Shown piece after piece: positions 1 to 64,000 of a stretch of 64,000 bases of DNA; position 1 is the stretch's first letter, and every line of letters starts with the position of its first letter. The stretch covers positions 6,269,834 to 6,333,833 of the forward strand of contig OY783204.1 of NCBI GenBank assembly GCA_963678705.1. Direction: 5' to 3'. Origin of the DNA: Panorpa germanica. Taxonomy: Eukaryota; Arthropoda; Insecta; Mecoptera; Panorpidae. A program made the translations under genes and the position numbers. The notes under the pieces were generated by a model that did not search any database, was not told where the DNA came from, and saw only the letters and a list, made by a program, of their open reading frames with translations.

Positions 1-2478
1 TATTATTCTTAAACATTTGTTTTGTATAATTTCAATTTTTTTTAATCTTGAGTTATTTGCGGTGCAGATCATAGTACTAGAATAGTCAATATGCGGTCTA
101 ACAATAGCTTTATATATTTTTATTAAGGTTGTTGGGTGTGCGCCCCATTTGTATCCTGCTATACATCGCATCAAATTTAAGCCTTTTTGACATTTGTTAA
201 TAATATGTGCAATTTCTTTCGCCCAAGTGCTTTTCGTATCAAAGAATATACCCAGAAATTTGGTATTTGAAGTAACAGTTATATTTTTATTTCTGATGGT
301 TATTTTTGGACTGCAGTTTATTCTATGCCTTGTAAATATAACTATTTTACTTTTTTCTGACGATATATTTAATTTGATTTCCTTTAATAAAATATCTAGT
401 TTTCTTAATTTCGATTGTAATCTGTTTTGAGCTATATCTTGTGTATGACCCATACTATAAATAACCATGTCATCTGCATACATCAGTACTGTTGTGTTGT
501 TATCTGATAATGTTGTTAACTTTTCTGTGTATATGTTGAATAATAAGGGAGATAATATTGAGCCTTGTGGAATTCCGTGATTACATAGTATAGGACCAGT
601 TAACTTATTATTGTATCTAACTGTTATTTCTCTATTTTGGAAGTAGTTTATAATCCAGTTGGATATTTTGGAAGATATACCTATGTTTTCTACTTTTTCT
701 TTTAATATTTTTAGATTAACATTGTCATAAGCAGCTTCAATGTCAATGAAAGCAGCTATCATATAATGATTTTTACTGTATGTTCTTTGAATATCGATAT
801 TCAATATGTTTAAGTTATGCTGTGTACTTCTTGTTTTTCTAAACGCAAATTGTAACTCAGGTAATCTTTTATGATGTTCGAGATACCACTCCAGTCTGTT
901 TTTGATGATGGATTCCATAGTTTTGCCCATACATGATAGTAAAGTAATTGGTCTGAATGATTCTTCTTTGTTTGGATCTTTTCCTGTTTTTAATATAGGA
1001 ACAACGATATGTTTTTTCCAGTCTAATGGTATATCAGCAGTGTTTAATGACAGATTGTATATTTGTGTAAGATGATTTATTGCATTGTCAGGTAAGTTTT
1101 GTATCATTTTGTAATTTATTCTATCAAATCCTGTGCTACTGTTTTTATTATGATTTAACGCGAATTTTACTTCATTTTTATTTATGTTATTATCTAGAAA
1201 ATTATCTTTTACGATGGTGGTGGTAGTAATATTTAAATTGTTGTTCTGTGGAATTTTTTTTTTAATGAATTCTTCTATTAAATTTTCATTATCACTTATC
1301 CTTTTAGTACTATAGCTTTTATTGTTAATTTTTCTTATATTATTCCAGACAATGTTGGTTGTTGTGTTTGGGTTTAAATTCTCGCAGAAATTTTGCCATT
1401 CTATTTTTTTTCTGGCTCTAAAATATCGTCTGGTTTTAGCTTGATGTTTTTTATAATTTAAATAATTCGCCATTGTCATGTTTTTATTAAAAATAGTTAG
1501 TGCTAATTTTCTTTGAGCTATCATTTTATTGCACTCAGTGTCCCACCAAGACGGTTTTATTTTATTAGGAGTTATATTATACAATCTGGTAGATGGGATA
1601 TGTATGTCTGCCGAATTATTAATAACATCTCTAAATTGGTTGTATTTGTTTTCAACATCTTGGGGATTACTTGTGATTCCATTTGTGCTAAGGTTTGAAA
1701 TTCTGCTTTCTATTTCAAGGCTATATTTCTCCCAATCTGCTTTTCGGAAATTTCTCCTCGTTAAATATTCAGATGTACGGTAACGGTCTTTATTATAGTC
1801 ATTCAAACAGAAAAAAATTGGGTAGTGATCACTACCTAAGCTATCTGCAAGAACTTGCCACGAAGTAATTTGTTGTGTTAACGTCATTGATACCAATGTG
1901 AGATCCAATATACTGTCCCTTGTACTGAGATTGCTTACTCTAGTTGGTTTATCATCGTTGATAATATTTAGATTTTCGTTTTCTATGAAATCTAACAATT
2001 CGTTACCTTCATACTGACTACCTGGACAATTTATATCCCAAGCAAGATTAGTCGCGTTAAAATCTCCAGCAAGTATAACAGGAACATCTATTTGTTGTTT
2101 TATCTGTGACCAATTAGAATTAGATAGTTTATGATTCGGTTTAGCATAGATTGATAAAATACATATTACATCAGTTTCGTTATGTGTTAAAATTATTCCA
2201 ACTATTTCGACCGAATTAAATGGGTTATTTAGCATTACTCGTTTATATTTTATAGATTTATGAATCAAGATAGCAACACCCCCGTGGGGATTATAGTTTG
2301 TATTCTGTATCCTATCTTCTCTTTCAATAAAATAACCTTTGATGTTGAAATTGATATTTTTTGTTAAAAACGTTTCTGATGGTATGCATATATGTATGTT
2401 ATGCTTCTGTAACATATGTTGTAGTTCCTCTTTAATATATCTGACTCCTCTGCAATTCCATTGAATAAAATTTATCAT
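1..2478 (-). CDS. LINE ORF2 (endonuclease / reverse transcriptase), partial
   Basis: The ATG at 2478-2476 aligns with the ORF2 start of the plus-strand copy (18879). About 826 codons are visible, covering the apurinic-type endonuclease (QWNCRG near the start, AGDFNAT, SDHYPI) and the reverse transcriptase palm (IPQGSILSP, YADD). At 1113-1111 this copy has a TAC tyrosine codon where the plus copy has TAA, so the nonsense seen there is absent here. I found no stop in the stretches I compared, but I did not check every codon. RNase H and the C-terminal zinc motif would lie outside the window. ORF2 nicks target DNA and primes reverse transcription of element RNA. It follows ORF1 after a spacer of about 205 nt. 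Confidence 0.88.
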   Translation of the reverse strand, partial: MINFIQWNCRGVRYIKEELQHMLQKHNIHICIPSETFLTKNINFNIKGYFIEREDRIQNTNYNPHGGVAILIHKSIKYKRVMLNNPFNSVEIVGIILTHNETDVICILSIYAKPNHKLSNSNWSQIKQQIDVPVILAGDFNATNLAWDINCPGSQYEGNELLDFIENENLNIINDDKPTRVSNLSTRDSILDLTLVSMTLTQQITSWQVLADSLGSDHYPIFFCLNDYNKDRYRTSEYLTRRNFRKADWEKYSLEIESRISNLSTNGITSNPQDVENKYNQFRDVINNSADIHIPSTRLYNITPNKIKPSWWDTECNKMIAQRKLALTIFNKNMTMANYLNYKKHQAKTRRYFRARKKIEWQNFCENLNPNTTTNIVWNNIRKINNKSYSTKRISDNENLIEEFIKKKIPQNNNLNITTTTIVKDNFLDNNINKNEVKFALNHNKNSSTGFDRINYKMIQNLPDNAINHLTQIYNLSLNTADIPLDWKKHIVVPILKTGKDPNKEESFRPITLLSCMGKTMESIIKNRLEWYLEHHKRLPELQFAFRKTRSTQHNLNILNIDIQRTYSKNHYMIAAFIDIEAAYDNVNLKILKEKVENIGISSKISNWIINYFQNREITVRYNNKLTGPILCNHGIPQGSILSPLLFNIYTEKLTTLSDNNTTVLMYADDMVIYSMGHTQDIAQNRLQSKLRKLDILLKEIKLNISSEKSKIVIFTRHRINCSPKITIRNKNITVTSNTKFLGIFFDTKSTWAKEIAHIINKCQKGLNLMRCIAGYKWGAHPTTLIKIYKAIVRPHIDYSSTMICTANNSRLKKIEIIQNKCLRII

Positions 2479-2684
2479 TTTAACTGTTTTAATTAATTAT
2501 TGATTTTTATATCTGTCCTTGGTCTTGTTGTTAGATTTATTTATATATTTTATTTTATTTTATTTTCTCTTCGTTTATATAATTATTGTTGATTTAATAT
2601 TTTAGTAAATTTATTAAACGATTAGGTTTAGTGATGTGAATAGATTTTTTTAAAAATAAACTTAATTTATATATCGATGTTTTC

Positions 2685-4112
2685 TTATGAGTTTGGCCAT
2701 TGTACACTAGATATTTGTTTCTTGTAGCTTCTAAGGGATTGGGATGTAATATTTGGGTCTTTTTTTGTATTTTTAATTTTGTCATCATTATTTTTATTAT
2801 ATATTGATGTATAGCAGGTATCATTATCATTGTTTTCCATTGTAATATCAGGTGTCTCTTGGTTGATTTGCTTTCTGTTTTTTCCTTGATTAGTTATCTT
2901 AAGGTATGTGTCGCTTTCTTCATTGTTAGGTTTCTTTTCTTCTCTTCTTCTTTTTGGAATTGGTTCTTTAGTGGATGTCGTAGGTTGTGGTTGACTGTAA
3001 GATCTTTGTAACGAGTTACCTGTATTTGATTTATTCACTCTGGTATTAGTTCTTCTGGTTAAAGGGTTTGGTTTGTATGTTGGAATTATGTTGATACTAT
3101 TGTATTTATTAGTGATATTGGGAAAAGTCTCATTGTAGTTTAGAGCTTCAAAAGAGTTTTGAGTTCTTACTGAGTATAAATAGTCTGTATTTTTTTCTGT
3201 TAATTCTAATTTTGCTTCATAAAAACTGAGATTGTGTTGGGCCATGAGATCTTTTATCTTGATTTGTCTTTTTTTTTCAGGACATTCATTGTCTGTAGCC
3301 TCGTGGTTAAGTTTACAATTTATGCATGTCGGATTAGGAGATGTGCATGCAGTACGTAAATGATCTTCACTTCCGCAGAATTTACATTTTGCTACTTTTG
3401 CTCTACATTTTGTGGCTGCATGTCCAAATTTAAAACAATTATAACATTGTATCGTCTGTTGTACAAATGGTTCACATGCTCGTCTCACTCTCCACATGTA
3501 AACATAAGCAGGAATAGCAAGTCCTTCAAAGAATAATTTCACTGTTGTACTAGGTTCATATTTAATAGCTCCGTCAACTCTTAGTTTTCGATTTAACCTT
3601 TGCACTCTCGTTACTTTAAAAGGTGGACACTCTATATTATTTAAAATTGTATCTTCCGAATATTCAATATCAACACCTTTTATAATAGCAACTTTTGTGC
3701 ACCAGTAAAATGGGATAAACGCTTCATACCCATTGTTTTTCAGCAATGTTGATTTGGTAATTTCGTTAGCTAGTACTGCATTAGCACATTGAACGATTAC
3801 TCTATTTCTTCCCACTTTTTTAATTTCTATTATATTAGATTTATTGCTAATTTTACATATTATTTCTGCTAATTTAAGAGAACTAAAAAATGTATTTCCA
3901 TCACTATTATTTTTAACTATCATTACTTTATACGAGTCATATTTTGTTTCTGTGTTGTATAAATTATTAAATATTTTTTTAACATTGTCACTATTGTTAT
4001 TTAAGTTTTCTGTTATATCACTGGATGTTTTATCTGTAGGAATTGATTTGTTAGTCACAGAGTTGTTTTTATTGATCGGATTTTTATCGGGAGGTTCAAC
4101 CTCCATATCCAT
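2685..4112 (-). CDS. LINE ORF1, Gag-like nucleic-acid-binding protein
   Basis: This 475-residue ORF differs from the copy at 17246-18673 by only about two residues (Pro/Gln in the KRRREE-proximal segment and Lys/Asn near the C terminus). It has an N-terminal Asn/Ser/Lys-rich region and a central conserved Gag-like part. Three zinc knuckles lie at about residues 223-277: CYNCFKFGHAATKC, CKFCGSEDHLRTAC and a less regular CINC...H...C. A basic Asn-rich tail follows. In I/Jockey/R1-type LINEs, ORF1 proteins coat the element RNA to form the ribonucleoprotein. The ORF is intact and in the same orientation as ORF2 downstream. Confidence 0.93.
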   Translation of the reverse strand: MDMEVEPPDKNPINKNNSVTNKSIPTDKTSSDITENLNNNSDNVKKIFNNLYNTETKYDSYKVMIVKNNSDGNTFFSSLKLAEIICKISNKSNIIEIKKVGRNRVIVQCANAVLANEITKSTLLKNNGYEAFIPFYWCTKVAIIKGVDIEYSEDTILNNIECPPFKVTRVQRLNRKLRVDGAIKYEPSTTVKLFFEGLAIPAYVYMWRVRRACEPFVQQTIQCYNCFKFGHAATKCRAKVAKCKFCGSEDHLRTACTSPNPTCINCKLNHEATDNECPEKKRQIKIKDLMAQHNLSFYEAKLELTEKNTDYLYSVRTQNSFEALNYNETFPNITNKYNSINIIPTYKPNPLTRRTNTRVNKSNTGNSLQRSYSQPQPTTSTKEPIPKRRREEKKPNNEESDTYLKITNQGKNRKQINQETPDITMENNDNDTCYTSIYNKNNDDKIKNTKKDPNITSQSLRSYKKQISSVQWPNS

Positions 4113-4493
4113 ATTGTTAATTAACCAGTGATAATTAAATAGAAGTTACTTCACTTCTAATTAATAACACTTAATAATAATATAAATTATAATTTAAAAA
4201 AAAAATAAATCACGAAAAAAAAATATTATAATTTGCAAAAAAAAAAGATAACTATTTATTTTATTGTTTTGTTTATTGTAAATACGTGCGCTCACCAAGA
4301 AGACTCGATGTAAACTGAAAATATTACATTAATGTAACATAACTTGGTAACATTCATGTTTTATGTTTAGCGGCAATAACCTTGATTTCGACACCAACTT
4401 ACTCGTACTCTATATCTATCTACATTTAATTGATATCACCTTTCTCTAGTTTGATTTGCTATCTGTTGATAACAAATCAACAAAAAACATACT

Positions 4494-4555
4494 TATAAAG
4501 AGGTAAAATACTTTACATACCAGTATACCAGTATACCGTAGTTATAATCAACCAT
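4494..4555 (+). promoter_or_regulatory. Possible promoter and noncoding first exon of the astacin gene
   Basis: A TATAAA box at 4494-4499 is followed about 25 bp later by CAGTAT-type initiator-like sequence near 4520 and a perfect GTAAGT donor at 4556. The first coding exon at 7990 is immediately preceded by a splice acceptor (CTTACAG), which needs an upstream 5' UTR exon. This one fits in position and strand. The link is inferred, with no transcript evidence. Confidence 0.35.
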
Positions 4556-4824
4556 GTAAGTTTCCATTATTTTAGTTGTACACGATACCGTATATCCGAT
4601 AAACATTAGAAGTAAATAATACATTAAATATTGGTTAATTTTATGTAAAATAGTTAAAATTTTAGATATTATTTATATTCCATTTTAATTATGTACTAGT
4701 AATGTATATTTTACATATCAATTCGTAACAAATAGAGTTAGTGAAAACCTATTTTTATAAACCATCCCGAATATCAAATTTTGAATTATTGTGCTTTTAG
4801 TTACTGTGACATTGTGATAGATGT

Positions 4825-5466
4825 AATGGGCTTGTGTCCTATGTCTTAATTTATATAAAAGTGTACTATATATTGATAAAGTGGGTTACTAGAACCTCAA
4901 ATGTCTAATTATTTTTTAATAACTCCTTATATGTTAAGAGATATTAACAATTGAAAAAGTCATTTTGTCTCTTTAATTATTAAAGGGATTCAACGTTGTA
5001 CACATTCCAACTGCTTATGACATCACAGTCGCTGCCAACCTTACAGCTCATAAATCTCTGCTATATGTATTTATATATCAAAATATCAAATATTATTTAC
5101 AGCTATTAAAAAGAACAATAAAATTCCAATATTATGTCAGCCTTAGCAGGGTTATATAAAATAAAAACTTATTATTCTTTGACTTGACTTGATTATTTGA
5201 TTACCAACAGCTGCAAAACATTACCACAGCACTGACAAACTACTCAACAAATAACTGACGCAAACTGACATTAAATTGCAGTTCACGTCATACAAATATG
5301 GCCGACCATTTCTAGCGCTAAAACTACAATTCAAACTTTTAATTGCTATACCTCCGTCAATATTTAGATATTTAATAAAATAGACACACCAATACACATT
5401 TATTAACATCAATTTCAATCAACAATTGAAAAATCGACCACTAAAAAATGAGGACACAAGCCCATT
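4825..5466. mobile_element. MITE-like element with AATGGGCTTGTGTCCT inverted ends
   Basis: 642 bp bounded by 16 bp perfect inverted repeats (AATGGGCTTGTGTCCT and its complement). A second complete copy of 638 bp is at 62193-62830, and partial relatives lie at about 6340-6795 and 11215-11350. The interior contains a conserved stretch reading (either strand) ...GACTTGACTTG... and ...AAATTAAGACATAGGAC.... No coding capacity is apparent. I could not define a convincing target duplication, so the superfamily is unassigned. Confidence 0.7.
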
Positions 5467-6339
5467 GTGAAATATGTATGTATATTCCTCTCGGATTGTT
5501 GTGTTCAATAATATGCGAATACAAATTGATTGCGACACCTAAATTTCGCCATGAATAGATCATTCTTGTTGTTGAGATGTAAAGTTTAAAGAAAAATAAA
5601 GCAGACTTGCAGACAATAATAAATTTTACTTTATACTTAAATGAAAGTTTATATATTGAATTTTTTTTCAATTCTAACTCTCGGTACCGAAATAAACATA
5701 AATAATATGTAGTACTGATTATTTTTCTGAATATTGCCATTCTACACGGGACCTTAAGGAAGAATATAAAATTACATCATAACTAGTTACATCGTTATTT
5801 TTTTTATTAACTACGACAGTTTCAAAACTATCAACCTGACGATATTAAATAAATTTGATGTTATTGAACTACCGGCTGGTGAGTAGTGATCCAGTGACCC
5901 ACGTTTACATAGTTATAGACAAAAACATCATTGAACAATAAAATGATAATGTAAAAATTATACTTCACTACGTCACATTAATGTCCACAATCGACTCATC
6001 ACGGGCAAAACTGTTAATTGAACGGCCACTCGGTCCATAAGGGGTCAATTTTTATGTTTCTGTTGACATGCCACACCAAAATGTTCAAAAGTTTCCTCTT
6101 TTCCATAAAGTCAGTGCTTGTTTGTGCTGTAGTATCTAAATCTTATGCAGGCGTGAAGGACATTTCAGCGCCCAGTTATCAATCGGCAGATTCTAGTTAT
6201 TAATCTTTTGGAAATATCTTCATCAATCCATGTAGAGTTTTTAATAGTTTTATTGTACGAATAAAATATCTACATATATTTTCAGTCCATCGTGACGTTT
6301 TCTTGGTAATAATTTTCATTCGATGTATGGGTTGTCAAT

Positions 6340-6795
6340 AATCGAGTCAAGTCAAACAATAATAAGTTTTTATTTTATTTAACCCTGCTAAGGCGGACAT
6401 ATTATTGAAATTTTATTGTTCCTTGAAAAAGCTGTAAATAATATTTGATATTTTCATATAAAAATATATAAAGCAGAGATTAAAGAGCTGTAAAATTGGT
6501 AACCTGTAAACTTATCAGAGTTCTGTCAAGAATATATCTCTTTTACGCTTTGTTTTATAAAAGAGATAGCTACATAGTGGGCGTGAGGTCACATGTCTTG
6601 GAATGTTCTCTAACGAATCACTTTAATAATTAAAGAAACAAAATGCCTTTTTTTAAGTGTTATTATCTTATAAAATATAAGGATTTATTAAAAAGTATTT
6701 GGACTTTTGAGGTTCTAGTAACCAACTTTATTAATATATATACACTTTTATAGAAATTAAGACATAGGACTAAAGTCCATTTGACAAAGCCCTCA
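6340..6795 (+). repeat. Partial copy of the AATGGG-ended MITE family, inverted to 4825-5466
   Basis: From TCGAGTCAAGTCAAACAATA to ...GACATAGGACTAAAGTCCATT the sequence matches the reverse complement of about 4825-5205, with diverged interior and a diverged terminus. Together with 4825-5466 it forms a large imperfect inverted pair upstream of the astacin coding exons. Confidence 0.6.
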
Positions 6796-7074
6796 TCAGA
6801 CTACGAACTGGACATATCAAGTTAACGCATGAACATTTAATGAATAAAACTACACAGTGCAACAACAGTCCATCATCTCTCAGTAATGTTCCCACAATAT
6901 CAAGCTAAACGAACCAAACACATTGATTGGAAAGGACTTGCTTGCAGAAAATAAAGAAAAAATTAAAAAAGTGCTTGAGTTCCTAATTGAAATAAACTTA
7001 TTAAACCATATTTAATCAAAACAAAATAATTTTAGCGAATATTACCATTATGTTGAAATCACCTTAGACTCTAA

Positions 7075-7877
7075 GGGCCTTATTCTGTAAAGTATTTCCA
7101 CCGGTGAAAAAATGTCATCGCTGTAAAATGACGCCACAAAAGAGATGGTTTTTTATTTGGTATTCTGTAAGAAATTTCCATCGATTTTATTTTTGTTGCT
7201 GGAAAAAAATTGACCAAATTATAAGGTCGCCTTCAGCGGTGACTTTAAAATTTTTCATCGCTGTATTTTTGAGAACTGTCAAACAATTTGAACAATAATT
7301 TGCTGTAGTTGGAGGATTCTACGAAAAAATAGAAAATAAGTTAGTATTAATATGTATACATATTTTTTAAATTTTTTTTATTGACATCCCAGAATATTAC
7401 AATTTACCCATAGATATAATAATATGTATACGTATGAATATATAAATATATCAGAAAGTGAGGTTATGTAGTTTGTCAATTATTGCGTCAGGTGAATGCT
7501 TTTTTACATAAATTGTGCATGGCCATTTGAAATTTATAATAATTATTTCCCCACTGATTTTCCCGTTTTCCTTTTCGTAGATGCCATATTGACTTTTTTT
7601 AATAGATTTTGACCTGTACGAATTATATAAACAACTATCATGTAAAATATTTTATATTTTTTCTATTTAATACTTTGTCGTGATTGGCCAAATATCATCA
7701 ATACCAGTTTATACTCTTTCACCGCTGTACATTATAAGGTCGGTGGAAAATTTGGCCTACAGAATACCACTTTAGATATTTTAAATACAGCGACCTTATT
7801 CTATCGATGAAAAAATTAAATATTTCCACCGCTGAAAAAATAAGGTCGATTTTTTGAAAAGTTACAGAATAAGGCCC
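7075..7877. mobile_element. PIF/Harbinger-like MITE (803 bp, TAA target duplication)
   Basis: The ends are inverted repeats beginning GGGCCTTATTCTGTAA, flanked by a TAA direct duplication (7072-7074 and 7878-7880). A 3 bp TWA duplication with GGG-starting termini is characteristic of PIF/Harbinger elements. Subterminal regions repeat CACCGGTGGAAA/CCACCGCTGAAA motifs in both orientations. A second copy, inverted and interrupted, lies at 41835-43535. No transposase is visible. It sits in the putative 5' intron of the astacin gene. Confidence 0.8.
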
Positions 7878-7989
7878 TAAATAAAAAAAACCTTGGAAAC
7901 AACTTTATGTGATTGAGAAATTTAAAATGTACATAGATTTTTTTAAAATACGATCAGAGTACTTAATTCTCATACTTTAAACTTACAGA

Positions 7990-10900
7990 ATGAAGATCTG
8001 TGTGGTTCTTTGTGCTATATTAGTAGCAGCCAGCTCTTTGCCGATTGACTCTGAAGTTCAACCAAATACCGCAGAAAATGGTAATTAAATATTTTCCACG
8101 GGTGGGCCACCTGATAGTTTCTTTTTGAAATCGCTATTAAAACTACACCGTTGAGTATTTCTAAATGATCCGATCCGATTATTTCTGAAAATTAGTGTTA
8201 ATGAATTGAATTCCGCAGCTGCTTTGAAAGTAGCCTGTCTTCTTAACATAATTTTGTTGCTCTATTACACGAATTACTCGGTGAATATTGTACTTAAGTG
8301 CGTCATTTGTTTGTTGTTCATTGGAGTAGTAATGGTACTAAACATTTTTCATTTAATATAGTCCAACAGCCTCAAATCACAGCTGCGCGATGTCAAATTA
8401 ACGTCTCCAGAACAGCGGATAAGACGGTTACCGAACTTCTTACAGCGGACACTTCGACACTTCATATCTGTCACTTCCCAGTAAACATTTTGGAGTCACT
8501 TTGACATCATATTGAAGATGCGTCATGATTTTTTTGTCATAAAAGAGTTCATTTATAGTTCAGTTTCTCACATTTTTTCATATAAAATGTCTGTTTTATC
8601 GGCTACAGATGGCGAAATTACTCCACCTGTCGGAATACAAATGAAGATAAAGTTGATGCGAACTATAATTGAAGTGAAATAGTGATAGAAACGTCACTAA
8701 ATAGAGCACTTCACCAAATTGTTTACTGGGTTTATATCTGACACTTCATATCTGTCAATATATCAAGTACACCAGTATAGCTAATGCAGAAATAACACTT
8801 CTAAAAGAAACCAACAGATGGCGGATCCTATATTTAAATACCAATCCCAAAAATAAACTGTGTGGAAATCTGTTATTAAAATCAGAAGATATTTTTTATA
8901 TTAGACATTCATTTTGTAAATATTTATTTTTTTAATTGCATTAATTATTTATGTTCTACTTGAACAGTGGCTAAATTGACATTGGGAGATTACAAAGGAA
9001 ACGCATGGGAGCTGAGTGGTCAATTTGAAGGTGACATGGTATTGTCTCTGGAACAGCTGCAGGCAATTTTTGGTTTGACCAGGAATGGTCTTATCGATAC
9101 AAGTTACAGATGGTCCAACAACGTGGTGCCTTACACCATCGACGAATCATACTTCAGTAAGTACTACATTGTAAACATGTTCAAAGTTGAAGACTTTGAC
9201 CTTACGTTATGAACTATGTTTTGTTTGACCTATTTTATGAATCCTCTATAAATACAATAAATTTCATGAAAAACTGTTTCACTGTTCGGTGTAGTTACCT
9301 CTGAGATAGATGATGACATCTATGAAGACATTGTACCATATATTGTAAATGCATTAACAATTGTAAAGATATCAACAATTAATTTTTGTACATAATACTG
9401 CATTGACATTAGCAGTTTTGCACGACGGAAAACCGGCGCCGGCTGTAAATCATTTAAGAACAAGTTGCGGCCTAATTATTCGGTCATTTACACCTGAATC
9501 ATTGTACTATTATTTGAATCACCTTTTAAGGACGTACAGAACGTACCGTCAATGCAAAAAGTATATCTCTCGGTAATATGAAATGCAAAATACGAAGTAC
9601 ATGATTGACGAGCAAATATTGGGACTGTACCTTTGAAAATGAATTTTTCTATTCCCTATTAAACTGCTTTTTGCTTGTTAAAATGATTTTTTATGCATAT
9701 AATAGTTTAATAAAATAAAAATTACCTATAATTAATATCAAATTTAAATTAATTCAATTTAAATACAAATTAAATATTTTGAAAAAGGAATAATAAATTT
9801 TGCAACGCTGCAAATTTACGTGTGTTGACGCATGCGTGATTGGGTTCTTTGACAAATAAATTGTTATATCTTATATAACTTTTATTCCGATTTTGAATTT
9901 CCCGCTCAAATTGGCATTTGCAACGTTGCCGGCTTATAACCTACACTTACTGTTTCTTACTGGTTTTATTTAAATATTTTCGTATATAGGTATCCTTTTG
10001 ATAATTTTCTTTTTGCAATAGTTACAGAAAAGATTATTTTATATACACCTAGTTTTTGAAAGCCGTGTCACCATTTTTTTGTAGTTAAAAGTTATATTAT
10101 GTAGTGAAATTGTGCTAAAAATTATGATTTGTTTGGAAAATGACTATTTTTAATCATGTATAAAAAGAAAACTGTGAACCCTAGGTCTCTAAAATTTTGA
10201 GACAGCATATATTTTAACTATTTGTATTGACCCTCCAAATTTCACAACGTTTTCATCATTTACGTTTACGTCCTGTACCTCTTTAAGAGGAGAATCAAAC
10301 ATTTACTTGCAAATACTTTTTACAATATAATTTATACAATTATATAAATTTATGTGAATATTCAATATAATTAATAATTATTTTTGCACACAAATTGCCT
10401 AAAATAAATATTTAAAATCCATTTACGGTGAAAAATAGCGTAGAACTTATTCGAGGCAGGACCAACAAGTCTGGGTGTCATTTTAAAAATTAATTTAATT
10501 AATTAATTAAATTTAATTTACCTTTTTCCTGGTGTACCAAAAACAAAAACGCTTCATTGCGGTGTCTCTCATAACTCATCACTGGATTATTTTAAATAAA
10601 AAAACCAAAATGATTTTATTAATTGATAAATTTCCGTAGGTAACCCAGTCGAGTTTTTTTCATTTTATTGATTTTATCATAAATACAATTTACTACAATT
10701 TTTTATAGCACTTAGAAGTCAAAATCATGAAATCTTTTTCATGAAAAAAATCAGACACTTTGTTATTTTAGAAAACGTTAAATTACAAAAACTCGACAGC
10801 GTTACCTCGGTATTTATGTAAAGAAAAAATGAGAAAAATTTCAAAAGTATCGGTGCAGTTCATTTTGACTCTGAAAAAGCTAAGTGTGAGAAAAACAGTT

Positions 10901-13900
10901 TCGAAGAAAGACAAAACCACACCGGAGAGGTGAAGACTTAAAACTCTATATCTCTGACAGTTTAACTGCAACAACTTCAAATTTTTACATAATGAACTTA
11001 ATATGTTGTTCATTAATATAAAAAAATTAAAAAAACATAATAGAAAATAATTGATTGTGCGACTTCAGCATACTCACATCTCTGATTAACGTTATGTTTT
11101 GCTGGAGCCAGCTGTAGTCACTGTCTTACGTTGAGTATGCAACTCCTTTTGTTGTATAACAGGGATGGATATTTATAGAAGGCAGAGGGGAGGATTCTTT
11201 AGTGTGTCAGTCGATTATATTTTTAAAATTTTTGATCCCTTTAATTATGAAATGGATTAAAATATTTTAATTGGTGATTACGACTTATTAAGAAGTATCT
11301 CAATTTTTGAGGTTACATGGTACAGTTTTATAGAAATTAAGACATGATTATATAAGATATATCTCATCTTACTGAACAAGATGAGGTTTTTCTGTTATTC
11401 ATTATACAAACTAAATGCTTATAACTTTCTTTCTTAGCCAAGGAACAAATAGACTTCATTGACCTGCACCTGAAGGAATTTGCCGCTGTGTCATGCGTCA
11501 CGGTCAGAAGGAAAGTGGCTGCAGATGTCGACTACGTCCATATTACTGTAAGAACTTTTCAACCAGTCTAATGTAGCATAAGTTGCACAGTAGCTCGCAT
11601 TCGTGTAGTGTAAAGTGTCTTGTAGTTCTGATTTCTGAGACTGCTCACCGTTTCGCTAACAGTTGAATTTAACTTGAGACCAAACAAGGTCCTTAACCAC
11701 CAAAGTAATAGATTTGACTGGATATGATAGAATTAGACGACTTGTCGATTGTATTGGCTTAAAACATATACGTTGCTCTCTCAGACGACATTTTTTCTCT
11801 AACCTATGCGCAAATCCAGATGAGAGGACCAGCCAATTAGTTTCAGCTGCAGTCCGCTTTGTCACATAGGTACATGTTCACTAACTTGTGCAATGTGTTT
11901 ATTACATTTCATTATATATATATGGTCAAAATATGATAAATACAATAAAATATGGGTATGTTAGCTATAATTTCGCATAGAGCTAAAAGTTGGTACCCTG
12001 GGTACATTATTACAAATAAAATACTAAAAGTCCTCATCGATCGCACATCTGCAAAAAAGAAATTATTCAAGGTCAAAGGTAAATAAAAATGGTTTTTCCA
12101 ATTTCTACGTTTCCGTTAAATAGAAATTTAATTCCAGAATAGTTAAATGCAATGAAAGTGCCTGCAGATATGCATTATATATTTGTATTTCAACACTCAT
12201 TTAAGAAGGAAACACACCTAAAACACTTCTTCGTAGTGTAAAGACAAGTAATAATTAGAAGCTAACATTTTAAAGTAAAAAGTAATAGCTAGTAGCTAAT
12301 ATTTAATTAAAAACCAATATTCTCAAAAGGTATGTTCTAAATGGAGAAATGGTTTTTCGAAATTTCAAAAATATACTACATTTTCAAGCAGCTCAAAATA
12401 TATTAAAATTTAATTTTGTTATTGAAATTAATCGGTAGAAAGAGGCACACCGTATATTTTGAGCAATAAGCATTTTTTTTTGTTTCATTATGTAAAAAGG
12501 TACATCAAACGAATGTACATCATGAATATACGCAAACACATTTAATTGTTAATTATTTGTGCTTAAAATAGTTTCATTATAAAAGTTACAACAAAAAGTT
12601 ATCAACAAATGTTGTAGACGATACATCTACAACGTTTTGTAAAAAGAAACGTAATTTTCAAGATAAACAAAATGAAACTGATTTCACCATTATTTTGAAG
12701 ATGGTGACCGCATGGAGATAAAAGTCCACCCAGAAAACTCAAATTTAATATAGTCGTTTTTAGTTATGATGCATAAAAAGCAGGATTTCCTTGACTATAA
12801 AGGAATTTCAAAATAGTGTCTTTAGTCGCCAATTTTCTAAGATTATGGTTTGAGAGGAGGTGTATCGAGATCGAAATCACACTCTCTTAGACTCTAAACT
12901 TTAAAGCATATTCAAAATTCAGAACTACAGTACACTTTGCAAGGCAATTCTAATTCCTTTATTTTACCCATACCCATACTCGTATCTACTATAAGTTGGA
13001 AATTATGTATTGAAAATGTTTATAAATGTACATATTCCATTAAGTGCTAATAATTTTTGAAAGTAGAAGCACTCAAATAAATGCATATTAAAAAAAAGTC
13101 ATTAAGACTTGAATACATTGCTTTTGTAACTCTCAGGGAAAGAGTGACGGGTGCTATTCAAAGGTGGGTAGAAGAGGAGGAGAACAGAACCTTAACCTTG
13201 CTCCAAATGATCTGACTGTGGGTTGCTTCCGTTCTGCCACCATCCTGCACGAGTTTCTTCATGCGTTGGGTTTCTACCATCAACAGTCCGCCAGTGAACG
13301 CGATGACTACGTCACCATCATGTGGGACAACATAACGCCTGGAAAAGAAAACAACTTCAGCAAACACGAAGCGGACGTCGTTACCAACTTCGGTGTGGCT
13401 TACGACTACGGCAGCGTCATGCACTACAGCGCCTATGGCTTCTCTAAAAACGAATTAGCGACTATCGTTCCAAAAGTGAGTATGGTTTGTTTCTGGTTTT
13501 GTAGTGTCAAATAAGTCTCATTTTGTATATATATAGAATAAACTTAAACCAGCGCTAATAGAACGTATGGTCCTTGTCAGCAAGAAACAAACCAAGCGTG
13601 ACTTCAAGCCATCATCAGGGTTTTACCATTCATAGAGTTTTGCAAACTTCGAAATGAATGACGAAGTGAACTTCTGACGATGCAGGGTCAGTGCAATGTA
13701 AGATATCACTTCTCAACCAAGCACCAATATCTACTGGTTCCACTGGTTCGGCATTGACTAGCTGTATTCAGACACGATTCAGTTGCGATTTGTTAATTCT
13801 GGATGTTTTTCTTTGAATTACTTCCTCCAGTTGTTGACAGCAACCATCTGAATTGATCGTTAGGTTCAGTGTCTTTGAGATGCATGTCGCAACCATTGAT

Positions 13901-15426
13901 TCGATGTGCTAAGCACGTTCCACAGGATCTAAACAAATCTAATGCGTCGTAATGCGGATCTGCAACGTTACGTTCATACACTAACCAACACACGACTTGC
14001 TTACGTTTGGGTTTAATGTTTTGGAGTATTTCGAACTTCACACTTAATGTGACGTTGTCAAGTGGCCATCTTCTGGTCTAGGTTACGTGAAGAAAGTCTA
14101 AAACGATCAAAAGTAGTTCACTTTTACTGTATTTACTGAATTTACCATGGTTATGTGTCATTTGTTAAAAATGCAAGTTTTAACAGTCAAAATGTAAAAA
14201 ATTAGTACGCATCGTACTAAGTAATCCCGATAGTCTAAGAAGATCTTAAGAGCTCCAAGATATTTTTAGTTCTTTTTCAGTTGTTGTGTGTGATACCGAT
14301 TCAATGGTCAGATTCAATTATACCTTTGATTTGGACCTCATGAACTTCACGAAGAACGTATGTTTTTAACCAATTCTGATACGTGCAGTTTGTTAAGCAA
14401 TCAACACCATACATTTCACATCTATCTCAGCCTCAACAGTTTTCTTTCTTTTAAGGATATAAAAAAATAAAATATAACGAAAATTGTTGGTTTTTGCACT
14501 CCATGTTTAACATGAAATTGATCTTAAAGTAACAGCTGCAAACAAAATTAGAATGGTTATAATTGTTTTGCCTTCTGACTTTTTAATCTCCTTGTCATTC
14601 CTTTTAATATCGATTTAAAAAAAGTAAACCTAATTTACACTTAAAATGTATCTTATTTTAGTTTATCCCCCTTCTCTATTTCCCTTCTTGTTACTTCTGC
14701 CATCCATCTTCTTCGTTTACTCTTCCCTTGCAATATTTCCATTTTCTACCTTAACCGACATAATGTGCTCTTAATGTGCTCTAACTTCTTCTCCTTCTTC
14801 TTCTTACACATTCTGCATGTTTTCTTGTTCTTCCTCTTCTTCTTTCTTCGTTGCCTAATCTAAACCTTCCTATCAATTTCGTTTCCTTCTTTCCACAACT
14901 GTCTGTATCTTGCATAGGACTTCGCTTCATCCTTTCCAGCTGTTACACTTCTATATCCCTTTATTTGACTATAACCTGTCCTTTCATCCCCTCCTCTGAT
15001 AGTGTCTTTGTTTCTTTCACTGCGATTCATCTTCCTTCGTAGTACCCAATTTTTTCTTTTACTATTTCGTGTTTCCCACTTTCCTGATTTATTCCCATCA
15101 ATTTCAAGAGCCCGTTCTATGAATTCACTCTATTATTTAGCTTAATTGGTACAGCCGTCCTGAGCTTCTGCAGAAAATAGTGCTGTTCGAATCCAGTAGA
15201 AACTAAGTTCTAAAGTAAGCTAAAAACAGCAACTGTCAAACGCCAAAAGGAACGCCTATAGAAGTACTTCAAAACAAATATTATGTTATCTAATATTAGA
15301 TAACAAGGACAAATACGTAAGATTGTAATGACAACTCTTTTCTTTCAGGACCCGACAGCACAAATTGGACAACGTGTTAAGATGAGCGATAAGGACATTG
15401 AAAAACTAAAGCTGATGTACTGCTGA
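7990..15426 (+). CDS. Astacin-family (M12A) secreted zinc metalloprotease, 5 coding exons
   Basis: Exons are 7990-8080, 8968-9156, 11438-11547, 13137-13475 and 15349-15426. All junctions are GT/AG and phases agree, giving 268 residues. Residues 1-18 are a signal peptide. FEGD at 50-53 matches the astacin propeptide aspartate-switch motif. The zinc site HEFLHALGFYH has H168, E169, H172 and H178. The Met-turn SVMHY has M225 and Y227. Cysteines 113, 136, 160 and 268 fit the two family disulfides. Length matches a protease domain alone, with no EGF/CUB tail. The family residue after the third histidine is normally Glu; here it is Gln (residue 179), and the SRxDRD segment reads SASERD. Such short insect astacins are typically digestive or seminal proteases, but the role here is not shown. 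An AATAAA is at 15512-15517. Confidence 0.92.
8477..8730. repeat. Short inverted-repeat element in astacin intron 1
   Basis: CCCAGTAAACATTTTGG at 8477 is mirrored by CCAAATTGTTTACTGGG ending at 8730, enclosing 254 bp without coding potential. An 18 bp direct repeat, GACACTTCATATCTGTCA, lies just outside both ends (8456-8473 and 8741-8758). This may be an old MITE or a segmental duplication; no exact target duplication abuts the ends. Confidence 0.45.
9157..11437 (+). other. Astacin intron 2
   Basis: The intron runs from GTAAGT at 9157 to the TTCTTAG acceptor at 11437. It contains AT-rich unique sequence and, at 11215-11350, a degraded piece of the AATGGG-ended MITE family (...GAGGTTACATGG... 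TAGAAATTAAGACAT). Nothing else is recognisable. Confidence 0.7.
11548..13136 (+). other. Astacin intron 3
   Basis: GTAAGA donor at 11548 and CTCTCAG acceptor at 13136. AT-rich, and no TE termini, RNA gene or coding signal that I can support. Confidence 0.7.
13476..14644 (+). other. Astacin intron 4, 5' part
   Basis: GTGAGT donor at 13476. Moderately complex sequence with no recognised element or ORF of interest. Confidence 0.5.
14645..15120 (-). pseudogene. Decayed LINE ORF2 C-terminal fragment
   Basis: On the minus strand the sequence encodes, in shifting frames, RFRLGNEERR, a CR.C-like segment and LEHIK, the typical C-terminal tail of R1/Jockey-like LINE ORF2 (RLGNE...C..C...EHI). The same family is seen at 57187-57700 and, more weakly, at 60150-60560. 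Pyrimidine-rich on the plus strand, with multiple stops and frameshifts. It lies inside astacin intron 4. Confidence 0.55.
15131..15205 (+). repeat. tRNA-like SINE fragment or tRNA pseudogene
   Basis: An A-box-like TAGCTTAATTGG (15138-15149) and a B-box-like GTTCGAATCC (15185-15194) lie at tRNA spacing. A D-stem GCT/AGC can form, but the T stem and acceptor stem do not pair, so this is not a functional tRNA. It is probably a tRNA-derived SINE head. Confidence 0.35.
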
Positions 15427-15511
15427 AAACAGGAATTTAAAAGAAAATTCCACTTATTGTTTACATGGCTTTGTACATTAATACACTTACTCGTTTGATG
15501 ATTCAACTATA

Positions 15512-15517
15512 AATAAA
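15512..15517 (+). terminator. Polyadenylation signal of the astacin gene
   Basis: AATAAA 86 bp after the stop codon, followed by T-rich sequence. Confidence 0.5.
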
Positions 15518-15559
15518 TGTAATTTTGAATCAAGTAATATAAAGTTTTTTAATCTTGGT

Positions 15560-16800
15560 TTATGTTTTGAATTGCGTAATAATTAAGACTCTAATAAAGA
15601 ATAAAAACAACATAAAATGTAATTTTGAGTATGGAGTTGTTTTTGGTAAGGTTAAAGCTATGACAGAAAGTTGAAATTAGTTAGGCTAACTAATTATACT
15701 TGATACTTAATTTACAAAACGAACAAAAATTATTATAATATCTTTTATTTTGAAAATAAATTTCTTTAAAATAAAAAATATCTTTTATTGGAAGGTTTTC
15801 CCCCGTAAATGGGGACTGGTTTGCTGGTGCTATGGTACACGAGTGTGAATTTTCTGCATCGTTACTTGGGAACTCGGCTGAGAGATCTAGATATTCGTCT
15901 ATTTGGTTGTTTTAATCCGTGCTGGGTGAATTTTCTGCGGGCTGCCGCATTTTCTTTTGTTCATGTTAAGTTTGTCCATATTTGCATGGTGTCATGTGTA
16001 TGATACGTGTTCTTTTCGTGTCACTACTTTTGAGTCAACCCTTAGAGGAGCTAATACGTACCCACCGCGTGTTTGTATATATGCGAGTATAAAAAATAGA
16101 TAAAACAGATATTTTAAAAATTGTTTGTTGATAAGAATTATTTCGCAAAAAAACAAGTTTTTTTTTTTTTTAAATAACCTCGTTGAGGTGACGTCCGGTG
16201 CGCTGATAACATTCCTCGAATCTCAGATGTAGGTTTCTAAAAACTTTCTAAAGAAGAGGTCTCAAAATCGATGCAATTTGATGTGTAATGTTTGTCCTCA
16301 CCTCCACTAAAGTTTGTAGGGCATTATCGTACATATTTCACTTAAGGTAATCCCAAATTTAAAAAAAGCTTGCAGTAAGGTCTGACTCGAGTAGTGTTTC
16401 TATCGAGTTGTAAGGCCTGTCGCACATTGCAACCGTGTTTCAGGGAATTTTGACCAGACGTATACGGGCTACTATGCTTAATCTATCCAACACTACACTT
16501 TTTTACACGTTTTTAATTCCACTGTGAGTAGGAGCAAGAGGGCATTATCCGTGCGCATGAGAGTGAGTGAGACATAAACTTTGATTACATGATACCTAGA
16601 AAATGGCCGCCTGGTCAAGTTAGCAGGTAGACATACGATCATTGTACATACTAACACTACTCAATCTTACGCATTTTGTTCTTCAGAAAATAAGTGATGT
16701 CTACCGGCTTTGGGATCTCACTCTATAAACATATTAAAAACAAACCGACCGCGCGGTTTTTTAATCGCAGTGTGTGCCTAATCAAGTAGGGCGAATGATA
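15560..16800. other. Intergenic stretch
   Basis: Locally GC-richer than its surroundings (for example 15790-16060 and 16180-16480), with short ORFs only. It could hold old TE pieces, but I recognise no ends or domains. Confidence 0.4.
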
Positions 16801-17041
16801 TTGTACTGCAGAAATAGGTCAATGCCATTTAGAAAAGGATTTCGTTTATTCTGCCTTAAATATTAAAGAATTTGACAATGAATTAATTCAAGTATGCCAA
16901 TATCAAATGGTATATTTTGTGAACGAAAATGTCTTTGTGTTGTTGGGAATTATTGCCAATACCTAAACACCCTTACAGAAAATTGTCCAGTTGAAATACA
17001 CAAACTTATTGTAGAAAGATAAGATAAGATAATTAAATGGA
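16800..17041 (+). other. Unrecognised coding-like remnant split by the LINE (left part)
   Basis: An open stretch reading about ...GQCHLEKDFVYSALNIKE... runs up to the LINE insertion. The part after the LINE (22807-23035) includes an open frame ending VQDFVKFATT. The two flanks were contiguous before the LINE arrived, as shown by the shared duplication ATAATTAAATGGACA. I cannot assign a family. Confidence 0.3.
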
Positions 17042-17043
17042 CA
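17029..17043 (+). repeat. LINE target-site duplication, left
   Basis: ATAATTAAATGGACA, repeated at 22792-22806 immediately after the element's A-rich tail. The last two bases may belong to the element, so the true duplication is 13-15 bp. Confidence 0.9.
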
Positions 17044-17245
17044 GTTTACATCGAGTCTTCTTGGTGAGCGCACGTATTTACAATAAACAAAACAATAAAA
17101 TAAATAGTGATCTTTTTTTTGCAAATTAGAATATTTTTTTTTTCGTGATTTATTTTTTTTTTAAATTATAATTTATATTATTATTAAGTGTTATTAATAA
17201 GAAGTGAAGTAACTTCTATTTAATTATCACTGGTTAATTAACAAT

Positions 17246-18673
17246 ATGGATATGGAGGTTGAACCTCCCGATAAAAATCCGATCAATAAAAACAACTCTG
17301 TGACTAACAAATCAATTCCTACAGATAAAACATCCAGTGATATAACAGAAAACTTAAATAACAATAGTGACAATGTTAAAAAAATATTTAATAATTTATA
17401 CAACACAGAAACAAAATATGACTCGTATAAAGTAATGATAGTTAAAAATAATAGTGATGGAAATACATTTTTTAGTTCTCTTAAATTAGCAGAAATAATA
17501 TGTAAAATTAGCAATAAATCTAATATAATAGAAATTAAAAAAGTGGGAAGAAATAGAGTAATCGTTCAATGTGCTAATGCAGTACTAGCTAACGAAATTA
17601 CCAAATCAACATTGCTGAAAAACAATGGGTATGAAGCGTTTATACCATTTTACTGGTGCACAAAAGTTGCTATTATAAAAGGTGTTGATATTGAATATTC
17701 GGAAGATACAATTTTAAATAATATAGAGTGTCCACCTTTTAAAGTAACGAGAGTGCAAAGGTTAAATCGAAAACTAAGAGTTGACGGAGCTATTAAATAT
17801 GAACCCAGTACAACAGTGAAATTATTCTTTGAAGGACTTGCTATTCCTGCTTATGTTTACATGTGGAGAGTGAGACGAGCATGTGAACCATTTGTACAAC
17901 AGACGATACAATGTTATAATTGTTTTAAATTTGGACATGCAGCCACAAAATGTAGAGCAAAAGTAGCAAAATGTAAATTCTGCGGAAGTGAAGATCATTT
18001 ACGTACTGCATGCACATCTCCTAATCCGACATGCATAAATTGTAAACTTAACCACGAGGCTACAGACAATGAATGTCCTGAAAAAAAAAGACAAATCAAG
18101 ATAAAAGATCTCATGGCCCAACACAATCTCAGTTTTTATGAAGCAAAATTAGAATTAACAGAAAAAAATACAGACTATTTATACTCAGTAAGAACTCAAA
18201 ACTCTTTTGAAGCTCTAAACTACAATGAGACTTTTCCCAATATCACTAATAAATACAATAGTATCAACATAATTCCAACATACAAACCAAACCCTTTAAC
18301 CAGAAGAACTAATACCAGAGTGAATAAATCAAATACAGGTAACTCGTTACAAAGATCTTACAGTCAACCACAACCTACGACATCCACTAAAGAACCAATT
18401 CAAAAAAGAAGAAGAGAAGAAAAGAAACCTAACAATGAAGAAAGCGACACATACCTTAAGATAACTAATCAAGGAAAAAACAGAAAGCAAATCAACCAAG
18501 AGACACCTGATATTACAATGGAAAACAATGATAATGATACTTGCTATACATCAATATATAATAAAAATAATGATGACAAAATTAAAAATACAAACAAAGA
18601 CCCAAATATTACATCCCAATCCCTTAGAAGCTACAAGAAACAAATATCTAGTGTACAATGGCCAAACTCGTAA
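17246..18673 (+). CDS. LINE ORF1, Gag-like nucleic-acid-binding protein
   Basis: Intact 475-residue ORF that starts MDMEVEPPDK. Zinc knuckles occur at residues 223-277 (CX2CX4HX4C twice, then an irregular CX2CX3HX6C). The N terminus is polar and Asn-rich and the C-terminal third is basic and low-complexity, typical of RNA-coating ORF1 proteins. It is 205 nt upstream of ORF2 with no overlap, so ORF2 would need reinitiation or an internal start. It is nearly identical to 4112-2685. Confidence 0.95.
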   Translation: MDMEVEPPDKNPINKNNSVTNKSIPTDKTSSDITENLNNNSDNVKKIFNNLYNTETKYDSYKVMIVKNNSDGNTFFSSLKLAEIICKISNKSNIIEIKKVGRNRVIVQCANAVLANEITKSTLLKNNGYEAFIPFYWCTKVAIIKGVDIEYSEDTILNNIECPPFKVTRVQRLNRKLRVDGAIKYEPSTTVKLFFEGLAIPAYVYMWRVRRACEPFVQQTIQCYNCFKFGHAATKCRAKVAKCKFCGSEDHLRTACTSPNPTCINCKLNHEATDNECPEKKRQIKIKDLMAQHNLSFYEAKLELTEKNTDYLYSVRTQNSFEALNYNETFPNITNKYNSINIIPTYKPNPLTRRTNTRVNKSNTGNSLQRSYSQPQPTTSTKEPIQKRRREEKKPNNEESDTYLKITNQGKNRKQINQETPDITMENNDNDTCYTSIYNKNNDDKIKNTNKDPNITSQSLRSYKKQISSVQWPNS

Positions 18674-18878
18674 GAAAACATCGATATATAAATTAAGTTT
18701 ATTTTTTAAAAATCTATTCACATCACTAAACCTAATCGTTTAATAAATTTACTAAAATATTAAATCAACAATAATTATATAAACGGAGAGAAAAAAAAAT
18801 AAAATAAAATATATAAATAAATCTAACAACAAGACCAAGGACAGATATAAAAATCAATAATTAATTAAAACAGTTAAA

Positions 18879-21800
18879 ATGATAAATTTTATTCAATGGA
18901 ATTGCAGAGGAGTCAGATATATTAAAGAGGAACTACAACATATGTTACAGAAGCATAACATACATATATGCATACTATCAGAAACGTTTTTAACAAAAAA
19001 TATCAATTTCAACATCAAAGGTTATTTTATTGAAAGAGAAGATAGGATACAGAATACAAACTATAATCCCCACGGGGGTGTTGCTATCTTGATTCATAAA
19101 GCTATAAAATATAAACGAGTAATGCTAAATAACCCATTTAATTCGGTCGAAATAGTTGGAATAATTTTAACACATAACGAAACTGATGTAATATGTATTT
19201 TATCAATCTATGCTAAACCGAATCATAAACTATCTAATTCTAATTGGTCACAGATAAAACAACAAATAGATGTTCCTGTTATACTTGCTGGAGATTTTAA
19301 CGCGACTAATCTTGCTTGGGATATAAATTGTCCAGGTAGTCAGTATGAAGGTAACGAATTGTTAGATTTCATAGAAAACGAAAATCTAAATATTATTAAC
19401 GATGATAAACCAACTAGAGTAAGCAATCTCAGTACAAGGGACAGTATATTGGATCTCACATTGGTATCAATGACGTTAACACAACAAATTACTTCGTGGC
19501 AAGTTCTTGCAGATAGCTTAGGTAGTGATCACTACCCAATTTTTTTCTGTTTGAATGACTATAATAAAGACCGTTACCGTACATCTGAATATTTAACGAG
19601 GAGAAATTTCCGAAAAGCAGATTGGGAGAAATATAGCCTTGAAATAGAAAGCAGAATTTCAAACCTTAGCACAAATGGAATCACAAGTGATCCCCAAGAT
19701 GTTGAAAACAAATACAACCAATTTAGAGATGTTATTAATAATTCGGCAGACATACATATCCCATCTACCAGATTGTATAATATAACTCCTAATAAAATAA
19801 AACCGTCTTGGTGGGACACTGAGTGCAATAAAATGATAGCTCAAAGAAAATTAGCACTAACTATTTTTAATAAAAACATGACAATGGCGAATTATTTAAA
19901 TTATAAAAAACATCAAGCTAAAACCAGACGATATTTTAGAGCCAGAAAAAAAATAGAATGGCAAAATTTCTGCGAGAATTTAAACCCAAACACAACAACC
20001 AACATTGTCTGGAATAATATAAGAAAAATTAACAATAAAAGCTATAGTACTAAAAGGATAAGTGATAATGAAAATTTAATAGAAGAATTCATTAAAAAAA
20101 AATTTCCAAAGAACAACAATTTAAATATTACTACCACCACCATCGTAAAAGATAATTTTCTAGATAATAACATAAATAAAAATGAAGTAAATTTCGCGTT
20201 AAATCATAATAAAAACAGTAGCACAGGATTTGATAGAATAAATTAAAAAATGATACAAAACTTACCTGACAATGCAATAAATCATCTTACACAAATATAT
20301 AATCTGTCATTAAACACTGCTGATATACCATTAGACTGGAAAAAACATATCGTTGTTCCTATATTAAAAACAGGAAAAGATCCAAACAAAGAAGAATCAT
20401 TCAGACCAATTACTTTACTATCATGTATGGGCAAAACTATGGAATCCATCATCAAAAACAGACTGGAGTGGTATCTCGAACATCATAAAAGATTACCTGA
20501 GTTACAATTTGCGTTTAGAAAAACAAGAAGTACACAGCATAACTTAAACATATTGAATATAGATATTCAAAGAACATACAGTAAAAATCATTATATGATA
20601 GCTGCTTTCATTGACATTGAAGCTGCTTATGACAATGTTAATCTAAAAATATTAAAAGAAAAAGTAGAAAACATAGGTATATCTTCCAAAATATCCAACT
20701 GGATTATAAACTACTTCCAAAATAGAGAAATAACAGTTAGATACAATAATAAGTTAACTGGTCCTATACTATGTAATCACGGAATTCCACAAGGCTCAAT
20801 ATTATCTCCCTTATTATTCAACATATACACAGAAAAGTTAACAACATTATCAGATAACAACACAACAGTACTGATGTATGCAGATGACATGGTTATTTAT
20901 AGTATGGGCCATACACAAGATATAGCTCAAAACAGATTACAATCGAAATTAAGAAAACTAGATATTTTACTAAAAGAAATCAAATTAAATATATCGTCAG
21001 AAAAAAGTAAAATAGTTATATTTACAAGGCATAGAATAAACTGCAGTCCAAAAATAACCATCAGAAATAAAAATATAACTGTTAGTTCAAATACCAAATT
21101 TCTGGGTATATTCTTTGATACGAAAAGCACTTGGGCGAAAGAAATTGCACATATTATTAACAAATGTCAAAAAGGCTTAAATTTGATGCGATGTATAGCA
21201 GGATACAAATGGGGCGCACACCCAACAACCTTAATAAAAATATATAAAGCTATTGTTAGACCGCATATTGACTATTCTAGTACTATGATCTGCACCGCAA
21301 ATAACTCAAGATTAAAAAAAATTGAAATTATACAAAACAAATGTTTAAGAATAATATTAGGTGCAATGGTTTCAACACCAATCCAAATCCTCAACTATCA
21401 AACTAATATTCCTCCGGTAAATATCAGAATACAACAAATATCAGACAGTTTCTTTTGTAAAAACAGACATAACTCATGTGGCCCCTTAAATACAAGATTA
21501 TCTAAACTATATGTTCTTTATAATAAACCATATTGGACAACTCATAAAAAACCGGCACTTTTAACTAGTTTTGATAGATATAATAACTTGAACTTAGAGG
21601 TACACAACATTATACCTTTTTTCAAATTTCCATTAGAAATAAGCATGACAACAATACATACAGAAATAAATTTGTTCAAGAAGAATGACAGTAAGGAAAT
21701 AACTTATCAAAAATATATGGAATATATAACAAAAGATGATATAAACTGGAGTATATGGTTTACCGATGGTTCATTCGAAAAAAACTCTAAAACTGGAGGA

Positions 21801-22607
21801 ATTGGCATTTTCAATTATAATACAGATCAGCAGTACAAATACAAACTTAACAACATCACAAATTCTTATAATACAGAAATAACAGCAATTATGAAATTAC
21901 TAGAAATAATACAAAAAACTGACAATAAAAATATATTAATCTTCACAGATTCTCGTAGTGTTTGTGTATCTTTAAATAACAATAAATTCAAAAACAATAA
22001 TAATAACAAAATATGTTCAATTAAAGAATATCTTTTAAAAATGGAAAAAAATGATATCAATGTTAAACTTATTTGGATTCCTGGACATGTAGGCATAAAA
22101 GGAAACGAAATGGCTGACAAACTGGCCAAAGAAGCTTGTGTAGATGGGGAAATAATTGAAATAAATTGGTCAATAAATGATTCCAAAAAAATAATTAAAG
22201 AAAATTGTATGGCAGAATGGCAGAATATATATAATGAGAAAAGTCAAAGTACTGGAAAAAATTTTTTTGCAGCGAATCAAAAAATTCCAACAACCACATG
22301 GTTTAATAAAAATCATTCACGGAGATATATTTCAACAAATTGTCGAATGAAATCTGGGCATTCTAGATGTCCAGCTCATCTATACAAAATAAATATAAAA
22401 GACACACCAAATTGTAGATGTGGAGAAGAAGGGTCTTTGGACCATATAATTCTAGGGTGTCATCTTTTAACATCAAAAATTGATAGACTTTTAAATGATT
22501 TATGTAATGTAACACAGTTCCCAGTCAATATGTCCTGTTTAATGACAAGTGAAGCAACGGCGGAAATATTAACAAACTTTGTGATAGAAAATAATATAGA
22601 AGTGTAA
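18879..22607 (+). pseudogene. LINE ORF2 polyprotein broken by one in-frame stop
   Basis: One continuous frame of 1243 codons, with TAA at 20244-20246 after residue 455. The next Met is at 20250. The paired site in the minus copy is TAC, so a single C-to-A change made the stop. Domains in order: endonuclease, about residues 1-230 (QWNCRG, SETFL, AGDFNATN, SDHYPIF); reverse transcriptase, about 480-760 (PILKTGKDP, FIDIEAAYD, IPQGSILSPLLF, YADD); RNase H, about 960-1100 (FTDGS, a Glu in TEITAIMKLLE, FTDSRS, IPGHVGIKGNEMADKLA); and a C-terminal zinc motif CRCGEEGSLDHIILGC. The break separates the endonuclease from the catalytic RT core, so this copy is probably not autonomous unless the stop is read through. 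Confidence 0.93.
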
Positions 22608-22791
22608 TTTAAGTTAAAATATTTTATTTAGTATGTATTTAATTTTAAGTTTAATTTTTTAAAAAGAATCAATTTGTTTTGTATTTATTAGAACAATTAT
22701 AATTTATATGTAAATTTTTATATACTTTTACAAATAAAAGCAATGGCAAGAAGGCTGAATAAGCCAAAGCCTAAATAAATAAAAAAAAAAA

Positions 22792-22806
22792 ATAATTAAA
22801 TGGACA
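22792..22806 (+). repeat. LINE target-site duplication, right
   Basis: ATAATTAAATGGACA after the poly-A tail, identical to 17029-17043. Confidence 0.9.
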
Positions 22807-25450
22807 ACAAAACTTAGAATATCCCAATAATACAAAATATTGTAATTGAAATACTACCAAAATCATCACCAAGTTGCAGATATTTTTGATGCAGTCAAAC
22901 AATATGTAGATTTTTCCATTTGTGTATGTAGAGTTCATAGCAGTGATTTAAAGGAAAAATTAGTAAACGTTGCCATAGATCCAGGAACACTACCACCATT
23001 AGTGCAGGATTTCGTGAAATTTGCTACTACATGAAAACCAAAAATAATATGCAGCCATCCAAGACTCGTTGATAGAGTCTTAAGTTAAATAAGATGAGTA
23101 ACCCACGCTTACCGTTTATATATACTATATATTGCTATATTTTTTTTTAAATAAATAAATATGATTTATAAAACATCTAACTTTTTTTCATTGAACTAAT
23201 TAAAATTATTTTTCTTCTTTTTATAATTAGATAGTGCTAAGTGCTTATTTTTATATGCATTTTAGCATAGCGGTATTACTGCGTGTTTGGCAGCACTATT
23301 TTACCCCCTCTATGGCCTATCTCGGGTGGAACTACTTACCAACGACCGCATTGCCGAACTGTCCTTAAGCCGGTTCCAAAAGATGCTACTAACACCTTCC
23401 AATGTTGGACGGTTGATGGTTGGACGCATCGTGTGGTCGATGATGGAACTAAGTGTGTCCAACGTTCACGTTGAAAGAAGTTCGAGCTGTTGTCGGTCTT
23501 TTGATTCTTGTCAAAAAGGGATTTTTCTACACCCACCATACACTTGATCCACATGTCATGCACTGCTGCACGAATCGTCGAACCATGGAAGGTTTTATAC
23601 TATACTTAAAAGTTTCTTTATTCACTTGAAAGTTTTGTTAGACAATGTCAGTGTCAATAATACCAACAAATTAATAAAATAAATAAATCATTCGGATCAA
23701 AAATTCGTTCCACCGTGTAGCAGGAATCTTGCCATGTCAATGTTCTAATATTTGAGTCACACGTTGGAGATTCACCGCATCGTCTGGAGCCGGCTTTACT
23801 CTCTTATGCGCCAAGGCGAACTGTTTACTTTGTATATAAAAAACCGGTGTATAATTTTTCCATGTGTATTCAATGAAATGAAATCAAGTGTGTGTTTTTC
23901 TTTGGTGTTCAACTTCTGCAACTAAAATAAATATAGTTATATTATCAATTTGGTAATTAACGAGTCCTTCGAATCATCATAGTGCGCGTAAGACCTATTG
24001 AAGATTTTGGAACGATCTATGTTGTTCCGAGAAGCCGGTTATAGTCAACAAGTCACAAAGCGCCTACAACAGGTGCTAGACTTCCATAGGTCCGATCTCA
24101 ACTAAGCGAAAGCATTTTAATAGCTCAAATGTAGTGGTACTCTAAAACAAAACTATCTTGACACTCTAGCATACGTTTACCGTTAAAATTATCCTTCCTA
24201 TTTCCAAAATTTTTATTGTTACTTTATAAAATTATACTTATGATCTATTCTAATATTTAAATGTTCTTAGTCTATGCAAATTTAGTTATTAGATCTATAC
24301 TTATAATATTTTTCTAGTTTAAATACTATCTATTATTTTGTAATGTCTAGTGGCAAATTAATCTGATTATCACATACTATTAATGTTTCCTTGAATATTG
24401 TTTTAATTAGAATAATGAAATAAATGCTTAATTTAATAGATGCGAAAATTCTTACAATTAATCATTTAAAATTGTTTAGCATGTATAAATAAATCATTTT
24501 ATTCTGCAAATAATACTTTCCTCAACATTTTAATTTTCTTCTCGGCATAAGACTAGGTTTATCCCATTGTGTTTCCGGAAGTGTTAAAGTTCTAAAGCCA
24601 CGACAATATGGTTGCATTACTTGGCGCCTCATCGATATTTCGCAATCGATAGTGAAGTCAAAATGGATGACGTATCAGTGAACGACGATTCTCGACAGAC
24701 GTGCACACACAAAAAACGCGTTACTCTCGTTTGCAGGGCAAGAAAGCAACCACAAATTCTGAAACCACGCTACCTAACGGCGTACTCCCCTCCCACTCTT
24801 GTGGTATTACACCACCTCGCACTTGAAATATTTGGATCTTTATGAGAAATCCTGTATAATTTACTAGTATGCACTTTATTGTAAAAGTTTATTTTTAATT
24901 CAAATGTTCTGCAGTTGTTGAGCACTTATAGGTCTGTGGTCACAAATTAAATTAAAATGTTTTCCTTTTACTTACTTTTAGGTTAGTAATAGTTAGTTTG
25001 TTAGTGTTTCGCGAAGATTCATTTGTTTGTTATTATTTAGATAAAGTATTAACATTTTTATATTAACTTTATTAACTTACTTGTATTTCTCCTACGAGAT
25101 GTTTACTGATAGGCAGTGGAACTCAGAATGAGGGCGAGCTTTTTAATTCGTGGTAACAGTTAAATACATGAATAAACTCGTGATTAGCAGGACGTTATGA
25201 ATTGCCATAAGCAGATGATACTCAACAATTAGATCAAATCTGTTTAAACCAAATATCAATGATCAAGTTGGCAGTGAATGTGTTAACATAATGAAATGGT
25301 TATCTCAAATATGTCGGCTTTTACATGAACAAATTATCAGCAAATTATTTGATGTCAAGCTAGCGGGGTTGATAGTAACTCCTACACTGTGCCAACTTGT
25401 CGAACGTCAAATATCCCAAATGACTTTTGTAGATGATGTAACTTTCTGGA
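22807..25450. other. Intergenic stretch before CRAL-TRIO gene A
   Basis: 22807-23035 continues the remnant interrupted by the LINE. 23270-23600 is GC-richer and coding-like on the minus strand (VRRFVQQCMTCG near its start), perhaps an old integrase-type fragment, but it is not assignable. 24540-24850 is another GC-richer patch without a recognised domain. The rest is AT-rich and featureless. Confidence 0.4.
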
Positions 25451-25535
25451 TAGCATAAAGTGTTTATAACAGTTCATTACAGTGATAACAAGTGTAAAGT
25501 CGTTGATTTTCTTCAATAACTTAATATATAAAAGG
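25200..25535 (+). promoter_or_regulatory. Promoter / 5' noncoding exon region of CRAL-TRIO gene A
   Basis: About 25280-25500 shares ordered motifs with the region upstream of gene B (45000-45195): GGCAG(T/C)GAATGTGTTAA, then a TTATAA or TATAAA box (25464-25469 here), then CATTACAGTG(A/G)TAAC(A/C)AGTG. A splice acceptor directly precedes the ATG exon (TTGTTATAG, ending 26009), so a 5' noncoding exon is expected. A GTAAAC donor candidate is at 25535. Conservation between the paralogues supports regulatory function. Confidence 0.5.
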
Positions 25536-26022
25536 TAAACTATTTGTCAAATAAAAGGTTAGAAAAATAATTGGTATGTTGTTTCTCCATTAGATAATTA
25601 GACGATTAATCACCTTATTTCATTTTGTTTTAATTAAATAGTATTGTCTATGTTTATTTCAGTTAGAATCCCGAACAATTGTGTAAAATTCACTTCTATA
25701 ATATAGGATCGTAACAAAGTAGCATCACTACAAACTTATATCCATAGAGATATAAGACTAGAGTACGCGAAGTGTGAAGAATTATACAAGTACTGTCACT
25801 GGCAATGTGGCATTCTCATACGATGGCATTATGAGAAATGGACATTATGACAGTTAAATTTTAGTCGAAACTCTTTAGCACATAGCTTAGAGTAAATTAT
25901 AGATTTTGAAAATACGACAAGTTAAGTAATTTTTGAAGCGGAACAAATTGGTAAAACTAAATAAAATAATTTCATTTTGAAAATTGTCTCTAACCTTAAT
26001 TTGTTATAGAGTGGTAGTTATC

Positions 26023-29000
26023 ATGTTGTCAGATCTAGATGAGTTACCTTTTATCCAGTTGGGAGAGCACATATTGAGATTGGAAGTGCTGGATTTAAGT
26101 CCAGAAATGCGCGAAATCGCACGAAAGGAACTCAGAGAAACTCCAGAAGTATCCCGGGAGGCTGTTTTAGAATTACGTGCTCTACTAAAAGGTTTACCTA
26201 ATACGTAAATGTTTTACCTAATATACAACGTTTTATAACCAACTTTACTTCTTTTTGAAAAAAAAAGAATTCCTCTTTGCCAATAAAATTCTTGGGAACA
26301 CAGTTTTAAGGATTATGATCCCTAAAGAACTTTATTTTTTAAAATGATTTTTTTATTTTTTATTAATGCTCGCTCTTCTTACTTCATTTTATTTACATTT
26401 TGTCTATTTACATTCCATTATTATTATTACTACCTAAAGTTTTAACCCCGCTTTATGCCATAACCTGTCTATGACTAAGCACACTGGCCACCTCGGATAT
26501 TTTAGTATTTCCTGCATACTCGTTGGCAACTCCACTCCATTTTTCACCAGTTAAAATGATTTTATTTTCCATTTTTCAGAGGAAACTGATCTTTTAGTGC
26601 CACTGGTCAACGATGATTGGCTTGTTAAATTTTTGAGACCTTGTAAATTTTATCCACAGAGCGCTAAAGACTTGGTAAATATTAAAACCGTTAGTTTTGT
26701 TCATAAATCAAGTTTGTTTAATATATTTGCAAGTTAAAAATAATTTCATTATTTACACTGACGACATGTGGTTTATGTGAAACTCTATTAATTGTGAATA
26801 TCAAACCCATTTATCTCTGTAACATTTTTATATGTGTACTACGTATATTTTACATATAAGTAATATAATAAGTTTCAAAGAGATTGTATTGTGGAAATTT
26901 AAGAACATATACTTTAACAAAAATGTTTTTCTCTCAGTAATGTGTTTCACTACTTCATTCGTCATTTTTCAGATTAAAAGATACTTTGCATTCAAATTGA
27001 AATACGCAGATGTGTATGATGGTTTTGTGCTTAGTCACGAAAGAAATGTTTTTGAAAACAATATACTAACAGTAGTTCCAAAACGAGATCAGCATGGCCG
27101 CAGACTTGTAATTTTAGAATTAGGAAGTAAGTACCTTAACTGGACTATCATTACATGAAACTTATATGAAATATGTTATTCCATTTCACATTTTAATTCC
27201 ATTTTTAAATTGAAATCTTTAAAATGTGTTCGCATTCAATAGCGCAATAGATATGCAAAATTTTAATCATTTTATCATTTACGGATTAAATATAATATAG
27301 TAAAGAGTGCCCATATTTTTTCTTCTAATTTTTCCAAAATTACGGGTTGCTATGAAATTCAGGGAAAAATCACAGTTCGCCAAAAGTCTTAGAATAATTT
27401 TCTCTACAAAATAAGAAACTTTCAAAAGCAGACGTAACCGTTTTAAGAATATATAAACACTTTAGCCTAATACACCTGGAACATTATAAATAGTAGAGTA
27501 CTATATCCGATATTAATAATGTATCTGTTTGTAGAAAATTGGAAGCACAACAAATATCCTTTGGATGAGGCATTCAAGACACTTATATTGTTCAGCGAGT
27601 TTGGTCTGTTGGAACCCACAACTCAAGTAAATGGAATAACTGTGATATTGGAACTGGGTGGATTATCCATGCAGCAAGCATGCCAGTTCACGCCACCATT
27701 CGCCAAGAAATTATTAGACTGGATTCAAGTTTGTATTAATTAAGTCTTACCATTTTCTACTTTATGAATCTCAATTATTCTTCTAACTAGGCGTTTACCC
27801 CCGCCGCAAGCAATGTCTGTCTTTTATGTGCAAATTAAATTCATTTCATATTTTACGAGTAATTCCTCGTAATTCCATTTTTATATTGAAATATTTAACT
27901 CTTTCTATAAACATATAATCATTTAAACATATAAATATATAATTATATAAACATATAAACATATAAACATATAAACATATAAACATATAAACATATAAAC
28001 ATATAAACATATAAACATATAAACATATAAACATATAAACATATAAACATATAAACATATAAACATATAAACATATAAACATATAAACATATAAACATAT
28101 AAACATATAAACATATAAACATATAAACATATAAACATATAAACATATAAACATATAAACATTAAAACATATAAACATATAAACATATAAACATATAAAC
28201 ATAAAAACATATAAACATATAAACATATAAACATATAAACATATAAACATATAAACATATAAACATATAAACATATAAACATATAAACATATAAACATAT
28301 AAACATATAAACATATAAACATATAAACATATAAACATATAAACATATAAACATATAAACATATAAACATATAAACATATAAACATATAAACATATAAAC
28401 ATATAAACATATAAACATATAAACATATAAACATATAAACATATAAACATATAAACATATAAACATATAAACATATAAACATATAAACATATAAACATAT
28501 AAACATATAAACATATAAACATATAAACATATAAACATATAAACATATAAACATATAAACATATAAACATATAAACATATAAACATATAAACATATAAAC
28601 ATATAAACATATAAACATATAAACATATAAACATATAAACATATAAACATATAAACATATAAACATATAAACATATAAACATATAAACATATAAACATAT
28701 AAACATATAAACATATAAACATATAAACATATAAACATATAAACATATAAACATATAAACATATAAACATATAAACATATAAACATATAAACATATAAAC
28801 ATATAAACATATAAACATATAAACATATAAACATATAAACATATAAACATATAAACATATAAACATATAAACATATAAACATATAAACATATAAACATAT
28901 AAACATATAAACATATAAACATATAAACATATAAACATATAAACATATAAACATATAAACATATAAACATATAAACATATAAACATATAAACATACTAGC

Positions 29001-32000
29001 GCTTCGCCCCGTCGCAAAGCGACGTGTATATAATATTTGTGGATAAATAAATTTATATGCTAAATTGAAAATAATGCAAAATATTATTTTTAAGTAATTT
29101 TCGTTAAAATATATCCTTTTTTAAATTTATGTTTCCTTATTTTGTTATAATTCTTTCATTTACAGTAATAAAGCATTGTATTGACCAGTCTCCAGTGCCC
29201 CCGCCCATAAGCCCCCATCATGACCTCTTGGGTCCATGCTCTATTACGTTTCCGAACTTTTAATTTGATTCCTCTAAATTTCCGCCGTGGAGCGCCTTCT
29301 TCCTTTAGCACTCTGTATCGCTCCTTTCCTGAGCATCGTCGGTCCTTAGAGTACTTTCACAGCGCCCCCGCTTTAGCACTATAATTAAATAATCCTTCGT
29401 TTCCTCCTCTCTGTGTAAAATTATCATTTACCCTAATGAAGCACAGTATTGAACAATTTCCACTGCCCTGCCCCTAAACACCAATCATCAACCTTGAGTC
29501 CATGCTCTGTATCGTACTCGCACTTTCAAATGTATTTCTCTGCACCTCTGCCACAATGCGCCCACTTGCAACACCACAGCCCACCTGAGCATCATCGCTC
29601 ATTAGGGCACTTTATTATCGCCCCCGTTTTAGCGCAATCATTAAATAATCCTGCGCTTCCACCCCCTGCTTACTAATCTCTTAACAATTATTTTTCAAAA
29701 TTATTACTTTACTGGCAACCTGCATACTAAATTTCATCCTTAGAAGTACATTATTTTTTAATAATTATTCGATAAGATAAATGTAAACCTACCAATTACA
29801 TCAATTAATTTATGTTTTTAAAGCCTAGCGGTTCGCTCCTAATAATCTCATCTCTAGCCCTTATCTCTCTTGTTATTGCACTTTCGATTTAATCCCCATG
29901 CACCGCTTACAGTTCTAGCACCAAAGCACATATTCTGCAACACGGTTGTCTCCCAGAGCCATTATAATCTATCGTCACTACTTCTAACACCACCGTTACC
30001 TACTGAACCCCCGCGCCACACTCTCCTCCAATGAGGCACTACCAATTCGATATTACAGCAATTCATTTACATAATTAAAACAGCACTGTAATCTTATGTT
30101 CTAATTTTCGTATTTATATTTACGATATAATATTAGCCTCCCCATTAATCCGTGCTCATGAAATAAAATTGTCAAATTTTAGGCATAACAATCTATTTTG
30201 CTCGTAACAATTCTCTCTACCTTTATAACCTTTATCTACCTCTACTTTTATAAATGATCGAAATTTCAAAATTGAGCTCTTTGGCAAAACCTTTCCCGCC
30301 CCCAATTTCAAGCCGCTACTAAGGTTAAATTTATTTTCGCAAATATGCACATGCATAGTTTCTATTTTTTTTAATTAGATATTTGGGGCTGTTAACTATT
30401 TCCCCCCTATACCTCTCACTCCCATTCGATTTCGCAGCACAACAAACGCACCAAAAATCAATCCAATTCTACTACTGAATGTAATTTGACTTTTAAACTT
30501 ATAGAGAACTATTGTGCTTCTATTCAATATACTACATGCAAAATATCATCGTTGTACCTCTGTATTGTTATTATACTCGGTTTAACACCCCCTGCTCTAA
30601 TGGTACACATAAGAAAATATAGTTTGTTTATATTTTCGTTATTAATGTGTTAATCTATATCTGCATACTAAATTTCAGCTTTGTATTTTTATTTTAGCAT
30701 TAGTACCCCCCACATACCTCCGCTACTGAAGAAGTTTGTCAAATTTTAGCACAGGGATCTATTTTATTTGTATCTAAGAACATATATTCTAAACTATAGC
30801 CATTCATCTCTATATATTTCATATTTCTGTTTTTTGGCCCCCAGCGCCCGCCGCCTCTGGAAAGTTGCAGTTTTCTATAGTTTGTCTTTAATGACACTCT
30901 ATATAGGGCCTACGTTCCAAATATCAACTTTTTACCTCTATTGCGACATTGCCCCCAAAAAATCACGCCGCTACTGAATTAAAATTTTGGTAATCCAATT
31001 ATTGGCAAACATGCGCAATTAGTGTCTCAATACATACCCTAAGTTTTAATACTACTTTTTCAATATTTCTGGCTTTTACTGTCTCAACCCCCGCCGCCAC
31101 TGGAAATTTGGGGCTGTTTATTTTTTTTCATTAATGACTGTCTAGAGCGAGCCTACATATTAAATTTGAACGTCCTAACTCTATTCTAACATTGCCCCCG
31201 GAAATTCGCGCCACTACTGAACTCAAATTTCAAATGTCCAACTATTGGAAAATGTGCACAATTATGATCTCAATACACACACCAAATTTCAGTTTTCTAT
31301 CTTTTCTAGTTCGTCAGATATTTGCAAAAGTATTTTTTCGAATTTTTTAGTTTTTCCAGAATAATTTTTTCCAGGGAAATTCAGGGAAAAATTCAGGGAC
31401 GTAGAAAGTCTTAGAAATTCGTCCTTTATCATAATATCAAAATTTAAAAAACTTTGTAGGCGCCGTTTAGAAGATACCATACAGATTTTGTTACCGGATA
31501 TATATATATATAAATATCTATGAGTTCTTATGAGTTTTCCATGTTAAATTGGAACATTACGAACATTATAATAGTAAGATAAACATATAAACATATAAAC
31601 ATATAAACATATAAACATATAAACATATAAACATATAAACATATAAACATATAAACATATAAACATATAAATATATAAACATATAAACATATAAACATAT
31701 AAACATATAAACATATAAATATATAAACATATAAACATATTTTAGAAGTTATTTTGTCATTTGTCACTTCGATTTCTTAAATTGTTATAATTATTTTTTA
31801 ATGATAAAGCTAGAATACTCATAATCATTTAATACATTTTAGGACAGTGTTCCTCTTCGTGTTAAAAACGTGCATATAGTAAACCAACCGTATATCTTCG
31901 ACATGGTGTTCCAACTATTCAAACCATTCTTACGTGAGAAACTGAAGAGTAGAATTGTTTTTCATGGAGCAGACATGAACTCGTTACATAAATATGTGTC

Positions 32001-35000
32001 ACCAAGTTGTTTACCAGCAGCCCTCGGAGGTAACTTCGATGATCCGCGTATATCCTGCATGCATTTGTATGATCTGTTAATCAATTTTGGTGACGAACAT
32101 ATAGGTATGTATATTTTTTCATTTCTTTCTCCTTACACTTAGTACATTATTTCTTTCGTTTCGTTTAGACATTGGATATTGTATTACGAACACTATTAAC
32201 TATATTGAAATATAAATTGTAGATATTTAAACAAACAGCGATATCGGGACAATTATATTCCTCGAGTACCTTTAGCACCGAAGGAAAATATGTTTTACCC
32301 TTAGTGGGCTGTTACATTGTTCATATCTTGGTTTTGGTTCCCTTTGGAATAAGTAGGTACAAGTAAGATTTCTTTGACCTATCATGAGTCTACATCTTAC
32401 TACTTAAAGCTTTCTATTTAGTCCGACTGGAAATTCTTGTTTGCAAATTGATGGCTTCACTTAATCACTTAATTTGTTATCACTTTCTTCACTCCATTCT
32501 TCTTGGTATGAATAATTTATTACATTGTTGCTTCTTCTGGAATTCGCCCTGAATGAATTGCTTCTTTACCATAATTATTAACTTGTTCGTTACGTGTAAT
32601 ATCGATGTGAGACAGAATCCATAAAAATTGAGTTTCTATTTGCTTGTTGTGGAGTTTGTGCATTAGCCGGTGGATTGATTAAACTATTGGGTGGTTGTTA
32701 TAGGGAGACACTCAGGGAGTCAGATAAAATTAGAATATTTATTTTGTTGTTAGTTGTTATGATGTTTTATTAACTTTCTTTTATATCAAATGTAAAAACA
32801 CTGTTGCTTGCGTCTAGTTTGATTTTTCTCAATTGTTTCTTCAACCATATAAGCGCAACCTATCTCGCTTTCTAATTTGGGTCCATCTATATAGATTTTA
32901 ATGAAATCTTGGTGTTCTTCCAAAATACTTTTCAGTACCGACCTGTAAATGGTTGAATTGGTATTACTTTTAGTCATTTTTGACAGAGTTAAATATATAG
33001 ATGGAAGTCTTATGATCCATGATGCTATTGAAAATTGTTACAATTGTTCTTGTTAGATAAAGAATTTTTATCTTTGACATTTTTTAATCTGATAGTGGGA
33101 TTTGATGTGACAGACACATGGCAATTAAGATATAACTGATTTTGCCTAAGTGCAGGCGGTGGTTCTCCACTTATGGCATATAGGCTCTTTGCGGGAGATG
33201 TTCTAAACGCACCAGTGGCTAGTCTTAAACCTGCATTATAAATACTGTTGATGAGTTTAAGAATATTTTTATTTGCAGTTTAATGTATAATTCCACCATA
33301 ATCTATTTTAGAGCGAATCAAAATTTGAAAAATATGCTTTAGTGTTTTCTGGTTTTCTGTCCTCAAATATTGCATGATATAACTTTCATAATGTTTATGA
33401 CAATACTACACTTTGGTTTAATTTTTGATATGATCGACCCAGGATAATTTCTCATAAAAAATCATTCCCAAATAGAAAATTTGATGTGTATTCGTTATGT
33501 GTATAAGTTCTTTTTTAAATACAGTCAGTCTTGGAAGAGAAATAAGCTACGGTGATTTCTTAGAAAGGATGCTTTATGTGGTGGATAATGTATATCCTGT
33601 TTTATTAGACCAGTCTTCTAGACAGTTTAGAGCTGATTATAGTTTTCTTTAAGCTATTTCTATATCCTTGTTGCTGCAGTAAATAATAAAGTCGACAGCA
33701 TAAAGGCCTGTTTTCACGGGATTTTTAATGTTATTGATTAAATTGTTAATTGAAATTAGAAACAATGATACATTAAGAACTGAACCTTGAGGAATATCAC
33801 TTTCTTGTTTAAATTCTTGTGATTCATTGTTTTTTAAATCCACACCGAGTTTTCTTGTTTTAATTAAATTTTTAACGAAATGGGCAGATGACCCTTTATG
33901 TTCCATAATTCTAGTGCTTTTAATATGTTGTATCTCCATGTTCGATCGTAAACTTTATCAATGTCTAAGAAAATTGCTACAGTTTTCCGGTTGTTTGCAA
34001 AGCTATTGAGTATTTCCGTTTCCAGATTAACTATTTGATCTAGTGTAGAATGACGCTTACGAAAGCCACTTTATCTACGTTCTAAGAGATTTCGTGTTTC
34101 TAGGATATATATGAACCTTTCATTAATGATTTTTTCTAATAATTTGCTTAAGGTGTTCGTTAGAGATATAGGTCTATAGCTATTGATATCGGTTGCGTCT
34201 TTTCCGGGTTTTAGAACTGGTAATACAATTGCTTTTTGCCATTCTCTTGGAAATATCAACTTGTTGGAATTCATCCAGATATGATTAAAGAATTTTAATA
34301 TTATTTTTTGGTTTCGGTAAGTAAATATTTTATGAAATAGTTATGAATGTTGTCTGCACTTGGACAGAATAGTTTAAAATTATGGAGCGCTGATTTTAGT
34401 TCGTCTAAAATTATTAGAATATTATTTGATTCACTGTTGTTAGATAATAAATTTATTTCTATATATGTTTCTCAAGGCATGTGTTGTTGAAATCGTGTTG
34501 GATATTTAGAACTGCTGAAGTTTAGATAGAAATTTTTATCGAATAAAACCAACTTTTTCTGGTTGTGAAGTAATTTTGTTGAATTTTTGCTAGCTTACTT
34601 TTATTGATTTTATTTTGTTCTGTACTTCCTTTGTTTGTGACTTTATAGTAAAAATAAATTGTTCCCATGATTGTTTCCTTGCTTGCTTTATGTGCTTATG
34701 TGTGATTGTGCTACTGCTCTTAATCTTTCAAATTCGACAAAAAGTTCTACAGTTTTGTGACGTTTGTATCTGTTAAAAGCTGTTTTCTTCATTTTAACAG
34801 CATTAGCACATGTCTCATTCCACCAAGGTAGGGCTAGTTCGTGGGTTCTTTTTTGAAATTAAGTTATTTACTGCTGCTAATACCTTGGACCTAAAAGATT
34901 GTGTTATCACATCTATGTGATCATCTTCATTAAATGTTATGTTATTATTGGTTATTTCTTCAATATATAGATTGCAATCCGCTTTCGAGATGTTCCATCT

Positions 35001-35910
35001 TAACTCTGACCAGTTCATATCTATTATATTGTTTACTATTAGAAGTTGAATTGGAAAATGATCACTTCTATATAAATCTGGTTCAAACTTATTATGCTTT
35101 AAAATCAGATCCTACACAATCTTATTTCCAATTTCTGCTGTTGAACATTTTACAATGGCCCTATTTTTCCTTACTTTCTTGATTTCTATGATATTATTCT
35201 TGTCTGTTACTTTTCAAGTTATTTCTGCTAGCTTTTTAATGGACTGAACATATTTTGTCGGTCTTGCTGTGTTATTGTCATGACGTTATAGGTGTTGTAA
35301 ATATTGTTGCCATTGTATTTGTTCACATTCAATATCACACTATCATCATCCATAGGTAAAGTATTGTTATTTGGATGATCACAAAAATGACCCTCCATGG
35401 CTCACACCACCATCCATTACACACAATAAAATAAAAAAAAATAAAAAAAAAACTAACAAATAATATTATGTAAATTCGCTTTATTATCAATACGAAAATA
35501 AAATAAATTACATCTGTATTTTTGCAACAAAAAAAAAATAAAATATAATAAAATATACATGTTTATTTATTTCTTCGACGACACAGTGGGCGAGAGCATT
35601 GATGCTTGACGCCGACTGCTGTGTCTTCGGGTTCGATCCCCGGACCAGATATATATTTTCTGGGTTTGGTTATTATGAACTTATATTGATTATGGTCATA
35701 CATAATCATACAGTTATTAGGCAGTGGTGTAGCCCACATATATGAGGCCACGACACCATAAATACTGCCAACATTGAAGGAGGTCGTCGGTGATACGACT
35801 CAGCATCGGAAATAGGCCGACGTTAAATAAATTAAATAAAAAAAAAATATTTATTTCTTCTATTTTTGTTTCTTTGTGTTTCAGCTATTAACTCTTATGG
35901 CTACAAGTAA
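26023..35910 (+). CDS. CRAL-TRIO lipid-transfer protein, gene A (alpha-tocopherol-transfer-protein-like), 6 exons
   Basis: Exons are 26023-26191, 26580-26674, 26973-27126, 27535-27728, 31843-32104 and 35885-35910, all GT/AG and phase-consistent, giving 299 residues. Residues about 1-95 are the helical CRAL-TRIO N region (LSPEMREIARKELRETPE; FLRPCKFYPQSAKDL). Residues about 100-275 are the lipid-binding SEC14 domain (PKRDQHGRRL, GGLSMQQACQFTPPFAKKLL, HIVNQPYIFDMVFQLFKPFL, HGADMNSLHKYVSP, CLPAALGG). Insect members carry hydrophobic ligands such as retinoids or tocopherol in the cytosol; the ligand here is unknown. The usual LPxxYGG reads LPAALGG. The C terminus (SYGYK) is four residues shorter than in gene B. 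Introns 4 and 5 hold large repeat insertions. AATAAA is at 36013-36018. Confidence 0.9.
27946..28995. repeat. (ATAAACAT)n octamer microsatellite, about 1.05 kb
   Basis: About 130 head-to-tail copies of an 8 bp unit with only isolated variants (near 28160 and 28201), in CRAL-TRIO gene A intron 4. Its right side stops abruptly at ACTAGCGCTTCGCCCCGTCGC. A short sister array in the same orientation is at 31579-31740. Confidence 0.97.
28996..31578. repeat. C-rich divergent tandem-repeat block between two octamer arrays
   Basis: It begins CTAGCGCTTCGCCCCGTCGCAAAGCGACG, which forms an 8-9 bp GC-rich hairpin. It then consists of diverged tandem copies about 250-265 bp long. 29160-29400 resembles 29425-29670 (GCCCCCG(C/T)TTTAGC and AATTAAATAATCCT motifs), and 30745-31010 resembles 31010-31270 (CGCC(G/T)CTACTGAA, TGCGCAATTA...CTCAATACA). 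No ORF. The octamer array may be the tail of an unidentified retroelement lying on the minus strand. Confidence 0.5.
31579..31740. repeat. Second (ATAAACAT)n array
   Basis: About 20 units of the octamer, with a few ATAAATAT variants, about 100 bp upstream of the acceptor of gene A exon 5 (31843). Confidence 0.95.
32780..35410 (-). pseudogene. Decayed LINE, minus strand, in gene A intron 5
   Basis: Read on the minus strand from 35410 downward: an ORF1 N-terminal piece (YNTYNV..., FSPLKS, IEIKKVRKNRAIV-like) similar to the I-like element; an endonuclease tail with SDHFPI near 35050; a linker (35018-34815); RT pieces at 34274-34071 (VLPVLKPGKDA, SYRPISLTN) and 33939-33649 (DIPQGSVL, then YAVD in place of YADD); and an RNase H start near 32880 (IYIDG...GCAY). 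Internal deletions, stops and a lost catalytic Asp show that it is dead. Confidence 0.85.
35577..35847 (+). mobile_element. tRNA-derived SINE with 13 bp target duplication
   Basis: The head carries an A-box-like AGTGGGCGAGAGC and a perfect B box GGTTCGATCCC. The body is about 200 bp and the tail is AAATAAATTAAATA plus A's. The flanking duplication TATTTATTTCTTC lies at 35564-35576 and 35848-35860. It inserted only 37 bp upstream of the last exon of gene A, so its right duplication now forms part of the pyrimidine tract before the acceptor. Confidence 0.88.
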
Positions 35911-36151
35911 AGCTACAAAGTGATTCCAAGAAAATATAACTTAATATTTAGAAATGAAGCATATTGATTAAAAATTAAACGTTAAACACAAATGTATCAT
36001 TTACGTAAAATTAATAAATATACGTAAATCTCATACAACTATGTTTTAGTATATTGGTCAGGCTCTAATACTATTATTAATTATGATTTGTTGGTGTGAT
36101 TATTAATTATTATATTTTGTTATTTAATTTAAATAGTTTATTATTGTAAAT

Positions 36152-36322
36152 AGGGGGCATCCATTATTTACGTCACAAGTGTAACAAGACGTGACAAGGA
36201 CGGGAGAAATCACAAGCTACGTGAAGTCACATCTAATCTAATATTTGAATTAATTTTTTTTTCGAAATGTGTGACGTCGCAACAAGGGGCGATAGTGTGA
36301 TGTAATTTATGAATGACCCCTT
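36152..36322. mobile_element. Short MITE (171 bp) with AGGGGGCATCCATTATTTACGTCA-like ends
   Basis: The left end GGGGGCATCCATTATTTACG and the right end, reverse-complemented, GGGGTCATTCATAAATTACA are diverged inverted repeats. AT dinucleotides flank both ends, compatible with a 2 bp target duplication as in ISL2EU/IS4EU-type elements. No coding capacity. Confidence 0.6.
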
Positions 36323-36889
36323 ATTGTTATCTTAATATTTTGGAAAAATGTGTTTACTTATATTCTGTGTTTGAGATTATATTTATAATTGTTGAGAAAC
36401 ATTCGTGATAGTATAATTCACATGCATTTTGCCTAAACAATTTGCTAATATTATCGAAGATCTTCGGTGATAGGGCTAGTATCGGAAACGCATCCACATT
36501 AACCCATTTTTAAAAATTAATTACAAGTTATTTTGTGTTTTTAATTTTGCCCATTTTAGAAAATTAACATTTAGACTTACGTAACGGTCATATTCAAACA
36601 TCAATAACAATAACGATTATAAAACTCAGAGCAATAATTTTGGTGACGTTTTGTATAAAATAAATTGTAAAAGTAATGTAAATCAATGTGCCAGTTTTTG
36701 AGGTATGTAAGAAAAACTAAAAAACAGACATATTTTAGGCTAAAATTCGCATAAATCAATTTTTTTATGTCGTTCTTAATTTGAAAGTTTACAAAATGTT
36801 CACAAGTTTAGAGAATATTCAAATTACATACAGTATTAGAATTGGAAAATGTAAAAAAGTAGTAACTAGGGGCATGATGTATTAATAGA

Positions 36890-39145
36890 ATAATAATGCG
36901 TAGGCAAAACAATGGAAAATATTTTTAAAAAAACAGATTAGAATAGTATTTAGAACACAACAATAAATTACCAGATACGCAATTTGAATTTAGAAAAAAT
37001 CGAAGCGTGCATGACAGCTTAAATATATTTAATCTGGACATTCAAAAAACGTATAGCTCTAATAAATACATGCTAGCTGTGTTCTTAGATATTAAGGGAG
37101 CTTATGATGTAGTCACCTATCCTAACCTACAACTGAAATTAAGAGAAATTGGAATAACCAGCAAAATTACAAATTGGTTAATGTCATATTTAGAATTGAG
37201 ATCCATTTATGTAAGAAATGAAGAAAATTTAATAGGACCATTTACCTGCAATAAAGGCCTACTTATATACAATATATTCTAAAGACATTTGTACATTAAA
37301 AGACGACCACTCATTTATTTTACAATTTGTAGATGATATTGTTTTATATAGTATTGGCCCATCCATAGAATGTTTAAGGAAGAGAATTAACAAGAAATTA
37401 TGCAAATTAAGAGATATATTAGACAAAATTGAATTAGAAATCTCAGTAGAAAAATCTCAAGCTGTCATTTTTACTAGACACAATATTATATCAAGTCCGA
37501 GGATAATATATAATAACAAAAATATTATTATATCAAATAGAGCAAAATTTTTAGGTATTTGGTTTAACTGTAAATCTACTTGGAGCTTTGAAATTGATAA
37601 AATTATACTTTAATGCAATAGAGGAATAAATGTTTTAAGAAGTCTAGCAGGAAGTAAATGGGGAGCTCATCCTATCTCTTTACTACAAATTTATCAAGCT
37701 ATTATAAGTTCACATTTAGACTATTCAAATATATTAATTAGTACAGCTTCCAAATCAAGATTATTAAAATTGGATAGAATACAATACAGAAGCTTAAGAA
37801 TCGCTTTAGGTTGCATGACTTCAACTCCAACTCATATACTTCAAGCTGAATCTAATATAGCTCCATTGCAAGTTAGAAACCAACTCCTTAGTGATAAATT
37901 TTATGTTAAATGTGAAACATTATCGAAATTCCAAATTATTGATAAAATTAAATTATTATCTACATATATTCAAAACTCTTCTTACTGGACCAAAAAGAAT
38001 AAACCTATTTTAATAAATAGTTACATGAAATTAAAGGATCTAAATATACAAAGAAATTCCAAATCTCCTATATACTCTATTCCTTTTGAATCATTAATTA
38101 AACCTATGCATATATATATTAACAGAAAATTATTGTCAAAATCTTTTAATAATGCGATAAATAATGAATTTTTTTTAAACCTTATGCTTCAATTTAATAC
38201 AAATATTACTAAAATAATATATACAGATGCATCCATTGATTTAGAAAGAAATAAAGCAGGATTTGCTATATATGAACAAATAAATTTAAGATATTATAAA
38301 TTTAAATTAATTAACAAAGTTTGCTCTTATACTGGTGAAAAATTAGCATTATTAAAAGTATTGGAAATTAATGAAAATATCAACAATAATAAAATTATAA
38401 TAATAACGGATTCCTTAATTGTTTTAAAAAATTTAAATTCTAATGATAACAAATCAATTAATGATATTTTGACATGCAAAATTAGGAAGCTGTATTTCAG
38501 TATAATAAATAGGAATAATACCATAAAATTTATGTGGATACCAGGACATTGTGGAATAACAGGAAACGAAATTGCGGATAAATTGGAAAAGGAATCAACA
38601 AATTTAGAAATTGAGATGAAAGTGGAATTACCTTCATATGAAATTTTTAATATAATCAAAAAATTAAACTTAAATTTGAGAAACACAGATTTCATTAACA
38701 AAAGTCAGTTAAAAGGAAGAGATTATTATATGTTACATCCAAATTTAAGTAAGAGGAGATGGTTTAGAAATGAGTCCCGCAAAATTATATCAACTCTAAT
38801 CAGAATCAAAAGTAATCAATGAAAAACTCCAGCTCATCTGTACAAAATTAATATTAAATCCGACGATAGATGTCAATGTGGTGAAGAAGGAACTTTGGAC
38901 CATATTATATTTCAATGCATAAATTATAGTTTAGAAAGATTAAAATTGAATAGTTTATTTTGAAATATATTAGATGTGATTAAAACTTTTCCTGTTAATA
39001 CTAAATTTTTGTTAAGAATAATGAGAATAATAAAGAATAATATTTAGAAATTTGTAAAATTCAATTATAAATTATAAAAGATGTATAAAAAATGTTTGAT
39101 GGTGGCTATGACTAAAGAAAGTCAAGGCAAATAAGTAAATAAATA
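36890..39145 (+). pseudogene. 5'-truncated, frameshifted I-like LINE ORF2 and 3' end
   Basis: It starts inside the RT domain (GKTMEN-like) and runs to a 3' tail AAATAAGTAAATAAATATA. Segments: RT motif A region at 37007-37282 (FLDIKGAYD); then a deletion removes the PQGS block; the catalytic box is altered (FVDD for YADD) near 37330; stops occur near 37612. 37770-38822 is an open piece with RNase H (YTDAS, ITDS, IPGHCGITGNEIADKL). A stop at 38821 precedes the C-terminal CQCGEEGTLDHIIFQC. It is a related but older subfamily than the 17042-22791 element. Confidence 0.88.
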
Positions 39146-39149
39146 TAAA

Positions 39150-40672
39150 AAGAAAATAATAGAATAATTATTGGAGTCATTAATGGAGAAACCAAAATTT
39201 AAATTTAGTACCTGCGCAAATTTGCGGAGTGGGAGATGGCCGGTGATATTTGCAAAAGAGCTACAATTTTGAAACTTAGAAAGTATGAGGAAATTCAGTG
39301 ATATCGAAATAGAAGTGCACGTTGGTGGTGCGCTGGGAATCAGTGCGGTAAATGGAGATGGAGTGCAAGGGCTGTCAGTGGCAGGGGTGATGCAAAGCAT
39401 GTATCGTGGTGATGTTGGAAATAGGGTCGGGGATGCAGTGGAATTAAATTACGGGAATCAGAACAATTCAAAATCCGAAAATATTCAATCCAAAACATTA
39501 ATTAATTTGGAGTATGGGGCAGAGGTACTATTGGGGCTAACAAAAAAGTGGCAAGAGGCGTTAAAAAGGTTGCAAAGAAAAGCGTTAAGAGTGGTGTTGG
39601 GAGTAATGTGTACTACACACACGATATCAATCAATGTGGAAGAAGGAAGTTGCACCACTCAGTTTAAGGTAGGAATTAAGTGCAAGAGCTTTGATGATAG
39701 AATCGTTAACAACAGAGTGTGCTTCCAGAAGAATGCTTTTCGAGGAACTCGAAAGAAATGATAGAAACAAAAGCAGAAAAATGACGATATTATGGCAAAA
39801 ATGTGTGAACATTTTGGGAAATGGGAGGAAGCATTAAAGCACAAGAAGTTACTAATTGTGAATATAGCGAATTAGAGCGAAGTGCAGATTGTAATTTTGA
39901 GATTGGAAAAGAGGTGGCCTGCTGCAAAGGAGGTGCTGAAATAATGAATGGGATATTTAAAAGTAAGATGGATGACATTTGGCCGGAGCACATTAGAGTA
40001 TTCACAGACGATGGTAACGGGGTCCGGGCGGGAGTAGTTACGGAGTCTACTAAACTGATGAAATTTAAATTTATGATGTAGAGCTGGTAGCTGTCAAAGA
40101 AGCTATTTCAACAATTGAGAACAACAAATGGTCGAAAGCTGTAATATGCATATATTCAAAAGCAGTGGTGGAAGCATATGTGGAATAATTCAGAGAAAGG
40201 AAGACAATTTTTCAGTTTACAGTCTTTGGTGTGCGGACGTCGTTGGTGGTGGACTTCACAGAGTCCTAGAAGAGTGTTATCACTTATCTCGAGACTGAGG
40301 GTAGACCATACAGAGGCATTGGCACATCTGAAAAGAAATTACTTGGTAGTAGAACATATGTGCAATTGTGGAGAAGGGGTAACAGATCCAGAACATTTGA
40401 TCTTCCAATGTACAAAAACGGAGGCCTGCAGAAATAATTTGTACAGAGTTTTGGTAAAAAATGGAGTGGTGTTGCCAACGAGTATGCCGGAACTACTAAG
40501 ATATCCGAGGTGGCCAGTATGCTTAGTGATAGACAGGATATGGCATATAGCGGATTTAAAAGTTTAGGTTTATTAATAATTGAAATGTAAATTTGTAAAA
40601 TGTTAATAAAATGAATCAAGAAGGGCGCAAAAAGGAGCGTGGTCCTAAGAAGCCAGTGAAGTATTAATAAAA
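39150..40672 (+). pseudogene. LINE ORF2 C-terminal remnant of a second family
   Basis: Three frame-shifted open pieces (39285-39761, 39821-40081, 40178-40567) encode a LINE ORF2 tail. YGAEVLLGLTKKW...RLQRKALRVVLG is the post-RT region. Near 40000 there is an RNase H-like FTDDGNGVRAG with altered TDG. The C terminus reads LRVDHTEALAHLKR and CNCGEGVTDPEHLIFQC. The 3' end is near GGAGCGTGGTCCTAAGAAGCC followed by A-rich sequence. More GC-rich than the I-like copies, consistent with an R1/Jockey-type family. Confidence 0.75.
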
Positions 40673-41214
40673 AAAAAAAATATAAAAAATGAAAAAAGAA
40701 AAAATTTAAGTTATGATATGAGTTTTAGAAGTCTGATAGTAGAAACTTACCATCGCGTTAGATTGTATCAGCCGGCGTTATAGTATAAACTTAATGCTGA
40801 CAAAAGTATCGTATAATAATTATCACAGGCAACCGCTTCCTTTTACCTCCGTCTTAAATAACAAATATTCAAATTATGAAACAAACCTTTAGTTATAAAA
40901 TAAAGTCAATGAAAATATCTAAGCAAAATATTTTATTTTTAATGTGGTCAAACACAACATCAGTGATGAACTAGAGGGCATACTTTCAGACAATACTAAA
41001 AAAAAACAAAAAGCGCCTACATTCCTTAATGATATAAATATAATAAACCAAATTTAATTAAAATAAATTTACTTCAGGCGAATATGAACTTGTTGTCGGA
41101 ATCGCCTCAAATTCTAAATTAAAAAAATGTGGTCTTTTCGTATGAATTTTTTTTACGGTTTAGCAATATGTAAACAAACAAAACAGTGTATGGTTAGAGT
41201 GCAAAGCAAAAAAC

Positions 41215-41700
41215 AATTTGAACTAGCGAATTACTCTTCGAAAGCAAGCGTCTGCATCAGTGATGGTTTGGGTCGCGGTAACTACCACAGGACGCTCACA
41301 ACTTGTTTTCATTGACAGGGCGTAAAGCAAAACTAACAACACTACCGTTAAAAGATTTTAAGCAATGCTTTGTTAGTTTAGGCACGTTAACAATTCGGTA
41401 GAAACTATTGGACGTTTCAACAAAACTTGGCACCATCGCATAAAGCCCGTGAAACAACGTTTTTTACAAGAATCCCACTTCCCAGCTTCATTTCTTTACA
41501 AGAATGGCCACCCTATTCCTCGGATTTAAACCCAAGTATGAACAAAAAATGATGAGACGGTCGACACTTAAAGATAAATTTAAATGTAAGACAAAATACC
41601 ATCAGACCACATTCGTGCAGCGTGTGAAGCTTTCTCGGACAGACTCGATGCAATTTTCCGCGCTAAAGGTGGCTACGTTGAACTGAGTTGTAGTGTTAAT
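41215..41700 (+). pseudogene. Mariner-like transposase C-terminal relic
   Basis: Frame-shifted pieces match mariner transposase order: VMVWVAVTTTGRSQLVFID; then WTFQQNLAPSHKAR, where the catalytic D of QQDxAPxHK is N; then EWPPYSSDLNP; and finally a segment like SDSMQ..RAKGGYVEL. Several stops and frameshifts. No terminal repeats recognised. Confidence 0.75.
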
Positions 41701-42256
41701 TTAAGGATTTAACCTAAAATGTAAGTTTCAATTTATGAAATATATAAATAAAATTAATTTGATTAAATGCAATAATTTATATTAAATGAAGGTAGTAATT
41801 GACGCATGATTTCAAAAGTTCAAAATTACATATAGGGCCTTATTCTGTAACTTTTAAAAAAATCGACCTTATTTTTTCAGCGGTGGAAATATTTAGTATT
41901 TAAAATGTCTAAAGTGGTATTCTGTATGCAAAATTTTCCACCGCCCTTATAATATACAGCGGTGAAAGAGTATAAACTGGTATTGATGATATTTGACCAA
42001 TCACGACAAAGTATTAAATAGAAAAAATATAAAATATTTTAAATGACAGATTTTTATATAATTCCTACATGTCAAAATCTATTAAAAAAGTCAATATGGC
42101 ATCTACGAAAAGGAAAACTGGAAAATCAGTGGGGAAATAATTATTATAAATAGATTTTGCAAATGGCCATGAACCATTTATGTAAAAAAGCATTCACCTG
42201 AAGCAATATACATATACAATACAAACAACATAACCTCACTTTCTGATATATTTATA

Positions 42257-43167
42257 CAGGGTGTCCAGAAAGGGTATCGGGTATTTGTTTCGCACCATAT
42301 TCGAAACGGGTCGTCTAAAGGGTGCGGGGAGGGGTTCGTGGCGTCCGCCATTCTGTGGAGTTTTAGTCACGATGGAACAGTACTCGGGGATGCATCGCGC
42401 ATTTTGCGTACGAGCGTATTATCGTAATGGTGATTCAATAGTGACTGCTCATTCTGCGGTGTCCAGAAAGGGTATCGGGTATTTGTAAGTTCAATGAAAC
42501 AAAAATTATTTGTATGCAATAAAAAAGTTTATTGTTTATTATTAGCATATCAATTGGAGAATTATTTGGAAAAGATGACGTTATCCAAATGATGACCGTT
42601 ACGTTGCTGGCACTCTTCTAAACGGAAACGAAGATTGGCGATAACACGTTGACACATAGCTATCGATATTCTTAGTCCGTATCCTTCAATTCTTGAACCA
42701 ATTGAATTTTATAGGCTTTTAGATGTAAGTCTTTCTTTAAAATGTAATGTAAAGACGATTTTTTGATGTTCAACGATTGGCTTCGCTTTCGGATGGATAC
42801 AGACGGATTTTGACGAACCGACGCCTCAACTTCTTCAATTGTTTTTTCATCGCGAACTGAACGAGGACGACCAGAGTTTTGAATTTTAACTGACGCACCT
42901 GTATTCTCGAACATCCTGATCCATTTCCTAATGCTATCGTCACTTCCGTCAATTCCGCACGATAGAGACGTTGAGCAGTCACTATTGAATCACCATTACG
43001 ATAATACGCTCGTACGCAAAATGCGCGATGCATCCCCGAGTACTGTTCCATCGTGACTAAAACTCCACAGAATGGCGGACGCCACGAACCCCTTCCCGCA
43101 CCCTTTAGACGCCCCGTTTCGAATATGGCGCGAAAACAAATACCCGATACCCTTTCTGGACACCCTG
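42257..43167 (-). mobile_element. Internally deleted Tc1/mariner-type element (DUF4817 family) with foldback ends
   Basis: Flanked by TA (42255-42256, 43168-43169). Both ends start CAGGGTGTCCAGAAAGGGTA and the inverted identity extends about 195 bp (42257-42451 against 43167-42973), so the left arm also carries the transposase start. A third terminus-like copy (GGTGTCCAGAAAGGGTATCG) is internal at 42458-42486, where the ancestral 3' end should be. It is nested in the Harbinger-like MITE. Confidence 0.82.
42562..43051 (-). pseudogene. Transposase remnant: N-terminal DUF4817/HTH and last residues only
   Basis: The ATG at 43051 begins MEQYSGMHRAFCVRAYY, followed by NGDSIVTAQRLYRAEL, the DUF4817 signature. 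After a frameshift comes the helix-turn-helix region with GRPRSVRDEKTIEEVEASVR and HYILKKDLHLKAYKIQL. The frame then jumps to the C-terminal end, RVIANLRFRLEECQQRNGHH...NVIFSK. The catalytic DDE core is deleted, leaving about 490 of an expected roughly 1 kb. Confidence 0.82.
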
Positions 43168-43539
43168 TATATTCATATGTATACATATTATTATATCTAT
43201 GGATAGATAAATATTCCAGATATTATTATATCTGGGATATCAATAAAAAAATAAAAAATATATGTATACATATAAATACTATTATTTTCTATTTTTTCGT
43301 AGAATCCTCCAACTACAGCAAATTATTGTTCAAATTGTTTGACAGTTCTCAAAAATACAGCGATGAAAAATTTTAAAGTCACCGCTGAAGGCGACCTTAT
43401 TATTTGGTCGATTTTTTTCCAGCGACAAAAATAAAATCGATGGAAATTTCTTATAGAATACCAAATAAAAAGTCATCACTTGTGTGACGTCATTTAACAG
43501 CGATGAAATTTTTTCACCGGTGGAAATACTTTTACTTGA

Positions 43540-44344
43540 AATATTTTTACGATATACTGAAGTTATTAAATATGAAAAAAATTAAAATTGACCAAATTAC
43601 ATAATATTTACAATTTAAAATTACATATAATTTATTTTTATGTATATGCTTGACTGTTATATAATGACATTTTTGTTTTATCAAAATCAAAGTTTTGCAG
43701 CCGAGTCATTACCATTATCTGTGCTGAACACTGAGCAGACAAAGAAATATCGAAAATTATGCGGAAACGACATTACAATATCATTGTGTAACGATAATCA
43801 TTTAGTTCACAAATACATACAGCTCGTACACACTTGCAGAACAATGAAGTGTTATTATTATTTGTATTTATTGTAGAAGTAGAAAACAAGTAGAAAAACA
43901 AATATCTTTTCTTCAATGCAATTTCTTGTCATAACAACTATTAACAAAATAGTAGTAGTAGTATAATTAGATATATTTAAATTAATTCAAAATGTATATT
44001 TAATTTAAATTTTATTTATCAATAAATATGTTTACCTGAAAAAAAAGAAGGTATTTATTGTTTTCCTTTTTTATTTTAAGTCATTTCATTTCATGTCAAT
44101 GGCCTTCTCTAATATATGAAATTTCATATTATCTGTGTTTGTTGTAGCAAATATGATAAATAATACACTTATATGTGTATTATTTATTATATTTGCTTCC
44201 TAAATACTATATAAATAGAAAGTAGACAAAGCAACCAAGCCAAGTCTGAGTTGTTCTAATTTATGTTCATTTGTATTACCTACAATGGCATTAATGCACT
44301 CAACCACTAGTCTTACTCAAAACACATGTAATGATTTGTCAAGA
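43540..44344. other. Stretch between the MITEs
   Basis: AT-rich. 43640-43876 is an open frame with a segment ESLPLSVLNTEQTKKYRKLC that I cannot assign; it may be an old transposase piece. Nothing else is recognisable. Confidence 0.35.
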
Positions 44345-44352
44345 TTCCTAAC

Positions 44353-44758
44353 CATTGGCGTAGCTAGGTAACCAAAGCGCCGGTGCAAAAAGAAACTGGG
44401 GCCCTAACTAAACTGTTTAGGTTTTATATTTATATATATATTTTGACTATATTTTGACTATAATTTGACTACAATTTGACTATATTTTGACCATATTTTT
44501 ACTATAATTTGACTATGTTTTGACTATACTTCGTCTATATTTCGACTATTTTCCGACTATATTTTGACTATATTTTGACTATATTTTGACTATATTTTAA
44601 CTATATTTTGACTATATTTTGACTATATGACTACATGACTATATGAATATATATGTATATATATATATGCTAGTACAATACGAGGTTTGCTGGTCAGGGT
44701 CCGAGGGCCCCCTGAGCTAGAGGACTTACCGACTGCCCCATACCTAGCTACGCCAATG
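44353..44758. mobile_element. hAT-type MITE with internal TTTTGACTATA minisatellite
   Basis: The inverted termini CATTGGCGTAGCTAGGTA are perfect over 18 bp. A perfect 8 bp target duplication TTCCTAAC lies at 44345-44352 and 44759-44766, diagnostic of hAT. The 406 bp interior holds about 20 imperfect TTTTGACTATA units (about 44430-44640) and no coding sequence. Confidence 0.92.
44430..44640. repeat. 11 bp TTTTGACTATA minisatellite inside the hAT MITE
   Basis: Tandem variants of (A)TTTTGACTAT, with substitutions such as ATAATTTGACTAC and TTCGACTAT, filling the centre of the MITE. Confidence 0.9.
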
Positions 44759-44989
44759 TTCCTAACTCGTATTAACAGTTATATACCCGAATTTGCATTT
44801 AGACCGATTAACTTGTGGTTAGCAGGGTGCTTCTGGTAGTACGAATGCCAGTACGAATATACTCGTTATATTTTAAATGTTTTCAAATGAAAAGCATTTC
44901 CCAGTTCCTTTTGAATACATATTTGAATATGGCATGCGCAGATAACCCAATAACCAAACCAAATGCAGACAACCAAATATAAATAAAAT

Positions 44990-45200
44990 CGCATAATTTG
45001 CGCTGGCAGCGAATGTGTTAAAAATAAAATAGGGATTATATCAAAGATGCAGGCGAATGTGTCAAAATTGCCATGCCAAACGGATGTCAAATAGCCGAAT
45101 CAGCGATGAGTTTCGTAGTGCTGTAACTTCCTGTCAAGTGTTGATACAAATATAAATCACACAGATCATTACAGTGGTAACCAGTGTTCAATCGTAGGTA
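44990..45200 (+). promoter_or_regulatory. Promoter / 5' exon region of CRAL-TRIO gene B
   Basis: Matches the gene A upstream region in order: GGCAGCGAATGTGTTAA near 45005, a TATAAA box at 45151-45156, then CATTACAGTGGTAACCAGTG near 45167-45186. The expected acceptor TTGTTACAG (ending 46418) sits just before the original start codon at 46430. The foldback element now lies between this region and the coding exons. Confidence 0.5.
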
Positions 45201-45614
45201 GACCTTTTTTAATTATATTATATATTGTAGATAGACTAATTGTCAATTCAAATATAAGATATATTAGACAAATAATTTATATGTTCTGTCAATAGAAGCT
45301 GAGTGTTTTAAATTTACCGCAATTTAATACAAGTGTTACTTTGACATTTGAAATTTCATATAAATAGTCTAGGGACTCGATAAATTACTTGAGGGACGAT
45401 ATACAAGACAATTATAACTGTTTAGCTTAATTTAATAGTTTTTAAAAGTAAAATCTACGCTAGATAAATCTATAGATAAATCTATATACAAAAATTATAT
45501 TTACCATAATTATATTTATCGGGTACTCTTGTGATTTTTGGTACATATATTTAATTTTTATAGAAATTTTTTATTTAATCTTATTTTGTAATAATATTAT
45601 TAACAAATAATGTA

Positions 45615-46170
45615 AATTGCTTTGTGAACCATAACTGAATTTATATAAAACTGCATATTGATAAAGTTGCCTATCATAACCTCAAATATTGAAATCTTTT
45701 TATTCAATTCGCAATATGATAGAAGCGATTGAAATAGTCATTTTCCCCTTAATAATTAAAGAAAACAATATACAAAACATGACTACGGGATGTCATTGGT
45801 TCTTCACCTTCTTCCGCACTACCATTTGCCAACCTTTACCTTCTCTGTTAAACTAGAGAAGTGCAAAAGAGATGCAGCAATAAACGTCAAATCTATAGCA
45901 GTTGCCGCTTCGATCCATAATGTTTCAATATATTGCCGCGATATAAAGCGAAATATTAATAATATTAATTATTATATTTTAATGACGTGACGACATCAAC
46001 CACTAGGATAACAATCGGAACATTACACAGAAAAACAAAATTCAAACTTGAAATATATTCGTTACTTTTTGAATGTTTAATAAAATAAAAACGCTAATAT
46101 CGTTTATTAACTAATATTTCAATAAATAATTAAAAAATCGACCCTTAAAAAATGAGTTCATAACCCAATT
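45615..46170. repeat. MITE-like element, AATTGG...GTGAACCATAA subfamily
   Basis: The ends resemble inverted repeats (AATTGCTTTGTGAACC and, complemented, AATTGGGTTATGAACTCA). The interior matches 61763-62040 and 62831-63043, and shares short blocks with the AATGGG family. It lies in the 5' intron of gene B. Confidence 0.55.
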
Positions 46171-46423
46171 CTATCAATTCTACCATTCAGGTTCGAAGTT
46201 ACTAGCATAACAAATCTACAAAACGCAAAACTATTATATTACAATTAATGCGAGATATAATCCACTTATTGAAATCGAGACCAGCAACTTTGTGTGCTCT
46301 AACATATTTTAGCAGTTTGGGGAATAACACTACACTGCTGCCAGTGCTACCTGCTAACTGACTATACCTACTATTATCAACTTCATTTGCCCCTTTCCCC
46401 AATTTCACTTTGTTACAGTGATA

Positions 46424-46432
46424 CCAACAATG
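46424..46432 (+). repeat. Foldback element target-site duplication, left (contains original ATG)
   Basis: CCAACAATG immediately before the element's first base, identical to 55784-55792. The ATG at 46430-46432 follows the splice acceptor TTGTTACAG by 11 nt, as in gene A. Confidence 0.9.
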
Positions 46433-46699
46433 ACGTCGGTGAAGTTAGCAGCGCGGTCTAGCAGCGCGATGGAAACTAGTGGTGTGAATAACATAGCTGT
46501 CTACAGTCTCATAGAGAATATTCGAAATTGCTATTATACAGTTCATATGGAAACTTAACCGTCATTATTGTTACTATTGACATAAATACAAAATGTAATA
46601 ATAGAAAATAAACATTTGCAATCATATATTAGCACTAAGGAATAATAAACGTCTATACAAAAATAGAATTATTTTAACGAATATACAAACATTAGAATA

Positions 46700-49245
46700 A
46701 GTAACTTCTCATCTTTATTTTTATAAAATACTTAACACGTTAAGAGTGTTTACTTTAAATAACTATATTTTAAATTCAAAACAATATAATAAATTGGAAA
46801 TTACAGGTATTTGAATAGTGTTGTATTTCATACACTCAGGTAAATATGCTGATATAAAAACTGAAAAAAAAGGAATTATACATCTTTATTTTTTAATAAA
46901 ATTAAACGTGTGTATAGTATACACTATACATAACAATAATTTAAATTCAAAACCATGGGAAAATAAGTTAGATTCGGAGATACAGGTCTTTGAAAAGTGT
47001 TATATTTCATACGCACAGATATACTTGGTGATACAAAGCGCAAGTAATCAAAGATAGCAGCGCGAAGATAAACTCAAAAAAAAGGAATTATACATATTTA
47101 TTTTTTAATGAAATTAAACGTGTGTATAGTATACACTATACATAACAATAATTTAAATTCAAAACCATGGGAAAATAAGTTAGATTCGGAGATACAGGTC
47201 TTTGAAAAGTGTTATATTTCATACGCACAGATATACATGGTGATATAAAAACTCAAAAAAAAAGGAATTATACATCTTTATTTTTTAATAAAATTAAACG
47301 TGTGTATAGTATACACTATACATAACAATAATTTAAATTCAAAACCATGGGAAAATAAGTTAGATTCAGAGATACAGGTCTTTGAAAAGTGTTATATTTC
47401 ATACGCACAGACATACATGGTGATATAAAAACTCAAAAAAAAGGAATTATACATATTTATTTTTTAATAAAATTAAACGTGTGTATAGTATACACTATAC
47501 ATAACAATAATTTAAATTCAAAACCATGGGAAAATAAGTTAGATTCGGAGATACAGGTCTTTGAAAAGTGTTATATTTCATACGCACAGACATACATGGT
47601 GATATAAAAACTCAAAAAAAAGGAATTATACATATTTATTTTGTAATAAAATTAAACGTGTGTATAGTATACACTATACATAACAATAATTTAAATTCAA
47701 AACCATGGAAAAATAAATTAGATTTAAAGGTACAGGTCTTTGAAAAGTGTTATATTTCATACGCACAGATATACTTGGTGATACAAAGCGCAAGTAATCA
47801 AAGATAGCAGCGCGAAGATAAACTCAAAAAAAAGGAATTATACATCTTTATTTTTTAATGAAATTAAACGTGTGTATAGTATACACTATACATAACAATA
47901 ATTTAAATTCAAAACCATGGGAAAATAAGTTAGATTCGGAGGTACAGGTCTTTGAAAAGTGTTATATTTTATACGCACAGATATACATGGTGATATAAAA
48001 ACTCAAAAAAAAGGAATTATACATATTTATTTTTTAATAAAATTAAACATGTGTATAGTATACACTATACATAACAATAATTTAAATTCAAAACCAGGAG
48101 AAAATAAATTAGATTCGGAGGTACAGGTCTTTGAAAAGTGTTATATTTTATACGCACAGATATACATGGTGATATAAAAACTCAAAAAAAAGGAATTATA
48201 CATATTTATTTTTTAATGAAATTAAACGTGTGTATAGTATACACTATACATAACAATAATTTAAATTCAAAACCATGGGAAAATAAGTTAGATTCGGAGA
48301 TACAGGTCTTTGAAAAGTGTTATATTTCATACGCACAGGTATACATGGTGATATAAAAACTCAAAAAAAAGGAATTATACATATTTATTTTTTAATAAAA
48401 TTAAACATGTGTATAGTATACACTATACATAACAATAATTTAAATTCAAAACCAGGAGAAAATAAATTAGATTCGGAGGTACAGGTCTTTGAAAAGTGTT
48501 ATATTTTATACGCACAGATATACATGGTGATATAAAAACTCAAAAAAAAGGAATTATACATATTTATTTTTTAATAAAATTAAACGTGTGTATAGTATAC
48601 ACTATACATAACAATAATTTAAATTCAAAACCATGGGAAAATAAGTTAGATTCGGAGATACAGGTCTTTGAAAAGTGTTATATTTCATACGCACAGACAT
48701 ACATGGTGATATAAAAACTCAAAAAAAAGGAATTATACATATTTATTTTGTAATAAAATTAAACGTGTGTATAGTATACACTATACATAACAATAATTTA
48801 AATTCAAAACCATGGAAAAATAAATTAGATTTAAAGGTACAGGTCTTTGAAAAGTGTTATATTTCATACGCACAGATATACTTGGTGATACAAAGCGCAA
48901 GTAATCAAAGATAGCAGCGCGAAGATAAACTCAAAAAAAAGGAATTATACATCTTTATTTTTTAATGAAATTAAACGTGTGTATAGTATACACTATACAT
49001 AACAATAATTTAAATTCAAAACCATGGGAAAATAAGTTAGATTCGGAGATACAGGTCTTTGAAAAGTGTTATATTTCATACGCACAGATAAACATGCTGA
49101 TATAAAAACTCAAAAAAAAAAAAGAAATTATACATCTTTATTTTTCAATAATATTTAACATGTGTATTATACATTACTATATTTTAAATTCAAAACAATT
49201 TAAAAATATTATAGGTTCGGTAGTACAGGTTAATGTAAAAAGAAA
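46700..49245. repeat. Tandem array of 179 bp units, left foldback arm
   Basis: About 12 units. Starts of the shared GTGTTATATTTCATACGCA segment are spaced 179 bp apart, with every few units lengthened to about 211 bp by an insert containing CAAAGCGCAAGTAATCAAAG. Edge units (46700-46810, 49110-49245) are diverged while central units are nearly identical. Each unit carries a hairpin-forming GTATAGT-ATAC-ACTATAC. The 72- and 79-codon open frames in each unit are by-products of the repeat. Confidence 0.95.
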
Positions 49246-49980
49246 TAGTTTATTTTATTGTGAATAATTTTTAAATATGCTGGTAACATCTAGTATTTTA
49301 AATTATTTCGCAATAACGCTCACAGATGACACTGTTATAAAAAATATTTTTCTGTATAATAAGCGAAATACGTTCAGGAATTTGGGGATTCCCTGTTCAT
49401 TTTGCCGCCAAGCTGTCTGTCATAATTTGTCATTAACGCTTAATATTACTGTGTAAATAAATTATTGGGTGATTTGTGCTGAAACACTTTAAAACTGTAA
49501 GTACCTTTATTTCGTTATACTAACTGTTGTTATATGCATACATATATATATAGTATTTTATTTTTATTAACATCATATCGAAATAATCTTTTTTTTTAAT
49601 TACTTCTAATAATATTATATTCTATAACAGTAAAATTCTATTATTACATCTACTTATTAAAGAACAATGATTAAACAACAACATAATGGATCAAGAAATT
49701 ACTAACATCAATCCATTAACTCTGCCAATTTTTGGGCTGCGCTGATTATTACTAAAGAAATTGAAATATTGTTTATTATTACTTATTACTATGTTTATTA
49801 TTACACTACTGTTATAATATAATACATACATTTCTTGAGAAGACGTTTTCAAATAGATTTTCTAAGGAGTAAACTACAACTATGATATTATTTATTTCAG
49901 TCACTTCAATTTGATCAGCAATAAGTTGGTTATCAAGAACAACTTTGAAATTGTTGAAGCGTAGCAGAACACAATAAAAT

Positions 49981-50837
49981 ATGGTAAGATTAAAAATGGA
50001 TTACTATTACATATAATAGAACAAATAATAGTCTGAAGTAATTGACTAACTTAATATTCTAGGACCGTGAATACTACTTATTTGGTAGCAGCTCTTTAGT
50101 GCGCTATGGAAAATGTGTTTTTAACATTCCACGAAAAGTGAAAAAGGTAGACAGAGCTGTAAGTGGAAGAACTGCTCGACAGTTGGAATGCAGCCTTCGT
50201 CACGTAAAAGAGAGCGACGCAAAAATAAAAAAAGGTTTGGTGATGATTGGAATAAACGATGTTATAAATGTAAGTAAAATATAACTATTCACAATGAAAT
50301 CAAAATATCTGAATATTTATAATACTATTTATAATAAAATATTTTCAGAACTGTTCACCAAGGAAGTTCAAGCAAATAATTCAATCAATTGCAAAGAAGC
50401 TAAAAGGCATACGCGTGATTTGGCTGACACTTCCAACACCTCCAAGATTTATGATGGACAAGAAAAAATTAATGCTGTTGGATATATACAACAACCATAT
50501 TGTTAAATTAGAAAAACGTAATACAACTTACAATACAAGTAATACAAGTAAATCAAATAAACAATGCATAGTATTGAAAATATTTTATTTAATTATAGAA
50601 GACCATATAACAGTATTAGACATACGTAACGAATTTAAAGAAAACAGTGGAGAAGTAAAGGAAACATTATTTGAAAGGTAAATATTATAAAGTTATATCT
50701 TACTGAAACCTAACTGAAATTTTAATAATATTTTTATTCTAAATTGAAGGTATTACCATGATGGCAGGACGGATCTGCTACATTGGAACTTAAGAGGGAT
50801 TAATGCAGTAGAAGCATTAGTTAAAAAATATCTATAA
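49981..50837 (+). CDS. SGNH/GDSL-hydrolase-like protein encoded inside the foldback element, 4 coding exons
   Basis: Coding exons 49981-49983 (ATG only), 50063-50269, 50349-50677 and 50750-50837 join in phase through GT/AG introns to 208 residues. A noncoding exon probably ends at 49496 (GTAAGT), with an acceptor at 49900. SGNH blocks appear in order: I, FGSSSLVRYG (Ser11 at the GDS position, with D replaced by S); II, SGRTARQL (Gly36); III, GINDVIN (Asn66); IV, VIWLTLPTPP; V, DLLH (Asp188, His191). The order and spacing fit a compact SGNH fold, so catalysis is plausible, with an unknown ester substrate. No signal peptide. SGNH domains are known in some LINE ORF1 proteins, but this gene has introns and no LINE neighbour in the same sense. 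Family assignment rests on motifs read by eye. Confidence 0.7.
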
Positions 50838-50884
50838 TCCTTAATAATCCTTTCCTTTTGGCTGACTTTTGTTAATGAAATCTT

Positions 50885-51070
50885 TGTTTTTATTATATAT
50901 TAATTGTGTGTGCCTTTCGGCTTTACAATCTACAGTATTATATTTCTAATACATTTCATTCCTATATACATTCAAACTTAAAACTAAACTTAAAATATTC
51001 TAGACTTTTACTACTTCCAAAAGTGCTTTCTGCTTCTTCTTCTTTTGACCCTCTCTATTATTCTCCACCA
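50885..51070 (-). pseudogene. LINE 3'-UTR fragment
   Basis: The minus strand ends ...TGTAGATTGTAAAGCCGAAAGGCACAC followed by AATTAATA, matching the 3' ends at 56775-56960 and 57187-57340. It lies directly after the SGNH-like gene, in antisense. Confidence 0.65.
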
Positions 51071-51074
51071 GCTT

Positions 51075-51480
51075 ATTTGAAATCTTTGTTTATCATATTA
51101 AAGTTTGGTTTTTTCTTTATACTAAAAATTTCATATTTAGGTAATTTCACTTTCATTTTAATTTCCAAATTTATAAATTCCTTTGCTAATTTATCTGCAA
51201 TTTAGTTTCCTCTTATTGTGTATCTTAATACACAATGTCTTTATATCCACATTTATTTTATGGTATTAGTTTTGTAAATTAAATTGAAATAAAGCTTCTT
51301 AATTCAGCATGTCAATATATTATTATTTCATTTGTGGTCATTTGAATATTTTGTAAAACACATAAAGAATCTGATATTATTATAATTTCATTTGTATTTA
51401 ATTATCTTTCCAATGCATTTAATATTGCTAATTTTTTACCAGTATAGGAACATACCTTGTTATTTAGTTTAAATTTAGCA
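51075..51480 (-). pseudogene. LINE RNase H fragment
   Basis: The minus strand reads, with stops, MWI.RHC and IADKLAKEFINLEIKMKVKL, the RNase H end of the older I-like subfamily at 38535-38660. Confidence 0.7.
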
Positions 51481-51619
51481 TACAAATAATTAGTTTTTTT
51501 CTAAATCAATGGCAAAAAAGTACAGCTTGAGATTTTTCTACTGAAATTGAACTTTATATGAAAAATTATTAGTTATTATATGTAATATTAATATACGAGT
51601 TAAATATTTTAATTTAAAA

Positions 51620-51865
51620 ATGGAATTAAAATTTGAAATGAAATTCATTTTATACAAAAAAGACTGTGGTCGTTTGCGACGGAGGTCAGTGCTAGTACTA
51701 TTTAAAACAATACAGATATCAGTACAGAAAACAATAAGAGATATCACAATCGACAGCTTGATTTTGATCTTCTCTTCCCTTTTGCTTCTGGTGATACTGA
51801 TTCATGCAGTGGATCTGTGTAGAAAAGGTTCCAGCAACTGGTACTGTAAAGCAGTAAAGTTATAA
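51620..51865 (+). CDS. Small ORF with one hydrophobic segment inside the foldback element
   Basis: An 81-codon ORF (MELKFEMKFILYKKDCGRLR...). About residues 46-64 (SLILIFSSLLLLVILIHAV) are long and hydrophobic enough to span a membrane, followed by two or three cysteines. The N-terminal half is basic. No homologue recognised and no strong splice or promoter evidence. It could be a chance ORF in AT-rich sequence, an exon, or a second element gene. Confidence 0.25.
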   Translation: MELKFEMKFILYKKDCGRLRRRSVLVLFKTIQISVQKTIRDITIDSLILIFSSLLLLVILIHAVDLCRKGSSNWYCKAVKL

Positions 51866-52609
51866 TAGTAATAGTAATCATAATAATAATAATAATAATA
51901 GTAATTTACTCGTTAGTTAATCTATTTGTAAACGTCTTTTCAAGAAATGTATGTATTATATTATAACAGTAGTGTAATAAATAATAAACAATATTTCATG
52001 ATACATAAACAAATAAATGTAGCAGCTATACCAAGCGAGCAGGTGAGTATCATAGCCAGGAGGGAAAGGATAGGTATGGAAATGGAATTAGAATAAGAAG
52101 GACAATAACAAAACTGAAAAGAGTAATACATAAAAATAAGGTACAATAAGAAAATAATTTTGTTACACTAGTAATACTCGTATGTAAATATAACTTTATT
52201 AATATATGTATATACTATGAAAAACTAATTAGTGACGAATCTTGTATTTTGAAAAGAATTTTTTTTCAATTTAATATTATTTAGTATTATGTACTAATAA
52301 GTACACCTTAATACCCCTTAAGAGTTACTATCGCTATTAGTAATAAGAAAATGTTGTGCAGGTTGTAGAGATATGTTTAATCTAAATTTAAATTAGTTGC
52401 CTATGTCCTTTTGTTTATTTTAAATTTTATTTAAAATTTATTTTTAATTTATTTTAAATGAACAGGGAATCCCCAAATTCCTGAACGTATTTCGCTTATT
52501 ATACAGAAAAATATTTTTTATAACAGTGTCATCTGTGAGCGTTATTGCGAAATAATTTAAAATACTAGATGTTACCAGCATATTTAAAAATTATTCACAA
52601 TAAAATAAA

Positions 52610-55500
52610 CTATTTCTTTTTACATTAACCTGTACTACCGAACCTATAATATTTTTAAATTGTTTTGAATTTAAAATATAGTAATGTATAATACACATGT
52701 TAAATATTATTGAAAAATAAAGATGTATAATTTCTTTTTTTTTTTTGAGTTTTTATATCAGCATGTTTATCTGTGCGTATGAAATATAACACTTTTCAAA
52801 GACCTGTATCTCCGAATCTAACTTATTTTCCCATGGTTTTGAATTTAAATTATTGTTATGTATAGTGTATACTATACACACGTTTAATTTCATTAAAAAA
52901 TAAAGATGTATAATTCCTTTTTTTTGAGTTTATCTTCGCGCTGCTATCTTTGATTACTTGCGCTTTGTATCACCAAGTATATCTGTGCGTATGAAATATA
53001 ACACTTTTCAAAGACCTGTACCTTTAAATCTAATTTATTTTTCCATGGTTTTGAATTTAAATTATTGTTATGTATAGTGTATACTATACACACGTTTAAT
53101 TTTATTACAAAATAAATATGTATAATTCCTTTTTTTTGAGTTTTTATATCACCATGTATGTCTGTGCGTATGAAATATAACACTTTTCAAAGACCTGTAT
53201 CTCCGAATCTAACTTATTTTCCCATGGTTTTGAATTTAAATTATTGTTATGTATAGTGTATACTATACACACGTTTAATTTTATTAAAAAATAAATATGT
53301 ATAATTCCTTTTTTTTGAGTTTTTATATCACCATGTATGTCTGTGCGTATGAAATATAACACTTTTCAAAGACCTGTATCTCCGAATCTAACTTATTTTC
53401 CCATGGTTTTGAATTTAAATTATTGTTATGTATAGTGTATACTATACACACGTTTAATTTTATTAAAAAATAAATATGTATAATTCCTTTTTTTTGAGTT
53501 TTTATATCACCATGTATATCTGTGCGTATAAAATATAACACTTTTCAAAGACCTGTACCTCCGAATCTAATTTATTTTCTCCTGGTTTTGAATTTAAATT
53601 ATTGTTATGTATAGTGTATACTATACACATGTTTAATTTTATTAAAAAATAAATATGTATAATTCCTTTTTTTTGAGTTTTTATATCACCATGTATACCT
53701 GTGCGTATGAAATATAACACTTTTCAAAGACCTGTATCTCCGAATCTAACTTATTTTCCCATGGTTTTGAATTTAAATTATTGTTATGTATAGTGTATAC
53801 TATACACACGTTTAATTTTATTAAAAAATAAATATGTATAATTCCTTTTTTTTGAGTTTTTATATCACCATGTATATCTGTGCGTATAAAATATAACACT
53901 TTTCAAAGACCTGTACCTCCGAATCTAATTTATTTTCTCCTGGTTTTGAATTTAAATTATTGTTATGTATAGTGTATACTATACACATGTTTAATTTTAT
54001 TAAAAAATAAATATGTATAATTCCTTTTTTTTGAGTTTTTATATCACCATGTATATCTGTGCGTATAAAATATAACACTTTTCAAAGACCTGTACCTCCG
54101 AATCTAACTTATTTTCCCATGGTTTTGAATTTAAATTATTGTTATGTATAGTGTATACTATACACACGTTTAATTTCATTAAAAAATAAAGATGTATAAT
54201 TCCTTTTTTTTGAGTTTATCTTCGCGCTGCTATCTTTGATTACTTGCGCTTTGTATCACCAAGTATATCTGTGCGTATGAAATATAACACTTTTCAAAGA
54301 CCTGTACCTTTAAATCTAATTTATTTTTCCATGGTTTTGAATTTAAATTATTGTTATGTATAGTGTATACTATACACACGTTTAATTTTATTACAAAATA
54401 AATATGTATAATTCCTTTTTTTTGAGTTTTTATATCACCATGTATGTCTGTGCGTATGAAATATAACACTTTTCAAAGACCTGTATCTCCGAATCTAACT
54501 TATTTTCCCATGGTTTTGAATTTAAATTATTGTTATGTATAGTGTATACTATACACACGTTTAATTTTATTAAAAAATAAAGATGTATAATTCCTTTTTT
54601 TTGAGTTTTTATATCACCATGTATATCTGTGCGTATGAAATATAACACTTTTCAAAGACCTGTATCTCTGAATCTAACTTATTTTCCCATGGTTTTGAAT
54701 TTAAATTATTGTTATGTATAGTGTATACTATACACACGTTTAATTTTATTAAAAAATAAAGATGTATAATTCCTTTTTTTTTGAGTTTTTATATCACCAT
54801 GTATATCTGTGCGTATGAAATATAACACTTTTCAAAGACCTGTATCTCCGAATCTAACTTATTTTCCCATGGTTTTGAATTTAAATTATTGTTATGTATA
54901 GTGTATACTATACACACGTTTAATTTCATTAAAAAATAAAGATGTATAATTCCTTTTTTTTGAGTTTTTATATCACCATATATATCTGTGCGTATGAAAT
55001 ATAACACTTTTCAAAGACCTGTATCTCCGAATCTAACTTATTTTCCCATGGTTTTGAATTTAAATTATTGTTATGTATAGTGTATACTATACACACGTTT
55101 AATTTCATTAAAAAATAAATATGTATAATTCCTTTTTTTTGAGTTTATCTTCGCGCTGCTATCTTTGATTACTTGCGCTTTGTATCACCAAGTATATCTG
55201 TGCGTATGAAATATAACACTTTTCAAAGACCTGTATCTCCGAATCTAACTTATTTTCCCATGGTTTTGAATTTAAATTATTGTTATGTATAGTGTATACT
55301 ATACACACGTTTAATTTTATTAAAAAATAAAGATGTATAATTCCTTTTTTTTCAGTTTTTATATCAGCATATTTACCTGAGTGTATGAAATACAACACTA
55401 TTCAAATACCTGTAATTTCCAATTTATTATATTGTTTTGAATTTAAAATATAGTTATTTAAAGTAAACACTCTTAACGTGTTAAGTATTTTATAAAAATA
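52610..55500. repeat. Tandem array of 179 bp units, right foldback arm
   Basis: About 14 units in inverted orientation to the left arm, with the same 179 and 211 bp classes, the same order at both edges and two extra units. Central units (53144, 53323, 53502, 53681, 53860) are exactly 179 bp apart. Confidence 0.95.
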
Positions 55501-55783
55501 AAGATGAGAAGTTACTTATTCTAATGTTTGTATATTCGTTAAAATAATTCTATTTTTGTATAGACGTTTATTATTCCTTAGTGCTAATATATGATTGCAA
55601 ATGTTTATTTTCTATTATTACATTTTGTATTTATGTCAATAGTAACAATAATGACGGTTAAGTTTCCATATGAACTGTATAATAGCAATTTCGAATATTC
55701 TCTATGAGACTGTAGACAGCTATGTTATTCACACCACTAGTTTCCATCGCGCTGCTAGACCGCGCTGCTAACTTCACCGACGT

Positions 55784-55792
55784 CCAACAATG
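55784..55792 (+). repeat. Foldback element target-site duplication, right (start codon of gene B)
   Basis: CCAACAATG directly after the element's last base. Its ATG (55790-55792) opens the gene B coding frame. Confidence 0.9.
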
Positions 55793-58700
55793 ACGCCGGA
55801 CTTAGATGAATTGCCTTTCATCCAGATGGGAGATTTTATATTAAAATTTAAACTGGAAGGTTTAAGTCCAGAAATGCGTGAAGTCGCACGAAAAGAACTC
55901 AGAGAAACTCCAGAAGTATCCCGGAAAGCTGTTTTAGAATTACGTGCTCTACTAAAGGGTAAGTTCGTACAAAAAATGCAGTTATTAAGTTTCAATATAT
56001 TTTATTATTTTCACTCCATTTTATAAAAACGGCAATTTAAAACATGTAAGACACGTACCAACTTGTAATCAAAAATGCGATCATAACAGGAAACATTACC
56101 GAAGTCTGTAGCACCGCCCTTTGAAGTCCATTTCTTGCTTTTGTGTTTTTCTGTATTGCCACAGAAAGTGGTCAGGATCTGCTTCCTCTTCACCACATTC
56201 ACACTTAGGGTTGTTAATGATCTTATTTTTTAGACCAGCAGCATCAGATTAATCCATTCTTAATCTTCTTGGCCATTTTAGCTTGGTGAACCGAATTATA
56301 TTAGCGGGGGGAAAAGAATAATCCCACTTGTGTTATCAGTTTTTAGTTTAACATTGTGTCTGCATTGCATACATCAGATCTGCTGACAACTGCACAATTG
56401 TGATATTAAGTAAAAGAAAAGATTCAATTTGTTTTAAGCATGACTCGCTGTCGATTTCTCAGTAAACAATTATGTTAAAAAGTAAAAGCACAGGATCTTA
56501 AGTTAAAGAATAAAAAATTAAAAATATTGCTTTGACGTCATAACATGATTTCATTTTATCTTTTTCAGAAGAAACTGATCTTTTAGTGCCACTGGACAAC
56601 GACGAATGGCTTATCAGATTTTTGAGACCTTGTAAATTTTATCCTCAGAGCGCTAAAGAATTGGTAAATATTTATTTCTGCTTTGACTATTAGCGCATGT
56701 GGTTTTTGCCTACAAATAATATTTGCGTTTTAATATACGAGTAATTGAATATTATGTAATAATTATATATATATTATTATTTATTATATTAATTGTGTGC
56801 CTTTCGGCTTTACAATCTACATTATTATATTTCTTAATGCATTTCATATAAATTCAAAGTTAAAACTAAACTTAAACTATTCTAGATTATTACTACTTCG
56901 AATAGTACTTTCTGTTTCTTCTTTTCTTGATCCTCTCTCTTCATGTCCCCTACTCCTCTTTTATTCACACCGTTTCGTGCTTCTCCTTCCTTATTGCCTG
57001 TATCTTCATCTATCACCTCTTGCATTCCTTGTCTCCTCTCGACAAACCCTCTATTATCTTTTCACTATATTTCCTGCCTTCTCTATTCGTTTTCACTTAT
57101 GTCTATTACAGGCATAAACACTCTCTATTTACTATTTCCTCTTGACTCTCTTACTTTACTATTTCTTCTTGACTGTCTTCCTTTACTATTATTATTATTA
57201 TTAATTGTTCGCCTTTCGGCTTTACAATCTACATTCTTAATACATTTCATATACTTCAACTTACAATTAAATTTAAACTATTCTAGACTTTTTTTATTTC
57301 CAAAAGTACTTTCTGCTTCTTCTTCTCTTGACCCTCTTCCTTCATTTTCCCTAGTCTTGCTTCTGGACTGGTCTATTCCGTAGTCTATTATTCTGGACTG
57401 AAGTTTAACTGTTTCCTCGCTACTTCATTCTTTCTCGTGCTTCCCTTCACTGCTTCTTTTTGTACTTCCTCTCTCTTCCTGTTCCTTGTGCAACCCAGCC
57501 ACCAGCTTATTTATTGTCTTGTTTTTTCTTTACTTTTTTCTATTTCCGCCATCCACCTCTTTACTTCACTGCCTCCCTTTAATAGCTAGCCAATATTCAT
57601 TTCGCTCACTACTTTTTCCTTACACTCAAACTTAATGTGCTCCAGTGTTTCGTCCTCCGTTCCGCACACTCTACACATTCTTTCCTCACTACTTTCCCAG
57701 TATCTGTTTATTGTAATAATTATATATTAGTCACAATGACACCACGTGGTTTGTATGACACTATGTATGATGGGGTGGCACAAAAGAAGGCCACCAATGC
57801 AAGTTTATCTATTTCAGTAACATGTTTAAAAGCGTTATACGTAGGTATAATTTACATATCTGCAATATAACATTTTATATCAGAAACGAGTCCCGCAAAA
57901 TTAAAGCAACTATAATCAAAATCAAAATAAATTATTGCAAAATTCCAGCTCAACTGTATAAAATTCATCATAACTCTAACGTTAGATGCCAATGTGGCGA
58001 ATTAGGAAAATTAGATCATATTATATTTGAATGCATAAATTATAGTATACAAAGATCAAAATTAAATAGTGAAATATTAGATTTAGTTATAACTTTCTTT
58101 TTCTTAAGTGTGTAACCCCACTAGTGGTAGCACAATGAGTCCATATATATTATTTACTATTACCTTTTACTTATCGAAATTTATATTTTAACGGAATTAT
58201 TTTAGGCAATTACTTTATATTCAAACTATTTTACTAATCGTGAATATTACTTTGTAACTAACTTTTAAAACGTTATTTACTCAGCGCCACCTATTTTAAA
58301 TTTAAGCTGTAAATTGGGAAACCAGCCATTAAAATGATAAACATTACTATCAAAACCGAAAAAATTAAATATAACTATTGATTAGCTATATGGACTAATC
58401 AACCCCGTTTATCAGTTTGATCTAAGACAATTTTGCGTTCAATACAAAACGTACAAGTGTTTTAACAACAATAATAACATAATACGAATTTACCGGAATC
58501 TAATACTAAGCGATGCACATTGGATATGGGAAAATGAAGGTATATAACTTACATGATAAAAAAATAAACACACATTTAAAAACAATAAATAAATGCAATA
58601 TAATTAAACAAAAAAAAAAAAAAAAATTAAAATTACATATAAAAAAAGATACAAAAAATCGTGAATCCATTCGGCCTCCCCTAGAGAAAGCCGAAGTGTC

Positions 58701-61700
58701 GAAAATTTATGCATAACTTTATAATTATTGATGATCTCTACGATTATTGATCTACTTTGAAATTTCTAGTTTTATAGTGTTATTACTGAGTTTTGAAATA
58801 GGACTGTTCTTTTCTATCTCGTCGGCTCTTGCTTTTATATTTCTTCCTTAGCTCGCCTTTTTCCCGTTTTTATTTTTCATTGGCTGAGTCCTTTCTTCTC
58901 AAATTTTGAAGAGTGTCTCTTCTTCCGGGCCCTAAATTATTTCTTTAACGCTCTGCGTGGGCGACCTTTGCGTGACCCACCATATTTTTTATTTGAGTTA
59001 TGTTGACATTTCATTAGGGTTCGGTCTGTGTTTGAAATTGTCTTGATATTTTTATTGCGATGCAAGTTTAGATATTTAAAGGGTCTGTTTTTTTTTCTTA
59101 GCTGGGGTTGTATCACATTGTTGAGAATACGTAAATATATACTTTGTCATGGTCATAACTTCGACCTACTCAAAGTCATTCTAATAGTTACCTAATCTAA
59201 TAAGTATTCTAATGTTGTTTCTAAACTCAATGATTTTGGATGGTTGCAAATTAGTGTATCTCGCTGATAGGCCAGTGGCGTAGAGTAGTTACAAGTGATT
59301 CAAAATAAATTAGTGAATTATTTAAATATTTAGATGATACTAAAATAGATTAAAAATCTTCATTTCGCTAGATTTCATGTAAAACTATATATTAGTAATG
59401 TTAAATTATAATTTTAATTATGATAATCGTTATGACGAATAAATGTCGAGGCCAATTTAAATAATTTGAAAAAAAAACACTTTATGTAAAAGAAACTTAA
59501 GTATCCTTTATGATTTTTGAAAATGAAAATTATCAATATTATTTAATGTTTAACGTGTAAATATTTTAGATTAAATATTTTGATACACTTGACTTGTGTA
59601 AATTTTTGAACATGTTCTTTGACGAACCTTAATTACTGTCAGTAATGAATTTCACAACTCCATTCATCATTTTACAGGTTAAGAGGTACTACGGCTTTAA
59701 ACTGAAATACGCAAATATATATGTTGATCTTATGCCAAGTAAAGAGAGAAACATTTTTGAACAAAATATATTAACAGTGCTTCCAAAACGAGATCAGCAT
59801 GGCCGCAGACTTTTACTTTTACAATTAGGAAGTAAGTATCTCAACAACTCTAACGGTATACGGGATTCTACATCTACCTACTAATAATAACTTAACTGTT
59901 TGTAGAGAAATGGAAGCATAACATCTGTTCTTTGGATGAGATATTCAAAGGAATTGTTTTGTTCGTTGAGACCGGTTTGTGGGAACCCGCGACACAAGTA
60001 CTTGGAGGAGTTGTGATATATGATTTCGATGGCTTAACCATGCAACAAGTATTTCAATTTATTCCACCATATGCCAACAAATTAGTAGAATGGCTTCAAG
60101 TAAGTTCATTGTTTGTATGTGTGTATTAATTTGCTCTTTTGCGTTACTTCCTGCATCAATGCTATTCTATCCTCTTTCCTTACAATATCTTTCCAGTCAG
60201 TTCTCTTTCTTTTCACATTCCACATACTTTCAGCTACAATTTCTACTCTTCCTTCCTAGGCATCCTTCATGTTTTATCTTCCTCTTTACCCCAATATCTG
60301 CTTCCTATTGCTTTATTATTTTGTCTAAACATTCTTTCTTTCAGTGTTTTCCAAGTAAGCACTTTCTTTTATCAGTCCTTTTATCTAGCTCTCTTTAATT
60401 CTTAACCTTTCTATCTCTTCCATTGCAGTTCCTCTTCCTTCGTAGTACCTTCTCATTTCGTTTTCCAATATCTTTCCTGTTTTGTTCATTCACCATTCTC
60501 AAGGACTCGTTCATGCCTTTTTAATTTTCTGTTTCCACCTCATCGCTTTTAGAACACTCAAGGAAGTTCCACTTTACACATTTTAAAACAGAATTTATTT
60601 ATCTTTATTAATATTAAGGTTATTAGCGAATTAAAATTTCAAGTGAAAAGAGTCGTCATATTTTTTTCATATGTGACTTCAAATTTTTAAATTTGTTTAC
60701 TTGTTATATTAATATTGATATTAGAAATCTGATTAACACATTTATTAGATAAATGTGCCAGATTAGTCATAAATATTTATATTTCAGGATAGTGTTCCCT
60801 TTCGGATGAAATACCTCCATATAGTGAACCAACCGTATATCTTCAACATGGTGTTCCAACTATTCAAACCATTCTTACGTGAGAAACTGAAGAGTAGAAT
60901 TGTTTTTCATGGGGCAGACATGAACTCGTTACATAAGTATGTGTCACCAAGTTGTTTACCAGCTGCCTACGGAGGTAATTTGGATATTCCATGTGCTTCC
61001 GGCTTGGATTGGTACCAGGTGTTAAGTAAATGGGATGACGCATATAAAGGTATGTTTAGTATTTCATTTTTTTCTCTTTCTATATTCTTTCTCTCTAAAT
61101 ATAATTTCTTCTGGTTCGTTCATATATTGGATACTGCTTTAATGCTCTTAGCTATTTGCAAATATAAATATCGATACTATAAACTCTGACTTAAGTTATG
61201 CGAGATATATTTTATTTGAGAGTAATTTCATTCTCGTTCAAGTTCGTTTTCCACCTATTAAATCGCAGATATTTAAATATTCCTCAATAACAAAAACTTA
61301 CCACATATTAAATATAAGCGGTTCTAAAGATGTTAACCATCAACTATTTTTGCACAGTCAGAAATTTGCAGATATCGCTCGGCAGCAAGTCTAAACTTGC
61401 AACGTATGGAACTTTGCGTTAAATTTGCTGGTTGCAAAAGTTTGAGGTACTGGTTACAAAGGACTTGTAAACTCTTTTTTAGGGATCGTTTTTTTATTTC
61501 TGAATATCTTGAAATAAATTTTAAGTAACATTCGAAGTTCATCCAAAAGTTGGTGGTTATAGCTATATTGAATTTCAGTGTTCAGTGAATTTCAGATATT
61601 TTTTCTTTTTCACAACCTTCGTAATACTTGAAGGTGGTACATATCTCAGCTATTAGTAGTATCATACACACACTCGTATGCGTCCTCGTTGTATAAAGGA

Positions 61701-63340
61701 GATGACAAATCATCTATAACGGTGGGTCTTTTTAATAATTGAAAAGAAAAAATGACTTTATTAATTGGATTGTGAACCATAACACTGTATTAATAAATTT
61801 TTATTCAATTCGTAATATTATAGAAGTTATTATTAAGGATTGAAATGCTCATCCTTTTTCGCTTTAATAAGGTAAAAATTTACAAAAAAATGACCGATAT
61901 CACTAGCTTCCTTACCTTCTGGCCTACTACTACTTGCCAACCTTTACAATCACATTTAAACAAACGAAGTGCAAAAGAGATTTTTTTATCTTTATTAAAT
62001 ATATTTTATTTTGCGATCTATCATATTGACATTTAACAATTGGTTTTAAAAATAAATAAAAGTCAACATGCAGTGTAAGTGCTCAGTGACACATCCGTAT
62101 CTACTTATTATTTCATTTAATTAAGTTCTGAAGCGCCCTTATCTTCAGTCTTCTGAGAGTAGTCTTTTCTTCCATTAGGCTGGTCACTAATGAATGGGAT
62201 TGTGTACTCATTTTTTAGGGGTCGATTTTTCAATTGTTGATTGAAATTGATGTTAATAAATGTAAATTGGTGTTTTTATTTTATTAAATATCTAATTGTT
62301 GACTGAGATTATGCAATTAAAAATTCGAATTGTTGTTTTAGAGCTACAGATGTCGGCCATATTTATGATGTAACATGTCTGCACTATTAGGGGATAGGTC
62401 AATTATTTTTTATATGGATCAGAGGTCTGTGTTTAATATGCTATCTCTTTTACGCTCAGTTGTATAAAAGAGCCTGTCTCAGTATGGCACCGTATTTAAA
62501 CGACGGCAAGTTCGGACGTAAATCGGTGGGTTGGATGAACGGCTACTATTATCAAAGAAACTGTGATGTGAAGAGACCGATACGACAGTACTCCAAGCAA
62601 CTTGTGTATTGGTATAAACTTAGCAGATGTGACGTCACATGTCTTGGAATATTCTATTACGTTGAATCCCTTTAAGAATTAAAGGGGAAAAATGACTTTT
62701 TTAAGTGTTAATATCTCCTAAAATATATGCAGTTATTAAAAAATAATTGAACATTTGAGGTTCTATTAACCTACTGTATCAATATATATTACAGTTTTAT
62801 AGAAATTAAGACATAGGACACAAACCCATTCGGATGGTTCACAAGTATTGAACGTCAAAGCTATCCAGCGGTTGCCTCGACTCATAATGTTTCAATATAA
62901 TGTCCTGATATAACATCAAAAATTAATACCATTATCGTCTTCTAACGAGGTCGTGACGTCATCAACTGGAATATTACGCATGAACAAAATTTTCAAAAAA
63001 GAATTAAAAAATCTACTCCTAAAAATGATTTCACAACCTAATTGTTTTATCTCCTAAAATATAAGCAGTTATTAAAACAATGACTGGACATTTGAGGTTA
63101 TGGTAGCCAAGTTTATCAATCAATAGAAATTAACTCTTGGTTCAGAAACCCATTTGAGAAATATATAAGAGCTATCTCAATGCTTAACGTATCTAGATAC
63201 ATTACAGATACTACCATAGATACTAAATTATAATATTACTTTTCAAAATAAAATTTAATCAAATATTCAAACTAACAAATATTTCATTCTTTTCTCTTTC
63301 AGAGATGAACTCCTATGGCTATAAGAAAACTAAAAAGTGA
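55790..63340 (+). CDS. CRAL-TRIO lipid-transfer protein, gene B (paralogue of gene A), 6 exons
   Basis: Exons are 55790-55958, 56569-56663, 59678-59831, 59906-60099, 60788-61049 and 63303-63340, with the first five exon lengths and all phases identical to gene A, giving 303 residues. Shared motifs are LSPEMREVARKELRETPE, PKRDQHGRRL, HIVNQPYIFNMVFQLFKPFL, HGADMNSLHKYVSP and CLPAAYGG, the last keeping the family Tyr that gene A lost. The C terminus is SYGYKKTKK. The frame is undamaged, yet the foldback element separates the start codon from the gene's promoter, 5' exon and splice acceptor. Expression therefore needs a promoter in the element, an empty allele, or unusual splicing. AATAAA is at 63452-63457. 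Confidence 0.9.
56760..57186 (-). pseudogene. LINE 3'-end fragment in gene B intron 2
   Basis: The minus-strand 3' end ...TTGTAAAGCCGAAAGGCACACAATTAATA lies near 56780-56815, followed by low-complexity, pyrimidine-rich (plus strand) sequence. It abuts a second copy of the same 3' end. Confidence 0.6.
57187..57700 (-). pseudogene. LINE ORF2 C terminus and 3' UTR in gene B intron 2
   Basis: The minus strand encodes RMCRVCGTEDETLEHIKFEC and then ends a frame with VVSEMNIG (stop near 57590). A long 3' UTR follows, terminating in GTAAAGCCGAAAGGCGAACA and (TAA)n near 57187-57205. It is R1/Jockey-like in character. Confidence 0.75.
57870..58115 (+). pseudogene. I-like LINE ORF2 C-terminal fragment
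   Basis: The plus strand reads IRNESRKIKATIIKIKI, PAQLYKIHHN and CQCGELGKLDHIIFEC, matching the end of the 36890-39145 copy (38765-38950). Confidence 0.8.
58116..59670 (+). other. Remainder of gene B intron 2
   Basis: AT-rich with an A17-like run near 58610. No element ends or ORFs of note. The 58670-59000 segment is slightly more GC-rich and not recognised. Confidence 0.4.
60150..60560 (-). pseudogene. Heavily decayed LINE fragment in gene B intron 4
   Basis: On the minus strand it shares GGTACTACGAAGGAAGA and a purine-rich composition with the remnant at 14645-15120, and reads like the linker region of the same LINE family, with many stops. Confidence 0.35.
61763..63043. repeat. Copy of the AATTGG-ended MITE split by an AATGGG-ended MITE
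   Basis: 61763 begins AATTGGATTGTGAACCATAACA and 63043 ends the complementary ...TTTCACAACCTAATT. The outer halves (61763-62192 and 62831-63043, together 643 bp) match 45615-46170. The 62193-62830 element lies between them. Confidence 0.55.
62193..62830. mobile_element. Complete AATGGG-ended MITE copy nested in a related element
   Basis: 638 bp from AATGGGATTGTGTACTCATT to ...GACATAGGACACAAACCCATT, matching 4825-5466 in inverted orientation, including the CATTTTTTAG(G/T)GGTCGATTTT subterminal block. Confidence 0.7.
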
Positions 63341-63457
63341 TTTCAAGAGAATATGATCTTAGATTTATGGTATATATTAAGTATAAAAAGTGTTAAAATT
63401 AGATATGAAAATGTATCCTATTTTTGGAAAAAAAAATCTTAAATATTAAAAAATAAA

Positions 63458-64000
63458 TATCCAATCTGTCACGTCCCATTCCCTTGCCCTTCTTCGAATA
63501 TAGTTTTATTAATACAAGTATAATTTTAATATATGAGATTTAATAAATAAACCTTCTCAACATTTAATGAAAGCTATCCAACAAAATTAAACAAATCTTC
63601 TCAGAATTGCGATTCTATGTCCATACATGCGTGTTCCCAATTGGTGTTCTTTGCCTTTGCTTGTTTACCGCTGCTTGAGCTTAAATAATCGTGTTTGTGT
63701 ACGAATGCTTGAACTTTTGCTCCGTGAACACGAACTATGTATTCATAGCACTAATGTGGAGCATTAGACGAACCCAGATCTACAGCTACGTCCATATACA
63801 GAGTGTCCCAATATTCAACGATAAGCGGGCACCAGAGGATGGTCCTGCTCACAACTACAAAAGAAAAAAAGAAAAAAAAAATTATCTCATTTTGTTTAGG
63901 AATTAGAAAAAAAAAATTTTTTTTTGGAAAATTGAAACACCTTAAGATGTTTTTAACTACCATGACCACAATTTTTTAAATATTTCTGATTTTTTTTTTG
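63458..64000. other. Right-hand flank after gene B
   Basis: Intergenic. ACAGAGTGTCCCAATATTCA at 63798-63817 resembles the terminus of a DNA transposon (CAGGGTGTCCCA-type) that would extend beyond the window, with A/T-rich runs following. Not enough is visible to assign it. Confidence 0.3.

Follow-up and report, generated by a model that had tools for sequence, protein, structure and literature searches.

A predicted spliced SGNH-hydrolase gene of a foldback DNA transposon family in Panorpa germanica and its likeness to the OSK domain of Oskar

Several described systems share features with the locus reported here, a spliced SGNH-hydrolase-like gene within a foldback DNA transposon. The texim gene of fish Helitrons is likewise an intron-bearing SGNH gene that has been multiplied with a DNA transposon, although that transposon belongs to another class, the association is read there as capture, and most teleost Helitrons are described as being without the gene (PMC4021074), whereas here the pair of genes is found in two distant lineages. 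An SGNH protein is also encoded by LINEs, as an esterase domain of the retrotransposon ORF1 that in ZfL2-1 is reported to bind acidic phospholipids (PMC3905857), unlike the present separate spliced gene beside a presumed transposase, and a GDSL esterase-like accessory gene is described for rotifer Terminons, which differ in being giant telomeric retroelements (PMC6431247). With regard to the transposon itself, Tetris elements have inverted arms with internal tandem repeats of about 220 bp, but their copies are described as lacking conserved ORFs (PMC4079207), and Rehavkus elements share the 9-bp duplication and a minisatellite but have a PHD finger, in contrast to the C48 protease in the presumed transposase here (PMC6446971). 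The latter source makes no mention of SGNH.

The gene also resembles a part of oskar, the gene founding the insect germ line, in intron positions and sequence features. The OSK domain of Oskar is stated to bind mRNA and to miss key hydrolytic residues (PMC13389597). Published work attributes its origin to transfer from bacteria and, in an OSK profile search at E below 0.01, reports fungal proteins as the only non-Oskar eukaryotic matches (PMC7250577). As far as the relevant passages of these sources go, transposable-element activity is named only as a route for the integration of bacterial DNA (PMC7250577), and metazoan transposable elements are set aside as confounders in the third phase of the pipeline (PMC13389597). 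In our literature search, we found neither a foldback or Mutator-like element described as having an SGNH gene nor a proposal that OSK came from a transposon. For the origin of oskar, a transposon gene that has introns in common with OSK brings a concrete, testable rival to bacterial transfer; if the relationship is true, relatives of OSK would escape any screen for transferred genes in which transposons are left aside.

We analysed a stretch of 64,000 nucleotides from Panorpa germanica (contig OY783204.1, positions 6,269,834 to 6,333,833; hereafter the window). From the sequence comparisons below, we consider it likely that the SGNH gene is a conserved second gene of a foldback transposon family, and that it and the OSK domain arose from one intron-bearing ancestor of the SGNH fold.

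Structure of the element and its SGNH gene

The foldback copy in the window has long inverted arms built from 179/212-bp tandem repeats, and its features are as follows (positions in the window).

46424-46432, no strand: target-site duplication, left, CCAACAATG, 9 bp, read directly
46433-55783, no strand: foldback DNA transposon copy, 9,351 bp, without transposase gene
46433-49402, plus strand: left arm of 179/212-bp tandem repeats
49413-49745, plus strand: remnant of the presumed transposase gene, leader and first codons
49497-49900, plus strand: predicted 5' UTR intron, gtaagt...ttatttcag, read directly; acceptor also in the related locus L067
49981-49983, plus strand: SGNH coding exon 1, consisting of the ATG alone; in L067, too, GTAAGA follows the ATG
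50063-50269, plus strand: SGNH coding exon 2, blocks GSS, SG and GIND
50349-50517, plus strand: SGNH coding exon 3
50518-50598, plus strand: probable intron within the third exon originally predicted; in frame and open in the window, with stops in relatives
50599-50677, plus strand: SGNH coding exon 4
50750-50837, plus strand: SGNH coding exon 5, DLLHWN block and stop
50890-51077, no strand: secondary insertion, 188 bp, with 14-bp duplication TGAAATCTTTGTTT
52339-52424, no strand: piece of a 258-bp repeat; in the C8 copy, this repeat flanks the presumed transposase gene
52456-55783, minus strand: right arm, inverted copy of the left arm
55784-55792, no strand: target-site duplication, right, CCAACAATG, 9 bp, read directly

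The termini, ACGTCGG...CCGACGT, match each other, and the 9-bp target-site duplication, a feature of the MULE superfamily, is present in the one element examined for it, that of the window. The original prediction of a spliced SGNH gene at 49497-50837 holds as to the gene and its carriage between the inverted arms, and its coding extent is corrected to 49981-50837, position 49497 being the first base of the predicted 5' UTR intron and not coding. At each of the three predicted junctions there is a GT-AG intron, and the exons join in phase to give 208 residues, in which the SGNH blocks (GSS, SG, GIND, VIWLTLP and DLLH) are present in the order proposed. The count of four exons has to be amended, as the exon 50349-50677 appears to hide an 81-base intron and five coding exons are likely.

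This additional intron is called probable because the stretch matching 50518-50598 has stops and a GTATGT donor in four relatives (L067, L068, L069 and L071), and because an intron of the far-lineage locus L075 agrees with it in place and phase; what counts against it is that the 208-residue reading is open as well, both in the window and in each of the 15 intact copies described below. The likely product as read from the sequence has 181 residues from five coding exons. It scored 44.5 bits (E 3.2e-11) with Pfam Lipase_GDSL_2, for which the cut-off is 32.9 bits, and the 208-residue reading scored 30.4 bits (E 6.5e-7), below that cut-off; three relatives reached 47, 45.2 and 37.5 bits, the last being the L075 protein. 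With the SGNH residues Ser, Gly, Asn and Asp/His in order in GSS, SG, GIND and DLLH, membership of the window product in the SGNH hydrolase family, which had been proposed for a profile check, is supported. We considered an origin from LINE ORF1 and rejected it, as the predicted gene has introns and is enclosed by foldback arms flanked by a 9-bp duplication.

Variation was observed in block I, for which 63 pattern matches in overlapping loci gave GSS as the commonest form (34), followed by GDS (19). The catalytic serine is absent in L068, L069 and L074, where GDG replaces GDS, and in L072, which has GSR. No stop interrupts the spliced readings of L068 and L069, so the SGNH subfamilies with GDG (L068, L069 and L074) may be pseudo-enzymes.

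The remnant upstream of the SGNH gene holds a frame of 19 codons plus stop at 49686-49745. Window positions 49247-49728 are 72% identical to positions 3960-4399 of L063, the locus of the C8 copy, and the L063 stretch runs from upstream into the start of a 1111-residue frame. That the window copy keeps the leader and the first dozen or so codons of this large gene suggests that it is a deletion derivative of a fuller element.

Copies of the element, the large partner gene and selection

The element is present in many copies in the 464-Mb genome, with at least 59 DNA match pieces for its core, and with at least 187 genome matches for the window SGNH protein and at least 212 for the L075 protein. 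A copy at C21:23413872 is 100% identical over the 1,841 bases searched and 99.97% identical over 3,341. The 288-bp terminus has at least 40 genome matches (40 of 179 candidates scored), which make 17 inward-facing pairs 3.4-27 kb apart, and a piece of the SGNH gene lies inside 13 of these pairs. In addition, the 188-bp insertion found at 50890-51077 is at the same place in L002-L011 and L013 and not in L014-L021, indicating that the unit spread after being marked by the insertion. Thirty copies were fetched (L002-L031), six with only part of the gene and 24 near-full-length; 15 of the 24, including that of the window (L003), are intact with GT-AG at all four introns, and nine are broken, including the four at 92.6-93.8% identity over the gene. 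The broken copies are what would be expected if the SGNH gene were decaying baggage with no current function, a reading that the 15 intact copies and the dN/dS of about 0.2 between subfamilies (below) make very improbable. In three copies of about 91% identity (L022, L024 and L026), a second stretch 78% identical to the SGNH gene adjoins the first in the same orientation.

The fullest copies read are C8:959843-975775 and the far-lineage copy in L075, both of which have a large frame, an intron-bearing SGNH gene on each side and long tandem-repeat arms. In L075, the large gene is flanked by a mirrored pair of SGNH genes that are directed outwards, of which the one on the right is only partly in view. 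The large frame of the C8 copy spans 1111 residues from stop to stop and has at its C-terminus a Peptidase_C48 domain matching SENP1/ULP1 chains, and that of L075 has 1170 residues and is 45% identical to it over the alignment. A copy at C1:782220-798575 has the same plan as the C8 copy by coordinates, with a shortened transposase.

The C8 copy (region C8:954700-979500, L065-L066) is only tentatively read as a single 16-kb element, as the host DNA on both sides is also mirrored, at 99.2% identity; an exon there looks TAF1B-like by eye. The mirrored flanks may stem from two haplotypes having been joined during assembly, or from a true inverted duplication that is connected with the foldback element, and the C8 copy is therefore not made to carry the case.

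The large frame is presumed to be the transposase of the element, as it is the sole large frame noticed in the elements and has a suggestive order of motifs: candidate D443, D517, HNCCNH and E745 are conserved in both lineages, and we take these acidic residues and HNCCNH to be in the order of MULE-type DDE enzymes. The word presumed is kept because a Pfam scan of both large frames gave only Peptidase_C48 above cut-off, with no transposase, MULE or PHD finger domain, and comparison with a MULE-domain protein of the same genome (L064) gave no match. A scan of viral contigs found no relative of the large frame. The L064 frame (4468-5493), which scored 29.8 bits for the MULE domain, belongs to another family, and the frames around it resemble chemoreceptors by eye. 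Upstream of the SGNH gene of L075, an open frame on the minus strand (1788-2018) with a CxxC...H pattern has a BED-finger-like look and no Pfam match, and may encode an N-terminal domain.

The SGNH gene and the large gene occur together. When 45 large-gene matches were merged by eye into 34 loci (one merge on C5 joining opposite-strand pieces 3.3 kb apart) and the listed SGNH matches were reduced by eye to 148 places, some of them pieces of one gene, 28 of the 34 loci had an SGNH place within 10 kb among the matches listed, and random placement would give about 0.2. The six loci without a listed SGNH match (C147, C1:10064816, C7:4662412, C5:14185463, C21:23287963 and C10) may in part be misses of the SGNH search. 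The pairing and three introns are kept between lineages whose presumed transposases are 45% identical. The gene is also under purifying selection between subfamilies, with dN/dS of 0.175-0.219 in all six comparisons among the window, L067, L068 and L069; the four comparisons with L075 were saturated and left out.

These observations bear on the two origins raised by the original prediction, a captured host gene under mobilisation or an element-specific hydrolase. MULEs are described as tending to acquire host gene fragments (PMC6446971), so that a host SGNH gene might have been captured once, in the manner of a Pack-MULE, and carried passively with no role in the element; this would agree with a window copy that has no transposase, and with the finding that, of the 148 SGNH places listed, just 33 lie within 10 kb of a large-gene match among those listed. 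However, the pairing across such distant lineages, the purifying selection and the conserved introns fit a conserved element gene better than passing cargo. Random capture is accordingly disfavoured and passive cargo improbable, and orthologues solely at unrelated loci with no element nearby are not what this genome shows. Of the two original alternatives, the element-specific gene is thus the better fit. In that case, a DNA transposon would have retained a second gene besides that of its transposase through a long span of evolution, which raises the question of what use an SGNH protein is to such an element.

Proposed relationship to the OSK domain

By raw profile score, the element proteins lie nearer to bacterial SGNH proteins than to OSK. 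Pfam OSK (PF17182) matched the L075 protein at 29.5 bits (cut-off 27), below the Lipase_GDSL_2 score of the same protein, and was not reported for the window or L067 proteins. A four-row element profile run against structure chains reached Drosophila Oskar at E 0.007-0.008, and the Oskar chains ranked below a designed protein and two GDSL proteins. Identity of the element SGNH proteins to OSK is 16-22%, and the element profile gave 28-40 bits for three bacterial or phage-like SGNH proteins versus 18-25 bits for OSK. Apart from elements, the loci found in the viral and prokaryote collections were limited to one phage-like contig and two genes of cyanobacteria. The SGNH protein of L075 had no match in plasmid and phage searches, and a viral-contig scan with the phage-like protein returned itself only. 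A GxV...LF stretch was dropped as an OSK-specific mark, as it is also found in the phage-like and cyanobacterial proteins.

The host genome has its own OSK gene at C12:279340-280150, recognised by two exon matches to Pfam OSK; joined, the 130 residues scored 113 bits with Pfam OSK and 51 bits with Drosophila Oskar. Five LOTUS matches were listed in the genome, none of them on C12, where this gene lies, so the gene is called oskar-type by its OSK domain alone. The host OSK exons end in GSVDILL| (phase 0) and DFDNYE-CT| (phase 2), and the next exon, assigned by eye, reads EATYGTSNNQPLVLWNYRGRTNVEQLL. The element gene reads GINDVIN| before a phase 0 intron and LFE-AG| before a phase 2 intron, and then continues with YYHDGRTDLLHWNLRGINAVEALV. 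Both positions coincide with those of host OSK, gap-free from the block residues, in the window and L067 genes, and in L075 the second aligns only with a one-residue gap. The simulated chance of two introns coinciding was 1e-5 to 8e-5 for exact positions and 0.002-0.005 with one codon of slack, in a simulation that ignores preferred insertion sites. The third intron of the element gene is absent from the host OSK gene, which has another intron upstream of block II. The other host SGNH gene found (L001; Lipase_GDSL_2, 34.7 bits), which we take to be PAF-AH-like, has open frames through both intron places.

For a wider comparison, 21 proteins were aligned, comprising four element proteins, two OSK, L001 and 14 bacterial or phage-like proteins; the last consisted of the phage-like and two cyanobacterial loci named above, together with 11 records picked by eye, so as to be well spread, among the 30 listed of 43 matched, and likeness to a phage-like protein was the basis on which outgroups were collected. 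All four element rows and both OSK rows have a WN motif and, ahead of the last block, an insertion; neither is present in any of the 15 others. With the insertion columns removed, the tree places element and OSK on one side of a branch at 99/97, and this branch was found at 99/99 without three outgroup rows and at 95/97 without Drosophila. An earlier 10-row tree gave 93/96, not starred, with p 0.044 for OSK joined to bacteria and p 0.059 for the element joined to bacteria, which was not rejected. The OSK rows are long branches, for which the tree program warns.

The higher bacterial scores and the phage-like or cyanobacterial identity of the sole non-element loci found in the collections would suit separate descent of the element gene and OSK from bacterial SGNH genes, with convergence and parallel gain of introns, and in published trees OSK is nested in bacteria (PMC7250577). 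Against this stand the two introns at the same codon and phase, the insertion and WN motif confined to the element and OSK rows, the branch that persists without the insertion columns and the lack of both introns in L001, and we regard separate bacterial origins as rather unlikely. The element gene resembles the OSK domain in SGNH fold family, two intron positions with their phases, the insertion, the WN motif and, for the L075 protein, the Pfam OSK match, and differs from it in being transposon-encoded, in mostly keeping its catalytic residues and in having no LOTUS domain in the gene; Pfam reported no LOTUS in the window protein.

The descent may have run in either direction. In the 21-row tree, element and OSK are sisters with neither nested in the other (element rows 94/82), and without Drosophila the element rows alone are joined only at 79/0, so that domestication of an element gene, an early capture by the element and a shared host gene since lost are all accommodated. 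The element might have taken up the hydrolase portion of an early oskar-like gene at a time when OSK still had its catalytic residues; such a capture would agree with this tree and with the shared introns, which fit both directions. In host OSK, however, GSVD and LWN stand where GxND and HWN are expected, so that the block III asparagine and the block V histidine are lost, whereas the S, G, N and H positions are kept in most element subfamilies. This favours a catalytic, element-like ancestor; capture from a modern OSK would need the catalytic residues to be regained, and capture in this direction appears unlikely. We tentatively suggest, as a possibility, that OSK was domesticated from an SGNH gene of a foldback transposon, or that both came from one intron-bearing eukaryotic gene and not directly from bacteria.

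Returning to the common intron-bearing SGNH-fold ancestor that we prefer, the family may be pictured as follows. In the full element, a presumed DDE transposase, joined in one protein with a ULP1-type protease, would have an SGNH gene on each side and tandem-repeat arms around it; the window copy would have lost the transposase except for the leader of its gene, would still have its ends and arms as well as an intact SGNH gene, and would presumably be mobilised in trans. The SGNH gene of such an element and the OSK domain of Oskar would both descend from that ancestor. Our best guess is that the SGNH product serves as an accessory protein with affinity for RNA or acidic lipid and might help the RNA or protein of the element to act in germ cells, with esterase activity perhaps kept in some subfamilies only. 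The element SGNH proteins are basic (pI 9.5-10.1), as is Drosophila OSK (pI 9.6); an argument from charge is weakened by two of the 14 bacterial rows, which also have pI 9.5, and by the host OSK fragment, which is acidic (pI 4.6).

Surroundings of the insertion

The element is inserted at the likely start codon of a CRAL-TRIO gene (55784-55960, start exon read by eye), whose domain lies at 60773-61189. As an ATG within the right duplicate CCAACAATG restores the start, the upstream side of the gene now lies 9.35 kb from the coding frame. Elsewhere in the window, a minisatellite with an 11-bp unit is located at 44404-44671. Among the nine window frames scanned, a reverse-transcriptase frame was found at 20247-22607, outside the element. 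It is part of a group of adjacent frames at 17213-22607, namely a frame of 486 residues with no Pfam match, an endonuclease and a reverse transcriptase with RNase H, which are likely to form one LINE, and a second 486-residue frame is present on the minus strand at 2685-4145.
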